Origin: Carnobacterium gallinarum DSM 4847
Lineage (GTDB): Bacteria; Bacillota; Bacilli; Lactobacillales; Carnobacteriaceae
DNA length: 64,000 bases
NCBI RefSeq assembly: GCF_000744375.1
Contig: NZ_JQLU01000005.1
Location: forward strand, 2,403,496 to 2,467,495
Reading direction: 5' to 3'
Part shown: positions 1 to 64,000 of the stretch, piece after piece
How the letters are laid out: each line of letters begins with the position of its first letter
How positions within the stretch are numbered: position 1 is the stretch's first letter
Notes under the pieces: model-generated
Databases searched by the model: none
What the model was told of the DNA's origin: nothing
The model's input: the letters and a program-made list of their open reading frames with translations, nothing else
Made by a program: the position numbers and the translations under genes

Positions 1-492
1 TTTTTTGGGAAGTATGATGAAGCTTATAAGAAATTTTTTGATAATGAGGGAGATCCTACAATAATAAAAGGTTTTCAAATTTTGACTAGACTTAAAATTG
101 TTAAAGCTATATATGCTAAATTTTTATCAGTCCCTGAATGTAAGGGATGGAAGTTTGATTTCATTAATTTTTTAAGAGATGAAAAAATTGAAACTTATAA
201 CGGAAAGTGGCAAGTTTATTTACTTAAGAGAGATTATAGCACGGATATAATGGGTTTAGGAGGTTTAGAAACTGGTAAAATGGACTGGGATGAAGGAGTT
301 ATTTTTGAACTGTCAGATGAAAAATTTATTTTTCATTTGATGAACTTTGAGCCCCATGAATGCTACAAATCAATGAACATGAAGGATATTCTTGGGAAAA
401 ATTATAAGCTTGTCAATGGTCAAGAGGTTCAAGGTGGGTATCATGGACAATTTACGATACAAAATATGTTTGAAGACGGATTTGAAATATAA
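1..492 (+). CDS. Hypothetical protein, 5' end outside window
   Basis: I do not recognise this protein. The reading frame is open from the first base of the window to the TAA at 490-492, so a TTG start at 82 is only an internal codon and the gene probably begins beyond the left edge. The visible 163 residues are soluble-looking, rich in aromatic and acidic residues (WDEGVIFEL, FEPHECYKSMN), with no signal peptide or membrane segment. It is read opposite to the conjugation genes to its right and sits where Tn916 carries its resistance cargo, so it may be ICE cargo. Function unknown. Confidence 0.6.
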   Translation, partial: FFGKYDEAYKKFFDNEGDPTIIKGFQILTRLKIVKAIYAKFLSVPECKGWKFDFINFLRDEKIETYNGKWQVYLLKRDYSTDIMGLGGLETGKMDWDEGVIFELSDEKFIFHLMNFEPHECYKSMNMKDILGKNYKLVNGQEVQGGYHGQFTIQNMFEDGFEI

Positions 493-713
493 TAAAGAAT
501 CTGTTTTACACTGATAAAAATATTATAATACATGAAGTTTTGACAATAATGTTTTTAACTGGAAAGTTCAATTGAGAAATTTATAACTGTGGTCTTTAGG
601 TATTGAAATATCGATGCTTAGGGGCTTTTTTTATACTTGAAAAAATTTGAAATTTTTAATACATATGAGAGCTTCTAGACTTACTAGTAACTCCCATACA
701 TAAGTATTCTTAT
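493..713. other. Intergenic region between convergent genes
   Basis: This 221-base AT-rich stretch lies between two converging genes. I see a T-run near 627-634 preceded by a G-rich segment that could end rightward transcription, but no convincing stem and no open frame of note. Confidence 0.4.
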
Positions 714-1616
714 CTAGTTGGTAATAATCCAATTTTCTGATTTTCGTAAAATTAGATTAAATTCAGAAGTTTGAGTAGTTTTTGTTGCGGGATCAAGATA
801 TTTCACTGATACTTGTGTAGCGACTTGATCATTCTCTAATGAATAATTAGAAGAAGTTAGTTCCAAAAATTGATACTCTTTATTAATAGGTTTTAAAGCA
901 TGATTATTAACGTAGTAGGATAGTTCTTTCTTAGTTGCTTTAGGATAAAGTTTAAAGAATGTTTTTAAGAATGAATCTATTTCATCTGTTGTTTTGGCAT
1001 CTACCGTTCCGTCACTATCATTAGCTTTTGGCTTATAATTTGATTTAGCAGGAATTGAGCTAACCGTTGGATTTTTAACAATAACCATATTTCCTTTATC
1101 ATCCAAATGAACAGTAAGAGTATAAGCAGAATCAACGACTTTCTTTTTATTTTGTTCGGTAATAGTTTGAGTAACAGAAAATAAAACATCAAAGTTATTT
1201 TTATCGATTGGCTTAATATCCCAAAATTGAATGGATTCAACTGTAGAGTTTGTAGGAATGTCAGTCCTCACCATGTCTGTATTTAGGACTTGTAACTCTT
1301 CTGTGAGATAATCTTTTAATTTTTCAGTTCGTTGATCTAATGCTTTTTGATTATGTTCCCAAGAATAGAAAACCGTAATGAAGTTTCGACTGAAGCTTTC
1401 GATTTTATTGGTATCAATGACTCGTTGTTCAGTGACTTCTTTTTCATGAGTCGTATGTTGATCGATGGCTGTAAAGTTTTTATAAACGCCAAAAGTAATA
1501 CTTGTTAAAAGTAAAATCCATAATGCTGTTGTTGTTTTTTTATGCGTTCCGACTTTTATTGTAGGAACTTTTTTGACTTTATTTCGTTTTTCTTTTCTTT
1601 CTAGTTTTATTTTCAT
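714..1616 (-). CDS. tcpC: Conjugative transfer protein TcpC (Tn916 Orf13-like)
   Basis: A 300-residue bitopic membrane protein of the TcpC/Orf13 family, the VirB8-like subunit of Gram-positive conjugation machines. A basic N-terminus (residues 1-28, many Lys/Arg) precedes one membrane helix at about 29-45. The remaining ~250 residues would be extracytoplasmic and form the two NTF2-like domains known for TcpC; that fold is from family knowledge. It is the last gene of the leftward transfer operon, 18 bases after the cwlT-like gene, as in Tn916. Start: ATG preceded by an AGAAAGGA-type site. Assignment rests on position and family resemblance. Confidence 0.85.
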   Translation of the reverse strand: MKIKLERKEKRNKVKKVPTIKVGTHKKTTTALWILLLTSITFGVYKNFTAIDQHTTHEKEVTEQRVIDTNKIESFSRNFITVFYSWEHNQKALDQRTEKLKDYLTEELQVLNTDMVRTDIPTNSTVESIQFWDIKPIDKNNFDVLFSVTQTITEQNKKKVVDSAYTLTVHLDDKGNMVIVKNPTVSSIPAKSNYKPKANDSDGTVDAKTTDEIDSFLKTFFKLYPKATKKELSYYVNNHALKPINKEYQFLELTSSNYSLENDQVATQVSVKYLDPATKTTQTSEFNLILRKSENWIITN

Positions 1617-1634
1617 GAATGTGATTCCTTTCTC

Positions 1635-2645
1635 TTATTTAGTAATGATTCTACCTGCACCAATCAGATGTTGTTGCCAATAGGATGAGGTAAGATCACC
1701 ATAACCAATGGGATCTCCTGCGTGATACATTTGAGTTGGGGATACGACGATGCCAACATGTGTAACATAGTCTGATGTATCATAGGTTGAGTGGAAGAAA
1801 ACTAAGTCCCCAGCTTTTGCTTCAGTTAGTGGAATATGTTGTGTGGCGTCATACTGTGCTTGAGCGATTCTAGGAAGGGTTATGCCTGCTTTTCCAAAAC
1901 ACCATAACGTAAGACCACTACAATCAAAACTTGTCTCAGGGCTGGCGCCACCAAAGACGTAAGGATAGCCCTGATACTTCAACGCTTCATCCATGATTGC
2001 TTGGACAGTTTTATTATCAAATTCAGTCACTGTTAGATATTGAGAAACTAATTTCACATAAAATTGATTTCCATAGTTGTATCGCCACCCACCATTAATG
2101 GGGATGGCAATTGGATTGGGATAGCTAACCCTAGCTCCACCCGATTTTTCTTTTGAGAAGTTTTCTGCTAGTTCATATGAATACTTCTTTCCATGAGAAG
2201 CAACGTATTGAAGAAAGTCACCACCATAATTATAGGATTGAATGACTGAATCAACATCGCAGCCTAAGTCATTGGAAGATTTCATAAGTTCGCTAAAGTA
2301 CTTACAGCCTTGTTTAATTGATTCTTCAGTAGACAAGGTATTTGGAGGAAGTCCTAGAGACTCGCTACTTTGCATCACATCTTGCCCTTTCCCACCAGAT
2401 TCTACTTGCATAATCGCAAGAATATAGTGAACATATTTTGAAATGTCATATACCTTGCAGTATTTCTCAACGGTATTCTTATGAGAAAGAACCTCCTTTG
2501 AAACAGACAACCCACTTGTATCAGAAGAGTCTTGAGCACTACTGTCATCATCTGAGAAAAAAAGGGTAATGCAGAAAATTAATCCAAATAGGATCATAAA
2601 TAAACTACCAAGTAGTAGAGTAAACTTTAGTTTTAAGAGTTTCAT
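1635..2645 (-). CDS. cwlT: Bifunctional cell-wall hydrolase (CwlT / Tn916 Orf14-like)
   Basis: A 336-residue wall-opening enzyme for the conjugation channel. One N-terminal membrane helix (about 8-30) is followed by a lysozyme/transglycosylase-like domain (about 55-165; candidate catalytic Glu82 in MQVESGG). The C-terminal NlpC/P60 peptidase domain spans about 212-336, with Cys242 in FDCSG and His296 in THVGI. This two-domain order is characteristic of CwlT from ICEBs1 and Orf14 of Tn916. Its start overlaps the stop of the upstream orf15-like gene by 4 bases, so translation is probably coupled. All key residues I can check are present, so it is likely functional. Confidence 0.9.
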   Translation of the reverse strand: MKLLKLKFTLLLGSLFMILFGLIFCITLFFSDDDSSAQDSSDTSGLSVSKEVLSHKNTVEKYCKVYDISKYVHYILAIMQVESGGKGQDVMQSSESLGLPPNTLSTEESIKQGCKYFSELMKSSNDLGCDVDSVIQSYNYGGDFLQYVASHGKKYSYELAENFSKEKSGGARVSYPNPIAIPINGGWRYNYGNQFYVKLVSQYLTVTEFDNKTVQAIMDEALKYQGYPYVFGGASPETSFDCSGLTLWCFGKAGITLPRIAQAQYDATQHIPLTEAKAGDLVFFHSTYDTSDYVTHVGIVVSPTQMYHAGDPIGYGDLTSSYWQQHLIGAGRIITK

Positions 2646-4675
2646 TTTTTAGAACCTCGTTTGTTTGGTTTCTTTTTTTTCTGTGTCGTGTTTCTCGGAG
2701 CTTGATTTTCTTGCGAGTTTTTAGGGTGAGGACTCTCATTTTTAGAGTATCTATTTTCACGGATGGTTGGTGTAGTTGATACACTTGCTTTTTCTGATTT
2801 TGGATAGGGGTTAATAGTATCTTGTGTAAGTGGTCGTTGATGATCTGGTATTTTTGAATTTGTTTTCTTGTGAGTTTTAGTTGTGCTAGCTTTACGATTG
2901 GTTTTCGCTTGTTCCATTTCTACTCTTTTTTGAGCGATTGTTTGTCGATGCTGATGTTGTTTTTTCAATCGTTCGGCTTGATTTGTTTGTGGTGTATTTT
3001 TAGACGTATCAGAAAAGTTTTGAATGCCTTCTTTTAAGTGAACTTTCTTTTTATGAATCGCATATTTCGCTTGTGTCGGTAAATCTTTGGTTTGTTCTTT
3101 TAACAGTTTGGTTTTATCACTTGCTCGTTGTTTGATATCTAGCGCATTGCCTGTTGTTTTCCCAAGTCGTTCTGATAATGGTTGCTTCGGTTTAATAGGT
3201 GAAGGAACATTATTTTGTCTGTCATGAGTTTGAGGAACGGATTTACTATTAGCTGCTGCTTTCTTTTTAGAAGGCGAGCCTTCTGAAGTAAGACTTTTAC
3301 TGAGTTGCTGTTGGATTTTTCTTGTTTGGCGATTAACTAAGCGTTTAGGTTTACGGAAAATTTGTTTTCCAACACCTTGAGAATCATTGCTTTGTAATGC
3401 AAACAGACTCATCAAGTCGCCTAATTTTAAATAGATACCAGCGAACGTCACAATCTGTAAGAATGCCGTCATGAAAAAGGGTGAACTTGCGGACAATGAA
3501 TACAACATGGTAGAAATGCTAAAAGCAACGGTAATAATCAAGGTAATACCAGCACGAGTCATGATGACATTAAAGAGCTTCATAACAGCTTTTTTACTAG
3601 TACTTTGAAAACTAGGAATCATACTTAGCAGAAAACTAATTGGTAAAAACATCGCGTAGACAATGAAGAGGACTTGAGAGAAGATCATAATCCCTGTGAG
3701 TAAAAAGATAAAAATAGAAATGCCGATGTTAAAGAAAAATAAGAAGAAGACAGTTCCCAATCGATTAATGGCTTTGTTGATACTCAAATTGTTGTTTTTC
3801 TTATTCTCAATCTCATCTTTAACAGTCGTTTCTCTGTCTTTTCCGTCATTAAGTGTTGGACTAACGGAAAGAAGTTTTTCAACACGAGATTCTCCTAGTG
3901 ATTCAATATTAGAATCATCGTATTGTAAAAGAAGCCAAGGTTGTTGTACTTGGATAGAAAATAGGCTATCTCGAATTAAATCAACACTGTCTTTCCCTTT
4001 AGAATCAGAATTAGGCAAAATAATCTTTGTGCCAATATCTAAGCTTGCTTTGCTTACATCGGCAGAGAACTCATTAATTTTTTGAATGTAATCAGGTGCA
4101 TAAGCAATAAAAGAAGCAGATAAAATAAAGACTACGAAAAAGTTGATAACGGCTTGAACAGATTTGGTAGTTTCGCGTTTTAATAATCCTGTATAAGCGA
4201 CATAGATACCCAAAACTAAAACTAGAATCAGTAGGAAGCCCACATAGAATCCAGAACTGGAAAAGCCATGTTTCGTAATTCCTGCAATGGTTTGCATATT
4301 CTTACCAATTGCATCAGTTGTTTGAGAAATAAAGTCTAACTTGTACGCTTCTTGAATCAAGTAACCTGTCGCATTTGAAAGATACAGTGATATTGTCCAA
4401 ATGAAATTGGTAATGGCATAAAGACCATATGTTACTTGTTTCCCAATCCCATCACCCCAGTTCCAAGGCAACCAGCCCCATGAATTATCGACATAAAAAT
4501 CGAGTTGGTAATTATCAAGAGGGTATTTTGAATACACATTACTGGAATTAATGGTATCGTCTACTAACCCAGCTGCTTCTACAAAGGTTCCTAGCAAAAT
4601 TAGCGAAAGTAAAATAATCCCAACCAGTAGAAGTAGCGATAAGATGATTTTCTTTAAAGACCATTTGGGTTTCAT
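2642..4675 (-). CDS. Polytopic conjugation channel protein (Tn916 Orf15-like)
   Basis: A 677-residue membrane protein corresponding to Tn916 Orf15, the presumed VirB6-like channel component. The N-terminus has a signal-like helix (12-34), followed by several hydrophobic segments between about 90 and 420. From about residue 440 to the end the protein becomes very hydrophilic and low in complexity, rich in Lys, Gln, Pro, Ser and Thr, ending in a basic tail (RGSKK), likely a cytoplasmic interaction arm. It overlaps its neighbours on both sides by 1-4 bases, within the transfer operon. No catalytic motif is expected. Confidence 0.85.
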   Translation of the reverse strand: MKPKWSLKKIILSLLLLVGIILLSLILLGTFVEAAGLVDDTINSSNVYSKYPLDNYQLDFYVDNSWGWLPWNWGDGIGKQVTYGLYAITNFIWTISLYLSNATGYLIQEAYKLDFISQTTDAIGKNMQTIAGITKHGFSSSGFYVGFLLILVLVLGIYVAYTGLLKRETTKSVQAVINFFVVFILSASFIAYAPDYIQKINEFSADVSKASLDIGTKIILPNSDSKGKDSVDLIRDSLFSIQVQQPWLLLQYDDSNIESLGESRVEKLLSVSPTLNDGKDRETTVKDEIENKKNNNLSINKAINRLGTVFFLFFFNIGISIFIFLLTGIMIFSQVLFIVYAMFLPISFLLSMIPSFQSTSKKAVMKLFNVIMTRAGITLIITVAFSISTMLYSLSASSPFFMTAFLQIVTFAGIYLKLGDLMSLFALQSNDSQGVGKQIFRKPKRLVNRQTRKIQQQLSKSLTSEGSPSKKKAAANSKSVPQTHDRQNNVPSPIKPKQPLSERLGKTTGNALDIKQRASDKTKLLKEQTKDLPTQAKYAIHKKKVHLKEGIQNFSDTSKNTPQTNQAERLKKQHQHRQTIAQKRVEMEQAKTNRKASTTKTHKKTNSKIPDHQRPLTQDTINPYPKSEKASVSTTPTIRENRYSKNESPHPKNSQENQAPRNTTQKKKKPNKRGSKK

Positions 4676-7134
4676 TAGGACACCTCTTTTCTCACAGGTG
4701 GTCTTGTATCAAAAGCATGAAGTAATTCTTCAAAAATCGGGTGGAATTGAATTACACCTACACGACCATATAAATCTGAAAGGAGACACTGACCATTTTC
4801 TAAATCTCTTAATCGTTTTTGATTGCCTTCATCTTCTTTATCAATACCAAAGAATTCCAGTGTCTTTTTAATTTCATGAATATCCGTAGAACGGAAAGCG
4901 AATTTCAATCCAAGATTATTTTTTAGTTTTTCATCCAGTAAGTCATCCGCATTTTGCGTAACAAAATAGACCCCTGCATTCATGGCTCGTCCAGCACGGA
5001 CTAGCTTCATCGAAAGGGTCTTTCCTTGAGCAACTTGAAGAAAGCTCCAGGCTTCGTCTAGGTCAACAATTTTAAAGATAGAGCGGTCAGAGTGAATGAA
5101 ATCTAAAGCAAAGGTACTAATAACAATGAGCATAGCGACACTTAGTAATTCCATTGTCGTATATTCTTCAAAACCTGTTTCAGCATCAGGAAGAACTAAA
5201 TCCGCAACTTGAATGATATTAAGCTGCTTATCTAAACTAATAGACTGTCCAACAGTTCCATCACTAAACAATAAGTGAGCAAAATCGTAGTCGGTAAAAG
5301 ATTCAATGTGATCGGCTATATGGTTACTGATGACCGTATTTTCTTTTCTTAGTTCGTCTAGAACAAGTAAGAGACCACGCGTTTTACTTTTGGTAACACG
5401 ACGAATCGCTTTTCGTAAGACAGGGAATTTTTCACCATCCCGACTGGATATTCCTGTTAAGAATGTCAAAATATCAATCGCTAGGCTTTCACTATCTTTA
5501 GGACGTTTTAAAATGACATATGGATCAAGTAGCCCTTTATTGGTTTCTTCGCTTGTCAGATTCACAATATTAATTTCATGCGCAATATCGGGCAACGTTT
5601 CTTTCCAGTTTCCTCGTTCTGCTTTTGGATCAACGATAACGGCTTGACCTCCAAATAAAACAGCATAATAAACAAGCATATTATTACTAAAGGATTTCCC
5701 ACCACCAAGAGAACCAATGAAGGCAGAAGCCAAGGCATTGGTAATAGAGCCTTTCACACCTTGACTAGCTAGGCTAGGTTTTAGATAAACATTTCTTCCT
5801 GTATCCAGGTTGTATCCTACATAGATACCTTCTGTTTCTCCTAGCATTTGAGTCGCACCAAAACCTAGTCCAGCAAGAAAATCAGAGGTAACGTATTGGA
5901 TGTAGTCGTTTATATACCGTTTGGAGGCTGGAATAAATTCACCATGTAGCCCAAGCATATCACCAAAAGGTCGAATCAATTTGATGCTAAAATCATCATA
6001 GAAATCTTTGACTTCATTGCATCGACGTTTTAATTCATCTGGATTACTTGCGGAGACACGAACAACATAGCTTAGTTTATACATGGACTCTTTTGTTTGA
6101 TCTAAGGTACTTTCAAGTTCATCTACAGAATCTAAAGCCTCTACGACGTTTGAACTCGTTTCATTGTTGCTTTCAAACGCATGATTGTCTAAATCTTTGA
6201 GTTCTTTCTTTTTGTTCCGAACAGTAGAAAGAGCTTTTTTATTGGTCACAATTTCTACGTTCATTGAAGTATCAATTGGGAAAGAGAATTGTTGTTGCTG
6301 GTAATAAAAGATTTCGCTGTTAGGAAAGCCAAGTTCTCCAATAACAGAGTTGATTGTAAAATAAGCAGCGTAGGTTGTTTCATCTTCATTTTCAATTTTC
6401 AAATAGCGCTGATTTTCTTCGATTAAGCAACGTGTCGGCTTTAAGAGGTCATACCGTTTTACCAAAGTCTCTTTTTTTAGTTTTTTAGTTGGCAGATGAT
6501 AAGAGTATTCTTCATACGGCATTCCTGTTTGTCCATAAATATGTTCAATGATATAGCCAAAATCATCTTTAGATACTCGTCGAATCCTAAAGCGTTTTGA
6601 GATTTTATTTTCAAGAAGGTGTTCCATTTTTGAAAAACGATTAATCTCATCATTACTCATAGAGACAAAATCTCCCATAAGTTTATGATTTACATCATGA
6701 AAAAAGTCTTGTAAAGAAATCCAAAACTCGTTTGATACATTCTTAATTGTCACTTCTTGATCATTTAAGGATAATTTAAAGCCAATAAAAAAGCGATAGT
6801 CAACTTGATTGTCTCCAATCATTTCAACTAACGCTTCAGTTTGTTCGTCTATTTTTTTAGCTGCGACTTCTTTTAATTTACCAGTGACTTCGTTTTTAGA
6901 TCGTTCCTGTGTGGCCCGAATACTGGATTCGGTACTAAGCTGCAAGGCATGAATTTTTCCATCCCGATTTTGAGCAATCAACTGACGGAAGCTATCATGT
7001 ACTTGAAACTTTTCTTCTGGACTCAGAAAACTGTAGTTATAAGGTATCAATTCATAGTAGGCAAAGCATTCACCATCATGATTGAATACCAGGTTATTTT
7101 CAATATATTTAATCGGATACTTCATAAAGTTCAC
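4675..7134 (-). CDS. VirB4-like conjugation ATPase (Tn916 Orf16-like)
   Basis: An 819-residue motor ATPase of the type IV secretion machine (ConE/VirB4 family). The N-terminal ~440 residues form the VirB4-type accessory domain. A Walker A loop, GSLGGGKS, lies at about 474-481 and a Walker B strand with catalytic Glu (IVDLDEAW) at about 687. A Gln-containing TQNADDLL motif follows, as in FtsK/VirB4 ATPases. In the family, ATP hydrolysis energises assembly or transport through the channel. It overlaps the tcpE-like gene by 26 bases upstream and abuts orf15 downstream, showing tight operon packing. Length and motifs look intact. Confidence 0.92.
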   Translation of the reverse strand: MNFMKYPIKYIENNLVFNHDGECFAYYELIPYNYSFLSPEEKFQVHDSFRQLIAQNRDGKIHALQLSTESSIRATQERSKNEVTGKLKEVAAKKIDEQTEALVEMIGDNQVDYRFFIGFKLSLNDQEVTIKNVSNEFWISLQDFFHDVNHKLMGDFVSMSNDEINRFSKMEHLLENKISKRFRIRRVSKDDFGYIIEHIYGQTGMPYEEYSYHLPTKKLKKETLVKRYDLLKPTRCLIEENQRYLKIENEDETTYAAYFTINSVIGELGFPNSEIFYYQQQQFSFPIDTSMNVEIVTNKKALSTVRNKKKELKDLDNHAFESNNETSSNVVEALDSVDELESTLDQTKESMYKLSYVVRVSASNPDELKRRCNEVKDFYDDFSIKLIRPFGDMLGLHGEFIPASKRYINDYIQYVTSDFLAGLGFGATQMLGETEGIYVGYNLDTGRNVYLKPSLASQGVKGSITNALASAFIGSLGGGKSFSNNMLVYYAVLFGGQAVIVDPKAERGNWKETLPDIAHEINIVNLTSEETNKGLLDPYVILKRPKDSESLAIDILTFLTGISSRDGEKFPVLRKAIRRVTKSKTRGLLLVLDELRKENTVISNHIADHIESFTDYDFAHLLFSDGTVGQSISLDKQLNIIQVADLVLPDAETGFEEYTTMELLSVAMLIVISTFALDFIHSDRSIFKIVDLDEAWSFLQVAQGKTLSMKLVRAGRAMNAGVYFVTQNADDLLDEKLKNNLGLKFAFRSTDIHEIKKTLEFFGIDKEDEGNQKRLRDLENGQCLLSDLYGRVGVIQFHPIFEELLHAFDTRPPVRKEVS

Positions 7135-7501
7135 TCCTTACAATTGTAATGGATTCATTTAATTTTTGAGTGTTTAATTTTATAGGCTTGTAGGCATACG
7201 TTAGTTTAGAGCGAAAAAAATAGGAGAGGATGGATTTTAAGAATCCATAGGGTTTCTTTCCATCAAATGTCTTTTGACTCATAAACCAAGTAATGGCGAT
7301 GGGTAAGCCAAGGTATTTTAGAAACGCCCCATCAATGAAGGACAAAGGTGGCATATGACTAAATAGAATGACAAAAAGAATGGATACCACGAACCATGTC
7401 ATTTGTGTAAATGTAATAGGAAAAGGCAGTTGTAGGTCATTGATAGCGTAAATGACTTTTTCGACATTCCAGATGCTGGTGTAACTTTTTATTTTTTTCA
7501 A
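7109..7501 (-). CDS. tcpE: TcpE family conjugation protein (Tn916 Orf17-like)
   Basis: A 130-residue small membrane protein of the TcpE family (PrgI-like, VirB3-equivalent). Two hydrophobic segments lie at about 28-48 and 60-80, followed by a conserved, basic C-terminal part containing KPYGFLKSI. It directly precedes and overlaps the VirB4-like gene, the usual arrangement for this pair. The upstream side is separated from the rest of the transfer operon by the AbiU2-like cargo gene and its terminator, so this gene may need a promoter of its own; none is obvious. Confidence 0.85.
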   Translation of the reverse strand: MKKIKSYTSIWNVEKVIYAINDLQLPFPITFTQMTWFVVSILFVILFSHMPPLSFIDGAFLKYLGLPIAITWFMSQKTFDGKKPYGFLKSILSYFFRSKLTYAYKPIKLNTQKLNESITIVRSELYEVSD

Positions 7502-7516
7502 ATAATCGCTCCTTTC

Positions 7517-7548
7517 AAAAAAAGAGCAGCCATTTTAATAGGCTACTC
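7517..7548 (-). terminator. Terminator after AbiU2-like cargo gene
   Basis: Inverted repeat GAGCAGCC (7524-7531) / GGCTACTC (7541-7548) with a 9-base loop. On the minus strand it is followed by seven T residues. It sits just downstream of the AbiU2-like gene and just upstream of tcpE. Confidence 0.8.
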
Positions 7549-7568
7549 TAGAAATCTTATATATGAAT

Positions 7569-8372
7569 TTAAATATTTTTTAGATATTCAATTTGCTTTT
7601 CTATTTCTATTTTTTGATATTTATCACCTTGTCCTGCAAGTGTTAAAGTATTTTCCCAATCATTAATATTTACAGGAGCAATAGCTTTATTAATATCAGT
7701 TAGCATTGCGTATGAAAATCGGCAGAAGTCTAAAGCAAAGGATAATAACTCCTCAATTTCCTTAAAATTTAAAGGGAACGAATTAATAATTTCATCTAAA
7801 CTATGTTTCATAGTAGCTTCATCATTATGAGCATACACTTTATTGCGTTGTTTTAGTAAATTCTTTATTTTAGGCTGAATTTTTTCCAGACGCCATTCAT
7901 AAAGTTCGAAGTATCTATCAATAGTCATTTCAACTTGAATCGGTAATTCTTTAATGTTCAGTTGCTTGTTTATAAGTCGTTCTTTTTCTACTTCTTTCTG
8001 AAAAAATTCAGTTTCATATTCTTTTACAGTATGATGGAAAGGCAATGAATATTCATACATTTCACCATCTACCTTTATTTTTTCATTGGGATAAGAATTT
8101 GGAAAGTAATCAATATTCTCTCTGCACTCTTTTATTAATTTTTGAATATTTTCTGAATATTTGTGGCTATCGTATATTTTAGAGAGCTCCATAAAAGTTG
8201 ATACCACTAAAGAATTGTATGTGAATGAGTAAAAAGCACTAGAGAGATTCATTTCCTGATAATATTTACTTCTATTTTGTTTAAATTGCTCAATTATTAA
8301 AAAATAACAATTGGCTTGGCGAGCTTGATTCATAAAAATATCAATTTTTTTAATTAGTCGTTCTTTTTCCAT
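7569..8372 (-). CDS. AbiU2-like HEPN-domain protein (ICE cargo)
   Basis: A mostly alpha-helical protein of 267 residues. Near the C-terminus the segment LLKQRNKVYAHND carries an R-x5-H motif typical of HEPN ribonucleases and of the AbiU2 abortive-infection family, which is known from lactococcal phage resistance. No signal peptide or membrane helix is visible. I chose the ATG at 8372 rather than the upstream ATG at 8393 because AAAGGAGAG lies six bases before it. The gene has its own terminator (7517-7548) and interrupts the otherwise continuous Tn916-type transfer operon, so it is cargo. The role as phage defence is inferred; the HEPN motif itself is seen. Confidence 0.65.
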   Translation of the reverse strand: MEKERLIKKIDIFMNQARQANCYFLIIEQFKQNRSKYYQEMNLSSAFYSFTYNSLVVSTFMELSKIYDSHKYSENIQKLIKECRENIDYFPNSYPNEKIKVDGEMYEYSLPFHHTVKEYETEFFQKEVEKERLINKQLNIKELPIQVEMTIDRYFELYEWRLEKIQPKIKNLLKQRNKVYAHNDEATMKHSLDEIINSFPLNFKEIEELLSFALDFCRFSYAMLTDINKAIAPVNINDWENTLTLAGQGDKYQKIEIEKQIEYLKNI

Positions 8373-8437
8373 AGAGACTCTCCTTTTGTACAAAGTATTG
8401 ATAATTATAATATACCAGAAAAATGAACATAAATTAC

Positions 8438-8944
8438 AGTCTTTTAATGAATATACTCAAATACTCCATGAGATGTTACTAAAAAATTTCCTTCAAGTTC
8501 CATATCTCGTCCCAGCGCTTGGTAATCAATGTAGTTCTGTAAATTACTTGGAACCTCACCAAGACTTCCAGTTTCTTCTACATAGTAACGAGCCACATCC
8601 TCCATACTGTCGCAATCTGGATAACAAATGATATCATCTTTATTTTCTATTAATTCTTCAATATCACTAAACCAGTCATTCATAAATTCAGATATATTTT
8701 CGTAGAAAGGGGTACCTTCTAATACTTCAATCATTGCACATTTCCGATTAATTTCTGATATTGGGGTATATTCACTAATATCAAATGGAAGTTCATAATC
8801 GTGGATGGCATATTCTTCATATTCATCGTTTAATCCAATTCGTTCCTTAACTTTATCAAAATCAATAGGAGGTGTGAACCAATCGCCAACCAGTTCACCC
8901 TCGTTGTACTTGCCAAGATTAGCAATATAAATTTGCATGTCCAA
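8438..8944 (-). CDS. ardA: Antirestriction protein ArdA (Tn916 Orf18-like)
   Basis: An acidic protein of about 166 residues that mimics B-form DNA and blocks type I restriction enzymes when the ICE enters a new host. The N-terminal IYIANLGKYNEGELVGDWF and the central NDEYEEYAIHDYELPF are hallmarks of the ArdA family, and Asp/Glu residues are abundant throughout. The start is probably the TTG at 8944 (an AAAGGA site 11 bases upstream); an ATG at 8938 is the alternative. In Tn916 ardA also follows orf17. Here it lies between two cargo genes. Confidence 0.93.
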
Positions 8945-8971
8945 GTTACATTCAATCCTTTCTTAAAATAA

Positions 8972-9002
8972 AAAAACAACAAGCAAAAAACTTGTTGTTT
9001 TT
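8972..9002 (-). terminator. Terminator between cargo gene and ardA
   Basis: Perfect 12-bp inverted repeat AAAAACAACAAG / CTTGTTGTTTTT with a 7-base loop. It ends the upstream 9009-9698 gene on the minus strand; A/T tracts on both sides could let it act both ways. Confidence 0.75.
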
Positions 9003-9008
9003 AAATAA

Positions 9009-9698
9009 TTACTTTATTAGTTGAGGCATATATGAATTAATTCTAACAATTTTATTATTTCCTGTTGAGGTATAGAAAGAGTAAGTCTGTTTATACTGTC
9101 TTTCTTGAATATCACAAAATACAATGTTAAATTTCCAATTGATGTCAGTAGTAGGATCAACCATGTTGGAACTTTCATCAATTGCAGTTAAATACAAACA
9201 AAATTCAGTTTGATTCTGAACACGTAAAACGTCTGTATCAATAGGTTCCCTTACACCAAGAATATTATACCCATTTTTGTAGTTGTCTTTAAAAGCAACA
9301 GCAATGTTTCTCATATTTTTAGGTTTGACATCATTATCTAAATAGTCAAGATGGATGGAAAAAGCAATCCCTGCTCCTTCATTTATCAATTCAAAAGGGA
9401 TTGGTCTAATACTAAGATTGTCAATTTTATCCATTTCACCTTCAAATCTATTGTTCTTATATTTTGGAACAATAGATAGGTAGGGTAAATATTTTAGTCT
9501 CTCGTTTTCTTCATTGATACTTAACTGTTCTTGATATTTTTTTTCTGCTATTTTCATACTCTCTATATGATTTTTTTGTTGTAGATTGAGTGTTTCCTTG
9601 TTTCTTTTGTGTGTAAAATAAAGAGTAATATAGCATACAGCTAATGATGTTAAGACAGGTATCATAATTTTAATACTATCTACAGTAAAAACTTCCAT
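9009..9698 (-). CDS. Membrane-anchored protein of unknown function (ICE cargo)
   Basis: A 229-residue protein with one N-terminal membrane helix (about 8-28), a charged coiled-coil-like stretch (about 30-66, Lys/Glu/Gln rich), then a beta-rich soluble domain. This topology is common among small phage- or plasmid-defence proteins, but I recognise no catalytic motif and assign no function. AAGGTGGTG precedes the ATG, and a strong terminator follows. It is inserted between ardA and the tcpD-like gene, where Tn916 has no extra gene, so it is probably cargo. Confidence 0.6.
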   Translation of the reverse strand: MEVFTVDSIKIMIPVLTSLAVCYITLYFTHKRNKETLNLQQKNHIESMKIAEKKYQEQLSINEENERLKYLPYLSIVPKYKNNRFEGEMDKIDNLSIRPIPFELINEGAGIAFSIHLDYLDNDVKPKNMRNIAVAFKDNYKNGYNILGVREPIDTDVLRVQNQTEFCLYLTAIDESSNMVDPTTDINWKFNIVFCDIQERQYKQTYSFYTSTGNNKIVRINSYMPQLIK

Positions 9699-9761
9699 TA
9701 ATCAATCACCACCTTCGTTTAATAAAATTTTATCAAACTCTTCTTTGATATTCAATATACA

Positions 9762-9983
9762 TTAAGCACCAATAATTTTATTAAAAATAGTCAACAGTAC
9801 ATCCTTAACACCAGCTGCATTGAAAACCAATCCAACCGCAATCAAAGCAATCACTAAAAATCCAATGAGTTTTGAAAATTCACGTTTAAAGCCCAAATAA
9901 ATGCCAATCACAACAATGGCCATTAAAACGAGCGATTGTGCATTGGATAAAAACCAGGTATATAAATTTTGTCCAAAGTTCAT
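9762..9983 (-). CDS. tcpD: TcpD-like small membrane protein
   Basis: A 73-residue protein with two hydrophobic helices (about 17-35 and 38-58) separated by a short basic turn (GFKREFSK). It matches the TcpD family of small conjugation membrane proteins found in Tn916-type elements and clostridial pCW3. It overlaps the upstream 97-residue gene by 4 bases. Direct function in the channel is not known in detail. Confidence 0.75.
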   Translation of the reverse strand: MNFGQNLYTWFLSNAQSLVLMAIVVIGIYLGFKREFSKLIGFLVIALIAVGLVFNAAGVKDVLLTIFNKIIGA

Positions 9984-10273
9984 AATTCTATTTTGCTCCT
10001 TCCGTTTAAATAATTTGTTCTGTTCGATAAATAGATGCGCACACGTTCTAGCAATTTAGCAGGGGTTAAATGTTTTCCATATGTTGTGACACTATTAGAG
10101 TGGTACTTATGAAAAGTTTGTTTGTAAAAGGTGTATTGATAGTAAATGTCGCTTGGTTTCTTGTATCCTTCAATGACTAAAGAAGTGTACTTTCCTGTAT
10201 CTAACATATATAGTTCATTTTCTTTGAAACAAAAAAATCCCAGTAGTTTTAATTCTTTTGTTAGACGATTCAT
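9980..10273 (-). CDS. Conserved ICE protein of unknown function
   Basis: A 97-residue, basic, tyrosine-rich soluble protein (LYMLDTGKYTSLVIEGY, YYQYTFYKQTFHKYHSN). It overlaps the relaxase gene upstream and tcpD downstream by 4 bases each, so it belongs to the same translationally coupled unit. Comparable small ORFs occur next to the relaxase gene in Tn916-family elements. I see no motif that tells its function. Confidence 0.65.
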   Translation of the reverse strand: MNRLTKELKLLGFFCFKENELYMLDTGKYTSLVIEGYKKPSDIYYQYTFYKQTFHKYHSNSVTTYGKHLTPAKLLERVRIYLSNRTNYLNGRSKIEL

Positions 10274-11460
10274 AAGATGACGTCCTCCGTACTATAAGAT
10301 TGTTGTTCTATTATTTTTTCATGTCGCTCATTTAAACGAGCCTCACGAATAAGTTCATCTACAATATCTGTTTTATTTAAGGTATCCAACATTTTAGCCA
10401 CTTTTAAAGTTGGCGCAACTTGATGCCGTAACCAATTTAATGTTCGTTCAAACGAGTAGGGTTCAGGTTCGGTTGTTAATCTTAGAGCGCCACGATCTTT
10501 GCCTATAAACCATTCCCAACGTTCATTGGTCTCCCAATCTGTTCGACGTTTTGTTTCATCTTTATCTACAAACCGTAAATAGCGGTTAATGATATCAAAG
10601 GCTGTCTTTTCAGCATTGTTAAAAGCTAGTAAATCCTGAACAGCATGTATGGCTCTATCATTTTTTAAACGAATTTCAAAACGATTTTTGATGTCTGCTT
10701 CTTCAATAGGGACAGCATTTTTGACGTATTGTTCATAATCTTTTTCGTAGATACAAAAATAGACTTCACTTTTCAGTGAGCCTATATATAAGGTGTTTCC
10801 CATATCTGCTTTTTCGTCACGATGAACCAATTCTCCAGAACGATAATTTTTAAAGCTACGAAAAACTGAAATACATTCTTCTTGTTTACATTTTCGGGTC
10901 AGTTCAGGAATATCTAAGATGCCAACTTTGTCATTAATTGCTAGATCCAGTCGTTTAAAGACTGCTTTTTCTTCTAAGCATATCCGAAAAAAATCAAACC
11001 AACTACGATGTTGAGCCAACAAAAAGCTTTCGAATTGACGACACCCTTTTCCTTTGAGTTCAAGTAGTGTGCCTTTGGTACTATCATAAGAAATCATGAC
11101 AACAATATCACCAAAACGAAGATGTTCTTGATAACCATAAAAAGCAAAATCTTCATGAAGCATGTAATCTATGTTGATTCGTAAAATATGTTCAATCACA
11201 TGAGCCACCTTATCGGTGGGGAATCGAATTCGGACATAATCGAAAAGCATCTCCAAAGGATTATCTGGGTTAAACCTTTCTAAAGTGCTATTTAGAGTTT
11301 CTTTTAACTTAAGTGTAGGCATTACTTTTCCAGTTTCTATGTCACTTATATAGGAACGAGTAATGCCAGAAGCTAGGGCGAGCTTGTTTTGTGAGAGACC
11401 ATAAGTTAATCGTTTATTTTTTAGTTCTTTTCTCCAAGTTTCATCTGTATTCAATCGCAA
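10270..11460 (-). CDS. mobT: MobT-type relaxase with N-terminal HTH (Tn916 Orf20-like)
   Basis: A 396-residue replication-initiator-like relaxase. The N-terminal ~70 residues form an XRE-type helix-turn-helix (LSQNKLALASGITRSYISD), and the remainder is the Rep_trans/MobT nicking domain. In the family, an active-site Tyr in the C-terminal half becomes covalently linked to the nicked strand; I cannot place it with certainty. It would nick oriT, which lies immediately upstream at 11584-11641, and begin single-strand transfer and rolling-circle replication of the ICE. Size and gene order match Tn916 Orf20. Confidence 0.88.
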   Translation of the reverse strand: MRLNTDETWRKELKNKRLTYGLSQNKLALASGITRSYISDIETGKVMPTLKLKETLNSTLERFNPDNPLEMLFDYVRIRFPTDKVAHVIEHILRINIDYMLHEDFAFYGYQEHLRFGDIVVMISYDSTKGTLLELKGKGCRQFESFLLAQHRSWFDFFRICLEEKAVFKRLDLAINDKVGILDIPELTRKCKQEECISVFRSFKNYRSGELVHRDEKADMGNTLYIGSLKSEVYFCIYEKDYEQYVKNAVPIEEADIKNRFEIRLKNDRAIHAVQDLLAFNNAEKTAFDIINRYLRFVDKDETKRRTDWETNERWEWFIGKDRGALRLTTEPEPYSFERTLNWLRHQVAPTLKVAKMLDTLNKTDIVDELIREARLNERHEKIIEQQSYSTEDVIL

Positions 11461-11583
11461 ACCTCCAATAAAAAAGGCAGATGTAAACTTTTGGTACTTA
11501 GTTTACATCTGCATAGTATTTTCAAAAGCCTTGTGAGTAAGGGCTTTGGGATATTTTAAGAACTATTTCCAGTTGTTTTTGTG

Positions 11584-11641
11584 CCCCCCTGTTAGGTATA
11601 GGGGGGCTGAACCTGTTGGTGTGGCTTGCGCCACACCAACA
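11584..11641. other. oriT: Probable origin of transfer (oriT)
   Basis: Two perfect inverted repeats lie between the relaxase and coupling-protein genes, the place of oriT in Tn916. The first is GCCCCCCT (11583-11590) / AGGGGGGC (11600-11607) with loop GTTAGGTAT. The second is TGTTGGTGTGGC (11614-11625) / GCCACACCAACA (11630-11641). A C-run/G-run hairpin near the nick site is a feature I recall for Tn916-like oriTs. The exact nick position is not visible. Confidence 0.75.
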
Positions 11642-11646
11642 ACAAG

Positions 11647-12990
11647 CTAGTCTGTATCTGCATCTTTCGCTTCGCACGATGCAGCCACAGCCTGCTTGTG
11701 TTGATTGAGCTCTTGAATAGCTTCTAAAAAATCGTGCTCTTTTGGAACAAAAGGGGTATAAAACTCACTAATGACACTTGTTCCAACATCTACATAGCCA
11801 CGACCTTTGATAGGTTTTAAGAAAAAGTCTTTATCATTTTCGCCAAACATCATGTTATAGCCAAGTTCTGACATTCTGCCTAAAGCTACTCTGAAATTAA
11901 AGTTATCACGGATGCCATCACCTAAATATTTTGCATCAGGTCTTTGGCAAGCCAAAATCAAGAAAAATCCAGATTGCCGTCCTAACATCACGATTTGTTT
12001 TAATTTACTCATCACTTCGATACTGTCACGTCCAATCATTTCCATGAAAGAAGTATACTCATCGAAAACTAAAAAGTGAGCAGGTAAATTTAAATAGGCA
12101 TAATTTTTACCAGTTTTATATCCATCCATTAATTTCATCGTTTCATTTCGTAGCATCATTTCATCATAAAATTGGTTTAGGCAGTCGATCATGTCTTCTT
12201 TCTTATAATAAACATTTGGCATAACCGTTTCTAAGTCAGCCAAGTCAGCATTTTTTGGATCAAGGACATAAATAGTGGCATTGGTTTGAAGAAGAGCTTC
12301 AATAATCGTTAGGATAAAATAAGTTTTTCCTCCACCAGTTCCGCCAGCAATTAACATATGGGGCAGGGAGTCATAAGACCACCAAATGTTGTCCATTAAT
12401 TTTAATTGCCCATTTTGAGTTTGAACATCATCAATGGTAATCCGACTGTTAATCGTATCGTAAAGAAGGATGTATTCCACATAAGAGTCTTTGAGAATTT
12501 TATCTGTAAGTTCACAATACAATCCTGTTTCTAATTTCTTTTCCAATTTCAAAAGTTGCTCTTGGTATTTTCCCATTGTGATCTCTACCTGAATATGAAT
12601 CAATCCATCTTTTAAACGATAATAAACTTTTGGAAAATAACGGATTTTTTCTTTCGTTTTACTACTACCTAAGTCTTTAAAAAAGTTGTCTGATTGTACT
12701 TGTTCGGATTCATACCAGCCATTTTCTAGAATCATTCGAGCTAGTTTTTGACGGTGCTGCATTTGTTTAATATGGTCAATTCGGTAGTGATAATAAAGAT
12801 AAGTTACTAAAAGGCAAACAAAAAGAGCAGTGAAGAAACTGCTCATTAAATAGGGGATATTTAATTGGATGTTTGCATCTATAAGACTTACAGTTTCCCA
12901 GTTCGTTTGAAGAAGTTGTTTATGATAGAACAACAAAAGAATAGAAAGGAAAAGAGGTAGTAGTCTAGCAAGTGTAAAATGATAAAGCAA
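11647..12990 (-). CDS. tcpA: FtsK/SpoIIIE-like coupling protein (Tn916 Orf21-like)
   Basis: A 447-residue DNA-pumping ATPase that brings the relaxase-DNA complex to the channel. Two N-terminal membrane helices (about 5-25 and 48-70) anchor it. The Walker A motif GGTGGGKT is at about 216-223, and a Walker B strand with catalytic Glu lies in FLVFDEYTSF. The C-terminal ~20 residues are acidic (EAKDADTD). It precedes oriT and the relaxase gene, as in Tn916. Motifs are intact. Confidence 0.92.
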   Translation of the reverse strand: MLYHFTLARLLPLFLSILLLFYHKQLLQTNWETVSLIDANIQLNIPYLMSSFFTALFVCLLVTYLYYHYRIDHIKQMQHRQKLARMILENGWYESEQVQSDNFFKDLGSSKTKEKIRYFPKVYYRLKDGLIHIQVEITMGKYQEQLLKLEKKLETGLYCELTDKILKDSYVEYILLYDTINSRITIDDVQTQNGQLKLMDNIWWSYDSLPHMLIAGGTGGGKTYFILTIIEALLQTNATIYVLDPKNADLADLETVMPNVYYKKEDMIDCLNQFYDEMMLRNETMKLMDGYKTGKNYAYLNLPAHFLVFDEYTSFMEMIGRDSIEVMSKLKQIVMLGRQSGFFLILACQRPDAKYLGDGIRDNFNFRVALGRMSELGYNMMFGENDKDFFLKPIKGRGYVDVGTSVISEFYTPFVPKEHDFLEAIQELNQHKQAVAASCEAKDADTD

Positions 12991-13006
12991 CTGTTTATTA
13001 CTCGGT

Positions 13007-13837
13007 CTAATTCGTTTTCCGCGATAAGTTCAGTTCATTTTGAGAGTCTCCTTTCATTAGAGTAAACTTTTGTGTGGTATATGCATGACAATTTTTATCA
13101 AAAGATGGTTGGGGAATTCTTTCGTATTTTCGATAAGCGATTCGCTTTTCAAATCGAAGTTCATTTTCTTTTGGGTAATTGCCTCTCATATACTTTGGTG
13201 AGCGTTTCAGGAGTTTTTCAGCATCCTTTGTTAAAGGATAAAGATAACGAAACATACGGCCATTAATCTTTTCAATGCCTTTATATTCACAAAAATCGTG
13301 AGTTAACCAATTTCTTTTAGATACACCATCAAACTGGGCGTTTTCTTCTAACAAAATTCGCGCACTTCGAGGATGAATTTTTTCAGAAGTTTTACTATGC
13401 CGATAAACACTTGTCTTGAAGTAACCGCCATAATAAAAATTAGCAGCTTGATAAACATAGCCACATTTTCCTTCAATCCCATCAGCTAACGTATATAAAA
13501 AGAGACAGTCTGTATTCTCTTTAAGCCACTTAACAAGCGTCGAAAGAGCAAGACTACCAAAGTAGTTCGTTTGATTCATTTTGGGTAGAAAACACATTTT
13601 CCCAATTTCTAAATAATCCTTTGTAACTAAATTCTGTTCGGGAAAAATTTTTCGAATCGTTTGTAATGGCTGAGTTCCCCAACCAAGCTCGATTACACCT
13701 AGCAATTCATTTTCACAGTAGATTCCTAGAAAGTATTTGCACAATCTAGGAATCACTTTTGAATAGTGGTAACGTCGAATAAAAGATATTGCCTGTTTTC
13801 TAGGAATAGGTTCTATCACAAGCGATTTAGAAATCAT
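13007..13837 (-). CDS. Mom-like GNAT-fold DNA-modification protein (ICE cargo)
   Basis: A 276-residue protein whose layout resembles the Mom family (phage Mu Mom adds a methylcarbamoyl group to adenine, protecting DNA from restriction). The N-terminal RKQAISFIRRYHYSK matches the family's opening, and the central YTLADGIEGKCGYVYQAANF resembles its conserved YAD..G..G..YQA.N..Y.G signature. LEIGKMCFLP sits where the acceptor-binding strand is expected. The C-terminal ~100 residues are basic and may bind DNA. It lies between the coupling-protein gene and the two DUF961 genes, where Tn916 itself has nothing, so it is an insertion. The modification activity is inferred from family resemblance only. 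Confidence 0.55.
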   Translation of the reverse strand: MISKSLVIEPIPRKQAISFIRRYHYSKVIPRLCKYFLGIYCENELLGVIELGWGTQPLQTIRKIFPEQNLVTKDYLEIGKMCFLPKMNQTNYFGSLALSTLVKWLKENTDCLFLYTLADGIEGKCGYVYQAANFYYGGYFKTSVYRHSKTSEKIHPRSARILLEENAQFDGVSKRNWLTHDFCEYKGIEKINGRMFRYLYPLTKDAEKLLKRSPKYMRGNYPKENELRFEKRIAYRKYERIPQPSFDKNCHAYTTQKFTLMKGDSQNELNLSRKTN

Positions 13838-13849
13838 CTAACATACTTC

Positions 13850-14215
13850 CTATTTCCCGTTAGCAGGTTCTTTTTTTGACATTTGCACTTTTTCCTTTAG
13901 TTTAATATCATCGGCTTTAATATACCAGTCTACATCTGCACCTTGATAAGTGGCATTAGCGACTGTATCTGCAATTGGATTGATTAATTCCACTTCTGTA
14001 TTGTACTCAAATTCTTTTAGTGGAACAGAAGCAGGGATACTTACTTGAATCATGCGTCCTTGACCTGTTGATTTTAAATCGTAAGTGCGTTCTTTGATAT
14101 TGTTTGAAGCTGTTCCATCTTCATTTTGGATCCGAACTTCTCGACGCAAAGCCGAAAATTTTAACGTACCAAATGTTTCTTCTTTTTCAATGATAATTCC
14201 CTCAGCTAATCTCAT
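13850..14215 (-). CDS. DUF961 protein (Tn916 Orf22-like)
   Basis: A 121-residue protein of the DUF961/YdcP family, found early in the conjugation operons of Tn916 and ICEBs1. It is predicted to be beta-rich and soluble, with a hydrophilic C-terminus (KVQMSKKEPANGK). It sits 12 bases downstream of a related DUF961 gene; the two share the pattern of an early FGxLxxxGE-like segment. Members support ICE replication or transfer, though the mechanism is not settled. A GGAGGA-type site precedes the ATG. Confidence 0.85.
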   Translation of the reverse strand: MRLAEGIIIEKEETFGTLKFSALRREVRIQNEDGTASNNIKERTYDLKSTGQGRMIQVSIPASVPLKEFEYNTEVELINPIADTVANATYQGADVDWYIKADDIKLKEKVQMSKKEPANGK

Positions 14216-14227
14216 AATTTTTTCCTC

Positions 14228-14542
14228 CTATAATTTCACAATATCATTAGCGTGCATGATGTAATTTGTGAATCCTCTCGTTCCAATTTTGTATCCTTCA
14301 GCTGTGATTTTGGGATTCACAAGCTTCACTTTATCATCTACTTCAAAATGCTTTTCACCAGCATCGGCAGGTAAAATGACTTCAATATCATCTGCGCGTT
14401 GAATCGTTGAGTAAAGATTGTAACTACGAGAGAATACAGTCGGTTTTCCATTGATTCTTCTTTGTTCAACTGTTCCTTCACCAGCATATTCCAGCTGACC
14501 GAATGTTTTTTCCATATTGGGGATAATGTGTTTTAATTCCAT
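14228..14542 (-). CDS. DUF961 protein (Tn916 Orf23-like)
   Basis: A 104-residue paralogue of the downstream DUF961 protein, matching Tn916 Orf23 by position and pattern (EKTFGQLEYAGEGTVEQRR). It is the first gene of the leftward transfer operon in this window, so the operon's promoter is expected upstream in 14543-14645. A clear AAGAAAGAGG ribosome-binding site precedes the ATG. Confidence 0.85.
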   Translation of the reverse strand: MELKHIIPNMEKTFGQLEYAGEGTVEQRRINGKPTVFSRSYNLYSTIQRADDIEVILPADAGEKHFEVDDKVKLVNPKITAEGYKIGTRGFTNYIMHANDIVKL

Positions 14543-14645
14543 TTTTAGTTACCTCTTTCTTTTAGTTGATTTAAATTTCTTCATTTTTAATAGTCTGTTG
14601 TTGGTGAGCGAATAGGATTCATACTTAGCCTCCTAGAATACATAA

Positions 14646-14683
14646 AAACACAAGAATCTTTTAGAAAGTAGATTCTTGTGTTT
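14646..14683 (-). terminator. Terminator of the LPxTG adhesin gene
   Basis: Perfect 14-bp inverted repeat AAACACAAGAATCT (14646-14659) / AGATTCTTGTGTTT (14670-14683), followed on the minus strand by a short T-rich tail. It overlaps the stop codon of the adhesin gene and separates it from the transfer operon. Confidence 0.85.
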
Positions 14684-17276
14684 AGTCGTTAGTTTCTTTT
14701 GATTTTTTTACTTTCTTTGCGCCAATAAAAGCTAATGCGCTCAGAGACAAGGCAAACCCAATGCCAAGTAGAAGAGAACTGCGTGATTCTCCTGTTTGTG
14801 GCAATGGGTTTGTTTCTGTTCTTTTATTTGTCATGTCACATTTCACCACCTTTCCATGTTCTTTGATTTCGAACTTCACTGGTGTTTGATCTAATTGGTA
14901 GCCTTGTGGCGCACCAAATTCTTGGAAGTAATAGATTCCTTTTGGTAACTCTTTAAAGGTGAAGATTCCTTTTTCATCCGTTTTCCCTTCAATAATGCAG
15001 TTTTTATTTTCATCAAGAATTCTAATATCTGTGTTTGGAAGAATTTCACCAGTAGAAACATCTTTCTTCGTTAATTCAGCACTTCCTTTTATTAAGTCAT
15101 TTTTGATATCTAGTAGAATAGTTGTTTCTTCATTTTCAGAAAGTTGTTCTCCTATCACTTTTCCGTCCATATCTGTTGCTTTAATGCCTTCTTTAGTAGA
15201 AGTTATTTGAATGATAGAATCAAGAGGGAGGTAATAGTCGGAAGAAGGGGACTTTTCTTTCAGATAGAATGTCCCTACAGGAATATTTGAAAAAGTACCT
15301 ATAGATTCTTTGTCGATCGAAACGATTTGTAAAACTTTCCCATCTTCATCTTCAAGTGTAAATTCAGCACCTGTTCCTAGACCATCATAATTAAATTCAT
15401 ACCCATTTTTATTTTTTAATGTCGCTTGTTCATTGGTTTTCTTGATACGAAATTCATTAAAATGTAGTTTGTTTAAGATTGGAATATCAGAACCTTCTTC
15501 GGTAGGAGATTCATAGATCGTAATTTCTTTCAGTGAATCATTATCTTCAGCTTTGAAGCTAAAAGGGTACTTATTGGGATTCAAGCCATGATCAGTGCCT
15601 GAATCTAGCTCTTTAAAGTAATAGTCACCTTCTGGATACTGAAGCTCATCCAACGTTAAAAGACCTTCTTCGACTGTTCCATAGTTAATTAAAGAGTCTT
15701 GAGGGAGTTCTTGATCAGTGAAGGTCATAGGTTGATTCGTATATAAACCAAATATTTTATCATTTGCTTCTTGGACATCAAGAATAGGGAGGTTTTCTTT
15801 CCAATCTTTGATAATCTCTTCAGATTTGTGAAGGGTTAATTTTATTTTTTGAAATTCATTGGTAGCGGATAAGGATTCAGAGACCAACTCAATCGTTTGT
15901 CCTTGATAAGTGAATTCAAAAGGAATCGGAGTGGAATCAATAATGAATCCATCAGGTGCCGATTTTTCAATAGCTTGATATTTACCAAGGTAGAGAAGAG
16001 GCATATCAATTAATTCTCCATCATCACCCGTTACAACAGTAGCCAGGGTATCGCCTTTTTTAGCGTGAGTGGTACTGCCTACTTTGATATCTTCTGTAGC
16101 TTGAATTTCGTAAGTTACACCTGCAAGAGGTTGATAATCAAATTTGAATTCATATAAATCACCGTATTCTGTTTCATTTTTTTCAATTCCTACAGGTACT
16201 TTTCCTTTTTTCATTAGGGAAAGTTGTCCTTTTTGAGGTTTATTGTCCAAAATAACTTCAATGGTTTTGTTTGGTTCCACCATCACTTTTTTTAGTTCAC
16301 CTTGATTAAAGAAACCATCTGGTGCAGTCACTTCACTAATCGTTACGGTTGTTCCTTGAGTAATATCATTTATTTGAGCAAGTCCGTTAGAATCTGTCAT
16401 CACTTCTTTGGTTTGATTGTCGTACTCAAATTTCAATTTAGCATTTGGTAAAGGTTTTCCTGTATCTTTATCGATTTTCTTTACTTTGATAGTGCCATTT
16501 AGTTTCACTTTGACATTCAGATTGAATTCACCCGCATTTGAAAGTTTAAAGGTGGCGACTTTTTGTTCATTAGGTTTAGCATAAACAAAGCTTTGACCCA
16601 CTGAATTGGAATCAGCAATACTATATTTAATGGTTCCAGATTCCTTTGAATCTTTCGTAGCAGTCAATGTCAGTTTATTGCCGTTTTTCTCAATTTTGAG
16701 GTTAGCAGAATTACTAAGCTGCTTAACATACTTGGACAAGACATTGTTTTTGTCTTCTAGAGTAACAGATTCGCCAACTTTTAGATTGATGATTTGGTTA
16801 TTAAAAGTCGGTTTAGTATTATGATTTTTGACTTGATTTAAAATCTCATTTCTTCGATTGTCAAAATTGGGAATATTTGTAGTTAATAATTCATCGCCAA
16901 ATTCGAGCCAAACTAAGTTTTGAGTTATTCCATAATTATCAACAGTTGGGTCTATTTGGTAACCATAGTACGCGATTAATGAAAGGCGTTCTTTTTCTGC
17001 GATAGTTAGTTCTGATGGGGTGAATCCAGAACCACCAGTAAGAAGTGTGCCATGTTCAATACAGAAAGCAGGTTGATTGTCCGCTTTAATCATATGGATG
17101 CCTTCATCGGTCCAGTGCAAACCACCTAATGCTTTGACATGCCAAGTGGAAATGTAATCTGCTACTTTTTCATAATTGACTGTGGCAGCGAATGAAGTAA
17201 TAGGGGAAATAAAAAAAGCGATTAGGACTGTTAGTAAACTAAACAGCGTAATCGCTTTGTATTTTTTTATATTCAT
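14682..17276 (-). CDS. LPxTG surface adhesin with thioester (TQxA) domain and CnaB repeats
   Basis: An 864-residue wall-anchored protein. A Sec signal peptide (about 1-31, cut near SFAA) is followed by a thioester domain. Cys72 in AFCIEHG and Gln119 in YGITQNLVW are the expected Cys-Gln thioester pair, which in this family bonds covalently to host or partner-cell amines. Several prealbumin-like CnaB/SpaA domains follow (for example IKVKKIDKDTGKPLPNAKL and SAELTKKDVSTGEILPNT), then LPQTG, a membrane helix and a basic tail for sortase anchoring. It lies just upstream of the ICE transfer operon with its own terminator, so it is ICE cargo. It could promote cell-cell contact during mating or adhesion to a host; this is inference. 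Confidence 0.88.
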   Translation of the reverse strand: MNIKKYKAITLFSLLTVLIAFFISPITSFAATVNYEKVADYISTWHVKALGGLHWTDEGIHMIKADNQPAFCIEHGTLLTGGSGFTPSELTIAEKERLSLIAYYGYQIDPTVDNYGITQNLVWLEFGDELLTTNIPNFDNRRNEILNQVKNHNTKPTFNNQIINLKVGESVTLEDKNNVLSKYVKQLSNSANLKIEKNGNKLTLTATKDSKESGTIKYSIADSNSVGQSFVYAKPNEQKVATFKLSNAGEFNLNVKVKLNGTIKVKKIDKDTGKPLPNAKLKFEYDNQTKEVMTDSNGLAQINDITQGTTVTISEVTAPDGFFNQGELKKVMVEPNKTIEVILDNKPQKGQLSLMKKGKVPVGIEKNETEYGDLYEFKFDYQPLAGVTYEIQATEDIKVGSTTHAKKGDTLATVVTGDDGELIDMPLLYLGKYQAIEKSAPDGFIIDSTPIPFEFTYQGQTIELVSESLSATNEFQKIKLTLHKSEEIIKDWKENLPILDVQEANDKIFGLYTNQPMTFTDQELPQDSLINYGTVEEGLLTLDELQYPEGDYYFKELDSGTDHGLNPNKYPFSFKAEDNDSLKEITIYESPTEEGSDIPILNKLHFNEFRIKKTNEQATLKNKNGYEFNYDGLGTGAEFTLEDEDGKVLQIVSIDKESIGTFSNIPVGTFYLKEKSPSSDYYLPLDSIIQITSTKEGIKATDMDGKVIGEQLSENEETTILLDIKNDLIKGSAELTKKDVSTGEILPNTDIRILDENKNCIIEGKTDEKGIFTFKELPKGIYYFQEFGAPQGYQLDQTPVKFEIKEHGKVVKCDMTNKRTETNPLPQTGESRSSLLLGIGFALSLSALAFIGAKKVKKSKETND

Positions 17277-17381
17277 TATTTTGTCTCCTTCTTATAATTT
17301 ATTTAAAAGTTGTATCTCTATTTTTATTGGTTACTTTCTCATCCTAGGCTGTTGTTTAAACTTCTTTAATTTATATAAAAC

Positions 17382-17442
17382 ACCATTATTTGAAGTTAAC
17401 TTCAAATAATGGTAAAATTAACATTGAATAGAAGTTTACTTC
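17382..17442 (+). promoter_or_regulatory. Promoter with paired palindromic operator sites
   Basis: A perfect 32-bp palindrome (17382-17413, core TTGAAGTTAACTTCAA) overlaps a good promoter: -35 TTGAAG at 17390-17395, 17-bp spacer, -10 TAAAAT at 17413-17418. A second, shorter copy of the core (GAAGTTTACTTC, 17431-17442) lies about where transcription would start, with centres 39 bp apart. The arrangement is what a dimeric repressor of the downstream ATPase gene would need. The regulator is not identified; no candidate lies next to it. Confidence 0.65.
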
Positions 17443-17457
17443 GAAGGAGTGATAGAG

Positions 17458-18651
17458 ATGTTTCAAAGACCTACTTACCTTAAGCAACTTATCCAATTTA
17501 AAGATTCTGACTTCATAAAGGTTATTACAGGAGTACGCCGTTCTGGAAAGTCAGTCTTATTAATGCTTTTTAAGGAATACTTACTACAAGAAAATGTACC
17601 TGAGGATCACATCATTTACATGAATTTTGAAAGCTTTGACTATCAGACAATTACAACTGAAGAAAAATTTCGTAAAAAATTGAATGAATTGATCCCAAAA
17701 GATAATGAAAAAATTTATTTGTTGTTTGATGAAATTCAAGTTGTGGAAGGTTGGCAGCGAGTTGTTAATGGTATTCGAGTTAGTTTCGATAGCGATATTA
17801 TTATTACAGGTTCAAACGCAAACATGTTATCAGGTGAATTAGCGACACTTTTAAGCGGACGCTATATTGAAATTCCCATTTATCCATTTTCTTTTCATGA
17901 ATTTTTAAGCGTAAAAGGAATTGAAGCAAAATCTCGTAAAGTAGATGGCGCTTATGATGAATACGAAAAATATGGTGGATTTCCTAGTGTTGTCATTGCA
18001 GAGGAATCTATTAAAGATACTATTTTATCTGGGATATTTGATACAATTGTTTTAAATGATGTTGCGTTAAGAGCAGGTGTAAAAGATCCTACAGCCTTAA
18101 AATCAATCATTCGCTTTTTGTCAGATAATGTTGGTCAGTTAGTTAATGCATCAAAAATTGTGAATACTTTAAAAAGTGAAGGTGTTGAAACAACTACTCA
18201 TACTGTAAATCGTTATTTAGATTTGCTTGAGAATGGCTATTTATTTTATCGAGCCAAACAATATGATATTCGTGGACGAGAATACCTTAGAACTAATGGG
18301 AAATACTTTATTGTAGACTCTGGATTACGTAGAAATGCTGTTGGCAGAAAAGACGGTAATTATAGTAATCGTTTAGAAAATATTGTTTATATAGAATTAA
18401 TGAGAAGAGGTTATACTGTAGATGTCGGAAGACTTGATAGTAAAGAAATCGATTTTGTTGCAAGAAAACTAGATGAGACTCTTTACGTACAAGTGGCATA
18501 TGAATTACCAAATAATACACATGAAACGGATAACCTTTTAAATATCAAAGATAATTATAAAAAAATAGTTGTAACTGGTAGATATTATGATGTAGAGCAA
18601 ATAGATGGCATTCCAATTATTTATATCGTCGATTGGTTATTGTCAGAGTAG
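17458..18651 (+). CDS. AAA ATPase with DUF4143 nuclease-like C-terminus
   Basis: A 397-residue ATPase of the AAA_14/DUF4143 group. Walker A is GVRRSGKS near residue 25 and Walker B is IYLLFDEIQ near 90. The C-terminal DUF4143 region includes ENIVYIELMRRGYTV, KEIDFVAR and YVQVAYE, matching a degenerate PD-(D/E)xK nuclease core. Function of the group is not established; members are abundant in genomes and often linked to mobile DNA. I prefer ATG 17458 over GTG 17449 because AAGGAG is seven bases upstream of it. It is read opposite to the ICE operon and is preceded by striking operator-like palindromes. Confidence 0.85.
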   Translation: MFQRPTYLKQLIQFKDSDFIKVITGVRRSGKSVLLMLFKEYLLQENVPEDHIIYMNFESFDYQTITTEEKFRKKLNELIPKDNEKIYLLFDEIQVVEGWQRVVNGIRVSFDSDIIITGSNANMLSGELATLLSGRYIEIPIYPFSFHEFLSVKGIEAKSRKVDGAYDEYEKYGGFPSVVIAEESIKDTILSGIFDTIVLNDVALRAGVKDPTALKSIIRFLSDNVGQLVNASKIVNTLKSEGVETTTHTVNRYLDLLENGYLFYRAKQYDIRGREYLRTNGKYFIVDSGLRRNAVGRKDGNYSNRLENIVYIELMRRGYTVDVGRLDSKEIDFVARKLDETLYVQVAYELPNNTHETDNLLNIKDNYKKIVVTGRYYDVEQIDGIPIIYIVDWLLSE

Positions 18652-18784
18652 CCGAATCAATTATTAGAAATGTTAAGTGAAGTTCATTTTTTGGTAGTAT
18701 CACTTATTTTAGTATTTGTTCCAGCTCGCAAATTCTTACTAAAATCCCCAAAAATATCCATTTTATTCTTGATAAAATAGTTCG

Positions 18785-19026
18785 AAACTAACTCAAAACT
18801 AACTACAATTGGCAAAAATTAACGGGATACAACAGTATTCACTAGAAAAATAGAATACTGTTATATCAACGTTTAGAGCCCCTTAGAACCTTCAGAAAAA
18901 GCTAACTTTCTGCTGGAAGGCAGTGTGGGGTAAAGCCTTTTTTAGCGCTAGAAACGTTGATTTATCAATGTTTCTGGTGCTTCTTTTTTTCAAAAAAGCA
19001 AACTAACATCAAAACTAACTACAATT
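18785..19026. repeat. Direct repeats, candidate integrase arm-binding sites
   Basis: TCAAAACTAACTACAATT occurs at 18793-18810 and again at 19009-19026. Each copy is preceded by another AAACTAAC half unit (18785 and 19000 areas), giving four AAACTAAC units. Short direct repeats near element ends are known binding sites for the N-terminal domain of Tn916-type integrases. The role here is inferred. Confidence 0.55.
18831..18974. other. Structured non-coding element between the direct repeats
   Basis: An isolated hairpin AACAGTATTC (18831-18840) / GAATACTGTT (18853-18862) is followed by a nested set of stems. These are ATCAACGTTT (18865-18874) with AAACGTTGAT (18952-18961); CCCC (18879-18882) with GGGG (18927-18930); and CCTTCAGAAA (18889-18898) with TTTCT/GAAGG (18907-18920). 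An alternative hairpin, GAAACGTTGA / TCAATGTTTC (18951-18974), competes with the outer stem and is followed by a T-run. It could be a small RNA, a single-strand origin or part of the attachment region. I do not recognise the family. Confidence 0.4.
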
Positions 19027-19061
19027 TCTTTTAGAAAAGATTGTTTTCCTTTTTAACTAAC

Positions 19062-19107
19062 AACAAAAAAACGATCAAGTTATTTTTGATCGTTTTTTGT
19101 TGTTGTA
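19062..19107. terminator. Bidirectional terminator-like inverted repeat
   Basis: A long AT-rich stem around ACGATCAA (19071-19078) / TTGATCGT (19086-19093), extended by A-run/T-run and CAACAA/TTGTTG pairing on either side. It has T-rich tails in both directions and would terminate transcription of the gene to its right (minus strand). Confidence 0.65.
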
Positions 19108-19193
19108 TTTTATTACCAGGTTATTTTTTTAAATGAATGATACACCATTCGTCTTAAATCGACTGTACTACTTTTCTTAGTAATTAAAAAAAA

Positions 19194-19751
19194 CTAGAGT
19201 CTCAATATTTCTCCTTTTTCCCATGAAGTAATGAATCGATTTAATCTTCTTATCTGCGTTTCTTCTTTTTTGGCACTCATGATCCACCAAATAGAATCTC
19301 TTTTATAAGAAGGTGGAAGCTGATTAAAAAATTCCCAAGCGCTTGGATTTTTTCTGATTTTATCTTCATATTCTTTTATCAGAGTAACATTCCTATGAAC
19401 GGAAGAATAGCCTGTTTGATCCTTTCTTTGATTAAAAATAGTCAGTCCTTCAGGTCTCATTTGATTGAGTTCTATTAGTTTATGCACCTTTTGCACATTA
19501 ACTTTGCTCCAGAGGCTATTTGGTTTACGTGGCGTAAAACGGATTTTATAGCGATCTTCGTCAACTTTTTTTCGTATTCCGTCAATCCAACCAAATGATA
19601 GGGCACAATCTACTGATTCAGACCAAGTGAGACTAGTTCTGTTGGTCTTTTTCTTTAAAAAAAGGACCCAAACTTCGCTAGCTGTTTAGTGATGGCTGTC
19701 TAGCCAATCAATAAATTCTGTTTGACGACTAAAAAATAAGGCTTCACTCAT
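19194..19751 (-). pseudogene. YdeI/OmpD-associated-like protein, broken by in-frame TAA
   Basis: The frame starting at 19751 encodes a YdeI/OmpD-associated family protein: SFGWIDGIRKKVDEDRY and RFTPRKPNSLWSKVN are typical. A TAA replaces codon 22 (19686-19688), after which the same frame continues without interruption to the TAG at 19194. The downstream part could restart at an internal Met as a 100-residue fragment, but the conserved N-terminal half would be missing. Its ATG overlaps the stop of the upstream alpha/beta hydrolase gene by four bases, so the two formed a coupled pair. A sequencing error is the alternative. Confidence 0.75.
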
Positions 19752-20680
19752 TTTTCCAGCCATTCTAAAATCATTTGATTGAGTTCTTCAGGTTTTTCTT
19801 CTTGAATCCAATGACCAGTGTCCAAACTCTTAACATCTATATGAGGTACAAAATCTTTTATATTTTGAAGTGGCGGAATGATATCTTTTTCGCCGTATAC
19901 CATCAATGTCGGCTGATGAAGAATAGGAGATACAGCACCTAATATATACCAATTACGATTGAGGTTTCTGTACCAATTGATGCTTGGAGTGAAACCGGTC
20001 TTCTTGAATCCGGAGATATAAATAGCAAGATCCTCATCGCTCATCACAGGTTCTCCTAATGGCTTGGTTGCTGTCGCTAGATGAATCATTTCCATTCCTT
20101 TTACAGGACCTTGTAATGGAACATTTTTCCGATATAAGTTATGAAGAAATTGAGCTATATTTTCGTCTAATAGAACATCTGCAACACCTGGCTGTTTGTT
20201 GAAGTGAACAAAATAATAGTCCTCTCCAAAAACATCTTTCATAAAATCAATCCAAGGTTTCTCGCCACGAACTTGGTAAGGCAAACATAAGTTAATCATT
20301 TTACGAACACGTGCTGGATGCAGCAAAGCCATGCTCCAAACAACACTTGCGCCCCAATCATGCCCCATAAAAATGGCCTCTTTGTACTGATAATGATCCA
20401 ATAGAGCAACAAGATCGCCAGTTAAATGTTCAATATCATAGTTTGTGACTTCTTTTGGACAAGAAGAGGACCCGTACCCGCGTTGATTAGGTATAATAAC
20501 GTGATAACCTGCTTCTACAAGAGGAGTCACTTGATGTCTCCAAGAGTAGGCATGCTCTGGCCATCCGTGGCAGAGAACGATAGGTTGCCCTCCAGTTTTT
20601 TGTCCAGCTTCAAAAACTTCTAAATCCACCCCGTTTACAGAAATACGTGTTGGTGTTGGAAATGTATCATTTTTTGTCAT
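19748..20680 (-). CDS. Alpha/beta hydrolase, epoxide-hydrolase-like
   Basis: A 310-residue cytoplasmic hydrolase. The oxyanion-hole motif HGWP is at 39-42, the nucleophile elbow GHDWGAS puts a catalytic Asp at 108, and GHW near residue 290 supplies the catalytic His. An Asp nucleophile with HGWP points to the epoxide hydrolase / haloalkane dehalogenase branch rather than to Ser esterases. The substrate cannot be told. It overlaps the broken YdeI-like gene downstream. An AGGAGG site precedes the ATG. Confidence 0.85.
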   Translation of the reverse strand: MTKNDTFPTPTRISVNGVDLEVFEAGQKTGGQPIVLCHGWPEHAYSWRHQVTPLVEAGYHVIIPNQRGYGSSSCPKEVTNYDIEHLTGDLVALLDHYQYKEAIFMGHDWGASVVWSMALLHPARVRKMINLCLPYQVRGEKPWIDFMKDVFGEDYYFVHFNKQPGVADVLLDENIAQFLHNLYRKNVPLQGPVKGMEMIHLATATKPLGEPVMSDEDLAIYISGFKKTGFTPSINWYRNLNRNWYILGAVSPILHQPTLMVYGEKDIIPPLQNIKDFVPHIDVKSLDTGHWIQEEKPEELNQMILEWLEK

Positions 20681-20803
20681 TTAATAGTCCTCCTAATGAA
20701 GCTAAAAGTGTCTTACAAAAACAATCGTATCATAGAGGTGTGACGACAGTCTGTCAGCTTTGAGAAACTTACTTAATAATAGTTGTGAGTCATCAAATTG
20801 AGT

Positions 20804-21065
20804 TTAGAAACCATTTTTTTGAGCTAAGAGCTTTATATGTTCTCCAAAATTAAATAAAGGAGAGAATAATCTTTTTTTCGGGGAATATAGCTGTAATAAG
20901 AACTCACTTACTTCTAACATCGTAATCTCTTCTTTATTTAGAACTTTCCCCAGAGGAGACTTCATTGCAAAGGGAAAACGTTCAAGACGATGGGTGTCAT
21001 TGGTGTTGGCTCATTAAAAAATACAGTCATCTCAGGATAAGATTTTTCTATTTCTGGCTTTAGTA
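20804..21065 (-). pseudogene. Gene remnant with frameshift
   Basis: On the minus strand two overlapping frames read like one protein C-terminus split by a shift. KPEIEKSYPEMTVFFNEPTP lies in one frame, and HRLERFPFAMKSPLG through EHIKLLAQKNGF (stop 20804-20806) in another. The composition is protein-like, but no start or ribosome-binding site is seen, and the family is not recognised. It lies directly behind the Mga-like gene. It may be a decayed gene end. Confidence 0.35.
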
Positions 21066-22565
21066 AATATTTTTAAAAAAGGATTTTCTGTAAATTATGT
21101 TCGTCACAAATTGTAATAACTTTTTCCATTCATCATAATCATAGGGATTTTCAAAATAGAACCGTTCAGCAGTGAATTCGTCACCTTCGTAAGCGTCAGA
21201 TATGATTAGATCTGCAATATATGGATTATGAGTAATTTCAATAGAATCTTTGCTAAACGTTGTTTGTAGAGACGTAATTAGAGTTGAGCCTGTATAGACA
21301 TTTTTTGAAAATTGAATATAAATTTTTACCTTAGATGGTTTACTGTTGATATCAAAAATAAAGTATAGTATATGACTTAGTTGTTTTTTTAAGTCATCTG
21401 ATAGAGTTGCTATTTGCTGTTCAAATACACGATCAGACAAAAAATCCACTATTATTTTATTATTTTTTTTGAAATTTGTATCTATTTTTGAATGTTTTCC
21501 TTTTGTTTCTAAGTAATTTTCATGAAAATCAATAAAATCAACATTAATGAATTGAGAGTAAGTAAAAGACATTAATAATAAATAGTAAGATTCTATATAT
21601 CCTTCCTCTGTATAGTCGAATGCAGCATGTTTTGAAAAAGCTGTCATGATACAGCCTACATCCATCGCAACTTTTAAGTCGGATCCTTCATAGCGGGCTA
21701 CAATTTCTTTCTTTTTTTCAAAAGTATCTATGTCAAAAATTAATCCTCGAACTAAAAAACAAAAAAATATCGATTCATTTTTTATTATAGATGAATCACT
21801 GTCATTTTTCCCTGTGGCAAGAATAAAATTAGGTTCGTAGAAGAATTGTATGTCTTCTAGAAGTTCAGGGCTCAAATTCACAATTTTTTTTCGATAATAT
21901 AGTCTATAAAGTGTGATACCTTGTAGCATTTTTAATCTCATTTCTTGTGAGGAAGATAGGTATGGCTGAGTTATTAAATTTTTCTTTATGTTATCTAATT
22001 GTAAGAAAGATTCTGGCATTTTAGAGCTAAAAGGATTTTCTTTATGTGTTTTATTCGCAAATGAAATAATGACATATAAAAAAAATCTAATACCAAGCTC
22101 GCTTCCTTTGAAACGTCCGGTATCGGAAAACGAAATTTCGCCATTAAATGAATGGGCTATTTTGTTGAGAATTGAGATTTTATTATAAACGGTGGAGGAA
22201 GCAAAATTTAATGAGTTTGCTAGTGTATCAATGGAGTTGTTCGTTTGAATAACTTGTTCAAAAACTAAAAAGAGAGAGCTTTTTTTTATATAATATTCTT
22301 TTACACTATCAATAATAAAAGAGTTATCAATCATTCCTTCTTTTTTTATGTAGTAGTTTCCAGTAGTAGAGGCTAAAAGCTCTATCGAAGTAAAAATGGA
22401 CGATAAATCATAGCTTAGTTCGTCAATATATCTGAGAGCAGAATTTTTTGAGATATTCATACTAGTCATAATATCTTTTAGGAAAACTCTTTTTTCTGCG
22501 GTAATAAGCGAATGTAAGAGATCAACTTTAAAAAGCTCTTTCTTGCTAACAAAGTATTGAAGCAT
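21060..22565 (-). CDS. Mga-like transcriptional regulator
   Basis: A 501-residue regulator of the Mga/PRD type. The N-terminal ~150 residues contain two winged-helix segments (MTSMNISKNSALRYIDELS and NSLNFASSTVYNKISIL). A helical middle resembles PRD regions, and an EIIB-like C-terminal end follows. Mga-type proteins activate surface-protein genes in streptococci and respond to sugar phosphotransfer. This gene is divergent from the CnaB-repeat adhesin at 22871, the usual arrangement of a regulator and its target. Phosphorylatable His residues cannot be assigned with confidence. Confidence 0.8.
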   Translation of the reverse strand: MLQYFVSKKELFKVDLLHSLITAEKRVFLKDIMTSMNISKNSALRYIDELSYDLSSIFTSIELLASTTGNYYIKKEGMIDNSFIIDSVKEYYIKKSSLFLVFEQVIQTNNSIDTLANSLNFASSTVYNKISILNKIAHSFNGEISFSDTGRFKGSELGIRFFLYVIISFANKTHKENPFSSKMPESFLQLDNIKKNLITQPYLSSSQEMRLKMLQGITLYRLYYRKKIVNLSPELLEDIQFFYEPNFILATGKNDSDSSIIKNESIFFCFLVRGLIFDIDTFEKKKEIVARYEGSDLKVAMDVGCIMTAFSKHAAFDYTEEGYIESYYLLLMSFTYSQFINVDFIDFHENYLETKGKHSKIDTNFKKNNKIIVDFLSDRVFEQQIATLSDDLKKQLSHILYFIFDINSKPSKVKIYIQFSKNVYTGSTLITSLQTTFSKDSIEITHNPYIADLIISDAYEGDEFTAERFYFENPYDYDEWKKLLQFVTNIIYRKSFFKNIY

Positions 22566-22870
22566 CCGCTTTCATCTCCTTATAAATTTGATTAACAACT
22601 AATTAATTTCAACCTAGTTATCTAAAAAAAAGATGTGGATCAAAATTATTTGAAAATGAGTGTAAAAATAACAACTAAACTATAACATGACACTTATTAA
22701 ATTGCAATTGTTTTATATAGCACAATTGGATTCTATAAACATGAAATAAATTGTTTCAATAACAAGTAATCAGTATGTGGTGTTTTATATTATAGTGTAA
22801 TGGTATATGTTTATAGTTGCTTAAATAAATACCAACATATAACAATGAGGCGTAATGGAGGAGGAAGTAT
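22566..22870. promoter_or_regulatory. Divergent control region between Mga-like regulator and adhesin
   Basis: A 305-base, very AT-rich region with repeated CAATTG-containing segments (CAATTGTTTT, CACAATTGG near 22705-22730) and a TATTATAGTG -10-like sequence near 22790. GGAGGAGG before 22871 is a strong ribosome-binding site. It probably carries both promoters and Mga-binding sites; exact positions are not determinable by eye. Confidence 0.5.
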
Positions 22871-24832
22871 ATGTACTCAAAAAAAATACCAACTATATTC
22901 AGTGTTTTTCTTGTTGTAATGGGGATTTTTAGTAATTTGGCTTTAAATGTAGAGGCTACTGCAGCTAAAGATTATAGCAATCAATTTATCACAAATGCTG
23001 AATTACAAGATGAAAATGGCGACCCGCAAGATCATTTTGGTCTACATGCTACAATGATAGCGCATTACGAATTTGTTATTCCTGACAATGTATCTATTCA
23101 TTCGGGGGACTCAATGACGGTAACATTGCCACCAGAATTAACAATTTCGGGTAGTTTAGGTTTTGCAGTAAAAGATCCGGCTGGAAATGTTATTGGATAT
23201 GCTACTGTGGATAAAAACACTGGGACTGTTGCAATTGTGTTTACCGATTACTATGAAAATCATCCAAATGAAAAGAAGGGGTCATTTGATATATTTACTC
23301 AATGGGATAAGAGTAAGGTAACTATTGATGATGAGGTAGATATTGATTTAGGTACAGGTGGGAGTTCAATTATTATTGATGATGACAATTTAATTGGGCC
23401 TGATGAAAAGTTAACCAAGTGGGGCTGGGCGGATGATAATGATCCGACTTTAATACATTGGGTAGTTAGAGTGAATTATGAAGGAAAGGAGATTAAAAAT
23501 GCAGTTTATACTGATTTTATAGGCAGCAATCAAATTCTTGTTTCAGGAACGATTGAAGCGACATTAGGTACCTATGATGGATCAAATAATTATATTTGGG
23601 ATTCTAATTTAGATCCTTCAAATATCGTTGAAGGTGTAGATGGATTTTCATTTACAGTTGACTATGGCGATTTAACGAAATCATCCGTTATTTATTATGA
23701 TACACGTGCTACAGATGGCGGGATATCTAGTCAATATGAAAATAAAGGGAAATTAATTGGGAGCAATATTAATGAAGTAACAGTTGACGTTTATACTCCT
23801 GAAACTGGTGGTAGTGGTGGAGGAAGTGGAACAAATCAGTCAGCTATTTTAATAAAGAAAGATAAACAATCATCTCAGGTGTTAGAAGGAGCTATTTTTA
23901 AATTAGTTGATGCATCAGGTAGTACGATTAAAGAGAATCTTACAACAAACATCAAGGGAGAAATAAAGGTAGATGGGTTAGCAAAAGGTTTCTATTCTTT
24001 TGTTGAAGTTCGCGCGCCAGAAGGCTATATATTAGACGCTACTCCTCAAACTTTTGAAATTGTAGCGAATCAACAAAAGGCAGTTCAGATTAAAATGACG
24101 AATGAGCTTTATCAAGGTTCAGTAATGCTAACGAAAATGGATAGTAAAACTGGAACTAAATTGCAAGGGGCCGTATTTAAATTAGAAGATAGCGCAGGAA
24201 ATGTCGTTCAAAGTGATTTGATAACAGATGAATTCGGACAAATAGCAGTAGACGGACTAGAGTCAGGAAATTATCAATTTGTGGAAATGAAAGCTCCAAC
24301 AGGTTATATCTTAGATCAAACACCACTAGTTTTTACTATTGAGGCAAGTCAAACATCAGCCGTTCAAGTTTCAATGGTTAATGAACTATGTAAAGGTGGG
24401 GCTGTTTTAACGAAGAAGGACAGTAAGACAGGAAAAGAATTACAAGGAGCTGTATTTAACTTACTGGACAGTAAAGGAATCGTCATTCAAAGTAACTTAC
24501 TCACAGATGAATCTGGAAAAATAATAGTGGAAAGTCTAGAGCCAGGAGACTATCAGTTTGTGGAAACTAAAGCTCCAGAAGGCTATGTTCTAGATCAAAC
24601 ACCAGTAAACGTTACTATTGAAAAAAATCAAGAATCACTCATTCAAGTGTCAATGACAAATAAATTAGTTGATAGTGAAAAAGTACATCAAGATTCAGAG
24701 AATCAAAGAAATTTTCCAAAAACAGGTGAGGAAAATTCAATAGTAATAGTATCAGTGGGGGCTGTTTTAAGCTTATGTGTTCTACTGTTTTCTCTTTTTA
24801 GAATGAAGCATAGGGCAAGTGTAAAAATCTGA
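22871..24832 (+). CDS. LPxTG-type collagen-binding-like adhesin with three CnaB repeats
   Basis: A 653-residue wall-anchored protein. A signal peptide (about 1-30, ending near VEATA) precedes two Ig-like adhesin domains of the collagen-binding MSCRAMM type (about 35-315; start KDYSNQFITNAELQD). A Gly/Ser linker (GGSGGGSG) follows, then three CnaB/SpaA repeats of exactly 93 residues at about 324-416, 417-509 and 510-602, each with a K..D..TG..L..A.F.L start and an E.KAP.GY.LD end. The sortase signal FPKTG, a membrane helix and a basic tail close it. CnaB domains normally carry Lys-Asn isopeptide bonds. The ligand is unknown. The divergent Mga-like gene probably controls it. Confidence 0.9.
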   Translation: MYSKKIPTIFSVFLVVMGIFSNLALNVEATAAKDYSNQFITNAELQDENGDPQDHFGLHATMIAHYEFVIPDNVSIHSGDSMTVTLPPELTISGSLGFAVKDPAGNVIGYATVDKNTGTVAIVFTDYYENHPNEKKGSFDIFTQWDKSKVTIDDEVDIDLGTGGSSIIIDDDNLIGPDEKLTKWGWADDNDPTLIHWVVRVNYEGKEIKNAVYTDFIGSNQILVSGTIEATLGTYDGSNNYIWDSNLDPSNIVEGVDGFSFTVDYGDLTKSSVIYYDTRATDGGISSQYENKGKLIGSNINEVTVDVYTPETGGSGGGSGTNQSAILIKKDKQSSQVLEGAIFKLVDASGSTIKENLTTNIKGEIKVDGLAKGFYSFVEVRAPEGYILDATPQTFEIVANQQKAVQIKMTNELYQGSVMLTKMDSKTGTKLQGAVFKLEDSAGNVVQSDLITDEFGQIAVDGLESGNYQFVEMKAPTGYILDQTPLVFTIEASQTSAVQVSMVNELCKGGAVLTKKDSKTGKELQGAVFNLLDSKGIVIQSNLLTDESGKIIVESLEPGDYQFVETKAPEGYVLDQTPVNVTIEKNQESLIQVSMTNKLVDSEKVHQDSENQRNFPKTGEENSIVIVSVGAVLSLCVLLFSLFRMKHRASVKI

Positions 24833-24901
24833 AAAATTAGTCGAGAGGATTTTTGGATTCTGTGTCAAAATAGCTAGAAATGAACTTTAAAAATTATTAT
24901 G

Positions 24902-24949
24902 AAAAGAGTCACTAACTTGGAGCATGAATCCAGAGTTAGTGACTCTTTT
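24902..24949 (+). terminator. Terminator of adhesin gene
   Basis: Perfect 16-bp inverted repeat AAAAGAGTCACTAACT (24902-24917) / AGTTAGTGACTCTTTT (24934-24949) with a 16-base loop. Confidence 0.85.
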
Positions 24950-25022
24950 ATGATAGCTATTTTCGTTGCTTAAATAAGAGCTTATTTATTTTAAAATTCT
25001 GCTAAAGTTATATTCTTTTCCC

Positions 25023-25268
25023 TTACAACTCTTCCAAATCAACAACATTCTTGCCAAATCATTCTTTTCCTACCAACGATTCAAAAGTAGTTTTATAATT
25101 AGCTATAGCAAAAACCTCTTCTTTAGCAAAGTCTAGTTCCCATGAACTCAATGGAACCGCCATGACTTTAATTAGAGCTTCTCTTTTCTTAGCAATAGGT
25201 TTAGCTACCTCACCGATGCTAATTTTATCAATGTCTTTTTTGTTTATATCTACTACAAAACTTTTCAT
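25023..25268 (-). pseudogene. Alcohol dehydrogenase-like N-terminal remnant
   Basis: The frame starting at 25268 resembles the first ~80 residues of zinc-type or quinone oxidoreductases of the medium-chain dehydrogenase family (MKSFVVDINKKD, REALIKVMAVPLSSWE). The family is normally over 300 residues. A TGA at 25059-25061 interrupts it, the frame continues for 11 codons, then ends at a TAA; the rest of the gene is absent. It is a decayed fragment with no function expected. Confidence 0.6.
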
Positions 25269-25372
25269 CTGTTTACCCTTATTGTTAAAGAAAATAGTGG
25301 AAATGAAAGGGAAATAAAGTTGGTTTTTCTTAGAATAAGGAATGATAAATTTTATTAAAAAAGTATCTAAAT

Positions 25373-25416
25373 AAAAGATAGAACTGCTATAAAATAGCAG
25401 TTCTATCTTTTTTAGT
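25373..25416. terminator. Strong terminator upstream of the flavin oxidoreductase
   Basis: Inverted repeat of about 16 bp built on AAAGATAGAACTGCTA / TAGCAGTTCTATCTTT, centred near 25392 and followed by T residues. It can act in either direction. Confidence 0.8.
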
Positions 25417-25541
25417 TGATTCTGATTATAAAATGTTTAATTTTAAAAGAAAAAAAAGTGTGTATTTTAGATGGAAATAATGTATAATAATATATAACTT
25501 ACAAAAAGTAAGTGAAAAATAAAAATTCGGGGGAATGAATA

Positions 25542-26645
25542 ATGACGAGAATACAGGATGAACTAAGATTAAGATCGGGAAAGACATTAAAAAACAGACT
25601 GGTTATGTCGCCGATGACAACAACGCTGAGTTTTCATAATGGTAAAGTTACCAGTGACGAGGTCAATTATTATGCGAAGCGATCAGGGGATGTGGGCATG
25701 ATAATTACGGGAACTTCTAATGTAAATGCGCTAGGAAAGGGCTACAATGGTGAATTAAGTGTCGAGAGCGATGAAATGATTCCAAGTCTGACTAAAATTT
25801 CAAATGGCATTAAAAAAAATGGAACTAAAGCGATTCTACAAATATTTCATGTTGGACGGACGGTTGCTGCCGAAGTTTTAAATGGGGAGCAACCTGTGTC
25901 GGCAAGTCCGATTGCTGCAGTTTATGCAGGAGCTCAAACTCCAAGAGCGTTATCAGAAGCTGAAATAGAACAAATTATCAGAGATTTCGGTTTAGCTACT
26001 GAAAGAGCGATTAAAGCGGGCTTTGATGGAGTTGAAATTCATGGTGCTAACAACTATTTGATTCAGCAATTCTTTTCTCCCCACTCTAATCGAAGAGACG
26101 ATAAATGGGGTGGAACTAGAGAAAAGAGATATTTATTTGCTGAATCTGTTATTGCATCTGTGACGAAGGCGGTAGCGAATGCTACTGATAAACCCTTTAT
26201 TGTAGGATATCGTTTTTCACCAGAAGAACCAACTGAACCAGGGATTACTTTGGAGGATACGTTATATTTAGTAAATCGACTTGCGGATGAAAAACTTGAT
26301 TATTTACATGTATCGTTATCAGATTATAGTAAATTGCCTCATTCGGAAAGCCATCAAGAGAAAAGTCTATTACAGTATTTATACGAAACGATTGATTCTC
26401 GGATGCCGTTAATATCTGTTGGTAATGTTAAAACGAAGACAGATGCAGAAGAAGCGCTGAAGTACTCGGATTTAGTCGCGGTGGGCAAACAAATGATTAT
26501 TGATCCAAGGTGGGCTGGAAAAGTTTTAAATGACAAAGAAGAGCTGATTCGCCATTATATTGTGGAGGAAGAACGTGATGATTTGGTGATCCCCGACGCA
26601 CTTTGGGACTTTATGCAACCTATGTTTAAAGGGTTGATAAAATAG
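25542..26645 (+). CDS. Old Yellow Enzyme family NADH:flavin oxidoreductase
   Basis: A 367-residue FMN-dependent TIM-barrel oxidoreductase. It opens with LRSGKTLKNRLVMSPMTTTL (FMN-binding strand), has the family HGANNYLIQQFFSPHSNRR segment with the substrate-binding His/Asn pair, and ends with the phosphate-binding region (VGNVKTKTDAEEAL, DLVAVGKQMI). Such enzymes reduce activated alkenes; the natural substrate is unknown. It has a GGGGGAA ribosome-binding site and its own terminator-like hairpin at 26669-26693 (AACACTC/GGGTGTT with T-run), so it appears monocistronic. Confidence 0.9.
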   Translation: MTRIQDELRLRSGKTLKNRLVMSPMTTTLSFHNGKVTSDEVNYYAKRSGDVGMIITGTSNVNALGKGYNGELSVESDEMIPSLTKISNGIKKNGTKAILQIFHVGRTVAAEVLNGEQPVSASPIAAVYAGAQTPRALSEAEIEQIIRDFGLATERAIKAGFDGVEIHGANNYLIQQFFSPHSNRRDDKWGGTREKRYLFAESVIASVTKAVANATDKPFIVGYRFSPEEPTEPGITLEDTLYLVNRLADEKLDYLHVSLSDYSKLPHSESHQEKSLLQYLYETIDSRMPLISVGNVKTKTDAEEALKYSDLVAVGKQMIIDPRWAGKVLNDKEELIRHYIVEEERDDLVIPDALWDFMQPMFKGLIK

Positions 26646-27004
26646 AGGGAAGATAAAAGAAGGAACACTCTCTGCAAGGAGGGTGTTTTTTTAGGTTGAG
26701 GTTATATTTTTAAAATAAAAGATCTAAGTAATTTTGATTGCTCATAAGCAATAAGTCCATTCTATTTGAAGTTTCGTTATTTTTTTATTATAAGAATGTT
26801 ATATATATCTATCAAAAAAATTGTATATGTAGTAATATAAAGATGCGCGTTTTTTATTAAAATTTATATTAATGATATAAAAATAACTATCTAGAGCTTT
26901 TTTTGATCTACCATAAATAATTGAGTTTATGAAAGTAGAAATAAAATTTATTTACAACAACAATTAAGTAAACATATTATATTTGAAAGTAAAGGGATGA
27001 TATT
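26646..27004. other. AT-rich intergenic region before the defence operon
   Basis: About 360 bases. The first part holds the terminator-like hairpin of the flavin oxidoreductase. The rest is extremely AT-rich without a good open frame and presumably contains the defence operon promoter; I see several TATAAT-like hexamers but cannot choose one. Confidence 0.4.
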
Positions 27005-29785
27005 TTGAATATACTTCAATTTTTATATGAACGTAAACAAGATGGTAAATTATTTGTATTTGAGTATACCAATAATAATGGATACACAAAAAATCATGAA
27101 GTAATAAAAGTGGATTCTATTTCAGACAATGGTAAAATAGTTCGCTTATTAGTTGGAAATAAAAATTTTAACTACTCCATAAAAAAAATGAGAAAATGCA
27201 GAATTTTAGAAAATTATTCAGAATTTGAAGTAAGTGAGTTATCATCTGTGAAGAAAGAAAATAAAAATAAAGAATCGGTTCCTTTCCAAGAATTGAAAAA
27301 TAAAAATTATATATACTTGCAAAATCTTACTGATATGATGATTGAAAGAAATATTTCAAATCATGGTTTGGAGGAAAGTTTAGGACTGAATTATAGTTTA
27401 AATCACATAAGAAATGAAATACTTGCGGAAGGAAAATTAGTTTATCAGAAAAAAATTTTGAAAAAGTTTTTAGAGGGAAGTACTGCAGAAAGAAAGCTTA
27501 GTCTAGAGCCAGAGCTTATTCTTCCATTCTCTTCAAATTTATCACAAAAAGAGGCTATCAAAAATGGTTTAATGTATGATATTTCTGTCATTCAAGGTCC
27601 ACCAGGTACAGGAAAAACACAAACGATTTTAAACATTATTTGTAATGCAATAATAGAAGGTAAAAAAGTATTAGTTGTTTCTAATAATAATAGTGCTATT
27701 GACAATGTATATGAAAAACTTAGTAATTTGGAGAATTTATTTGAATTTTCTGTCAGGTTAGGTAGCAACACACCTTATATTAAAACATTCATGGGTGAAA
27801 TAAGCGGAAAAATTATGAAAGACAGTAAACAGACAGTACAAATAGATAAAAATATTGAAAAAATTGATTTAGCTAAACTTAGAATTCAGATAGATAAATA
27901 TGAAGAAGAGTTGGCACACTTGATTACACAAGAAAATTTATTAAATGAATTGCGGACACAAAAAAGACATATAGAAAAGAAATTAACAACTTATGGAATC
28001 GAAAAGAATAATATTACTGTGAATCGTTTTTTCATATTTCCTAGTCAATTGAAGAATGAAATTAATTTTTTAAGAAAACAAAGGACTAAATCGGTTAATC
28101 TTTTAAGTAAAGCCTACTTTAGGTTAAGGTTTTCTGCTCCAAAAGTAGATATTGAGAATTATACCCTTTATCAATGGCGCCTAGAGAAGTTATATGCAAT
28201 AAAAATGATTACTTACTTAGAGACTAAAACTGCTGAAATTCCTAAGATTCAAAGAGTGCTTAAAGATAAATACGAACAATATAAACTTAAATCAGTTAAT
28301 CAAGTAAATAATTTTGTTAGTACTAGGTTTAAAAATAAACAGCAAAATATAGTGGAAATATTAAATTCTTTAAAAAATGAGGATGTTAAATTTTCTAAGA
28401 TTAAGAAAGAAATTTTAGATACTTACCCAGTTATTCTAACAACATTAGATTCAGTTGCATCAAATGTAGGATATAGAAAATATGACGTAGTGATTGTTGA
28501 TGAAGCCTCTCAAGCAAATCTTATTTCAATATTACCAACATTAAATACGGCTGAACAGATAATTGTTGTTGGTGATTCAAATCAACTTTCTCATATTGTT
28601 AGTAATGATATTCAAGAATATGATCGGAATTTGTCAGAAGTATATGGAATTGACAACAATTATAATTTTTCAAATATGAATTTTTTAGATTCAATAATGA
28701 ATGTTTGCCGGCCACCAACAGTGCTTTTAAAAGAACATTACAGATGTGATTTCAATATTATTAATTATTGTAATAAAAAGTTTTATGATGGTATGTTAAG
28801 TATTTACTCAAAAAATACATCTGTAGATAGTTTAAAGATTATGCACTTAAATAAAGAAAAAAATTCTAGTAAAGGTATAAGAAAAAATGGTGAAAACAGT
28901 TACTTTAATAAAATTGAAGAAAAAGAGATTGTTACCTATTTAAAAAATAATGCTGAGAATGTCTCGGTAATAACACCTTATGGAAAACAGGAAGAAAATT
29001 TAATTGCTGCTTTACCAGAATTAGAACAGTATATTGGAACTATTTATAAGTTTCAAGGCAGGGAAAATAAGAAAGTATTACTTTCTACAGTTTTAACAAA
29101 GGAAAGTCAGCATCTTGAAAATAATGATCTTTTGGGAAATAAAACAATAAATGTTGCAGTTTCTCGTGCAGAGGAAGAGTTAATCTTGTTTACTCATGAT
29201 TCTTTTTTTAAAGAAATGAACCATGGACTAAAAGATTTGATTGAATACATTGAAACATATGGTAGTGTTCTTGAATCTAATGTAAATTCTATTTTTGCTT
29301 ATTTATATAAACAACTTCCATATTACAAGAATGAAAAAGGTTACGATAGTTTATGGGAAAAGCAATTATACAGCATTATGAAACAAGTGTTGCAAGACTA
29401 TCCAGGATTTATCATTCAAATGAAATTATCACTAGCTGATATTGTGAGGGATCAGGAATTTTTAGACGCGAATATAGAATTAAAAAGGTTTGCCCTCAAT
29501 AAGAATACTCATTTAGATTTTACTATTATTAGTGAACTTACAAATAAACCAATTTTAGTTATTGAGTTAGACGGAAAGCATCATGATGAACACGAACAGA
29601 CGATACGCGATGAGAAAAAGGACAAAATTTTACATCATCATGGTATTCCTATTTGGCGTATTAAAAGTACGGATGCTTTAGAGAAAGAAGAGATTCGAGC
29701 GAAACTGTATGATTCTATTTACGATGCTAAGCTAGAAGAGGAGCTTAGTCATTTTCTTACAAACAACAATTGGAAAGTAAATTAA
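27005..29785 (+). CDS. UvrD/DNA2-type SF1 helicase with C-terminal nuclease-like domain
   Basis: A 926-residue protein, first gene of a four-gene operon. After a ~150-residue N-terminal domain, helicase motif I GPPGTGKT lies at about 198-205, motif II VIVDEASQA at about 497-505 and motif VI VAVSRAEEE near 717. The ~290 residues between motifs I and II include a helical insertion. The C-terminus (about 780-926) carries a PD-(D/E)xK-like core: LDFTII, then VIELDGKHH, then IWRIKS, resembling DUF2726/Vsr-type nucleases. The start is TTG with AAAGGG upstream; no ATG fits. Helicase-nuclease fusions are common in anti-phage systems. Linkage to the following ABC-3C-like genes (22-base gap) suggests a joint role. 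Confidence 0.8.
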   Translation: MNILQFLYERKQDGKLFVFEYTNNNGYTKNHEVIKVDSISDNGKIVRLLVGNKNFNYSIKKMRKCRILENYSEFEVSELSSVKKENKNKESVPFQELKNKNYIYLQNLTDMMIERNISNHGLEESLGLNYSLNHIRNEILAEGKLVYQKKILKKFLEGSTAERKLSLEPELILPFSSNLSQKEAIKNGLMYDISVIQGPPGTGKTQTILNIICNAIIEGKKVLVVSNNNSAIDNVYEKLSNLENLFEFSVRLGSNTPYIKTFMGEISGKIMKDSKQTVQIDKNIEKIDLAKLRIQIDKYEEELAHLITQENLLNELRTQKRHIEKKLTTYGIEKNNITVNRFFIFPSQLKNEINFLRKQRTKSVNLLSKAYFRLRFSAPKVDIENYTLYQWRLEKLYAIKMITYLETKTAEIPKIQRVLKDKYEQYKLKSVNQVNNFVSTRFKNKQQNIVEILNSLKNEDVKFSKIKKEILDTYPVILTTLDSVASNVGYRKYDVVIVDEASQANLISILPTLNTAEQIIVVGDSNQLSHIVSNDIQEYDRNLSEVYGIDNNYNFSNMNFLDSIMNVCRPPTVLLKEHYRCDFNIINYCNKKFYDGMLSIYSKNTSVDSLKIMHLNKEKNSSKGIRKNGENSYFNKIEEKEIVTYLKNNAENVSVITPYGKQEENLIAALPELEQYIGTIYKFQGRENKKVLLSTVLTKESQHLENNDLLGNKTINVAVSRAEEELILFTHDSFFKEMNHGLKDLIEYIETYGSVLESNVNSIFAYLYKQLPYYKNEKGYDSLWEKQLYSIMKQVLQDYPGFIIQMKLSLADIVRDQEFLDANIELKRFALNKNTHLDFTIISELTNKPILVIELDGKHHDEHEQTIRDEKKDKILHHHGIPIWRIKSTDALEKEEIRAKLYDSIYDAKLEEELSHFLTNNNWKVN

Positions 29786-29807
29786 GTGAAAAGGAAGGTT
29801 AAAAAAA

Positions 29808-31202
29808 GTGAATAATGATGCGAGTGCAAGTTGGCATGGTTTTGAGTATCAAGGCAAAGTTACACTTTATCAGGTACTAAAACGAATCAATTGTTTATTA
29901 GAAGAAGGAAAACAGGAGGAAATTTCTCGATATAGCTTTTTAGTTGAAGGTGAAGAAGATTTTGATATTTTAGAAGATGGAGAAATAATTGAATTAAATC
30001 AAGTGAAGGCACAATATTCAAAGCAGAATATTTCTGGATATATGGATTCTGTCATGAAATTATACGCTAGAAGTTCAGCACAAAATAATGAAACTATTCA
30101 GTTGAAATTTCATAGTGTTGTTGAAATAGCAGATTGGGATAGAAAATTTGAAGAAAGATATCTAAATGAATTAGAAAAGTTAAAAAAGAAACATGAAGAG
30201 AACAAACTGACTTCAGGAGATACAGAAATTTATCAGTACTTACAAACTATTCCTTATGATAAGGTGAAAGAAAAAATTTGTTTGGAAATATATGATATTG
30301 AAAATCAAAGGAAGCAATACTGTCCTTCAGATGTCATTGAAAAATTGCTTGAGGAGGAGATAGTCAAGAATTTTGAATTGAATAATCAAGCGGAGAAAGC
30401 AGATGATGCTGAAAAATATAAAATTACTTTGTTTTTCTTTATAGGCGATCATATAAGAAAAAGAGCTTCTAATGATAATGAAAATAAAGTCATTGAATTT
30501 TTTGAAATTCAAGAGTGTATCACTAAGGATGATGTTTTAATACCTAAAGACAAATATTTATACGCACAAATTGTAAACAGATTGTGTAATGATTGTTTAG
30601 TAGATTATTGTAAATACAATTGTGATGTCAGAGAACAGTGCCAAAGTATTCATAAGTGCTATTTGAAACCGAGTTTGTTCAATACTTTAAAGGAATTAGA
30701 TTTAAATGAAGCTGTAGATGTAATTAGGAAAATGTTCCCACATGTAGTGATAAAAGATTATTTTAAAGATAATTATAAAATTGATGAAAGTGGATTGAAT
30801 TTTATATATGATGAATTTTCAAAGAGTAATTTTTATGATTTATTGAAATTTGATAAAAATAATAAGCAATATTCGATAGCGCATAATAACAAAAAAACTT
30901 ATTTCCCAACAGGTATAGTGGGGGAAGCTAGTGATGTAGAAAAGTATAAAGATAAATTTAATGAAAACATAGATACTAGTGTCTTTGATGTTACTAAAAT
31001 ATATGAAGTGAATTACTTGATTACTAAGAATTTAGAAACGGGTATAAATAACCAAGAAGCTTTTTTTAGTGAACGATTAGATGTTGAATCTGATTTTATT
31101 AGCGAAGAATTAGAAGAGATTAGTGGGAAAGAAAAAAGAAATCAGTATATTATTAATTTAAGAAAAATTGACGATGTTAGGGAGGATTTAATAAGTGGAT
31201 AA
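29808..31202 (+). CDS. ABC-three-component / Lamassu LmuA-like nuclease subunit
   Basis: A 464-residue protein. The N-terminus (SASWHGFEYQGKVTLYQVL, then EEDFDIL and IELNQVK) matches the Cap4/DUF4297-type dsDNA nuclease fold seen in ABC-3C and Lamassu effectors: candidate acidic residues near 49-53 and the QVK lysine at 67. The middle contains six clustered cysteines (about 262-286; CX2CX4CX3CX5CX5C), a likely metal site. The start is GTG with AAGGAAGG upstream. The gene overlaps the next one by 8 bases. Order (nuclease, small middle gene, SMC ATPase) fits Lamassu/DdmABC-like systems. The nuclease role is inferred from motifs. Confidence 0.7.
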   Translation: MNNDASASWHGFEYQGKVTLYQVLKRINCLLEEGKQEEISRYSFLVEGEEDFDILEDGEIIELNQVKAQYSKQNISGYMDSVMKLYARSSAQNNETIQLKFHSVVEIADWDRKFEERYLNELEKLKKKHEENKLTSGDTEIYQYLQTIPYDKVKEKICLEIYDIENQRKQYCPSDVIEKLLEEEIVKNFELNNQAEKADDAEKYKITLFFFIGDHIRKRASNDNENKVIEFFEIQECITKDDVLIPKDKYLYAQIVNRLCNDCLVDYCKYNCDVREQCQSIHKCYLKPSLFNTLKELDLNEAVDVIRKMFPHVVIKDYFKDNYKIDESGLNFIYDEFSKSNFYDLLKFDKNNKQYSIAHNNKKTYFPTGIVGEASDVEKYKDKFNENIDTSVFDVTKIYEVNYLITKNLETGINNQEAFFSERLDVESDFISEELEEISGKEKRNQYIINLRKIDDVREDLISG

Positions 31203-31926
31203 TCAATTGAAAAAAATATATACACAATTATTTTCTGAATTAGGATATGTTAAGGATGAAAAAATTCATGACTATTTCTTTAATGAAGAGACCAATTCAT
31301 TTTATACGTGCTCTATCATTGATGAAAATGAGAGTAATCAAGCTATTGAAAACTGGGCAGTGGAGCAAGAAAGATTGTTTCAATTAGTCATGGGAGCACA
31401 AGAAAATCCTCATCGTATAAAAAATAACACTACCCATTTAGTTTTTTATGTTACAGAAAATGAAAACCAAAATTTTATTTTTGAGTTAGAAGAAGATGAA
31501 TATTATTTCAAGAAAAATGTTATTGTTCTTACTCAACAAGAAATTACTGATTTTGAAAAAAAATCTTTGGATAGTGGATATAACACTTATAAATTATTTT
31601 TAGAAAATACAATAGATAGTAATGATCTTTTTAAAAACTATAAGGAAAGCAAAGAGAAAAATTATTATTCTATGATTCTGAAATTTTATATCAAAATACC
31701 CTCTTTATATTTATTTAAATCTGTTACGTCTAATGAATTAAAAACACTAAATGAGTCAATTGAAGAAAATTTAACTGAAGAAGAGTTAATTGGATTTAAC
31801 AATCAAATAATTGGAGATATTAATGAATATATTTCACAAAATTCTGAGCAAGATGCAGAACTTAAAAACTTTGATATTGAAACTGTTTTAGAAAAATGGA
31901 TAGGAGAAGATAACTGTGAAAAATAA
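31195..31926 (+). CDS. Middle component of ABC-3C / LmuC-like subunit
   Basis: A 243-residue acidic protein without recognisable catalytic motifs. Position between the nuclease-like gene (8-base overlap) and the SMC-like ATPase gene (11-base overlap) is that of the 'middle component' in ABC-three-component systems or LmuC in Lamassu. The start is GTG, preceded by AGGGAGG. The overlaps imply translational coupling and a stoichiometric complex. Assignment is mainly contextual. Confidence 0.6.
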   Translation: MDNQLKKIYTQLFSELGYVKDEKIHDYFFNEETNSFYTCSIIDENESNQAIENWAVEQERLFQLVMGAQENPHRIKNNTTHLVFYVTENENQNFIFELEEDEYYFKKNVIVLTQQEITDFEKKSLDSGYNTYKLFLENTIDSNDLFKNYKESKEKNYYSMILKFYIKIPSLYLFKSVTSNELKTLNESIEENLTEEELIGFNNQIIGDINEYISQNSEQDAELKNFDIETVLEKWIGEDNCEK

Positions 31927-34225
31927 AATAAAATCGATTTCATTTGAAAATTTCAAGTTATTTTCAGAAGAAAAAAATATAAAAATGCCAACAGATTCAT
32001 TATTTATTTTAGATGGCCCTAATGGTTATGGAAAAACGACTATTTTTGATGCTATTGAAATTTTAATTAAAGGTGAACGAAATCGCGAGGAAAGTTTAGA
32101 TACGACCTATAAGGTTAGGAATAAAACATTACCATTTGTTAACGATCGAACAAAAAAAATTGTCATTAAAGGAATTTTTGAAATAAAGGGTGAAGAACAT
32201 TGCTATCTAAGAGAATTTGAAAAGGAGAGCACCAAAGGAGTAAGTCAGAATATAAAAAAAGCAAGTGTATTATATAAAATCAGTGACGGTGAAAGAAAAG
32301 AAATTGATGATGAAATAATGTATCAAGAATTAGGCTTAAATTCAGATGGTTCTAATTTCAATTTATTACATTATGTTCAACAGGAAGAAAGCACGGCTTT
32401 TTTGAAACATAGTGAAAAAGGTAGAATGGATGAAATCGGAAAACTTTTTAATACTAGCGAATCAGATTATGAATTTAATAAAATTGATAAAGTAAGACGG
32501 CAATTAATTAAAGTAAAGAAACAAATAACAGAGCAACTAGACCAATCAGAGAAATTAAAAAATAGTTATACAGTAGAAAAAGAAGATAAAAAGATGGAGC
32601 CGGAAGCTTATCTTCAATTGTTCAATCGGTTGAAAATTCCTTGGGATAATGAAGAATACTTTTTTGAAGAGTATAAACATGTACAAGAGGTTACGACACA
32701 ATTAGAAGAATTAAAAGAATTAGTTATCTATAAAAATGAATTTGGAATTTATCAAAAAAATAAAAAAATCATGAACTTAGCAAATCAAGATTCACTTTTA
32801 AAATTAGTGCTTATTTCCCCTGATACTTTAAAGAAAGAAGAGCAAATCAAGATACTTGCAAAAAATGTAATAGATAATCAAAAGTGGCTTCAACAAACAG
32901 ATGACCAAAAAATAAATTGGCTTTTAGAGGATAGATACGTTTATGCATTTGACTATCTAGAATCTTCACAAGAAATGTTTAAAGAATTACATGCAGCCAT
33001 TCTGAAAGACAATAAAAATATTAATGACAGTGAAAAGTTATTAATGAATATACAGCAAGCTAGAGAGAAACTACACGAAAAACATCAACAATTTATTGAA
33101 GAAGCAAATGGAAATGATATTCTATGTCCTTATTGTGGAGAAGCCTATTCAATCGAGTCTTTAGAAAACGCTTATCAGTTAGCAAAAGAGTTCTGTAAAG
33201 GAAACAATGAGTTAGCAGATAATGTGCTCGAAATGGAGAAGCAACGTGATGAACAAATTATAGAATTAACAACAGCTATGGAAAATTTTAATAAAATAAA
33301 TCAGGGGAATCTAATACTTTTTGAATGGATTATTGCAGGAGAAGGAGTAAAAGATAAGTTAGAAAAAAGTAAGATATATTTAGAAAAAGAAAAAATAATA
33401 TATTCTGATTATTTAGTAGATGGACATACCATTGTAACAGATGGGCAAAAAAACTTAGCTCTTTTAAAGAATAAAATTCAAGAATTAAAAGTCAATTTGA
33501 GTACTGAAATGGAAGAAAAGATGGAAAAAAGAAAACAATTATTTTTAGATTTCTTAAAGCAAGATGAAGAGCAGCTAAATGAATTGACAGTTGAAAGTAT
33601 TGAATCAAAACGAATATATATTGAGAATAGTTATTACGATTATGAGAAATCAAAAAGGGATAAAGAGATTGAGAAATATAAAAAATTAGATGCTAAAAAT
33701 CAAGATTTAGGTAAGCTAAAAGAAAAAATTGATGAGATTCATAGTATTTATACTAAACAGAAAAAGAATTATTTAGAAAACTTGCTTTCTAATCTTGAAA
33801 TTACTTTGTATATCTACACAGGGAAGATTATTCAAAATTATCCAGGAGGATTAGGTATATTCATGAAAATAGAATCAGAGGGATCTTACCTTAAATTTCT
33901 ATCGGATTATCAAGATGATGTTGATATTTTTGCTAAACTAAGTACAGGACAATTAAGTGCTTTTGTAATCTCACTAGTATTAGCAATGAATCGGAAATTT
34001 TCAACGGAAGAATTGCCGTTGCTATTAATTGATGATCCAGTCCAGTCGATGGACGAGCTAAACGTGAGTGCCTTTGTTGATTTACTAAGAAATGAATTTA
34101 GCGATCACCAAATAATTGTTTCTACTCATGAAGAACGTATTTCAAACTTTTTCAAGTATAAATATAAAATGTCTAATTTAGATGCTAGAAGTTTAAATGT
34201 AAGAAAAGAATTAAATTTTAAATAA
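31916..34225 (+). CDS. SMC/Rad50-like ABC ATPase with zinc hook (LmuB-like)
   Basis: A 769-residue ATPase. Walker A is DGPNGYGKTT (about 32-41). Two long Lys/Glu-rich coiled-coil regions flank a hook motif CPYC near 404-407, where two molecules would share a zinc ion. The signature motif STGQLSAF is near 676 and Walker B LLLIDDP near 702, followed by the D-loop and switch His (STHEE). This is the layout of Rad50/SMC-like sensors in Lamassu and ABC-3C defence, where they recognise foreign DNA ends or structures and release the nuclease; that mechanism is from related systems. The start is GTG. A terminator follows at 34304. Confidence 0.8.
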   Translation: MKNKIKSISFENFKLFSEEKNIKMPTDSLFILDGPNGYGKTTIFDAIEILIKGERNREESLDTTYKVRNKTLPFVNDRTKKIVIKGIFEIKGEEHCYLREFEKESTKGVSQNIKKASVLYKISDGERKEIDDEIMYQELGLNSDGSNFNLLHYVQQEESTAFLKHSEKGRMDEIGKLFNTSESDYEFNKIDKVRRQLIKVKKQITEQLDQSEKLKNSYTVEKEDKKMEPEAYLQLFNRLKIPWDNEEYFFEEYKHVQEVTTQLEELKELVIYKNEFGIYQKNKKIMNLANQDSLLKLVLISPDTLKKEEQIKILAKNVIDNQKWLQQTDDQKINWLLEDRYVYAFDYLESSQEMFKELHAAILKDNKNINDSEKLLMNIQQAREKLHEKHQQFIEEANGNDILCPYCGEAYSIESLENAYQLAKEFCKGNNELADNVLEMEKQRDEQIIELTTAMENFNKINQGNLILFEWIIAGEGVKDKLEKSKIYLEKEKIIYSDYLVDGHTIVTDGQKNLALLKNKIQELKVNLSTEMEEKMEKRKQLFLDFLKQDEEQLNELTVESIESKRIYIENSYYDYEKSKRDKEIEKYKKLDAKNQDLGKLKEKIDEIHSIYTKQKKNYLENLLSNLEITLYIYTGKIIQNYPGGLGIFMKIESEGSYLKFLSDYQDDVDIFAKLSTGQLSAFVISLVLAMNRKFSTEELPLLLIDDPVQSMDELNVSAFVDLLRNEFSDHQIIVSTHEERISNFFKYKYKMSNLDARSLNVRKELNFK

Positions 34226-34303
34226 TTAACTTTTTAAGTAAGTGGGAAACGCTCTTCCTTATAATAAAATTGATCGTAAGTAAAGGGAGAGATTCTCAAA
34301 AAA

Positions 34304-34352
34304 GGAAAAACATGTAGAAATTCAGTGATCCTGAATGTTTACATGTTTTTCC
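34304..34352 (+). terminator. Terminator of the defence operon
   Basis: Inverted repeat GGAAAAACATGTA (34304-34316) / ACATGTTTTTCC (34341-34352) with an inner TTCAG/CTGAA stem (34321-34325 and 34331-34335). Confidence 0.75.
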
Positions 34353-34624
34353 TTATATATAAGAACGTTTTATATCAGTAATTAAGTATCTCCTCTGAAA
34401 ATAGCAAATTAAAAAATTTAAATTCAATATAAAAAGCTATAGATATTTCCCAAAAAATTTGGAAAAAACTAGTACTATATTTTGTGATAGGTTATACTTA
34501 TTATTATATAAAAAAATTATTTTATATAATGATACAAACTTAGATTTCTTCTTAGTAACTTATTTTGTATAAAATAGTTAATTTTATTTAGTAAAGAAGA
34601 TTTTAAATAATAATATAGTCAACA
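34353..34624. other. AT-rich intergenic region
   Basis: About 270 bases between two terminators on converging transcripts. Very AT-rich; I see no gene, repeat or site in it. Confidence 0.4.
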
Positions 34625-34672
34625 AAAAATAGGTTATAACTCATCAAATAATTTAGTAATGAGCTATAACCT
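34625..34672 (-). terminator. Terminator of the bacteriocin-like gene
   Basis: Imperfect 13-bp inverted repeat AGGTTATAACTCA (34631-34643) / TGAGCTATAACCT (34660-34672), followed on the minus strand by a run of T. It lies about 50 bases beyond the stop codon. Confidence 0.75.
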
Positions 34673-34720
34673 AATAAATTTATTTTTGAAAAATCTAGAA
34701 AATAAGAAATATTTTAATAG

Positions 34721-35305
34721 TTAAGGAATATTTACATTCATAGTCCAAGATAATCCAGGAATATTCGTCATTAAATTGACTGAATTGAGTCCATCATTAA
34801 TTGCATTGAAGACAACGTAAGCTACCATTGCGTCTAAAGCAGCAACAGCAGCAACTCCCAAAGGTCCAGTAGCTGCTAATTCTGAAAGATAAGCAGTTAA
34901 ATAACCAGCTGCAAATGCAGCTGCACCGGTAGCCCCTAATCCTTTAATATAGGGTCCAAATTTCAAATGAAAACCTACTTGACCACGTACAGTGATATCA
35001 GAACTAGTACTTTCCTCAATCATTGATTTAAGATAATTGATTTGTAGAGTATTAAAACCTAGTTTTCCTTTTAGATCGGGATTATTATAATCTAACGTAA
35101 TTCTTCCATTAGAGTCTGTATAATAGTAATCAGCTAAGGCTCTCAGGCTGCCTTCCATTCCTTTAAATAAGCTTGCATCCTCGCTAACACTTTCTTCAGT
35201 AGGATTAGTTTCTGCTGCAAATGCAGTAGTAGAGATTGCTACAACGGATAAAGAACTAAATAGCATACTTGCACAAACCAATTTTATTAAATTATTTTTA
35301 ATCAT
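34721..35305 (-). CDS. Secreted bacteriocin-like protein
   Basis: A 194-residue precursor with a clear Sec signal peptide (about 1-30, cut after TTAFA). The mature part starts acidic (ETNPTEESVSEDAS). A central hydrophilic segment follows (YYYTDSNGRITLDY), then a Gly/Ala-rich hydrophobic stretch (about 118-165, LGATGAAAFAAGYL and onward) that could form membrane-inserting helices. This profile resembles large secreted bacteriocins or pore-forming peptides; I do not recognise a named family. No immunity or transporter gene is adjacent. The divergent Rgg-type gene probably regulates it. Antimicrobial activity is an inference. Confidence 0.6.
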   Translation of the reverse strand: MIKNNLIKLVCASMLFSSLSVVAISTTAFAAETNPTEESVSEDASLFKGMEGSLRALADYYYTDSNGRITLDYNNPDLKGKLGFNTLQINYLKSMIEESTSSDITVRGQVGFHLKFGPYIKGLGATGAAAFAAGYLTAYLSELAATGPLGVAAVAALDAMVAYVVFNAINDGLNSVNLMTNIPGLSWTMNVNIP

Positions 35306-35510
35306 TTGAACATCACCGCTTCCAGTTTATTTATTACTAATTTTAAATAAATCAAAATGCTTTAATCAACAACAACTATTACTATCCCTTTAAAAAAAAT
35401 CATCAAATTTTAAGGCCTCCTTTAGAAGAATGTTTTTATTACATTTAGAATTGTATCGTATAATTAATTAAAATTAATATTTTATTTCATATATGAAAAG
35501 AGTGGAAAAT

Positions 35511-36383
35511 ATGAAAAGAATGCCCGGTGAAGTTTTTAAAGAATTCCGAATATCAAAACATGAAACCTTAAATTCGGTAGCAAAAGATATAGTTTCCGTT
35601 TCTCAGCTTTCAAAATTTGAAAGAGGGAAAAATGAAATTACTCTTCTAAAGTTTTATAAGTTACTTGAAAGGATCAATGTTTCTATTGAGGAATTCACAT
35701 TATCTTTAAATTTATATGAAACAGATTCGTTTATAGACATATTAAAAGAGGTAAGGCATTACTATCAAGAGAACAACGTCAATAAATTAATATTCTTGTT
35801 TAAAAATGAATCATTTCTATATAAAGAAGAAGGTCAAGTTAGTCATAAGTTGAATTCTATATGTATCAAACAATTTATCTATGACTTAGAGGAAGGTAGT
35901 AACTTTTATATAACAAATAATGACAGGATTTTCTTTAAAAATTATTTGAATTCGGTTGATATGTGGACACATTATGAGTTGTTATTATTTGCTAATAGCT
36001 TTAAGATATTAGATTTAAAAAGTAGTGTAAAATTGTCAAAATATATGATTCAAAATATTGATATTTTTAAAAGTATTTTTCAGTATAAAAAAATATTAAT
36101 TGAGATATTGCTTAATATTTTTTTATTATGCATTGAAAATAGAGATAGAAAATTAGCACTTTATTATAAAAAAATAATTAGTAATTTTTTGCTAATCGAA
36201 GAAACCTTACTTTATGAAAAGACAATTTTTCTATTTATGTCAGGATTATACATTCATACGATTTTAGATAGGAAAAGTGGAGTGACAGATATGGAAACGG
36301 CTATCAGCATCCTTTATAAACTAGGAAGCATTGATTTAGCAATGAATTATGAAGGATATTTAAAAAAAATAATAGATGAATAG
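35511..36383 (+). CDS. Rgg/GadR/MutR-type transcriptional regulator
   Basis: A ~290-residue cytoplasmic regulator. The N-terminal XRE-type helix-turn-helix (about 1-65: SVAKDIVSVSQLSKFERGK) and the long helical C-terminal repeat domain are characteristic of the Rgg/MutR family, many of which bind short secreted peptides and control bacteriocin or competence genes. I prefer ATG 35511 over 35493 because AGAGTGG is just upstream of it. It is divergent from the bacteriocin-like gene (about 190 bases apart). No short peptide pheromone gene was identified next to it. Confidence 0.82.
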   Translation: MKRMPGEVFKEFRISKHETLNSVAKDIVSVSQLSKFERGKNEITLLKFYKLLERINVSIEEFTLSLNLYETDSFIDILKEVRHYYQENNVNKLIFLFKNESFLYKEEGQVSHKLNSICIKQFIYDLEEGSNFYITNNDRIFFKNYLNSVDMWTHYELLLFANSFKILDLKSSVKLSKYMIQNIDIFKSIFQYKKILIEILLNIFLLCIENRDRKLALYYKKIISNFLLIEETLLYEKTIFLFMSGLYIHTILDRKSGVTDMETAISILYKLGSIDLAMNYEGYLKKIIDE

Positions 36384-36418
36384 AATTTTCACTTATGAAA
36401 ATCTTATTCATCTATTAA

Positions 36419-36622
36419 TCAAAAATAAAAAACATCTTCAAATTTTTTATCTAAGGCTAAAACTAAAAGTAAGGCTAATTTTGCAGAAGGAGTAAATTCA
36501 CCGGTTTCAATATTACTAATGGTCTGCCTTGATACACCAACTAACTCGGCTAACTGGGATTGATTCAATTTCTTTTCGGCTCTGCATATTTTTAAATGAT
36601 TTTTTAAAGTTAGTTTGTTCAT
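36419..36622 (-). CDS. Small XRE-family helix-turn-helix regulator
   Basis: A 67-residue DNA-binding protein consisting almost only of an XRE helix-turn-helix (NQSQLAELVGVSRQTISNIE). It sits 8 bases downstream of a small membrane-protein gene. This pairing of a tiny XRE repressor with a DUF6442-type membrane protein is common in Firmicutes, and the pair is usually autoregulated. Partner and signal unknown. Confidence 0.85.
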   Translation of the reverse strand: MNKLTLKNHLKICRAEKKLNQSQLAELVGVSRQTISNIETGEFTPSAKLALLLVLALDKKFEDVFYF

Positions 36623-36630
36623 AAGTTATG

Positions 36631-36927
36631 TCACAAATAACGAGAAAATAAGACGACACCAATTGTAATAAAGATGCTCATTACATAGATATGGACTTTT
36701 TCCGAAGATTTTTTATATGATTTATACTGATAAACACCAATTGATGAAACCAAAATTCCTAAAATATCAAATGGATTTTCCTTTTTTAAAAAACGAATAA
36801 TTAATAAAATAACTAGAACAACATAGAAGTATACTCCAACTGACGCTATAGAAAAATAAAAACTGTACTTTTTGCCTTCATCAATCTTTTCATTTTTAGC
36901 CTGAGCTAAAATTTGATCTTTTCTCAT
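36631..36927 (-). CDS. Small membrane protein, DUF6442-like
   Basis: A 98-residue protein with three hydrophobic segments (about 25-45, 55-65, 78-95) after a charged N-terminus (MRKDQILAQAKNEKIDEGKK). It is co-transcribed with the XRE gene downstream. The N-terminal pattern resembles the DUF6442 family. It may sense a membrane signal and modulate the regulator, but this is not shown by the sequence. Confidence 0.7.
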   Translation of the reverse strand: MRKDQILAQAKNEKIDEGKKYSFYFSIASVGVYFYVVLVILLIIRFLKKENPFDILGILVSSIGVYQYKSYKKSSEKVHIYVMSIFITIGVVLFSRYL

Positions 36928-37508
36928 AGGACACGTTCCTTCGTCTAAGTGATTTTTTTGCTTTAAAGATTAACTAAAGTATACTCAATTTTACTTTTTT
37001 GTCAAGCTGGCTTGTCATTTTTAGAGAGTATTTTCAAGATAGGGTTCATAGTATTTTTATAAATTTAAGCTTCCATCACCCCTCTACACACCTCATCCCA
37101 CTCTCAAACCCTTTCTTAAAGGTTTTATAATACACCATCTCGGCAAAGTACAAGTCCAAAAAGTCCATATCTTATTGTGCCAGCTCCATCACCAATAATG
37201 AGGAGAAATTTCTGGTAAAAAAGGTTACAACAAAAGAGTAACTGCTTCGGTCTAATAAAATTTCGCTAGCAACTTGATTGGAAATCTGCCTAATAGGTCT
37301 GTCTACAAAGATAATTTTTATATGGAAACCATCTCTTGATTATAACGAAGATTTTAGAGGAACCGTGAATCTATTGAAACCCTTTATTTTCTGCCATAAA
37401 TTTATTGAATAGGTAGTCAGCTAACTGAATTTTTGTTATGATGAGTCTGGAAAGACAGTTGATGTCTAGATAGAAATAACCAGAGAAACAAGAGGAGTAA
37501 AAAAGAAT
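36928..37508. other. Long intergenic region before truA
   Basis: About 580 bases. The left part should contain the promoter of the XRE/DUF6442 pair. The middle (37060-37400) has many short frames with stops and looks like decayed sequence; I could not identify the source. An AGAGGAG ribosome-binding site lies immediately before truA. Confidence 0.4.
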
Positions 37509-38249
37509 ATGAGAACTATTAAACTAACAATTGAATACGATGGCAGACGCTATCTTGGTTGGCAACGACTTAGCGATTCAGATAATACCATTCAAGGAAA
37601 AATCGAAGGCGTTTTGACACAGATTACTAATGAAAAAATTGAAATTATCGGTTCAGGACGAACAGATGCCGGCGCACATGCTCGCGGGCAAGTAGCTAGT
37701 TTTAAATTAAATTCAGAGATGGATTCGGTAAAAATGCTTGATTTGTTGAATCGTTATCTTCCTCGTGATATTGTTGTCAAAAAAGTAGTAGAAGTTCCAG
37801 AACGATTCCATGCACGATACAATGCTACTGGGAAAAAATATAGTTATCATGTTTGGAATGATCCGATTCCTTCAGCTCTTAATCGTCATTATAGTTTTCA
37901 TTATCCGAAAGAATTAAATCTTGATATTATGAATCAAGCCTGTAGTCGATTAGTAGGAATCCATGATTTTGCTGGTTTTTCTTCAATTAAAAAATCAAAA
38001 AAATCAACAGTGCGCAAGATTGAGGAGCTTTCTGTTGAAAGAGAAGGCAATCTGCTTCATTTTACTTTTGTTGGGGAGGGATTCTTATATAATATGGTGC
38101 GAATTATCATGGGAACTCTCTTGGAGATTGGTACAGGAACGATGAAATTAGATGTGATTGAAGAGATTTTTGAGAGCAAAATCCGACAAAATGCAGGAGA
38201 GACGGTTCCGTCTCATGGACTTTTTCTAGATGAAGTTTATTATAAATAA
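37509..38249 (+). CDS. truA: tRNA pseudouridine(38-40) synthase TruA
   Basis: A 246-residue enzyme that isomerises uridines 38-40 in the anticodon arm of many tRNAs. The catalytic motif GSGRTDAGAHARGQVASF is present with Asp53. The C-terminal FVGEGFLYNMVRIIMGTL block is typical. Length is normal for the family. In many Firmicutes truA follows the ecfT transporter and ribosomal protein operon; here it stands alone, so the local order has been rearranged. Confidence 0.96.
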   Translation: MRTIKLTIEYDGRRYLGWQRLSDSDNTIQGKIEGVLTQITNEKIEIIGSGRTDAGAHARGQVASFKLNSEMDSVKMLDLLNRYLPRDIVVKKVVEVPERFHARYNATGKKYSYHVWNDPIPSALNRHYSFHYPKELNLDIMNQACSRLVGIHDFAGFSSIKKSKKSTVRKIEELSVEREGNLLHFTFVGEGFLYNMVRIIMGTLLEIGTGTMKLDVIEEIFESKIRQNAGETVPSHGLFLDEVYYK

Positions 38250-38455
38250 ATTTGATGTAAAAAATGATTCAGTGAGACTAGTTTTATTAGTTTGGAAAAA
38301 GTTGATTTTAGAATAAATCTGAATGGGATAGTTCTCTATCAAAAGAGACTATAGCCTTCAAACAGATGTCTTAGATTATTCAAAAAGAGCATGAGGCAAA
38401 ACTATTTTTATAGAGCACTTTGTCAATAAGGTCTGATGAGTTAAAGTGAAGAATG

Positions 38456-38494
38456 ACTATGAATGAAACGATTTCGTTTCATTCATAGTTTTTT
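38456..38494 (+). terminator. Strong terminator downstream of truA
   Basis: Perfect 15-bp inverted repeat ACTATGAATGAAACG (38456-38470) / CGTTTCATTCATAGT (38475-38489), 4-base loop, then a T-run. Confidence 0.9.
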
Positions 38495-38586
38495 GTTCTT
38501 TTATTTCAATAAGATGATTCATCAGCCGTTAAATGATAGAGCCTGTTATAGTTTATCTCATGCTCTAAATTTTCTCTCAGACTTTT

Positions 38587-39123
38587 TTATTTTCCCCATT
38601 CTTCTCGCAATACCCCATATTTTATGGAATCAAAATAGTGTCCTTGGGTATAGCGAACTTTACGAATTCTTGCTTCCAGAGTCATGCCAACTTTTTCACC
38701 TAAATGCATCATTCCTTGATTACCAGACCAAGTAGTAAAGCCGACTCTTTGAATAGTTGGATGTAAGGTAAAGAGATATGAAATCCATAGTCGTAGCGCT
38801 TTTTCTCCAATTCCTTTAGTCCAAAACCGCTCCTCATAAATGACGATTCCACATTCTAACTACTGTTTTAATTGACCATCTTCCCAATAAGAAGTAACAG
38901 TGCCAACAATTTGGTCATGATAAAGAATCACTCCCCGATTTACATTACCTACCGCTCGCTCTCCAAAACTAGTAGAAAATTCTATCCAGTTTAAAATTGG
39001 GTCTTTAAAATAAGGACCATCCCATTTTTTCCATTCTAAATCAGCACGAGGTCCATAACTTATTTCCCATAATTCTCTTAAATCGCTTTGTTGAATGAGT
39101 CGAATGTGAACGTCTTGTTTCAT
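38587..39123 (-). pseudogene. GNAT N-acetyltransferase, broken by in-frame TAG
   Basis: The frame beginning at ATG 39123 (AGGGGG site upstream) encodes a ~178-residue GNAT acetyltransferase. MKQDVHIRLIQQSDLRELWE is the usual start; after codon 87 a TAG (38860-38862) occurs. The same frame then continues with the acetyl-CoA-binding half (IYEERFWTKGIGEKALRLW, GMTLEARIRKVRYTQGHYFD) to the TAA at 38587. Without readthrough the cofactor-binding domain is lost. It is separated by only 18 bases from the DapA-like gene, which is also interrupted. Confidence 0.8.
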
Positions 39124-39141
39124 TTAAATTCCCCCTCCATT

Positions 39142-39978
39142 TTATTCATTAAATGAATTTCCTAATGGACTTCTAGGATCCCCCATTTTTAGATTTTCTT
39201 TTATGGATATCGCCTTTTTTTAGTTGGTTAAAGGACAATCCTTAAAAAGCTGATCCAGTTCAGCTTGCTTAGAGAATTCGCCATTAGAGCCATTCCTTAG
39301 AGCATTAAACCATTGTTCGACTTCTTGAGGATATAGATTTCCAGCAATAGAAGACAAGCGAGTAAATCCTAAATGAATTTTTTCTTTAAGTTCAATCTCT
39401 CCGCCTGCATAGACAGAAAATTTTCGACTAATGAATGAAAGCACATCAGGAATTCGATTTCGTTCTCCAGCTTCTTTAATCCCGATAATTGCTGGATTTT
39501 TTGCTAATTCAATCAAAGAATCTGTTGCTAAATTAAATCCTATGCGTTTGGGATTATTATAGAGAATAATTGGCTTCCCAAGGATGTTAGACAAAGTATT
39601 TACATAGCTCATAGCTTCTTTTTGACTTGGTAAAATGTAGGGAGGAAAGCCCAATAAAATTCCAGAAATTTTAGTTGATGAATGAATAGATTCTGCTAAA
39701 AGAATAGCTTCTTTTTGTCGAATACTTGCTACACCGAAGATAATTTCAAAATCTGGATGAAGTCTTGTTTCAGTTTCCAATGCAGTTAAAAGGGCAATCT
39801 TTTCGTCTACTGTTAAACTATGCTGTTCTCCTGTTGAACCACAAACTAAAACAGAATGAATACCATGATTTTGTAAATAAATAATGTGTTCAAGGGTATC
39901 GGTTATATTTAGTATTTCATCGTTGTAAAATGCTGTTGGAACAGCAATATGATAGTCATTTTTTAGATCATACATCAA
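39142..39978 (-). pseudogene. DapA/NanA-family aldolase, interrupted by in-frame TAA near the C-terminus
   Basis: The frame from ATG 39978 encodes a class I lyase of the dihydrodipicolinate synthase / N-acetylneuraminate lyase family: GSTGEQHSLTVDEK (substrate loop), ILYNNPKRIG (catalytic Tyr) and GIKEAGERN (Schiff-base Lys). A TAA at 39220-39222 ends it at 252 residues. The same frame then runs on for 25 more codons (KKAISIKENLKMGDPRSPLG and the following residues) to a TAA at 39142, which looks like the true C-terminus. The catalytic core is intact, so a shortened enzyme might still fold. Substrate unknown; unlikely to be the housekeeping dapA. Confidence 0.75.
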
Positions 39979-40341
39979 AAATACTCCTTCTCATCAAAAA
40001 TTAATCGTTAATCGTATTATATCCCGAAAAAATTCCAAAGAAAAGGACCGAATTAAGGTTAGTTTGTTTGATTTTTCATAATAATAAAAAAGTTTGCTAA
40101 TTTTTTTATAAAACTTAGATTGAGTAGTGATATGACAGAGGCAATAGAAATTTTAGTTAAAGTTGTAATGTTTCGCTGACTTAGTTTAGAAATTTAAAAT
40201 AATGGATTTATAGCATATAAATAAAGGCTTTTCTGCTCTTTATAAACGAGTAATCCTACTTTTCAGCTAGATTGACTTATTCTAAAAGTATTGAGATAAT
40301 AAAAAACAAGTGATTTAGGATTGTGGAGATGAGGAGTGAAA
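39979..40341. other. Divergent intergenic region upstream of the lipid operon
   Basis: About 360 AT-rich bases between the broken DapA-like gene and the glycolipid-type operon. No ORF. It must hold the operon promoter; I see no clear operator or riboswitch. GAGGAG (40331-40336) is the ribosome-binding site of the next gene. Confidence 0.4.
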
Positions 40342-41124
40342 GTGAGAAAAAAAGCTTTAGTTACTGGTGCAACTTCGGGGATAGGTAAGGCCTTGGCATA
40401 TCAATTGGCTGAAGAGGGATATGAATTGATTTTGTTATCAAAAACACAGGAATCTTTATTCAAATTAAAACATGAACTAACTCAAAAATATACGATAGCT
40501 TGTTCAATTATTTGTTTAGATTTATCGAATCAATCAGAGCTGAAAAAATGGTTGGAACAGGAAATTGAACTAGATGTTCTTGTTAATTGTGCAGGTATTG
40601 GGAAAATAGGTGATTTTCAAACATTGAATTTGTCAGAAGAAGAAAAAATTATTCAAGTGAATGGAATAGCACCTTTTTTAATCACTAAAAAGTTTGCTCA
40701 ACAATTTGTTCAGCAGGATAAAGGGTTAATTATTAATATCTGTTCTACAGCTTCTTTTTATCCTCATCCGTTTCTAACTGTATATGGTGCGACAAAGTCT
40801 TTTTTATTTAGCTATACATTAGGCTTAATGGAGGAGGTTAGACGGTATAGCAGCAATGTGAGAATACTTGCAATCTGTCCTGGTCCAACGAAAACACCTT
40901 TTTTTCAAAAAGAAACAAGAGCTAAAATGGCTCCTGATTTTTTATCACAACATTTTGAAATGACTCCTGAAACTGTAGCAAAGAAGATTATTCAACAATT
41001 TTATCTAAAAAAAAGCTATACAATTATTGGTTTTCAAAATAAATTAACCACTAGGCTGATTCAAGTCTTACCGGCTTTTTTGAAGGTAAGAATCGTAGGA
41101 AGATATATAAAGAAAGGGCTGTGA
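40342..41124 (+). CDS. Short-chain dehydrogenase/reductase
   Basis: A 260-residue NAD(P)-dependent reductase. The Rossmann motif GATSGIG is near residue 9, NCAGIGKIG follows beta-strand 4, and the catalytic YGATK (Tyr/Lys) lies near residue 152. I chose GTG 40342 over GTG 40336, which would sit inside the GAGGAG ribosome-binding site. The C-terminal region has hydrophobic, basic segments that may touch the membrane. First gene of an eight-gene operon with ketoacyl synthase and glycosyltransferases; it probably reduces a keto-lipid intermediate. Confidence 0.85.
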   Translation: MRKKALVTGATSGIGKALAYQLAEEGYELILLSKTQESLFKLKHELTQKYTIACSIICLDLSNQSELKKWLEQEIELDVLVNCAGIGKIGDFQTLNLSEEEKIIQVNGIAPFLITKKFAQQFVQQDKGLIINICSTASFYPHPFLTVYGATKSFLFSYTLGLMEEVRRYSSNVRILAICPGPTKTPFFQKETRAKMAPDFLSQHFEMTPETVAKKIIQQFYLKKSYTIIGFQNKLTTRLIQVLPAFLKVRIVGRYIKKGL

Positions 41125-41130
41125 GCTAGA

Positions 41131-42279
41131 ATGAGTGTATTTATTTTTTTCCTAATTCTTTTTTGGATCTTGTTTTTTGCCAGACTTTTGTTAGCCCGAC
41201 GATTTTATAAAAAAGTAAAAATGAAGCAAGCGGAGCCAATTGATGAAGCAAACTATACAATTGTTCAACCAATTTTGTCTGGAGATATCCGTTTAGAAAA
41301 AGATTTAACGAGTAATCTGAAGAATACTCGGGAAATGCACTTTATTTGGTTGGTCGATAAAAGTGATTTGATTGCTCAGGAAACGACAGCGAGAATTTTA
41401 GTCAATGCTGCCTATCAAAAACGAGTTGAGATTCTGCTGGTAGAGGATGTCTCAGAACAAGTAAATCCTAAGGTTTATAAGCTAGCTCAAGCAGTTTCTA
41501 TGGTAAATACGAAGTACTTGATTGTTTTAGATGATGATACAGTGATTGATTTTACTCAATTTAATGAAATGAGTAGGTATGAAAAAAGAAAAGAAGAATG
41601 GATTGTTACTGGAATTCCGTATAATCATGGACAGTATAACTTCTGGTCTAAATTAGTAGCGGCTTTTGTTAATAGCAATTCGTTACTGACCTATTTTACC
41701 TTAGCTGAAATCAAGCAGAATCACTCCATTAATGGCATGTTTTATATTGTTCCAACTGCAATTGTGCGGAAATATTCTATTTTTGAAGAAATTCAGTATC
41801 AATTATGTGATGATTTGGCAATTGCGACATATCTAAGTCAGAAAAACGTGACGATTATCCAAAGTAGTATTTTTTGTAATGTTCGTACAACCCTTACGAG
41901 TGGTACTCAGTATCTTCGTTTGATGAAGCGCTGGCTGTTATTCGCAACAATTTATCTGAAAAAAAATGCCTCTATTCAGTTGTATCTTCTCTTGGTTATT
42001 CCAACTTTATTTCCTTTTCTATTACTAGCGTGCAGCTTCTTTTTAGGATTTCCTTATTTTTTACTTACAGTAAGTATCTTCTTTTTAAAAGCTATTATTT
42101 TAACCTTTTTCCGAAGACGAGTTACTAGAAAATCTGAGGGATTGTCTGAAATAATCTATGAAGTTTTGAATGAGTGCTGTTTGCCACTTCTGTATATCTA
42201 TAATCTCGTTACTCCGCCAGTCATTCTGTGGCGCAATAAAAAGATTCGTGTGACAGGTGATCGGATTCATTATGAGTAG
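41131..42279 (+). CDS. Membrane glycosyltransferase, GT2-like (ceramide-glucosyltransferase type)
   Basis: A 382-residue enzyme with one N-terminal helix (about 3-20) and two to four C-terminal helices (about 285-330 and 355-370). The soluble GT-A domain has IVLDDDTVID (metal-binding DxD-like) near residue 134 and a C-terminal RLMKRWLLF, resembling the Q/RxxRW motif of ceramide glucosyltransferase-like GT2 enzymes. It would add a sugar to a lipid acceptor at the membrane. Six bases after the reductase gene; overlaps the next gene. Confidence 0.8.
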   Translation: MSVFIFFLILFWILFFARLLLARRFYKKVKMKQAEPIDEANYTIVQPILSGDIRLEKDLTSNLKNTREMHFIWLVDKSDLIAQETTARILVNAAYQKRVEILLVEDVSEQVNPKVYKLAQAVSMVNTKYLIVLDDDTVIDFTQFNEMSRYEKRKEEWIVTGIPYNHGQYNFWSKLVAAFVNSNSLLTYFTLAEIKQNHSINGMFYIVPTAIVRKYSIFEEIQYQLCDDLAIATYLSQKNVTIIQSSIFCNVRTTLTSGTQYLRLMKRWLLFATIYLKKNASIQLYLLLVIPTLFPFLLLACSFFLGFPYFLLTVSIFFLKAIILTFFRRRVTRKSEGLSEIIYEVLNECCLPLLYIYNLVTPPVILWRNKKIRVTGDRIHYE

Positions 42280-42913
42280 ATCATTTAATAAGTATCTCAA
42301 AAAATTACAAGAGTTGGAGACCAAGGATACGTTGGTTACAGGGAAAAAAGTGGTTTTACTGATTAGCGGTAGCAGTCATTATCAGCATGCTGAATTGTCA
42401 GAAATTCAAAAAAAATTTTTCACACAAGATTATTTTAACGGCTATCAAATCATTGATATGAATTTTCCTTATAATCAAAAATTTAAAGTGCAAGAAGCCC
42501 AGTTTCCTAGTTTATTTCAAGCAAGTCTTCAAAATATTGGTTATTTTTTTCATACAATTTGGAATCGGCGTTTTAAGCAAGAATTGATCAGGCATCTGGC
42601 GCCTGTGTTTAAGGCGGAAGAAGTGGTGATTATTAGTCAGAGTTCGGGGTTGAATATGTTGACTCAGGTGTTGGCAGATAGTTCATTTAATGCTGAAAAA
42701 TGTCAGATTATTGCGTTGGGTCCAGTTTCTTATAAAAAGCTAGATCCTTCTGTGGCTAAGTGGACGGTAATAAAAGGTACAAAGGATTACTATTCAACGT
42801 TTTTAGATAGCCAACCAGTGGATTATCTGGTTTCGAGTAATCATTTTGATTATTTAGAAAATGGTGAAGTAGGGGAAATTATTTATGAAAGAATTCAAAA
42901 AAATCAAGATTGA
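42272..42913 (+). CDS. Unknown protein with hydrolase-like SxSxG segment
   Basis: A 213-residue soluble protein I do not recognise. It has an alternating strand/helix pattern: KVVLLISGSS near the start, and VVIISQSSGLNML in the middle resembling a nucleophile elbow of alpha/beta hydrolases. Later IIALGPVSY and VIKGTKDYYS resemble further core strands. A degraded or divergent alpha/beta hydrolase is plausible. It overlaps both neighbours, so it is translated with the glycosyltransferases. I chose ATG 42272, with AGGTGAT upstream. Confidence 0.5.
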   Translation: MSRSFNKYLKKLQELETKDTLVTGKKVVLLISGSSHYQHAELSEIQKKFFTQDYFNGYQIIDMNFPYNQKFKVQEAQFPSLFQASLQNIGYFFHTIWNRRFKQELIRHLAPVFKAEEVVIISQSSGLNMLTQVLADSSFNAEKCQIIALGPVSYKKLDPSVAKWTVIKGTKDYYSTFLDSQPVDYLVSSNHFDYLENGEVGEIIYERIQKNQD

Positions 42914-44156
42914 CTTAGTCGCCGTTCCATTTAGTGGGCATTTGTATCCATTGTTAGAACTGGCATCACCTTTTTTAGAAGATGAAAGATACGAAGTCCG
43001 AGTGATTACAGGTGTTCAAAAGATAGAGTTAGTTGAATTAAAAGGTTTTACTGTGGTTCCTTTGTTTCCAAATCAGCCTTTTATTATGGAAGAGATTGCG
43101 AATACAACGAAACAGATTAGTAGCTTAGGCATGTACAAACAGTTGCAACAAAATATGGCGATTATTCCTGAGGCAGTCCAGCAAATCAAGGATGCTCTAG
43201 AAGAAAATCAAACGGATATTGTCGTGGCTGATTTTATTGCGGCACCTGCAGGAATTGCTTGTCAGGAGCTAGCTATTCCGTGGATTACGACGATTCCAAC
43301 ACCATTTGCGATGGAGACTCGGAATGGGACACCGACTTATTTAGGTGGCTGGAAAAAGAAAAACCAGCGTTTGTTTAAACTACGAGATGCCGTTGGTCGA
43401 AAAATAGTCCGCTTTTTTACAAGATTTGTTTACTTCTTAGTTCGTACTAAATTAAAAGACTTTAATTTTCAATTATACAACGAGAAGGGGGAAGAACAAA
43501 TCTATTCACCTTATTCAATCTTAGGGTTGGGAATGGAGGAGCTTGAATGGAATGTTGATTTTCCAGAGCAATTTAAATGGGCGGGACCATGCTGTGCCTC
43601 ATTAGAATCAGAACAGTTTGTCTTTGAAGATACAGGTGAGTTTGAAAAAAAAATCTTACTTACGATTGGGACTCATTTGCTTTGGGGAAAAGATTTTTTA
43701 ATTGAATTAGCTCAAACCTTAAGTGCAGACTATCCAAATTTTCACTTTATTCTTTCGATGGGAAACAGTCAAGAGCGGCATAAAAAGCCAACGAAAGTGA
43801 AGGGAAATATTACCGTCTATGCCTATCTGCCTTATACTGAAACGATTGAAAAAGTCGATTATGTGATTCATCATGGTGGAGCGGGAATTCTCTATAATTG
43901 TATAAAGTTTAAAAAGCCAGCGCTAATTATTCCCCATGATTATGATCAATTTGATTATGCAGTTAGAGCGGAATGGGCTGGTATTGGAATTGTTGCAAAA
44001 AAAAGAAAACTAAATCAGATTCGTAAAAAATTCATTGACTTAATTGAAACAGCTCAATGGCCTGAATTAGAAAAATGCCAACAAGACTTCAAACAATATC
44101 ATCCGAGCCAATTATTGGAAAGTGAAATTCAACGAATCTTATTAACGACAGAATAA
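42885..44156 (+). CDS. GT1-family (MGT/UGT-like) glycosyltransferase
   Basis: A 423-residue GT-B fold enzyme. The N-terminal AVPFSGHLYPLLELA matches the acceptor-domain opening of macrolide/flavonoid glycosyltransferases. The C-terminal YVIHHGGAGILYNCIKF is the nucleotide-sugar binding segment (HHGGAG), followed by PHDYDQFDYA. Such enzymes glycosylate lipids or small aromatic/polyketide acceptors. With the neighbouring GT2 it would place two sugars on the operon's product. It overlaps the previous gene by 29 bases. Confidence 0.88.
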   Translation: MKEFKKIKIDLVAVPFSGHLYPLLELASPFLEDERYEVRVITGVQKIELVELKGFTVVPLFPNQPFIMEEIANTTKQISSLGMYKQLQQNMAIIPEAVQQIKDALEENQTDIVVADFIAAPAGIACQELAIPWITTIPTPFAMETRNGTPTYLGGWKKKNQRLFKLRDAVGRKIVRFFTRFVYFLVRTKLKDFNFQLYNEKGEEQIYSPYSILGLGMEELEWNVDFPEQFKWAGPCCASLESEQFVFEDTGEFEKKILLTIGTHLLWGKDFLIELAQTLSADYPNFHFILSMGNSQERHKKPTKVKGNITVYAYLPYTETIEKVDYVIHHGGAGILYNCIKFKKPALIIPHDYDQFDYAVRAEWAGIGIVAKKRKLNQIRKKFIDLIETAQWPELEKCQQDFKQYHPSQLLESEIQRILLTTE

Positions 44157-44170
44157 AAGGACTGCTGATA

Positions 44171-45148
44171 ATGAAAATATTCGTAACAGGGGCAACAGGT
44201 TTTTTAGGGAAATACATTTTAGAAGAGTTAGCAGCTTCAGGGTATGAAGTAGTCGCTTTTGGACGCAATGCTACAGTAGGGAAACAATTAATTAGTGAGA
44301 AGGTCACCTTTATTCAAGGGGACTTTACGAACTTGTCTGAAATCAGAGCTGCTGCTAAAGGTGTTGATGGGATTGTTCATGCAGGAGCCTTGTCAACAGT
44401 CTGGGGGAAATGGACTGATTTTTATCAGATAAATGTTGTGGGAACGGAAAATATATTGAAAGTATGTGAAGAAAATCAGGTGAAGCGCCTTGTATTTATT
44501 TCTTCTCCAAGTATTTATGCAGGTCCGAAACATCAATTTGATATCAGAGAAGAAGAAGCACCGGAAAAAAATGAGCTGAATAATTATATTAAAAGTAAAT
44601 TACTAGCAGAAGCTAAAATTCGTGAAAAAAGTCAGCTGAATAGTGTTATTATTCGACCGAGAGGCTTGTTTGGCATTGGGGATACGAGCATTATTCCCAG
44701 ATTGTTAAAGGTGAATAAAAAAATAGGGATGCCTTTATTCGATGGCGGGGAACAATTAGTTGATGTTACCTGTGTTGAAAATGTTGCATTTGCCATTCGT
44801 TTAGGTCTGGAAAGTCCACAAGCAGTAGGAAATACGTATAATATTACTAACGGTGAACCAAGACCTTTTAAGCAAATATTGGATCAAATGTTAGCTGAAA
44901 TTGGGACGCCTGCAAGATATATTCGCCTAAACTATTCATTTATGTTGTTGGTTGCAAGTAGCTTAGAAGCGAGCTACGATTTTTTTAATAGCGGAAAAGA
45001 ACCAATCTTTACGAAATATACATTATTTTTATTAAAGTATAGTCAAACGTTAAGTATTGAAAAAGCTAAAAATGAGTTAGGGTATTATCCTAAGCTAAGC
45101 TTAGATGAAGGGATAAAAAAATATGCAGAAGATTATCGAAAAAATTGA
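44171..45148 (+). CDS. NAD(P)-dependent epimerase/3-beta-HSD-like reductase
   Basis: A 325-residue extended SDR. GATGFLGKYI is the cofactor loop (residues 7-16), HAGALSTVWG follows, and the catalytic pair lies in SSPSIYAG...NNYIKSKLLAE (an N-Y-I-K-S-K variant of YxxxK). It resembles the OleD/3-beta-hydroxysteroid dehydrogenase group, which reduces long-chain beta-keto acids, rather than a sugar epimerase. Next to a KAS III-type synthase and an adenylating enzyme, it could play an OleD-like role. The next gene starts inside its end. Confidence 0.85.
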   Translation: MKIFVTGATGFLGKYILEELAASGYEVVAFGRNATVGKQLISEKVTFIQGDFTNLSEIRAAAKGVDGIVHAGALSTVWGKWTDFYQINVVGTENILKVCEENQVKRLVFISSPSIYAGPKHQFDIREEEAPEKNELNNYIKSKLLAEAKIREKSQLNSVIIRPRGLFGIGDTSIIPRLLKVNKKIGMPLFDGGEQLVDVTCVENVAFAIRLGLESPQAVGNTYNITNGEPRPFKQILDQMLAEIGTPARYIRLNYSFMLLVASSLEASYDFFNSGKEPIFTKYTLFLLKYSQTLSIEKAKNELGYYPKLSLDEGIKKYAEDYRKN

Positions 45149-45923
45149 GTATTTTGCTTGCGGATATTGTGTTAACTATAAAGCGACACTATTTAAGAAC
45201 ACACAGAAAGAAAAAATGATTTTTCCAGCTGGTGTTTTTTTATTCAAACACCCTAAGGAAGGATATATCTTATATGATACAGGTTACTCCACTCAGCTTT
45301 ATCAAAAAAAGTTGATTTATCGACTTTATTGCCGCATCAATCCCACTTATATTACAGAAGAGGAAACGATTGATCAACAATTAAAAAAAGTTGGTATTGA
45401 GGTAGATGAGATTAAAATAGTTATTTTATCTCATTTGCATCCAGATCATATTGGCGCAGTAAAAAGGTTTCCTAATGCTAGAATCCTCTTGTCTAATGAT
45501 GCTTATCAAAGCTTCGTGAAACCTAAATTAACTGATATTATCTTCTCTGATTTTCTACCAGAAAATTTTGGTGATAGAGTCGAAATTATCCAACCGAATC
45601 AGCTAAATGAAGGATTTCTGTATAAAGAGACGATGGATTTATTTGGTGATGGGAGTTTATTGCTAGCCTCTTTTGATGGACATGCAAAAGGGCAACTTTG
45701 TTTGTATTTTCCAGAATATCGTTTGTTTATTGGAGCGGATATTTGTTGGGGGATTGATCTAATCCCATTGACAGAAAGAATTAAATGGCTTCCGGTTCGT
45801 TTGCAAAATAATAAAAAAGCTTATTTTGAAAGTATTGCACTTTTAAAGCGCATCATGGCAGATGGCATTCAAGTCGCAGTGAGTCATGATCCTGAAGAAA
45901 GGGTAAGGGATATTCTAAAATGA
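45123..45923 (+). CDS. Metallo-beta-lactamase-fold hydrolase
   Basis: A 266-residue enzyme with the zinc-binding motif SHLHPDHIG (near residues 101-109) and a further LASFDGHAKGQL ligand region; AVSHDPEE near the end supplies the last His. Its size and layout resemble N-acyl-homoserine-lactonase-like (AiiA) members. In the operon it could release an acyl intermediate (thioester or lactone). It overlaps the previous gene by 26 bases and ends 4 bases into the next. Confidence 0.85.
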   Translation: MQKIIEKIEYFACGYCVNYKATLFKNTQKEKMIFPAGVFLFKHPKEGYILYDTGYSTQLYQKKLIYRLYCRINPTYITEEETIDQQLKKVGIEVDEIKIVILSHLHPDHIGAVKRFPNARILLSNDAYQSFVKPKLTDIIFSDFLPENFGDRVEIIQPNQLNEGFLYKETMDLFGDGSLLLASFDGHAKGQLCLYFPEYRLFIGADICWGIDLIPLTERIKWLPVRLQNNKKAYFESIALLKRIMADGIQVAVSHDPEERVRDILK

Positions 45924-47197
45924 AAAAATTTAAATTTATGACGACATTTATTCAAACGCGTTGGCTGAGAACGTTTCAAACGGAACAAAAAGTAAAGGCT
46001 TATCAAGAAAAAAAGATTGCAGAACAAATGAAGTACATGAAGAAACATTCACCTTTTTTTAGTCGATGGAATGAAGTTACGCTTCCAACCATGGATAAAA
46101 ATTTTATGATGACCCATTTTGATGAACTGAATACAGTTGGGCTGAAAAAGGAAGAGGCGCTAGCAATTGCGCTGATGAGTGAAGAAACGCGAGAATTTGA
46201 AGAAACGATTGGGGATATTTCGGTAGGCTTATCTTCTGGAACTTCAGGACATCGTGGATTATTTGTTACGAGCCAAACCGAGCAGGCGATTTGGGCGGGA
46301 ACGATGTTAGCTAAAATGCTTCCAGAAAAACAACTTCTTCATCATAAATTAGCTTTTTTTCTAAGAGCCGATAATAATTTGTATCAAACCATCAATTCTA
46401 AAGTGATTCAATTGACTTATTTTGACATGTATCAAAGTATGATCCAACACATTCTGACATTAAACGAGTATCAACCAAGTATTCTGATTGCCCCGGCTTC
46501 AGTTTTGGTGGAACTTGGGAAAGCAGTTGAAGCTGGAAATCTTTCCATCAATCCAATCAAAGTGATTTCAGTTGCTGAAATTTTAGAAGAGCGAGATAAA
46601 ACGTATTTAAAAAAAGTTTTTCAACAAAATGTAATTCACCAAGTCTATCAATGTACCGAAGGCTTTTTAGGTTGTACGTGTAGCCATGGAACGCTTCATT
46701 TGAATGAAGATCTTGTTAAAATTGATCGGGAGTATTTAGATGATCGCCGATTTTATCCGATTATTACTGATTTTACCCGAACCTCTCAGCCAATTATAAA
46801 CTATCGCTTAAACGATATCTTAGTGCTTTCTCAAGAACGTTGTCCTTGTGGTTCGGCTTTTCAAGCAATTGAAAAAATTGAAGGGCGCTCAGATGATATT
46901 TTTGTATTTAAAGGAAAAAAACAAGCTGAAATCCGGGTTTTCCCTGATTTTATTCGCAGATGTATCTTATTTGTTCCTAATATAAGAGAATATCAAGTCA
47001 TTCAAAGGTCCCCGCATCAGATTGAGATTCATATTAATGATGTTACAACAGAACAGCGGGAACAGATGACAACTGAGTTTTCAAAATTAGCTGAAGATTT
47101 AGAATTTGAGGATCCGACCTTACTCTTTGTACCCTATGGAAATGAATTTAATAAAAAGTTAAAACGAATTAGCCGAATTAAATTGGAGGAAAAATAA
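45920..47197 (+). CDS. Adenylate-forming enzyme, F390 synthetase/PaaK-like
   Basis: A 425-residue member of the acyl/aryl-adenylating superfamily. The phosphate-binding loop is LSSGTSGHRG (near residue 105). YQCTEGFLGCTC and CPCGSAF contain paired cysteines reminiscent of the zinc site seen in PaaK/F390-synthetase-like enzymes, and IEGRSDDIF is the hinge region. It would activate a carboxylic acid as acyl-AMP. The partner is probably the ketoacyl synthase encoded next (1-base overlap, ATGA-type). Confidence 0.8.
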   Translation: MKKFKFMTTFIQTRWLRTFQTEQKVKAYQEKKIAEQMKYMKKHSPFFSRWNEVTLPTMDKNFMMTHFDELNTVGLKKEEALAIALMSEETREFEETIGDISVGLSSGTSGHRGLFVTSQTEQAIWAGTMLAKMLPEKQLLHHKLAFFLRADNNLYQTINSKVIQLTYFDMYQSMIQHILTLNEYQPSILIAPASVLVELGKAVEAGNLSINPIKVISVAEILEERDKTYLKKVFQQNVIHQVYQCTEGFLGCTCSHGTLHLNEDLVKIDREYLDDRRFYPIITDFTRTSQPIINYRLNDILVLSQERCPCGSAFQAIEKIEGRSDDIFVFKGKKQAEIRVFPDFIRRCILFVPNIREYQVIQRSPHQIEIHINDVTTEQREQMTTEFSKLAEDLEFEDPTLLFVPYGNEFNKKLKRISRIKLEEK

Positions 47198-48129
47198 TGA
47201 ATCAGATCGAAATAAAAGGATATGGAACGGCTTTACCTGCGGAGTCAATTACGTTGAATGACCAAACGAGATATCGAGTAAGTGGAGAAGAAACACAGTT
47301 GACGTTGGCGGTTGAAGCTTGCATAGCTGCGCTAGCAAAAGCCCAGCTGTCTATTGAAGACATTGATTGTATTGTGTCAGCGAGTGCTGTACCAGTTCAA
47401 CCAATTCCGTGTACGGCTGCATTGATTCATGAAAGAATTGCGATGGGATCCGATATTCCAGCAGTAGATATTAATACAACCTGTACAAGTTTTGTAACAG
47501 CTTTGGATACTTTTTCTTATCTTATTGACGCAGGACGTTATGAGAAGGTGTTGATTGTCTCTAGTGAAGTTGGTTCATTAGGCTTGAATCCTAAACAAAA
47601 AGAAAGCTATGAATTATTTAGTGATGGAGCAGCGGCGTTTGTATTATCAAAGAGTTCAAATAGTAAAAAGGGTGTTATTTATGGGATGCAACGAACTTGG
47701 TCTGAAGGAGCGCATGCTACTGAAATCCGTGGGGGATTAACTAATTTATTGCCTAGATTTTATACAGAAGAAACTCATGATGAGTATTTATTCGATATGA
47801 AAGGGAAGCAGATTTTGTCATTAGTGATTAAAAAATTGCCTAAAATGATGGAAGATTTTTATGCTGAAAGTCAGTTATCTATTGATGAAGTTGACTTTGT
47901 CATCCCGCATCAAGCGAGTCGGGCAATGCCATTAATTATGAAGAAAATAAACATTCCAGAACACAAGTTTTCTAATCTACTTGTTGATTATGGAAATATG
48001 GTGTCAGCTTCGATCCCATTTTCCTTGTGTAAAGCTTTAGATAGTGGACAGGTTAAAGAGAATGATGTCGTTGTTTTAATTGGAACGGCTGCGGGAATGA
48101 CAACGAATATCTTGGCAATAAGGCTATAA
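47197..48129 (+). CDS. Ketoacyl-ACP synthase III-like enzyme
   Basis: A 310-residue thiolase-fold condensing enzyme of the FabH type. The catalytic triad is visible: Cys96 in TTCTSF, His238 in PHQAS and Asn267 in YGNMVSAS. It is probably not the housekeeping fabH, because it lies at the end of a dedicated operon with adenylating, reducing and glycosylating enzymes. It would condense two acyl units to start or complete a lipid chain. No acyl carrier protein gene is seen in the operon, so it must borrow one or use CoA esters. Confidence 0.88.
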   Translation: MNQIEIKGYGTALPAESITLNDQTRYRVSGEETQLTLAVEACIAALAKAQLSIEDIDCIVSASAVPVQPIPCTAALIHERIAMGSDIPAVDINTTCTSFVTALDTFSYLIDAGRYEKVLIVSSEVGSLGLNPKQKESYELFSDGAAAFVLSKSSNSKKGVIYGMQRTWSEGAHATEIRGGLTNLLPRFYTEETHDEYLFDMKGKQILSLVIKKLPKMMEDFYAESQLSIDEVDFVIPHQASRAMPLIMKKINIPEHKFSNLLVDYGNMVSASIPFSLCKALDSGQVKENDVVVLIGTAAGMTTNILAIRL

Positions 48130-48262
48130 TTTTAATAACGTTAATCGTTTTATGTAGGTATAGTTAAGAAATAAAAATTAAATTAGAAATAGAAATCCAA
48201 TTTGTTGAGAAAGGGATTTCTATTTTTTTATTCTTTTTGAGAGAGCAGATTAAAGAAATACA

Positions 48263-48315
48263 TTGCGCATCAGTTATTTTGATGATACTATAATTGAGAA
48301 TGAGAATCGTTATCA
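48263..48315 (+). promoter_or_regulatory. Promoter with Fur-type box of the siderophore importer operon
   Basis: -35 TTGCGC (48263-48268), 17-bp spacer, -10 TACTAT (48286-48291). TGAGAATCGTTATCA (48301-48315) fits the 7-1-7 Fur/PerR-type consensus TGATAATNATTATCA with few mismatches and covers the expected transcription start. This predicts repression by iron-loaded Fur. Confidence 0.75.
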
Positions 48316-48379
48316 ATTGAAAAAGAGCTGATTTTAACGACGTGCATCATCAATTTATTAAGGTAGGAGGGATCATTTT

Positions 48380-49462
48380 TTGGAAGTTGATCTTAAGTTA
48401 AAAAGAATCAAGAAAGGATTATTTTCTCGAAATACGCTTACTATAGCTTTGATTGTTATTTTTTTATTTTCAATTATTTTTTCATTAGGCAATGGGCAGG
48501 CAGATATTTCGTTAACGGATATTTTTCAGATTCTTGTTTTTAAAGTTTCAAATGGCTTGGTTGGAAGTCTGGAAGGTATTAATCAAGGTGGAGTCAATAT
48601 TATTTGGTTTGTTCGTACGCCACGAGTTCTTATGTCTATTTTTGTTGGTTTGGGTTTGGCAACTAGTGGAGTTGTGATGCAGGCGGTTGTGCAAAATCCA
48701 TTAGCTGATCCATATATATTAGGGATTTCGTCAGGTGCCTCTCTAGGTGCAACTTTTGCAATTATGGTTGGCTTCGGTTCAGCAAGTATTTTCTCACAAC
48801 TGAATTTATCGTTTACAGCCTTTTTAGGCGCATTATTGGCGACTTTTTTAGTACTAGGTCTTTCTAACATTGGCGGCAGAATGACTTCGACGAAATTAGT
48901 TCTATCGGGAACAGTCATTAACTCTATTTTAGGTGCATTTTCTAGTCTAATTGTTTTTCTGGCGAATAATGCAGAAGGAATGAAAAGTGTTACCTTTTGG
49001 TCAATGGGAAGTTTAGCTTCAGCAAATTGGTCAAAATTACCACTAGTAGCTACGATTTCATTGCTTATTTTTGGCTTTTTTGCAACTCAGTTTCGCGTAC
49101 TAAATACGATGTTGTTGGGGGAGGAAGCGGCAATGACATTGGGCATCTCACTAGGACGATATCGTCGGATTTATATGGTGATAGCGGCATTATTAACGGC
49201 TTTAATCGTAGCTAATTCTGGTATGATTGGCTTTGTTGGTTTGATTATTCCACATATTGCGCGGGGAATCTATGGTTCAGATCACAAAAAATTAGTCCCT
49301 ATCTGTGGTTTTTTGGGAGCGTTATTTTTAGTTTGGACGGACTTACTCTCACGGATCATTCTACCGAATACAGATTTGCCAATTGGAATCTTAACAGCTA
49401 TTATTGGGGCACCTACTTTTATTTATATTATTGTGAAACGTGAGTATCGATTTGGAGGGTGA
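48380..49462 (+). CDS. Ferric-siderophore ABC transporter permease (FecCD family)
   Basis: A 360-residue permease with about ten membrane helices. FecCD hallmarks are present: FVRTPRVLMSIFVGLGLATSG, NPLADPYILGISSGAS and GFVGLIIPHIARG. It forms the membrane channel for iron-siderophore (or heme/cobalamin) import, probably as a homodimer since only one permease gene is present. The start is TTG with AGGAGG 11 bases upstream. First gene of the Fur-box operon; ATPase gene follows after 3 bases. Confidence 0.92.
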   Translation: MEVDLKLKRIKKGLFSRNTLTIALIVIFLFSIIFSLGNGQADISLTDIFQILVFKVSNGLVGSLEGINQGGVNIIWFVRTPRVLMSIFVGLGLATSGVVMQAVVQNPLADPYILGISSGASLGATFAIMVGFGSASIFSQLNLSFTAFLGALLATFLVLGLSNIGGRMTSTKLVLSGTVINSILGAFSSLIVFLANNAEGMKSVTFWSMGSLASANWSKLPLVATISLLIFGFFATQFRVLNTMLLGEEAAMTLGISLGRYRRIYMVIAALLTALIVANSGMIGFVGLIIPHIARGIYGSDHKKLVPICGFLGALFLVWTDLLSRIILPNTDLPIGILTAIIGAPTFIYIIVKREYRFGG

Positions 49463-49465
49463 AGA

Positions 49466-50227
49466 ATGAGTTTAGATGTTCAAAATTTAAGTATAAAGCT
49501 TGGCAAAAAGCAGATTATTCAAGATCTATCCCTCTCCATGAACACCAATCAATTTGTTGGGATTATTGGAGCCAATGGAAGCGGAAAATCGACCTTACTA
49601 AAATCAATTTATAAAAGTTTAAAGCCTGAATCAGGGACTATTTATTATAATAAATTAGATATTTTGGATTCTTCAGCAAAGATTGTTTCACAAAAATTGG
49701 GAGTTGTTAGTCAATTCAATGAGTTGAGTTTTGATTTAACCGTTTTTCAGATGGTGTTACTTGGTCGAACGCCACATAAAAAATTATTAGAATCGGATAC
49801 AGCAGAAGATTTAGCCATTGTTGAACGAGCATTAGCTGAAATGAATTTAACGACATATCGGGATGAAAGTTTTTTAGCCTTATCAGGTGGCGAAAAGCAA
49901 CGTGTAATTCTAGCTCGTGCGTTGACCCAACAACCAGAGTTTTTGATTCTTGATGAGCCAACCAATCATTTGGATATTCGGTATCAATTAGAATTAATGG
50001 AACGAGTGAAAAATCTTGGAATTGGTGTTTGTGCGGCATTGCACGATTTAGATTTGGCTGTTGCATATTGTGATTATCTGTATGCTATGAAAGATGGGCA
50101 AATTATTGCTGAAGGAACCCCTGAGAAGTTATTTACTGAAAGTTTAGTAGAGGAGCTTTATGGGATAAAATGTTCCCTATTTAAAAATCCACTAACAAAT
50201 AAATTAGCGTTTCATTATTATGTATAA
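49466..50227 (+). CDS. Ferric-siderophore ABC transporter ATPase (FecE/FhuC family)
   Basis: A 253-residue ATPase. Walker A GANGSGKST is near residue 36, signature LSGGEKQR near 137, Walker B FLILDEPTNHLD near 158, switch His in ALHDLDLA. It powers the permease encoded just upstream. All motifs are intact and the length is standard. Confidence 0.95.
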   Translation: MSLDVQNLSIKLGKKQIIQDLSLSMNTNQFVGIIGANGSGKSTLLKSIYKSLKPESGTIYYNKLDILDSSAKIVSQKLGVVSQFNELSFDLTVFQMVLLGRTPHKKLLESDTAEDLAIVERALAEMNLTTYRDESFLALSGGEKQRVILARALTQQPEFLILDEPTNHLDIRYQLELMERVKNLGIGVCAALHDLDLAVAYCDYLYAMKDGQIIAEGTPEKLFTESLVEELYGIKCSLFKNPLTNKLAFHYYV

Positions 50228-50249
50228 ATTAAAAGGAGTCGATGATAAA

Positions 50250-51263
50250 ATGAAAAAAATTATTGGCAGTGTATTTGCTGTTATAGTACTTATTTTCCTG
50301 ACAGCATGTGGGGGAAATGAAACCCAACAAGAAACAAAGGATACCACTGCAAGTAATTACCCTGTGACTATTGGGAATTATAGTAAAGCGGAAGGTGCTA
50401 CAGAATGGCAGAAAAAAGAGCAAACCTTTAAAAAAATGCCTGAACGAGTTTTGGTGAATACGAGACCGGCAGCAGAGTTGATGCTACGTCTTGGATTAGA
50501 CAAACAAATTGCAGGTGTTGGAGCTACATTTGGCATTGCAGATGAGTTGGTTGCAAAGCAATTTGATCAACTAAATCATCTTGGAGATAGTTATATTAGT
50601 AAGGAAGTTGCTTTAAGTGTTGATCCAGATATGATATATGGTCGTGGTAGTTTATTTGAAAATGAAGAATGGGGTAATGGAACAGTAGATTCTATTAATG
50701 AAATGGGCATTCCAACGTATGTTGTTGAAACGTCAATTCCCGGAGCTACCTTTAATTCAGTTTATAAAGATATTGAAAATCTAGGTCAAATTTTTAATGT
50801 ACCAGATGAAGCTGAAAAATTTACTAAAGAGCTAAAAGAACGACAAGCGAAACTAAATAAAAAAGTAGCCGATATAAAGAAAGAACAAACTTTTGCATAT
50901 TTGCATATGAATGAACCAACAGAAGTTTTAGTGTATTCGGCATATGGTGAAAGTTTTTTCAATGATGCATTTGCTACTATTAAGTTGAATAATGCTTTTA
51001 AAGACATTAAAGGAGATGTGTCGATTGAGACCTTGATTGAAACAGATCCAGATGTCTTAATAGTACCAGATTGGTCTACCTATAAAGATGGCGTGAAAAA
51101 AGAAGACATGATTCGTGCCATTTTAGAAAATAAAAAACTAGCTAGTATGAAAGCTATTAAAAATAAGCAGGTTTATGCGGTAGATTACAATTATATGTTT
51201 GGATACGGGTATCAATCCTTAACAGGAATGGAACTATTAGCCACAGAATTATATGGAAAATAA
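50250..51263 (+). CDS. Iron-siderophore-binding lipoprotein
   Basis: A 337-residue substrate-binding protein. The signal peptide ends in a lipobox LTAC (Cys near residue 20), so it is lipid-anchored outside the cell. The body has the FecB/BtuF pattern: PERVLVNTRPAAELMLRLGL, then DPDMIYGRGS, then ETDPDVLIVPDW. I chose ATG 50250, with AAAGGAG upstream, rather than an in-frame ATG at 50220 that would destroy the signal peptide. It delivers ferric chelate to the permease. Confidence 0.93.
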   Translation: MKKIIGSVFAVIVLIFLTACGGNETQQETKDTTASNYPVTIGNYSKAEGATEWQKKEQTFKKMPERVLVNTRPAAELMLRLGLDKQIAGVGATFGIADELVAKQFDQLNHLGDSYISKEVALSVDPDMIYGRGSLFENEEWGNGTVDSINEMGIPTYVVETSIPGATFNSVYKDIENLGQIFNVPDEAEKFTKELKERQAKLNKKVADIKKEQTFAYLHMNEPTEVLVYSAYGESFFNDAFATIKLNNAFKDIKGDVSIETLIETDPDVLIVPDWSTYKDGVKKEDMIRAILENKKLASMKAIKNKQVYAVDYNYMFGYGYQSLTGMELLATELYGK

Positions 51264-51281
51264 AGAATTGGGGGAAAGTAT

Positions 51282-52304
51282 ATGAAGCAAGCATTAGTAG
51301 ATGTAGTGATTATTGGTGGGGGACCAGCTGGTTTGTATGCTTCTTTTTATGGCGGATTAAGGGATTTAAAAGTTACAGTATTAGAGGCTCAAGAGAATTT
51401 AGGTGGGAAATTAAACTTTTATCCGCAAAAATTTGTTTGGGATGTTGGAGGAATGGCAGGAACAAAAGGTGAGGAAATCTGTCAAAATTTAATTCAGCAA
51501 GGAATGTTATTTGGGGCGACTATTTATACAAATAGTCCGGCTATTGGTCTGACTAAAAGTGAGAATCTTTTTTATGTAGAAGATCAACAAGGCCGGATTC
51601 ACCCCTGTCGAACAGTATTGTTAGCAATTGGAGGTGGAATTATTTCTCCTAAAAAGTTAACTATCCCTATTTCAAAAATAGTTAGTAAAAACCTACACTA
51701 TACCTTTCCAAAGCATAAAGCGATTCAGAAAAAGAGGGTCTTTGTCTCTGGTGGTGGTGACGCAGCGATTGATTATGCTAATGAATGTTTGGAATTAGCT
51801 AAAGAGGTAACCTTAGTCTATCGTGGCGAAAAAATCAAAGCTCATGAAGCTTCTTTAGCTAGTTTTATTGCTGGTGGAGGCAAGGTGAGACTGAATACAG
51901 TGATTGTAGATGTACAGGAAGGGACTAAAAGTGAATTAGAAGTTAGCTTGAACTGTCAAGGAAAGACTGAAAAGTTAGCTGCGGATCACCTGCTGATTCA
52001 GCATGGATATGACTACAATAGTGCCTTTTTGGATGGTGTGCCTTTTGAATTTTTAAAAGAACAAGATTATTATTTAAAATGTCTTGAGCCTACCCAAACA
52101 AATATTCCTGGTATATTTGCAGCAGGGGATAGTCAATCTTATGCAGGAAAATTGTATTTATTAGCGGGAGCTTTTCAGGATGGTGCTAACAGCATCAATC
52201 AGATTAAACAGTATTTGGAGCCTAAAAGTTATGGACAAGCCATGGTTTCATCACATAATGACAAGTTTAATGAAATGAATCATGAATTATTATGGACTGA
52301 GTAG
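51282..52304 (+). CDS. Type 2 ferredoxin-NADP+ reductase-like flavoprotein
   Basis: A 340-residue thioredoxin-reductase-like FAD/NADP protein without the redox CxxC, as in Bacillus YumC-type FNRs. FAD motif GGGPAGLYASFYGG is near residue 13, NADP motif VSGGGDAAIDYA near 155, C-terminal FAD motif GIFAAGDSQSY near 281. Being in the Fur-box operon, it may supply electrons to reduce imported ferric chelates. A terminator follows at 52317-52356. Confidence 0.9.
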   Translation: MKQALVDVVIIGGGPAGLYASFYGGLRDLKVTVLEAQENLGGKLNFYPQKFVWDVGGMAGTKGEEICQNLIQQGMLFGATIYTNSPAIGLTKSENLFYVEDQQGRIHPCRTVLLAIGGGIISPKKLTIPISKIVSKNLHYTFPKHKAIQKKRVFVSGGGDAAIDYANECLELAKEVTLVYRGEKIKAHEASLASFIAGGGKVRLNTVIVDVQEGTKSELEVSLNCQGKTEKLAADHLLIQHGYDYNSAFLDGVPFEFLKEQDYYLKCLEPTQTNIPGIFAAGDSQSYAGKLYLLAGAFQDGANSINQIKQYLEPKSYGQAMVSSHNDKFNEMNHELLWTE

Positions 52305-52316
52305 TGGTTAAGGAAG

Positions 52317-52356
52317 GAGTAAGAATGGTCTTCACATGACGTTCTTACTCTTTTTT
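52317..52356 (+). terminator. Terminator of the siderophore operon
   Basis: GAGTAAGAA (52317-52325) / TTCTTACTC (52342-52350) with a 16-base loop, followed by six T. Confidence 0.88.
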
Positions 52357-52455
52357 GTTTGTAATCAATGAAATTAACTAAAGATGCTTCTAAAATAGTT
52401 TGATTTTTACAAAAATTGTGATAGTCTAACGATATACTTTTTAAGGAGTTGTCCA

Positions 52456-53607
52456 ATGGAAAGAATCATAAATCAAAGCTTGGCTTTAGGAATTCCGTTG
52501 TTTTTATTTTTTATGGATTTTTATTTAGCATGTAGTCTTTATATACTAGCTTACAGCGGGTGGATTGTTTTTAATAGACGTTTAGTTATTCTTCAGCATT
52601 TAAAGAAAGTGAGAAATGAGCGTGGAAAGATTAAAAATCTAGACTATCATTTTATTACAGATGATGCGAATGTGCTGGATCGGATAAGTCGACAAAATTT
52701 ATTTGAAGGGTTAACTGTATCTACTTTTTTCACGTATTTTATTGGGCTACTGGATGTTTTTGCTATTCAATACCTACTCAATGAAGCATCTCAAAGTCAA
52801 GAAGATTCACCCTTTATCTTTTTTGGATTAGCAGTACTCATTTTTATCGCTTTTATTGGTCAATTTTTATCGTTTGCATTTAAACATACGACTCTCATTT
52901 ATTGTTTAATTCCCATTGTATCTGCTGTTATTTTTGGAATAGCAAGATATTCTAATGCAGATTCAATTTTATCTAAGTTGCCGCTATATGGCAGTTTTAT
53001 CGTTTATTTAATGATATCTTTGACCCTCTATTTACTCATTACGTTTTTATATCCTGTTTTTATTCTACGAAATTTAAATGCGACGACGGTTATTATTGGT
53101 TCAATCCTGACCTTGATTGTAACGATTTTTGGTTATTTTGTCTCAGAGTATTTGACTCAAGAAATTGTTATAAATTTAAATCGATTTGGTATGGAAGGAT
53201 TATTGCCTCAAAATGCTAAAAGTTTTTTATCAGACAATAAGGAGTTCGCCGAATTAAGTACGCGCTTTTTTGAAAGAGAGAAAAAAATTATAGTCAATCG
53301 ATATATCGGAATTGTTTCATCTGGAATAACCTTATCTTTTGTATTAGGTGGATTGTTAGTGACACGAAAGCTAACAAATGCTAAGAAAAAAGCTAAGAAA
53401 ATCTATCGAAATAAAATTAGTCATGGCAGATTTAATTATCAAGATATCAAAGAATGTGGCTATTATGGTGGCGAAGAATATGAAAATTTGTTGTTAACTA
53501 ATCCAGTAACTTTAGCTATGATTCTTCAAGAAGAAGGAGACTTGATTATCCCTAAACTGACAATCAATCAGCGCATAAAAACCTTTTTTTCTAGGAAAAA
53601 AAGGTGA
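52456..53607 (+). CDS. Polytopic membrane protein of unknown function
   Basis: A 383-residue protein with about six to seven hydrophobic segments (about 9-35, 92-112, 127-147, 152-167, 180-200, 210-232, 290-310). The C-terminal ~75 residues are hydrophilic and basic (KLTNAKKKAKKIYRNK). I do not recognise the family. It lies alone between the siderophore operon and the CRISPR locus; AAGGAG precedes its ATG. Confidence 0.65.
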   Translation: MERIINQSLALGIPLFLFFMDFYLACSLYILAYSGWIVFNRRLVILQHLKKVRNERGKIKNLDYHFITDDANVLDRISRQNLFEGLTVSTFFTYFIGLLDVFAIQYLLNEASQSQEDSPFIFFGLAVLIFIAFIGQFLSFAFKHTTLIYCLIPIVSAVIFGIARYSNADSILSKLPLYGSFIVYLMISLTLYLLITFLYPVFILRNLNATTVIIGSILTLIVTIFGYFVSEYLTQEIVINLNRFGMEGLLPQNAKSFLSDNKEFAELSTRFFEREKKIIVNRYIGIVSSGITLSFVLGGLLVTRKLTNAKKKAKKIYRNKISHGRFNYQDIKECGYYGGEEYENLLLTNPVTLAMILQEEGDLIIPKLTINQRIKTFFSRKKR

Positions 53608-54186
53608 CAGGTTACGTGTAGATACCTCTATTTAGAAGAGAAAGTAATAACAGTTTGGCTGGATAGAAGTTGGCCGAATATTTATCGTCCAGCATTTTCC
53701 ATTGTCTTCAATAGAGCAAATAAGTAAAGTTACTAATTTACTAGTAAGTAAGGCATCCTTAATAAGTCATTTAACCACTTTATTTAGAATATGAATATGC
53801 CCAATGAAGCCAATTTAAAGGCAACATATCCCTATATTGTTAAAGCTGTTAGTAATGGTGGAAATAGTACAGATGTGAGTATTGCCATTACCGTGAAAAC
53901 TGTGAACTGCTGAAATAACTGAGTTAGAAGTTCCAAGTGCTGCACCAGAACGGAAATTAGGAGGCTTATTTAATTCGATGTATTATCAAGTGGAGAATAA
54001 AATCAGTTATATTATGTCGTTGTGATTAGGCACAAGAACTATGAGTCTGGGAATCTAGGATTGTAGCTTAATTAAATAAGTAACAAGTTAGAGATAAGAT
54101 TTATGTAGAGTCATGGTTCTATGTAGATCTTATTTTTTGAGATAGTGGGTGTTTGTTGGCAGATTTTTGGACAAGGAAAAATGCGG
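53608..54186. other. Decayed region upstream of CRISPR array A
   Basis: No intact gene. A 40-codon open segment at 53791-53913 (ATYPYIVKAVSNGGNSTDV) resembles the end of a bacterial Ig-like domain from a surface protein, and the following ~90 bases also read like short protein fragments, so this is probably an eroded surface-protein gene. The last part leads into the CRISPR promoter. Confidence 0.4.
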
Positions 54187-54223
54187 TTGAAGGGTTGGGA
54201 CATATGTGTTATGGTAGATAGGT
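54187..54223 (+). promoter_or_regulatory. Promoter abutting CRISPR array A
   Basis: -35 TTGAAG (54187-54192), 17-bp spacer ending in TGT, -10 TATGGT (54210-54215), making an extended -10 (TGnTATGGT). Only 8 bases separate the -10 from the first repeat at 54224, so the transcript should start at or just before that repeat. The same geometry is found before array B. Confidence 0.65.
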
Positions 54224-54360
54224 ATTAAAGACTACCCCTAAATGTAAGGGGACTATAACGAATGAAGAGGGGAGGCTCGTTCGACTTAGATTAAAGACTA
54301 CCCCTAAATGTAAGGGGACTATAACAACAATTGCATTAACTATGGATAGGCTACAATTAA
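54224..54360 (+). CRISPR. CRISPR array A, leader-proximal part
   Basis: Two complete 36-base repeats (54224-54259, 54290-54325) with 30-base spacers at 54260-54289 and 54326-54355, then the first five bases (ATTAA) of a third repeat at 54356-54360, where the IS3-family element begins. The repeat starts ATTAAAGACTA, has stem ACCCC/GGGGA around loop TAAATGTAA, and ends GACTATAAC. The hairpin in the 5' part followed by the spacer fits a Cas13a crRNA read left to right. Confidence 0.95.
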
Positions 54361-54417
54361 CTAGACAGAAAAATTAAGGTGTGTAGACTAGAAGAAAACA
54401 TACCAGGAGGAATTTTT

Positions 54418-54708
54418 ATGTCTAAGAGAACACGAAGAACTTTTTCACAAGAATTCAAGCAACAAATCGTCAATCTTTACTTAGCTGGAAAGCCACGTGT
54501 AGAAATCATTCGAGAATATGAACTAACGGCTTCAGCATTTGACAAATGGGTAAAGCAATCTAAAACGAGTGGTTCATTCAAAGAAAAAGATAATCTTACG
54601 CCTGAACAAAAAGAATTGTTAGAACTACGTAAAAGAAACCAGCAATTAGAAATGGAAAATGATATTTTAAAGCAAGCAGCGCTGATATTCGGACGAAGAG
54701 ACAAGTAA
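54418..54708 (+). CDS. IS3-family transposase OrfA
   Basis: A 96-residue DNA-binding protein: helix-turn-helix of the IS3 OrfA type (RRTFSQEFKQQIVNLYLAGK) followed by a leucine-zipper-like helix (ELLELRKRNQQLEMENDILK). ATG 54418 has AGGAGG just upstream; a GTG at 54379 has no such site. Near its end TTTAAAG (54666-54672), read T-TTA-AAG, is a canonical -1 slippage heptamer leading into orfB. Confidence 0.92.
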   Translation: MSKRTRRTFSQEFKQQIVNLYLAGKPRVEIIREYELTASAFDKWVKQSKTSGSFKEKDNLTPEQKELLELRKRNQQLEMENDILKQAALIFGRRDK

Positions 54709-54743
54709 TCGATGCGAATAAGCATCTTTACCCTATATCAGCG

Positions 54744-55580
54744 ATGTGCAGAATATTAGGTCTATCACGTCAGTCCTATTATTATCAATCAAAACCAAAG
54801 AAAGATGAATCAGAACTTGAAGAAGTAGTCGCTGAAGAATTTATCCGCAGCCGAAAGGCCTACGGCTCAAGAAAAATAAAAAAAGCCTTATCAAAACGAG
54901 GCATTCAGATCAGCCGACGAAAAATTAGTAGAATCATGAAAAATAGAGGATTAAAATCGAGCTATACTGTTGCTTATTTTAAAGTACATCATTCTACTTG
55001 CAATGAAGCCAAAACGACAAACGTATTGAATCGTAAATTCTTAAGAGACAACCCATTAGAAGCGATCGTAACAGACTTGACTTATGTACGAGTCGGGAAA
55101 AAATGGAATTATGTCTGTTTCATTTTGGATCTGTTCAATCGAGAAATTCTCGGCTATTCTTGTGGAGAACATAAAGATGCCGTTCTAGTAAAAAAAGCAT
55201 TTAGCCGTATCAAACAACCTCTGACAGAGGTTGAGATTTTTCATACTGATCGTGGAAAAGAGTTTGATAACCAAGCTATTGATGAATTATTAACAACTTT
55301 TGATATCAATCGATCATTAAGTCATAAAGGCTGTCCTTTTGATAATGCCGTAGCTGAATCAACTTATAAGTCGTTGAAAGTAGAATTTGTCTATCAATAC
55401 ACATTTGAAACCTTACAACAATTGGATTTGGAGTTATTTGACTATGTCAATTGGTGGAACCACCTTCGGTTGCACGGTACACTTGGCTACGAGACACCGG
55501 TTGGTTACCGTAACCAGAGATTGGCGCAGCGAATCCTTGATAATGAGCTCGGATGTGCTAACGCTAGCGAGGCAGTCTAA
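54744..55580 (+). CDS. IS3-family transposase OrfB (catalytic)
   Basis: A 278-residue DDE integrase-type protein. HTH_21 region (YGSRKIKKALSKRGIQISRR), then the rve core with VTDLTYV (first Asp), FHTDRGKEF (second Asp) and the third acidic residue in AVAESTYKSLK. Its frame is open upstream to the TTTAAAG slip site at 54666-54672 without a stop, so the working enzyme is probably an OrfAB fusion of about 380 residues. The element appears intact. Confidence 0.92.
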   Translation: MCRILGLSRQSYYYQSKPKKDESELEEVVAEEFIRSRKAYGSRKIKKALSKRGIQISRRKISRIMKNRGLKSSYTVAYFKVHHSTCNEAKTTNVLNRKFLRDNPLEAIVTDLTYVRVGKKWNYVCFILDLFNREILGYSCGEHKDAVLVKKAFSRIKQPLTEVEIFHTDRGKEFDNQAIDELLTTFDINRSLSHKGCPFDNAVAESTYKSLKVEFVYQYTFETLQQLDLELFDYVNWWNHLRLHGTLGYETPVGYRNQRLAQRILDNELGCANASEAV

Positions 55581-55724
55581 CTTTAACTGTTAGCTCCTGC
55601 CGAAGATCGTCACATCCGAGGAGGCTCATTGTCAAGGACAATCGGAATAGCATACGGAAAGAAGTTCTGCACCTTATAAAATTTGTCAAAAAAACTGTTG
55701 CCATTCCACTAGCTTAGTTGCTTT

Positions 55725-56156
55725 ATTAAAGACTACCCCTAAATGTAAGGGGACTATAACTCTATCAGTAGACTATCCACGTCTCTAACTATTAAAGACT
55801 ACCCCTAAATGTAAGGGGACTATAACCATCCATTAATTCTTTATAAGCTTCTTCTAATTAAAGACTACCCCTAAATGTAAGGGGACTATAACAGGACTTA
55901 AAATATATGTATTCTAGTTCTGATTAAAGACTACCCCTAAATGTAAGGGGACTATAACTCCTCAATGCTTTTATTTTGAGCGTTCGCTATTAAAGACTAC
56001 CCCTAAATGTAAGGGGACTATAACTACCGACTAGAGAACTCTTTAGTCACTTGAATTAAAGACTACCCCTAAATGTAAGGGGACTATAACTGCTTTTGTT
56101 AAATTGATTATTGGGTCTTCATTAAAGACTACCCCTAGTAAAAAATAGTTATAATT
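55725..56156 (+). CRISPR. CRISPR array A, leader-distal part
   Basis: Six identical 36-base repeats start at 55725, 55791, 55857, 55923, 55989 and 56055. Spacers are all 30 bases; the first (55695-55724) follows the IS scar, and the last is at 56091-56120. A terminal degenerate repeat at 56121-56156 keeps only its first 16 bases (ATTAAAGACTACCCCT). A decayed last repeat marks the leader-distal end and agrees with left-to-right transcription. Confidence 0.95.
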
Positions 56157-56203
56157 TGTGAGTCATAGACATACTAAGGGAGAATTGAAACTTAAATTTG
56201 TAT

Positions 56204-56251
56204 CTGATTATTTTAGGAATTAAACTAAAATAATTCAGATGCTTTTTTATT
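56204..56251 (+). terminator. Terminator between array A and cas13a
   Basis: CTGATTATTTTAG (56204-56216) pairs with CTAAAATAATTCAG (56225-56238) with one bulge, followed by GCTTTTTTATTTTTTT. It separates array A transcription from cas13a. Confidence 0.75.
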
Positions 56252-56254
56252 TTT

Positions 56255-56283
56255 TTGAAAATGATAATTTTTGATAATAATAT
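56255..56283 (+). promoter_or_regulatory. Probable cas13a promoter
   Basis: -35 TTGAAA (56255-56260), 17-bp spacer, -10 TAATAT (56278-56283), 53 bases before the start codon. AGGGGGA is the ribosome-binding site. A second possible -10 (TAGAAT, 56296) exists. Confidence 0.55.
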
Positions 56284-56336
56284 TGTTATATATGGTAGAA
56301 TTAAATAGTAATAGATGAATTTTAGGGGGAAGAGAT

Positions 56337-59300
56337 ATGAGAATGACGAAAGTTAAAATTAATGGTAGTCCGGTTAGTATGAACCGAAGTAAGCTAAATG
56401 GTCATTTAGTTTGGAATGGGACTACAAATACAGTAAATATATTAACTAAAAAAGAACAATCTTTTGCGGCTAGTTTTTTGAATAAAACATTAGTGAAAGC
56501 AGATCAAGTTAAAGGTTATAAGGTTTTGGCAGAAAATATTTTTATTATTTTTGAACAGCTAGAAAAATCAAATTCTGAGAAACCTTCTGTATATTTAAAT
56601 AACATAAGACGTCTAAAAGAAGCTGGATTAAAACGTTTTTTTAAATCAAAATATCATGAGGAAATTAAGTATACCTCGGAAAAAAATCAATCTGTCCCAA
56701 CTAAATTAAATTTGATTCCATTATTTTTTAATGCAGTTGATCGGATTCAAGAGGATAAATTTGATGAAAAAAATTGGAGTTATTTTTGTAAAGAGATGTC
56801 GCCTTATTTGGATTACAAAAAAAGCTATTTAAATCGAAAAAAAGAGATATTAGCTAATAGTATTCAACAAAATAGAGGTTTCTCTATGCCAACGGCAGAG
56901 GAACCAAACTTACTTTCAAAGCGAAAACAACTATTTCAACAATGGGCAATGAAATTTCAAGAGAGTCCTCTGATTCAACAAAATAATTTCGCTGTAGAAC
57001 AATTTAATAAAGAATTTGCAAATAAAATAAATGAATTAGCAGCTGTCTATAATGTTGATGAATTATGCACAGCTATTACCGAAAAGCTTATGAATTTTGA
57101 TAAAGATAAATCCAATAAAACTAGAAACTTTGAGATTAAAAAATTATGGAAACAGCATCCACATAATAAAGACAAAGCATTGATTAAGTTATTTAATCAA
57201 GAGGGGAATGAAGCACTGAATCAATTTAATATTGAGTTAGGGAAGTATTTTGAACATTATTTTCCTAAAACAGGCAAAAAAGAATCTGCTGAAAGCTATT
57301 ATTTAAATCCTCAAACCATTATTAAAACAGTGGGGTATCAATTGAGAAATGCTTTTGTGCAATATTTATTGCAAGTTGGTAAGTTGCATCAATATAACAA
57401 AGGTGTATTGGATTCTCAAACGTTACAAGAAATTGGAATGTATGAAGGCTTTCAGACGAAGTTTATGGATGCTTGTGTGTTTGCTTCAAGTAGTTTAAGA
57501 AATATCATACAGGCAACTACAAATGAAGATATTTTAACGAGGGAAAAGTTTAAAAAAGAATTAGAGAAAAATGTAGAGCTAAAACATGACTTGTTCTTTA
57601 AAACGGAAATAGTGGAAGAACGTGATGAAAATCCTGCAAAGAAAATTGCAATGACACCGAACGAATTGGATTTATGGGCTATACGTGGTGCTGTTCAACG
57701 TGTGAGAAATCAAATCTTCCATCAACAAATTAATAAACGTCATGAGCCAAACCAACTAAAAGTAGGAAGTTTTGAAAATGGAGATTTAGGTAATGTAAGT
57801 TATCAAAAAACGATTTATCAAAAGTTATTCGATGCTGAAATTAAGGATATTGAAATTTATTTTGCTGAAAAGATTAAAAGTAGTGGTGCGCTAGAGCAGT
57901 ATTCAATGAAGGACTTAGAAAAATTATTTTCAAATAAGGAGTTAACATTATCTTTAGGTGGACAAGTTGTTGCTTTTGCACCAAGCTATAAAAAACTCTA
58001 TAAACAAGGCTATTTCTATCAAAATGAAAAAACGATTGAGTTAGAGCAATTTACGGATTATGATTTTTCTAATGATGTTTTTAAAGCTAACTATTATTTA
58101 ATCAAGTTGATTTACCATTATGTTTTTTTACCACAATTTTCACAGGCTAACAATAAGCTGTTTAAAGATACCGTTCATTATGTCATTCAACAAAATAAAG
58201 AATTAAATACCACAGAAAAAGATAAAAAAAATAATAAAAAAATTCGTAAATATGCATTTGAGCAAGTAAAGTTAATGAAAAATGAATCTCCTGAAAAATA
58301 CATGCAGTATCTACAAAGAGAAATGCAGGAGGAACGAACAATTAAAGAAGCAAAGAAAACAAATGAAGAGAAGCCAAATTATAATTTTGAAAAATTATTA
58401 ATTCAAATCTTTATTAAAGGATTTGATACATTTTTAAGAAATTTTGATTTAAATTTGAATCCTGCTGAGGAACTTGTAGGAACCGTAAAAGAAAAAGCCG
58501 AGGGTCTAAGGAAGCGAAAAGAACGGATTGCTAAAATTTTAAATGTTGATGAACAGATAAAAACTGGTGATGAAGAAATCGCTTTTTGGATTTTTGCTAA
58601 GTTGTTAGATGCACGACATTTAAGTGAATTAAGAAATGAAATGATTAAATTTAAACAATCTTCAGTAAAAAAAGGGTTGATTAAAAATGGTGATTTAATT
58701 GAGCAAATGCAACCTATTTTAGAATTATGTATTTTAAGTAATGATTCAGAATCAATGGAAAAGGAATCCTTTGATAAAATCGAGGTATTTTTAGAAAAAG
58801 TTGAGTTAGCTAAAAATGAACCTTATATGCAAGAAGATAAGTTGACTCCAGTTAAATTTAGATTTATGAAACAATTAGAAAAATACCAAACGAGGAATTT
58901 TATTGAGAACTTAGTAATAGAAAATCCTGAATTTAAAGTTTCGGAAAAAATTGTGTTAAACTGGCACGAAGAAAAAGAAAAAATTGCTGATTTGGTAGAT
59001 AAGCGCACAAAACTACATGAAGAGTGGGCATCTAAGGCAAGAGAAATTGAGGAATATAATGAAAAAATTAAAAAAAATAAATCCAAAAAACTTGATAAAC
59101 CAGCTGAATTTGCAAAATTTGCAGAGTATAAAATAATTTGTGAGGCCATTGAAAATTTTAATAGGTTAGACCATAAAGTTCGATTAACGTATTTGAAAAA
59201 TTTACATTATCTAATGATTGATTTGATGGGGAGAATGGTTGGATTTTCTGTTTTATTTGAGCGAGATTTTGTGTATATGGGACGAAGCTATAGTGCCTTG

Positions 59301-59831
59301 AAGAAACAATCAATTTATTTGAATGACTATGATACTTTTGCAAATATCAGAGACTGGGAAGTGAATGAAAATAAGCATTTATTTGGAACTTCCTCATCTG
59401 ATTTAACTTTTCAAGAAACAGCTGAATTTAAAAATTTAAAGAAACCAATGGAAAATCAATTGAAAGCATTACTTGGAGTGACCAATCATTCGTTTGAAAT
59501 TCGGAATAATATTGCTCATTTACATGTTTTGAGAAATGATGGAAAAGGAGAAGGCGTTAGTTTATTAAGTTGTATGAATGATTTAAGGAAATTAATGTCC
59601 TATGATCGTAAATTAAAAAATGCGGTCACAAAAGCGATAATTAAAATTCTTGATAAACATGGAATGATATTAAAATTGACAAATAATGATCATACGAAAC
59701 CCTTTGAAATAGAATCTTTAAAGCCAAAGAAAATTATTCATTTAGAGAAATCAAATCATTCATTTCCAATGGATCAAGTTTCCCAAGAATATTGTGACTT
59801 AGTTAAAAAAATGTTGGTATTTACAAATTAA
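56337..59831 (+). CDS. cas13a: Cas13a (C2c2), type VI-A RNA-guided RNase
   Basis: A 1164-residue single-protein effector. Both HEPN nuclease motifs are intact: RNQIFH at 457-462 and RNNIAH at 1056-1061. Family knowledge: Cas13a processes its own pre-crRNA through the Helical-1/HEPN2 region, is guided by a 5'-hairpin crRNA, and on binding complementary RNA cuts target and bystander RNA, producing dormancy. The N-terminal lobe (about 1-400) is Lys-rich and would hold the crRNA handle. Length and start (MRMTKVKINGSPVSMNRSK) agree with what I remember of a Carnobacterium gallinarum Cas13a. It lies between two arrays; no cas1 or cas2 is nearby. It has its own promoter and strong ribosome-binding site. 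Confidence 0.97.
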   Translation: MRMTKVKINGSPVSMNRSKLNGHLVWNGTTNTVNILTKKEQSFAASFLNKTLVKADQVKGYKVLAENIFIIFEQLEKSNSEKPSVYLNNIRRLKEAGLKRFFKSKYHEEIKYTSEKNQSVPTKLNLIPLFFNAVDRIQEDKFDEKNWSYFCKEMSPYLDYKKSYLNRKKEILANSIQQNRGFSMPTAEEPNLLSKRKQLFQQWAMKFQESPLIQQNNFAVEQFNKEFANKINELAAVYNVDELCTAITEKLMNFDKDKSNKTRNFEIKKLWKQHPHNKDKALIKLFNQEGNEALNQFNIELGKYFEHYFPKTGKKESAESYYLNPQTIIKTVGYQLRNAFVQYLLQVGKLHQYNKGVLDSQTLQEIGMYEGFQTKFMDACVFASSSLRNIIQATTNEDILTREKFKKELEKNVELKHDLFFKTEIVEERDENPAKKIAMTPNELDLWAIRGAVQRVRNQIFHQQINKRHEPNQLKVGSFENGDLGNVSYQKTIYQKLFDAEIKDIEIYFAEKIKSSGALEQYSMKDLEKLFSNKELTLSLGGQVVAFAPSYKKLYKQGYFYQNEKTIELEQFTDYDFSNDVFKANYYLIKLIYHYVFLPQFSQANNKLFKDTVHYVIQQNKELNTTEKDKKNNKKIRKYAFEQVKLMKNESPEKYMQYLQREMQEERTIKEAKKTNEEKPNYNFEKLLIQIFIKGFDTFLRNFDLNLNPAEELVGTVKEKAEGLRKRKERIAKILNVDEQIKTGDEEIAFWIFAKLLDARHLSELRNEMIKFKQSSVKKGLIKNGDLIEQMQPILELCILSNDSESMEKESFDKIEVFLEKVELAKNEPYMQEDKLTPVKFRFMKQLEKYQTRNFIENLVIENPEFKVSEKIVLNWHEEKEKIADLVDKRTKLHEEWASKAREIEEYNEKIKKNKSKKLDKPAEFAKFAEYKIICEAIENFNRLDHKVRLTYLKNLHYLMIDLMGRMVGFSVLFERDFVYMGRSYSALKKQSIYLNDYDTFANIRDWEVNENKHLFGTSSSDLTFQETAEFKNLKKPMENQLKALLGVTNHSFEIRNNIAHLHVLRNDGKGEGVSLLSCMNDLRKLMSYDRKLKNAVTKAIIKILDKHGMILKLTNNDHTKPFEIESLKPKKIIHLEKSNHSFPMDQVSQEYCDLVKKMLVFTN

Positions 59832-59919
59832 CTATGTTATTATTTAAGTGCAACCCCTTTTTATCTTATAAATTTGAGACCAATGTGTTTTAAATTTATT
59901 GAAAAGAGGAGCAAAAAGA

Positions 59920-60024
59920 ATGAAAACTAAATTTACTGTTAAAGGTTTAAAGAAGTTTGTGCGCGAACATCCAGAGGTGTTTGTACAAATCATGCTTTGG
60001 GTTGTAGATCGACTGTTCTTTTAA
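59920..60024 (+). CDS. 34-codon ORF between cas13a and array B
   Basis: A short ORF starting at ATG 59920, preceded by AGAGGAG at a good distance (9 bases). It encodes a basic N-terminal half (MKTKFTVKGLKKFVREHPE) and a hydrophobic, aromatic C-terminal half (VFVQIMLWVVDRLFF), so it could be a membrane-active or amphipathic peptide. Its TAA stop lies inside the loop/stem of the terminator at 60011-60038. No relative is known to me. It could be a small toxin, a regulator of Cas13a or a chance ORF; the ribosome-binding site and terminator favour a real gene. Confidence 0.55.
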   Translation: MKTKFTVKGLKKFVREHPEVFVQIMLWVVDRLFF

Positions 60025-60038
60025 GAACAGTCTTTTTT
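60011..60038 (+). terminator. Terminator overlapping the small ORF stop codon
   Basis: GACTGTTCT (60011-60019) / AGAACAGTC (60024-60032), 4-base loop, followed by six T (60033-60038). The hairpin contains the last codons and the stop of the 34-codon ORF. Confidence 0.88.
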
Positions 60039-60066
60039 GTCCGTATTTTTCCAAAGAAAAACGAGC

Positions 60067-60103
60067 TTGAACCCTTGCTGTATATATGATAGAGTTGAGG
60101 GGT
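60067..60103 (+). promoter_or_regulatory. Promoter abutting CRISPR array B
   Basis: -35 TTGAAC (60067-60072), 17-bp spacer ending in TGA, -10 TAGAGT (60090-60095) as an extended -10 (TGnTAGAGT). Eight bases (TGAGGGGT) separate it from the first repeat. Spacing is identical to the promoter of array A, and both end in a G-run plus T. Confidence 0.65.
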
Positions 60104-60601
60104 AATATAAACTACCTCTAAATGTAAGAGGACTATAACTTTATTAGTTGTTCATCTGTTTTTTTTTAAAATATAAACTACCTCTAAATGTAAGAGGACT
60201 ATAACCTACAAAAACGACTAAAAAAGCGTTTAAAGAATATAAACTACCTCTAAATGTAAGAGGACTATAACTTTGGTTGTACCCCTTTTTGAACATATAG
60301 GAATATAAACTACCTCTAAATGTAAGAGGACTATAACTGCGTAATGATGAGGTGGCAGAATCAATGCAATATAAACTACCTCTAAATGTAAGAGGACTAT
60401 AACCATAAAACCTTGATTTTCATAAGATATATCAATATAAACTACCTCTAAATGTAAGAGGACTATAACCCAATAGTCAATTCTGTTAGCCAGTAGGGAA
60501 ATATAAACTACCTCTAAATGTAAGAGGACTATAACTGCTATATAAACTGATGTACCTGTAATAGCAATATAAATTCTCCCTAAATATAAGAGAATAATAA
60601 C
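60104..60601 (+). CRISPR. CRISPR array B
   Basis: Seven identical 36-base repeats start at 60104, 60170, 60236, 60302, 60368, 60434 and 60500, with seven 30-base spacers. An eighth, degenerate repeat (60566-60601) has about eight changes. The repeat begins AATATAAACTA, has stem ACCTC/GAGGA around loop TAAATGTAA and ends GACTATAAC. It differs from the array A repeat at five positions (2, 5, 7, 14, 26); positions 14 and 26 pair with each other, so the stem is conserved. Confidence 0.96.
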
Positions 60602-60821
60602 TCAATCTCTTCATTCGTATTTTGTCTAGTTAAGATAAGTACCACCAAATACAATCAATCCAAAAAAGCTACTAAACAGCTATTATTGTTTATTGGCTTT
60701 TTTATACGTTAGTTCATTAAAGTGAGTAATCTAAGTTCAACTAATTGTCTATATTTATTGCATTCCCCAATAAACAGGTATAAACTAGAAGTTCACTATT
60801 TTAAGAAATGGGGAAATGTGG
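60602..60821. other. Intergenic region between array B and helD
   Basis: Contains a terminator-like inverted repeat, AAAAAAGC (60664 area) / GCTTTTTT (60697 area), that would end the array B transcript. The rest should hold the helD promoter; GGGGA just upstream of 60822 is the ribosome-binding site. Confidence 0.5.
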
Positions 60822-62996
60822 ATGAGTCAAACTGAATTGGAAAAGGAAACGTTGTATTTACAACAGGTTTATCAAAAGTTGGTTCAAGCAGAAACTGAAT
60901 TTACTGAGATTTTGGAAAATGCGAAGGACGATGGGCTTGCTACCTTAGAGTCTATGAAGGGGGATGTCGGTCTCAATTTTGATAATTATTCAGAGAACTT
61001 AGATACCTTTGCTGCGATTGAAATGAAGAATCGTGAAATTGATCAAATGAACTTAAAAGTAAGAACAGCGGATATAACGCTTCAAAAAGTGAAACGACTA
61101 TTAAAATCTCCTTATTTTGGAAAGGTTAGTGTGGACTTTCTAGAGGCAGATCCATTAGAAGATTTTTATATTGGCATTCATAATTTCACAGATGAAGTAG
61201 GGAATATTCTGATATATGACTGGCGCTCCCCGATTACTGAACTTTTTTATAACAATGTGATTGGACCATCTTTTTATAGGGTCAATCAAAATAAAATTGA
61301 TGTTGAGATTGCAGGACGTAGACAATTTGTCATTGAAAGGGATCGGTTGCTTAAATTTTTTGATACAGCAGTGGCGATTCAAGATGATGTGCTATTAAAT
61401 GCGTTGAAACAAGATTCTACTCGTCAAATGAAAGACATCACAACTACGATTCAAAAAGAACAAAATACCATTATCCGAGATACACAACATCCAATCCTTT
61501 TAGTGGATGGCGTAGCTGGAAGTGGGAAAACCTCAACGATTATGCAACGAATTGCCTATTTACTTTATTCACTGCGTCAAGAAATTACTTCAGATAATAT
61601 TTTAATTTTATCACCTAATAATCAATTTATTTCTTATATCTCCGATGTTTTGCCATCCTTAGGTGAGCAGAATCCACAAAATATGACGTTGCTTCAATTT
61701 GCTGAATACTATTTGGGAAAACCCTTGGAGGATGAAGCAACTTATTTTACTAGAATTAGTCGTGATCAAGTGGATAGTCAAACAACAGTTTTAAGAAGTA
61801 AAGAATTCAGCCATTATATTCAGCAGTCAGGTACTCAGTTACAGGATGCAAAGCTAGTATTTAATGATGTTACGAGGAAAGGTAAAGTAATCATTTCTAA
61901 GGAAGAAATCGCTAAAATATACACTTCCACTCCGGAATTTTCAGGAATTATTGATAAAATTCAAGCAACTAAAAAACGTTTGATTAGTTATTGGGAACAA
62001 CGAATTAGAACACAAGCGAAAAATAATGATACTCAAAATCAAATATTGTCTTTATCAGAGGATTTGCAGCAAAAATATTTTGGTGAGTTTATAACGGATG
62101 AGTCAGAAGAAAGTATTTTTAGCTATGGCAAGCGCTTGTTACGTAAGCAATACCGTCTAGTTACGAAGCAAATTCAGCAAAATAAATGGATTGATGTGGT
62201 GGCCTTATTTGAAAGTCTGTATGTTGGGTTTAAAGGAGAGGACTATATTTTTGCGAATGAAGAGGAATTGAATTTGGATGAAGCTGTTCTATTATTATTG
62301 ATTCGGCAAACATTTATTGAAAAAATAGATATTCCAAATAGGCGTTTTATTTTGATTGATGAAGTTCAAGATTATACTTCGGCGCAGATGTACTTGCTAG
62401 CAGATCTATTTCCAAGAAGTCATTTTACAATGGTTGGAGATGAAAATCAGGCGATTTTTAATTCCAGTAGTACATTTGATGAAATTCTAATCAATTTAAC
62501 TAGTCGAAAAAACCAAATTAAGCACTATAATTTATTGAATAGTTATCGTTCTAGTGGGGCGATTACGAAGGTTTTTAGGCAGTTGGCTACATCAAATGAA
62601 AAGATGGAAATTGTGCCTATTCGACCAGATGGCAAGGAACCTCAATTTTTTGAAAGTTCAACGATTGAGACTTTTTGTGCTTTATTGGAACAAATTTCAG
62701 TACAATTACAAGGTGAAAAATTAACAATAATTACTAAAACTGAGGAGGAAGCCACTTGGTTAATAACGGAAATAGATTCCCAACTATTAGAAAAGCTGAA
62801 TGTGCATGTGATTCCGATTAGTTTATCAAAAGGATTAGAATTTGATCATGTTTTAGTGTACAATGCCTCTTCCGAAAATTACACTAGTCAGCGGGATCAA
62901 CGGATTCTATATACCGCAGTGTCTCGAGGCATGAAGCGCTTATTTGTTAGTTATGAAGGGGCGGTTAGTAAGTTGTTTGGAAGTAGAGGGGATTGA
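60822..62996 (+). CDS. helD: HelD-like RNA polymerase recycling ATPase
   Basis: A 724-residue UvrD-like protein of the HelD group. The N-terminal coiled coil (about 1-65) and the following IYDWRSPITELFYN segment are HelD hallmarks. Motif I is VDGVAGSGKTST near residue 228, and motif II FILIDEVQDYT near 508. VAVSR-type motif VI appears as YTAVSRGMKRL near the end. HelD removes stalled RNA polymerase from DNA and recycles it. I chose ATG 60822 because GGGGA is too close to the ATG at 60816. Stand-alone gene. Confidence 0.9.
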   Translation: MSQTELEKETLYLQQVYQKLVQAETEFTEILENAKDDGLATLESMKGDVGLNFDNYSENLDTFAAIEMKNREIDQMNLKVRTADITLQKVKRLLKSPYFGKVSVDFLEADPLEDFYIGIHNFTDEVGNILIYDWRSPITELFYNNVIGPSFYRVNQNKIDVEIAGRRQFVIERDRLLKFFDTAVAIQDDVLLNALKQDSTRQMKDITTTIQKEQNTIIRDTQHPILLVDGVAGSGKTSTIMQRIAYLLYSLRQEITSDNILILSPNNQFISYISDVLPSLGEQNPQNMTLLQFAEYYLGKPLEDEATYFTRISRDQVDSQTTVLRSKEFSHYIQQSGTQLQDAKLVFNDVTRKGKVIISKEEIAKIYTSTPEFSGIIDKIQATKKRLISYWEQRIRTQAKNNDTQNQILSLSEDLQQKYFGEFITDESEESIFSYGKRLLRKQYRLVTKQIQQNKWIDVVALFESLYVGFKGEDYIFANEEELNLDEAVLLLLIRQTFIEKIDIPNRRFILIDEVQDYTSAQMYLLADLFPRSHFTMVGDENQAIFNSSSTFDEILINLTSRKNQIKHYNLLNSYRSSGAITKVFRQLATSNEKMEIVPIRPDGKEPQFFESSTIETFCALLEQISVQLQGEKLTIITKTEEEATWLITEIDSQLLEKLNVHVIPISLSKGLEFDHVLVYNASSENYTSQRDQRILYTAVSRGMKRLFVSYEGAVSKLFGSRGD

Positions 62997-63001
62997 TATA
63001 A

Positions 63002-63031
63002 TTGACAACTCCCCTTTGGATAGTCTATGAT
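63002..63031 (+). promoter_or_regulatory. Promoter of the thiamine operon
   Basis: -35 TTGACA (63002-63007), 18-bp spacer, -10 TATGAT (63026-63031). It lies just upstream of the TPP riboswitch. Confidence 0.8.
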
Positions 63032-63055
63032 AAAAGCAGTTAAATAGAATATTTA

Positions 63056-63145
63056 AACACTAGGGGTGTCCTTTTTAGGACTGAGATGAATGTCGCCATT
63101 CGATCCCTTTGAACCTGTAAGTTGATACTTGCGTAGGGAAGTGGC
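63056..63145 (+). ncRNA. TPP riboswitch (THI element)
   Basis: Conserved THI-box blocks are in order: GGGGTG (63063-63068), CTGAGATGA (63081-63089), CCCTTTGAACCTG (63105-63117) and GCGTAGGGAAGTG (63131-63143). Binding of thiamine pyrophosphate would favour the terminator at 63171-63203 and switch off tenA and what follows. Confidence 0.95.
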
Positions 63146-63170
63146 TAACGAATGAATCCGTGTATTCGTC

Positions 63171-63203
63171 ACACTATAACTAGGCTAGTTATAGTGTTTT
63201 TTT
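63171..63203 (+). terminator. Riboswitch-controlled terminator
   Basis: Perfect 12-bp inverted repeat ACACTATAACTA (63171-63182) / TAGTTATAGTGT (63186-63197), 3-base loop, then a T-run. Placed 26 bases after the TPP aptamer and about 95 bases before tenA. Confidence 0.9.
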
Positions 63204-63297
63204 GCGTTCTTATGATGAGTTAGGTGAGTTTAAAGGTCGATTTTTAAGTAGAAATCACCGTATTTAACAAAAAAATCATGATGAAAGGAATAAGCGA

Positions 63298-63996
63298 ATG
63301 ACAAGTTTTACACAAGAAATGCGGTTAAAATATGATGCTATCTGGCAACAGAGTATCCAACATCCATTTATTCAACAACTGGCAAATGGACAGTTACCAG
63401 CAGAAGCTTTTCGTTATTATTTAATCCAAGATCGTTATTATTTAGAGCATTTTGCGAAGCTTTATCAATTAATTGCAGATAAAACAACAGATCCGGAACT
63501 AAAGCAATTATTTATTGGTGAAGCAGAGGATTTTGAAAAAGGTGAGCGAGCAGTTAGAGGGAGTTTATTTAATGAATTAACAATTAGTGAGGAAGAAATT
63601 CTAAGTGTTCCAATTGCGCCAACAGCATATCATTATGTGTCCCATATGTACCGAGTATTTTATACCGAGTCCTTGACTAGCGCTATGATGGGCTTACTGC
63701 CTTGTCCATGGTTGTATTATGAAATAGGCATGGAATTAGTTAAAGTTGGTTCACCTAATGAGAGGTATCAGCGTTGGATAGAAACGTATGTTACGGAGGA
63801 TTTGAAGACACATATTGAATTTTTTTGTCAAAAAATAGATGCTTTAGCGGAGCAGGCAACAGCTTATGAACGTCAACAAATGGAGCAGGCATTTATGATT
63901 AGTAGTCAAGAAGAATTGAATTTTTGGAGCATGGCATTGACACATGAAAAATGGGCTGATTCAGATGGAAATAGGGAGGAAGAATCAAATGAATAG
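63298..63996 (+). CDS. tenA: Aminopyrimidine aminohydrolase / thiaminase II TenA
   Basis: A 232-residue all-helical enzyme that hydrolyses degraded thiamine to salvage the pyrimidine moiety. Catalytic Cys136 is in LLPCPWLY. The substrate-binding Asp45 is in YYLIQDRYYL. The Tyr-rich surroundings are typical. Length is normal. It is the first gene after the TPP riboswitch, so it should be expressed when thiamine pyrophosphate is low. AGGA precedes the ATG. Confidence 0.95.
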   Translation: MTSFTQEMRLKYDAIWQQSIQHPFIQQLANGQLPAEAFRYYLIQDRYYLEHFAKLYQLIADKTTDPELKQLFIGEAEDFEKGERAVRGSLFNELTISEEEILSVPIAPTAYHYVSHMYRVFYTESLTSAMMGLLPCPWLYYEIGMELVKVGSPNERYQRWIETYVTEDLKTHIEFFCQKIDALAEQATAYERQQMEQAFMISSQEELNFWSMALTHEKWADSDGNREEESNE

Positions 63997-64000
63997 TGAA
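63989..64000 (+). CDS. Start of next gene of the thiamine operon (cut by window end)
   Basis: ATG at 63989 overlaps the tenA stop codon and has AGGGAGGAAG just upstream. Only four codons (MNSE) are visible. By context a thiamine transport or salvage gene (thiM, thiE or an ABC/ECF component) is expected; this cannot be seen. Confidence 0.4.

What the first reader, a model, noticed from the sequence alone, without database searches (positions are those of the whole stretch)
40342..48129. Eight-gene operon likely making an undescribed glycosylated lipid
A FabH-like condensing enzyme with intact Cys/His/Asn, a PaaK/F390-type adenylating enzyme, an OleD/3-beta-HSD-like reductase, a second SDR, an MBL-fold hydrolase, a GT2 ceramide-type and a GT1-type glycosyltransferase, and an unknown protein overlap end to end. 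The set suggests acyl activation, condensation, reduction and double glycosylation. The combination recalls olefin/beta-lactone (ole) pathways but adds glycosyltransferases and lacks a dedicated carrier protein. I cannot name a known product.
Basis: partly seen in the sequence, partly recalled or inferred. Interest (0 to 1): 0.72.

Follow-up and report, generated by a model that had tools for sequence, protein, structure and literature searches.

The report
Lipid-glycoside operon with Ole-like core
An eight-gene bacterial operon whose four-gene core is shared by streptococci, fusobacteria, Clostridia, actinobacteria and E. coli probably builds an unknown fatty compound that is then decorated with sugar; no product is known.

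Summary
The operon is real: eight intact same-strand genes, five of seven junctions overlapping. (1) A core (OleD-like reductase, lactonase-fold MBL hydrolase, PaaK/F390-type adenylating enzyme TIGR02304, FabH-clade ketosynthase) is complete in 83 of 86 loci from Bacillota, Fusobacteriota, Actinomycetota, Pseudomonadota and MAGs of other phyla; catalytic residues are conserved and distances co-vary. (2) Tailoring genes vary: glycosyltransferases of four families (61 of 86 loci), ATP-grasp with or without GNAT (9 loci), or PAP2 plus two desaturase-type genes in E. coli (672 of 5426 complete genomes). (3) The window adds an SDR / GT21 / alpha-beta-hydrolase module shared with Enterococcus and fusobacteria. 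Best reading: an Ole-like pathway built partly from non-orthologous enzymes. The ketosynthase makes a beta-keto product, OleD reduces it, the ligase activates the acid, the MBL opens a lactone or thioester, and glycosyltransferases add sugar. It is not a true ole cluster: the OleA glutamate is Ile/Leu in 87 of 87 and an OleB-type hydrolase is absent from the core. The downstream iron-transport genes look like a separate unit. I found no product or paper; substrates and product are inference.

The parts
40342..41124 (+). SDR1: classical short-chain dehydrogenase (ORF open from GTG 40336), Ser/Tyr150/Lys154 present (numbered from 40336); weak resemblance to mycolate reductase
   Evidence: (adh_short 9.3e-44; NF040690 141 bits, cut-off 380)
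41131..42279 (+). GT21-like membrane glycosyltransferase (ceramide-glucosyltransferase / HpnI-like); D134-D136, D227 and R267-W268 invariant in 7 of 7
42257..42913 (+). Unknown, predicted minimal alpha/beta hydrolase; candidate triad Ser129-Asp177-His196 invariant in 5 of 5 sequences
   Evidence: pLDDT 73; Foldseek best: Bacillus lipase A, E 2e-4, TM about 0.5
42885..44156 (+). GT1 / MGT-type (UDP-glycosyltransferase fold) glycosyltransferase
   Evidence: Kcn28, YjiC, sterol 3-beta-glucosyltransferase among solved relatives
44171..45148 (+). OleD-like extended SDR (2-alkyl-3-oxoalkanoate reductase is the nearest named family); Ser111/Tyr139/Lys143 invariant in 85 of 85 aligned
45123..45923 (+). 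MBL-fold hydrolase of the AHL-lactonase / pyridoxolactonase type; seven metal ligands invariant in 86 of 86 aligned
   Evidence: (pLDDT 93.5)
45920..47197 (+). PaaK/F390-synthetase-related adenylate-forming enzyme (TIGR02304); candidate A10 lysine K413 invariant in 87 of 87; possible Zn site (recalled from PaaK-type enzymes) C254/H260/C308/C310, 86 of 87 at each position
47197..48129 (+). FabH-clade ketosynthase (KASIII), Cys96/His238/Asn267; segment that holds FabH Trp32/Arg36 deleted; Ile70-Pro71 where OleA has Glu117-Pro
48185..48229 (+). Rho-independent terminator-like hairpin with T-run, ending the operon
   Evidence: -15.6 kcal/mol, z -3.2, 0 of 200 shuffles as stable; not listed by the pattern scan, which allows loops of 3-8 only
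48380..52304 (+). Probably NOT part of the operon: FecCD-type permease, ATPase, substrate-binding lipoprotein and FAD oxidoreductase (names from reading the sequences), preceded by a Fur-box-like sequence at about 48294-48319 (motif recalled)

Best explanation
A tailored version of a widespread, uncharacterised 'Ole-like' biosynthetic cassette. Shown by sequence: a conserved four-enzyme core with intact active sites, inherited together and fitted with exchangeable tailoring genes. Inferred steps: (1) the FabH-clade ketosynthase joins an acyl chain, probably delivered on a carrier protein because the FabH CoA-clamp segment is missing, to a second activated chain (malonyl- or beta-ketoacyl-thioester). 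(2) The OleD-like SDR reduces the beta-keto group to a beta-hydroxyl. (3) The F390/PaaK-type enzyme adenylates the carboxylate, either closing a lactone, as OleC does, or handing the acyl group to an acceptor. (4) The lactonase-fold MBL opens that lactone or a thioester, and so sets the final form of the acid. (5) GT1 glycosylates the hydroxyl. In the window, a second module (SDR1, GT21-like, alpha/beta hydrolase) makes a further reduction, adds another sugar and trims or transfers an acyl group. The product would be a membrane-associated or exported glycoside of a beta-hydroxy (possibly alpha-branched) fatty acid or related lactone.
For: Core complete in 83 of 86 loci (78 of 80 genome loci, 5 of 6 plasmid records); two of the three misses are cut by contig ends. 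Core distance matrices correlate, Mantel r 0.77-0.89 in 37 loci, max permuted 0.34. Conserved catalytic residues: KS Cys/His/Asn 87 of 87; MBL metal ligands 86 of 86; F390 K413 87 of 87; OleD Ser/Tyr/Lys 85 of 85 (n is the number of loci in which the ORF was found). OleD is the reductase's best NCBIfam match. The MBL resembles lactonases by profile and by fold: the top 26 Foldseek rows are AHL or pyridoxo-lactonases. KS closest to 4v2p (MxnB, recalled) and CorB; MxnB fuses two chains (passages). GTs of four families beside the core: GT1 51, GT21-like 7, GT4 5, GT2 1 locus (Pfam checks). A glycosylated ole product has been proposed before for one actinobacterial ole cluster (PMC7064751, passage).
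Against: No substrate or product evidence exists. OleD score (204.6) is far below the equivalog cut-off (580). PaaK-type ligases often act on aryl acids (recalled). The MBL could be a plain thioesterase. 23 of 86 loci show no GT by my test and two more only remnants: six Streptococcus sanguinis, L053, L066, L064, L071, six Bacilli, five plasmid records (E. coli and Ketogulonicigenium among them) and two truncated loci; GTs elsewhere in those genomes were not sought. Two over-cut-off TIGR02304 genes (L101, L103) had no core gene in their flanks. 'Lipid' rests on enzyme families and on E. coli neighbours (two desaturase-type genes), not on a measured compound.
Confidence: 0.45

Rival explanations
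1. Aryl-primed, Pqs-like pathway: the PaaK-type enzyme activates an aromatic acid, KASIII extends it or joins it to a fatty acyl chain, the MBL acts as a thioesterase (PqsE role), the SDR reduces a ketone, and GTs glycosylate an aryl-alkyl product.
For: Phenylacetate-CoA ligases are the nearest solved relatives of the ligase; weak NCBIfam matches to FlxY, BagE/FevW and PaaK; a PQS biosynthetic enzyme (3h76) and PqsC are among the KASIII hits.
Against: 3h76 and PqsC (76.5 and 52.6 bits or less) rank well below 4v2p/CorB (149.7 and 139.6 bits); PqsE is not among the 50 Foldseek rows shown or the 24 profile hits of the MBL, which are led by lactonases; OleD-like reductases have no place in the Pqs scheme (recalled).
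Confidence: 0.2
2. Two independent pathways in one operon: the core makes one compound (with or without GT1), while SDR1/GT21/alpha-beta hydrolase modifies or makes a separate membrane glycolipid.
For: The module is separable: GT1 plus core without the module in 32 of 42 Streptococcus loci, module without GT1 in two Fusobacterium loci, L011 and L059.
Against: A GT21-like gene also sits without SDR1 and the hydrolase beside the core in Lacrimispora (L087) and a Clostridiales MAG (L078), which suggests it acts on the core product; in the window the two sets are contiguous and ABH overlaps GT1.
Confidence: 0.17
3. A bona fide ole (OleABCD) beta-lactone/olefin pathway.
For: OleD-like reductase, a thiolase-fold condensing enzyme and an ANL-type enzyme lie together.
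Against: The OleA Glu117 position is Ile (84) or Leu (3) in 87 of 87 (defining residue from PMC7064751, where all OleA proteins but two had it); the KS scores higher with FabH (172.8 bits) than with PRK09258 (98 bits; that this is the OleA-like group is recalled); the ligase is TIGR02304; no OleB-type hydrolase in the core.
Confidence: 0.06
4. Siderophore or iron-related metabolite, because FecCD-type iron transport genes follow directly.
For: Adjacency in the window.
Confidence: 0.04

Closest known systems
OleABCD olefin / OleADC beta-lactone pathways
   Same: Thiolase-fold condensing enzyme, OleD-family reductase, an adenylating enzyme and a hydrolase encoded together; a glycosyltransferase in an ole cluster has one published precedent (PMC7064751, passage)
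   Different: KS lacks the OleA glutamate and is FabH/MxnB-like; ligase is PaaK/F390-type; hydrolase is lactonase-fold MBL
MxnB / CorB stand-alone ketosynthases (myxopyronin, corallopyronin)
   Same: Nearest solved relatives (149.7 and 139.6 bits; 4v2p = MxnB is recalled); hydrophobic residue where OleA/PpyS has Glu (Val94 per PMC4578411; Ile70 here); CHN triad
   Different: No PKS assembly line here; chains must come from fatty acid synthesis or elsewhere; 76 of 87 members, the window's included, lack an N-terminal segment found in FabH
TIGR02304 F390 synthetase-related family (NCBIfam)
   Same: The ligase is a clear member (565 bits, cut-off 251.9)
   Different: The NCBIfam name assigns no reaction; two over-cut-off members (L101, L103; 290 and 282 bits) showed no core genes in their 1.5-kb flanks
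AHL lactonases / pyridoxolactonase (AiiA, AttM, AhlX)
   Same: Fold and complete dinuclear-type metal site
   Different: AttM model 75 bits, cut-off 390; sits in a biosynthetic cassette
Rhamnolipid genes rhlA-rhlB-rhlC (recalled, not tested)
   Same: Alpha/beta-hydrolase-fold protein plus GT1 plus a GT2-superfamily enzyme acting on hydroxy-fatty acids
   Different: No sequence relation tested; the core enzymes have no counterpart there as far as I recall

Membership tests
ole pathway | OleA thiolase with Glu117 followed by Pro | tested here: not met
   Ile 84 / Leu 3 of 87 at that column, Pro 87 of 87; criterion from PMC7064751 and PMC4578411; column placed by the conserved Pro, OleA itself was not in my alignment
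ole pathway | OleD 2-alkyl-3-oxoalkanoate reductase at equivalog level | tested here: not met
   best named family but 204.6 bits against cut-off 580
ole pathway | OleC-type beta-lactone synthetase | tested here: inconclusive
   ligase is TIGR02304 at 565 bits; whether NCBIfam holds an OleC model was not checked; activity untested
ole pathway | OleB beta-lactone decarboxylase (haloalkane-dehalogenase-like; family recalled) | tested here: not met
   the core hydrolase is an MBL; the alpha/beta hydrolase is LipA-like and was found near the core in 6 of 86 loci
FabH (TIGR00747) | curated score | tested here: not met
   172.8 bits, cut-off 292.1
FabH (TIGR00747) | Cys-His-Asn triad | tested here: met
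   87 of 87
FabH (TIGR00747) | CoA adenine clamp Trp32/Arg36 (E. coli roles recalled) | tested here: not met
   segment gapped in 76 of 87, the window included; Trp kept in 8 of 87; own-genome FabH has it
MxnB/CorB-type chain-fusing KS | condensation of two beta-ketoacyl chains | not testable with these tools
   sequence nearest; function needs assay
TIGR02304 F390 synthetase-related | curated score | tested here: met
   565.3 against 251.9 bits
AHL lactonase | AttM/AiiA equivalog score | tested here: not met
   75.3 against 390 and 51.3 against 375
AHL lactonase | HxHxDH...H...D...H metal site and fold | tested here: met
   86 of 86 aligned; Foldseek E 7.8e-18
PQS (PqsABCDE) pathway | PqsE-type MBL and PqsA-type anthranilate ligase | not tested
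   no dedicated comparison made; only database rankings

The most novel reading that the evidence does not exclude
A horizontally spread, previously undescribed class of bacterial chain-fused (mycolate- or Ole-like) lipids, made by a non-orthologous Ole-like core and glycosylated in many Gram-positive and fusobacterial members, present in common human-associated bacteria (oral streptococci, Leptotrichia, Fusobacterium, and about one in eight complete E. coli genomes).
Probability: 0.3. Interest if true: 0.82.

Novelty: new variant of a known kind. Interest (0 to 1): 0.57.

Why it matters
Four enzymes with intact active sites travel together across at least four phyla and sit in human-associated streptococci and fusobacteria and in 672 of 5426 complete E. 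coli genomes, yet I found no paper that gives the cassette a product (searches; open-licence PMC only). If it makes an unrecognised lipid or lactone, it would add a metabolite class to well-studied bacteria and give a function to TIGR02304. The exchangeable glycosyltransferases offer a natural set for finding the sugar acceptor.

Tried and rejected
Rejected: true ole cluster (OleA glutamate, OleB, OleD score); iron/siderophore link (terminator-like hairpin, separate loci in another genome); chance neighbourhood (control); hopanoid HpnI/HpnA pathway (HpnI 44.9 bits against 310, HpnA 127 against 367.65). Considered and not resolved: thioesterase versus lactonase for the MBL; malonyl versus second acyl chain for the KS.

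Led nowhere: paper searches by family name, CoF synthetase, TIGR02304, PRK07204 and E. coli neighbourhood (each listed one paper, of which I opened the first at passages: it mentions an F390 synthetase in a different FASII cluster). The 'coenzyme F390 synthetase' search listed 6 papers; I opened two at one passage each, each naming one gene whose membership in this family I did not check. The promoter scan found 29 sites against 32.6 in shuffles. The first FabH control picked a wrong ORF and was replaced. The alpha/beta hydrolase model is only moderate (pLDDT 73, 4 sequences).

Sampling limits: the 80 genome loci are the best of 562 confirmed and 42 of them are Streptococcus by title (labels typed); the six plasmid records were picked by hand from the 20 listed of 73; the GT and core BLAST queries include sequences from some of those loci (self-matches for L014, L045, L058, L062, L073, L079, L084); several lineages are MAGs. 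In one search, 37 of 39 chosen loci were used (L013 and L015 dropped because a core ORF was lost to my overlap filter). Over-cut-off TIGR02304 is rare: 8 of 59 relatives, own included, and 0 of the 17 others of the same genus or family; 9 of 398 Bacillota genomes, own included.
Full report
What is there. Eight + strand ORFs occupy 40336/40342-48129. Five of seven junctions overlap; the others have 6- and 14-nt gaps. The operon ends at a hairpin with a T-run. The next genes (FecCD-type permease, ATPase, binding protein, FAD oxidoreductase, named by reading) begin after a Fur-box-like stretch (motif recalled), and I treat them as a separate unit.

A conserved core. TIGR02304 over its cut-off is patchy: 8 of 59 relatives, own included and none of the 17 others in the same genus or family, and 9 of 398 Bacillota genomes, own included. 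With one genome-contig scan (best 80 loci of 562 confirmed) and six hand-picked plasmid-collection records, 83 of 86 loci hold OleD, MBL, F390 and KASIII together within -5.5/+3 kb: 78 of 80 and 5 of 6. Of the three misses, L070 and L077 are cut by contig ends and L016 (Pseudomonas plasmid) has a dispersed arrangement. Control on the unselected Bacillota sample: 7 of 9 over-cut-off loci have MBL and OleD in the 1.5-kb flanks, against 0 of 21 fetched sub-cut-off homologues; the two exceptions, L101 and L103, score 290 and 282 bits. The four distance matrices correlate with Mantel r 0.77-0.89 over 37 loci, permuted maximum 0.34; this shows joint inheritance, not function. The concatenated tree mixes orders and phyla: a Saccharibacteria MAG with an Aerococcaceae bacterium, Microbacterium with an unassigned bacterium, Leptotrichia and a Fusobacterium MAG with Streptococcus hillyeri (supports 1.0, 0.967 and 0.986). 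That is best explained by horizontal transfer, with the caution that several are MAGs and no species tree was built.

Active sites (n is the number of loci in which the ORF was found, window included). KASIII Cys96, His238 and Asn267 are invariant in 87 of 87. The residue that is Glu117 in OleA is Ile (84) or Leu (3), followed by Pro in 87 of 87. The segment that carries Trp32/Arg36 in FabH is gapped in 76 of 87 (also; the FabH roles are recalled). MBL metal ligands are invariant in 86 of 86. F390 Ser105/Gly107/Thr108, Glu247, Asp284, Asp299, Arg323 and Lys413 are invariant in 87 of 87; Gly110 in 76 of 87; a possible zinc set Cys254/His260/Cys308/Cys310 in 86 of 87 at each position. OleD Ser111/Tyr139/Lys143 are invariant in 85 of 85. 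So nothing in the core looks degenerate.

What the parts resemble. Nearest solved KASIII relatives are 4v2p (listed as 'ketosynthase'; I recall it as MxnB) and CorB (4yuc), ahead of FabH, a PQS enzyme and the entries I recall as OleA. MxnB condenses two beta-ketoacyl chains (PMC5724707, passages); OleA and PpyS need a glutamate that MxnB/CorB lack (PMC4578411, parts 1-2 of 3; PMC7064751, passages). The MBL model (pLDDT 93.5) and profile match AHL lactonases and pyridoxolactonase first. The ligase matches phenylacetate-CoA ligases. The unknown protein models as a minimal alpha/beta hydrolase like Bacillus lipase A (pLDDT 73, TM about 0.5, E 2e-4), with Ser129, Asp177 and His196 invariant in 5 of 5 sequences. 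That fold assignment is moderate, not firm.

Tailoring genes change while the core stays. GT1 accompanies the core in the window and in 51 of 86 loci: Enterococcus, 32 of 42 Streptococcus loci, Leptotrichia, several Clostridia, Acholeplasma, an Aerococcaceae bacterium and a Campylobacteraceae MAG among them. A GT21-like gene does so in 7 loci (two Enterococcus, two Fusobacterium, Leptotrichia, Lacrimispora, a Clostridiales MAG). GT4 occurs in a Saccharibacteria MAG and, on the other strand, in four Microbacterium loci; GT2 in one unassigned bacterium. In all, 61 of 86 loci have a GT gene at 100 bits or more (lowest 169), two have remnants (L054, L057), and 23 have none by this test, two of them truncated. 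Nine loci carry an ATP-grasp gene instead (six Bacilli, Pontibacillus, Paenibacillus and the Pseudomonas plasmid), seven of them with a gene annotated as GNAT in Paenibacillus; the Bacillus copy of that gene has no Pfam match. E. coli carries PAP2, sterol-desaturase-family and acyl-CoA-desaturase genes between narI and the tRNA-Tyr/purU region; the stretch is in 672 of 5426 complete genomes, a set I expect to be clinically biased. The window's SDR1/GT21/hydrolase module is complete in two Enterococcus and two Fusobacterium loci; in Leptotrichia the hydrolase ORF is partial.

How it most likely works. The best-supported reading is an Ole-like sequence of condensation, beta-keto reduction and carboxyl activation, with a lactonase-type hydrolase and glycosylation. 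The order of the steps, the substrates, and whether the KS extends with malonate or fuses two chains are inference. Loss of the FabH CoA-clamp segment suggests carrier-bound substrates, drawn from the cell's own ACP, since no carrier gene is in the operon. A Pqs-like aryl pathway is the main rival.

Known or not. It is not a member of the ole family, because a defining residue was tested and not met. It is a member of TIGR02304, whose name assigns no reaction. I found no description of the cassette under the names searched; subscription papers, MIBiG and antiSMASH were not available. I rate it a new variant of a known kind, with a 0.3 chance that it is a genuinely new lipid class.

Noticed in passing
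window 56337-59831, arrays 54224-54355, 55725-56120 and 60104-60601: Type VI-A CRISPR-Cas: a 1164-aa Cas13a (PADLOC 707 bits) with two R-x4-H motifs (R457, R1056), flanked by two arrays with different 36-nt repeats at 66-nt spacing.
   Followed up: partly
window 54744-55580: Transposase (rve integrase core, HTH_21) lying between repeat units of the first CRISPR array, so the array looks split by an insertion.
   Followed up: no
window 29808-34225: Lamassu-like defence genes: LmuA match (79.5 bits), ABC-3C middle component, SMC-like LmuB (214 bits), preceded by a helicase with AAA_11/AAA_12/DUF2726 at 27005-29785; region G+C is as low as 26-29%.
   Followed up: partly
window 60816-62996: UvrD-like helicase resembling GajB and RT-associated helicase models only in part, next to the Cas13a locus.
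   Followed up: no
window 22871-24832: Collagen-binding, SpaA-repeat surface protein.
   Followed up: no
L014, L125 and E. coli genomes: E. coli form of the cassette with PAP2, sterol-desaturase-family and acyl-CoA-desaturase genes beside the tRNA-Tyr/RtT region, in 672 of 5426 complete genomes.
   Followed up: partly
L054, L057: Streptococcus rubneri and Streptococcus sp. bf_0095 keep only weak GT1 matches (90 and 68 bits) near an intact core, as if GT1 was lost there.
   Followed up: no
L064:26-2770: A Lachnospiraceae MAG has a 914-aa protein with an AMP-binding enzyme domain directly before the core instead of a GT.
   Followed up: no
L016: Pseudomonas sp. Leaf58 plasmid holds the core genes dispersed over about 10 kb among unrelated genes, with an ATP-grasp match of 139 bits nearby.
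   Followed up: no
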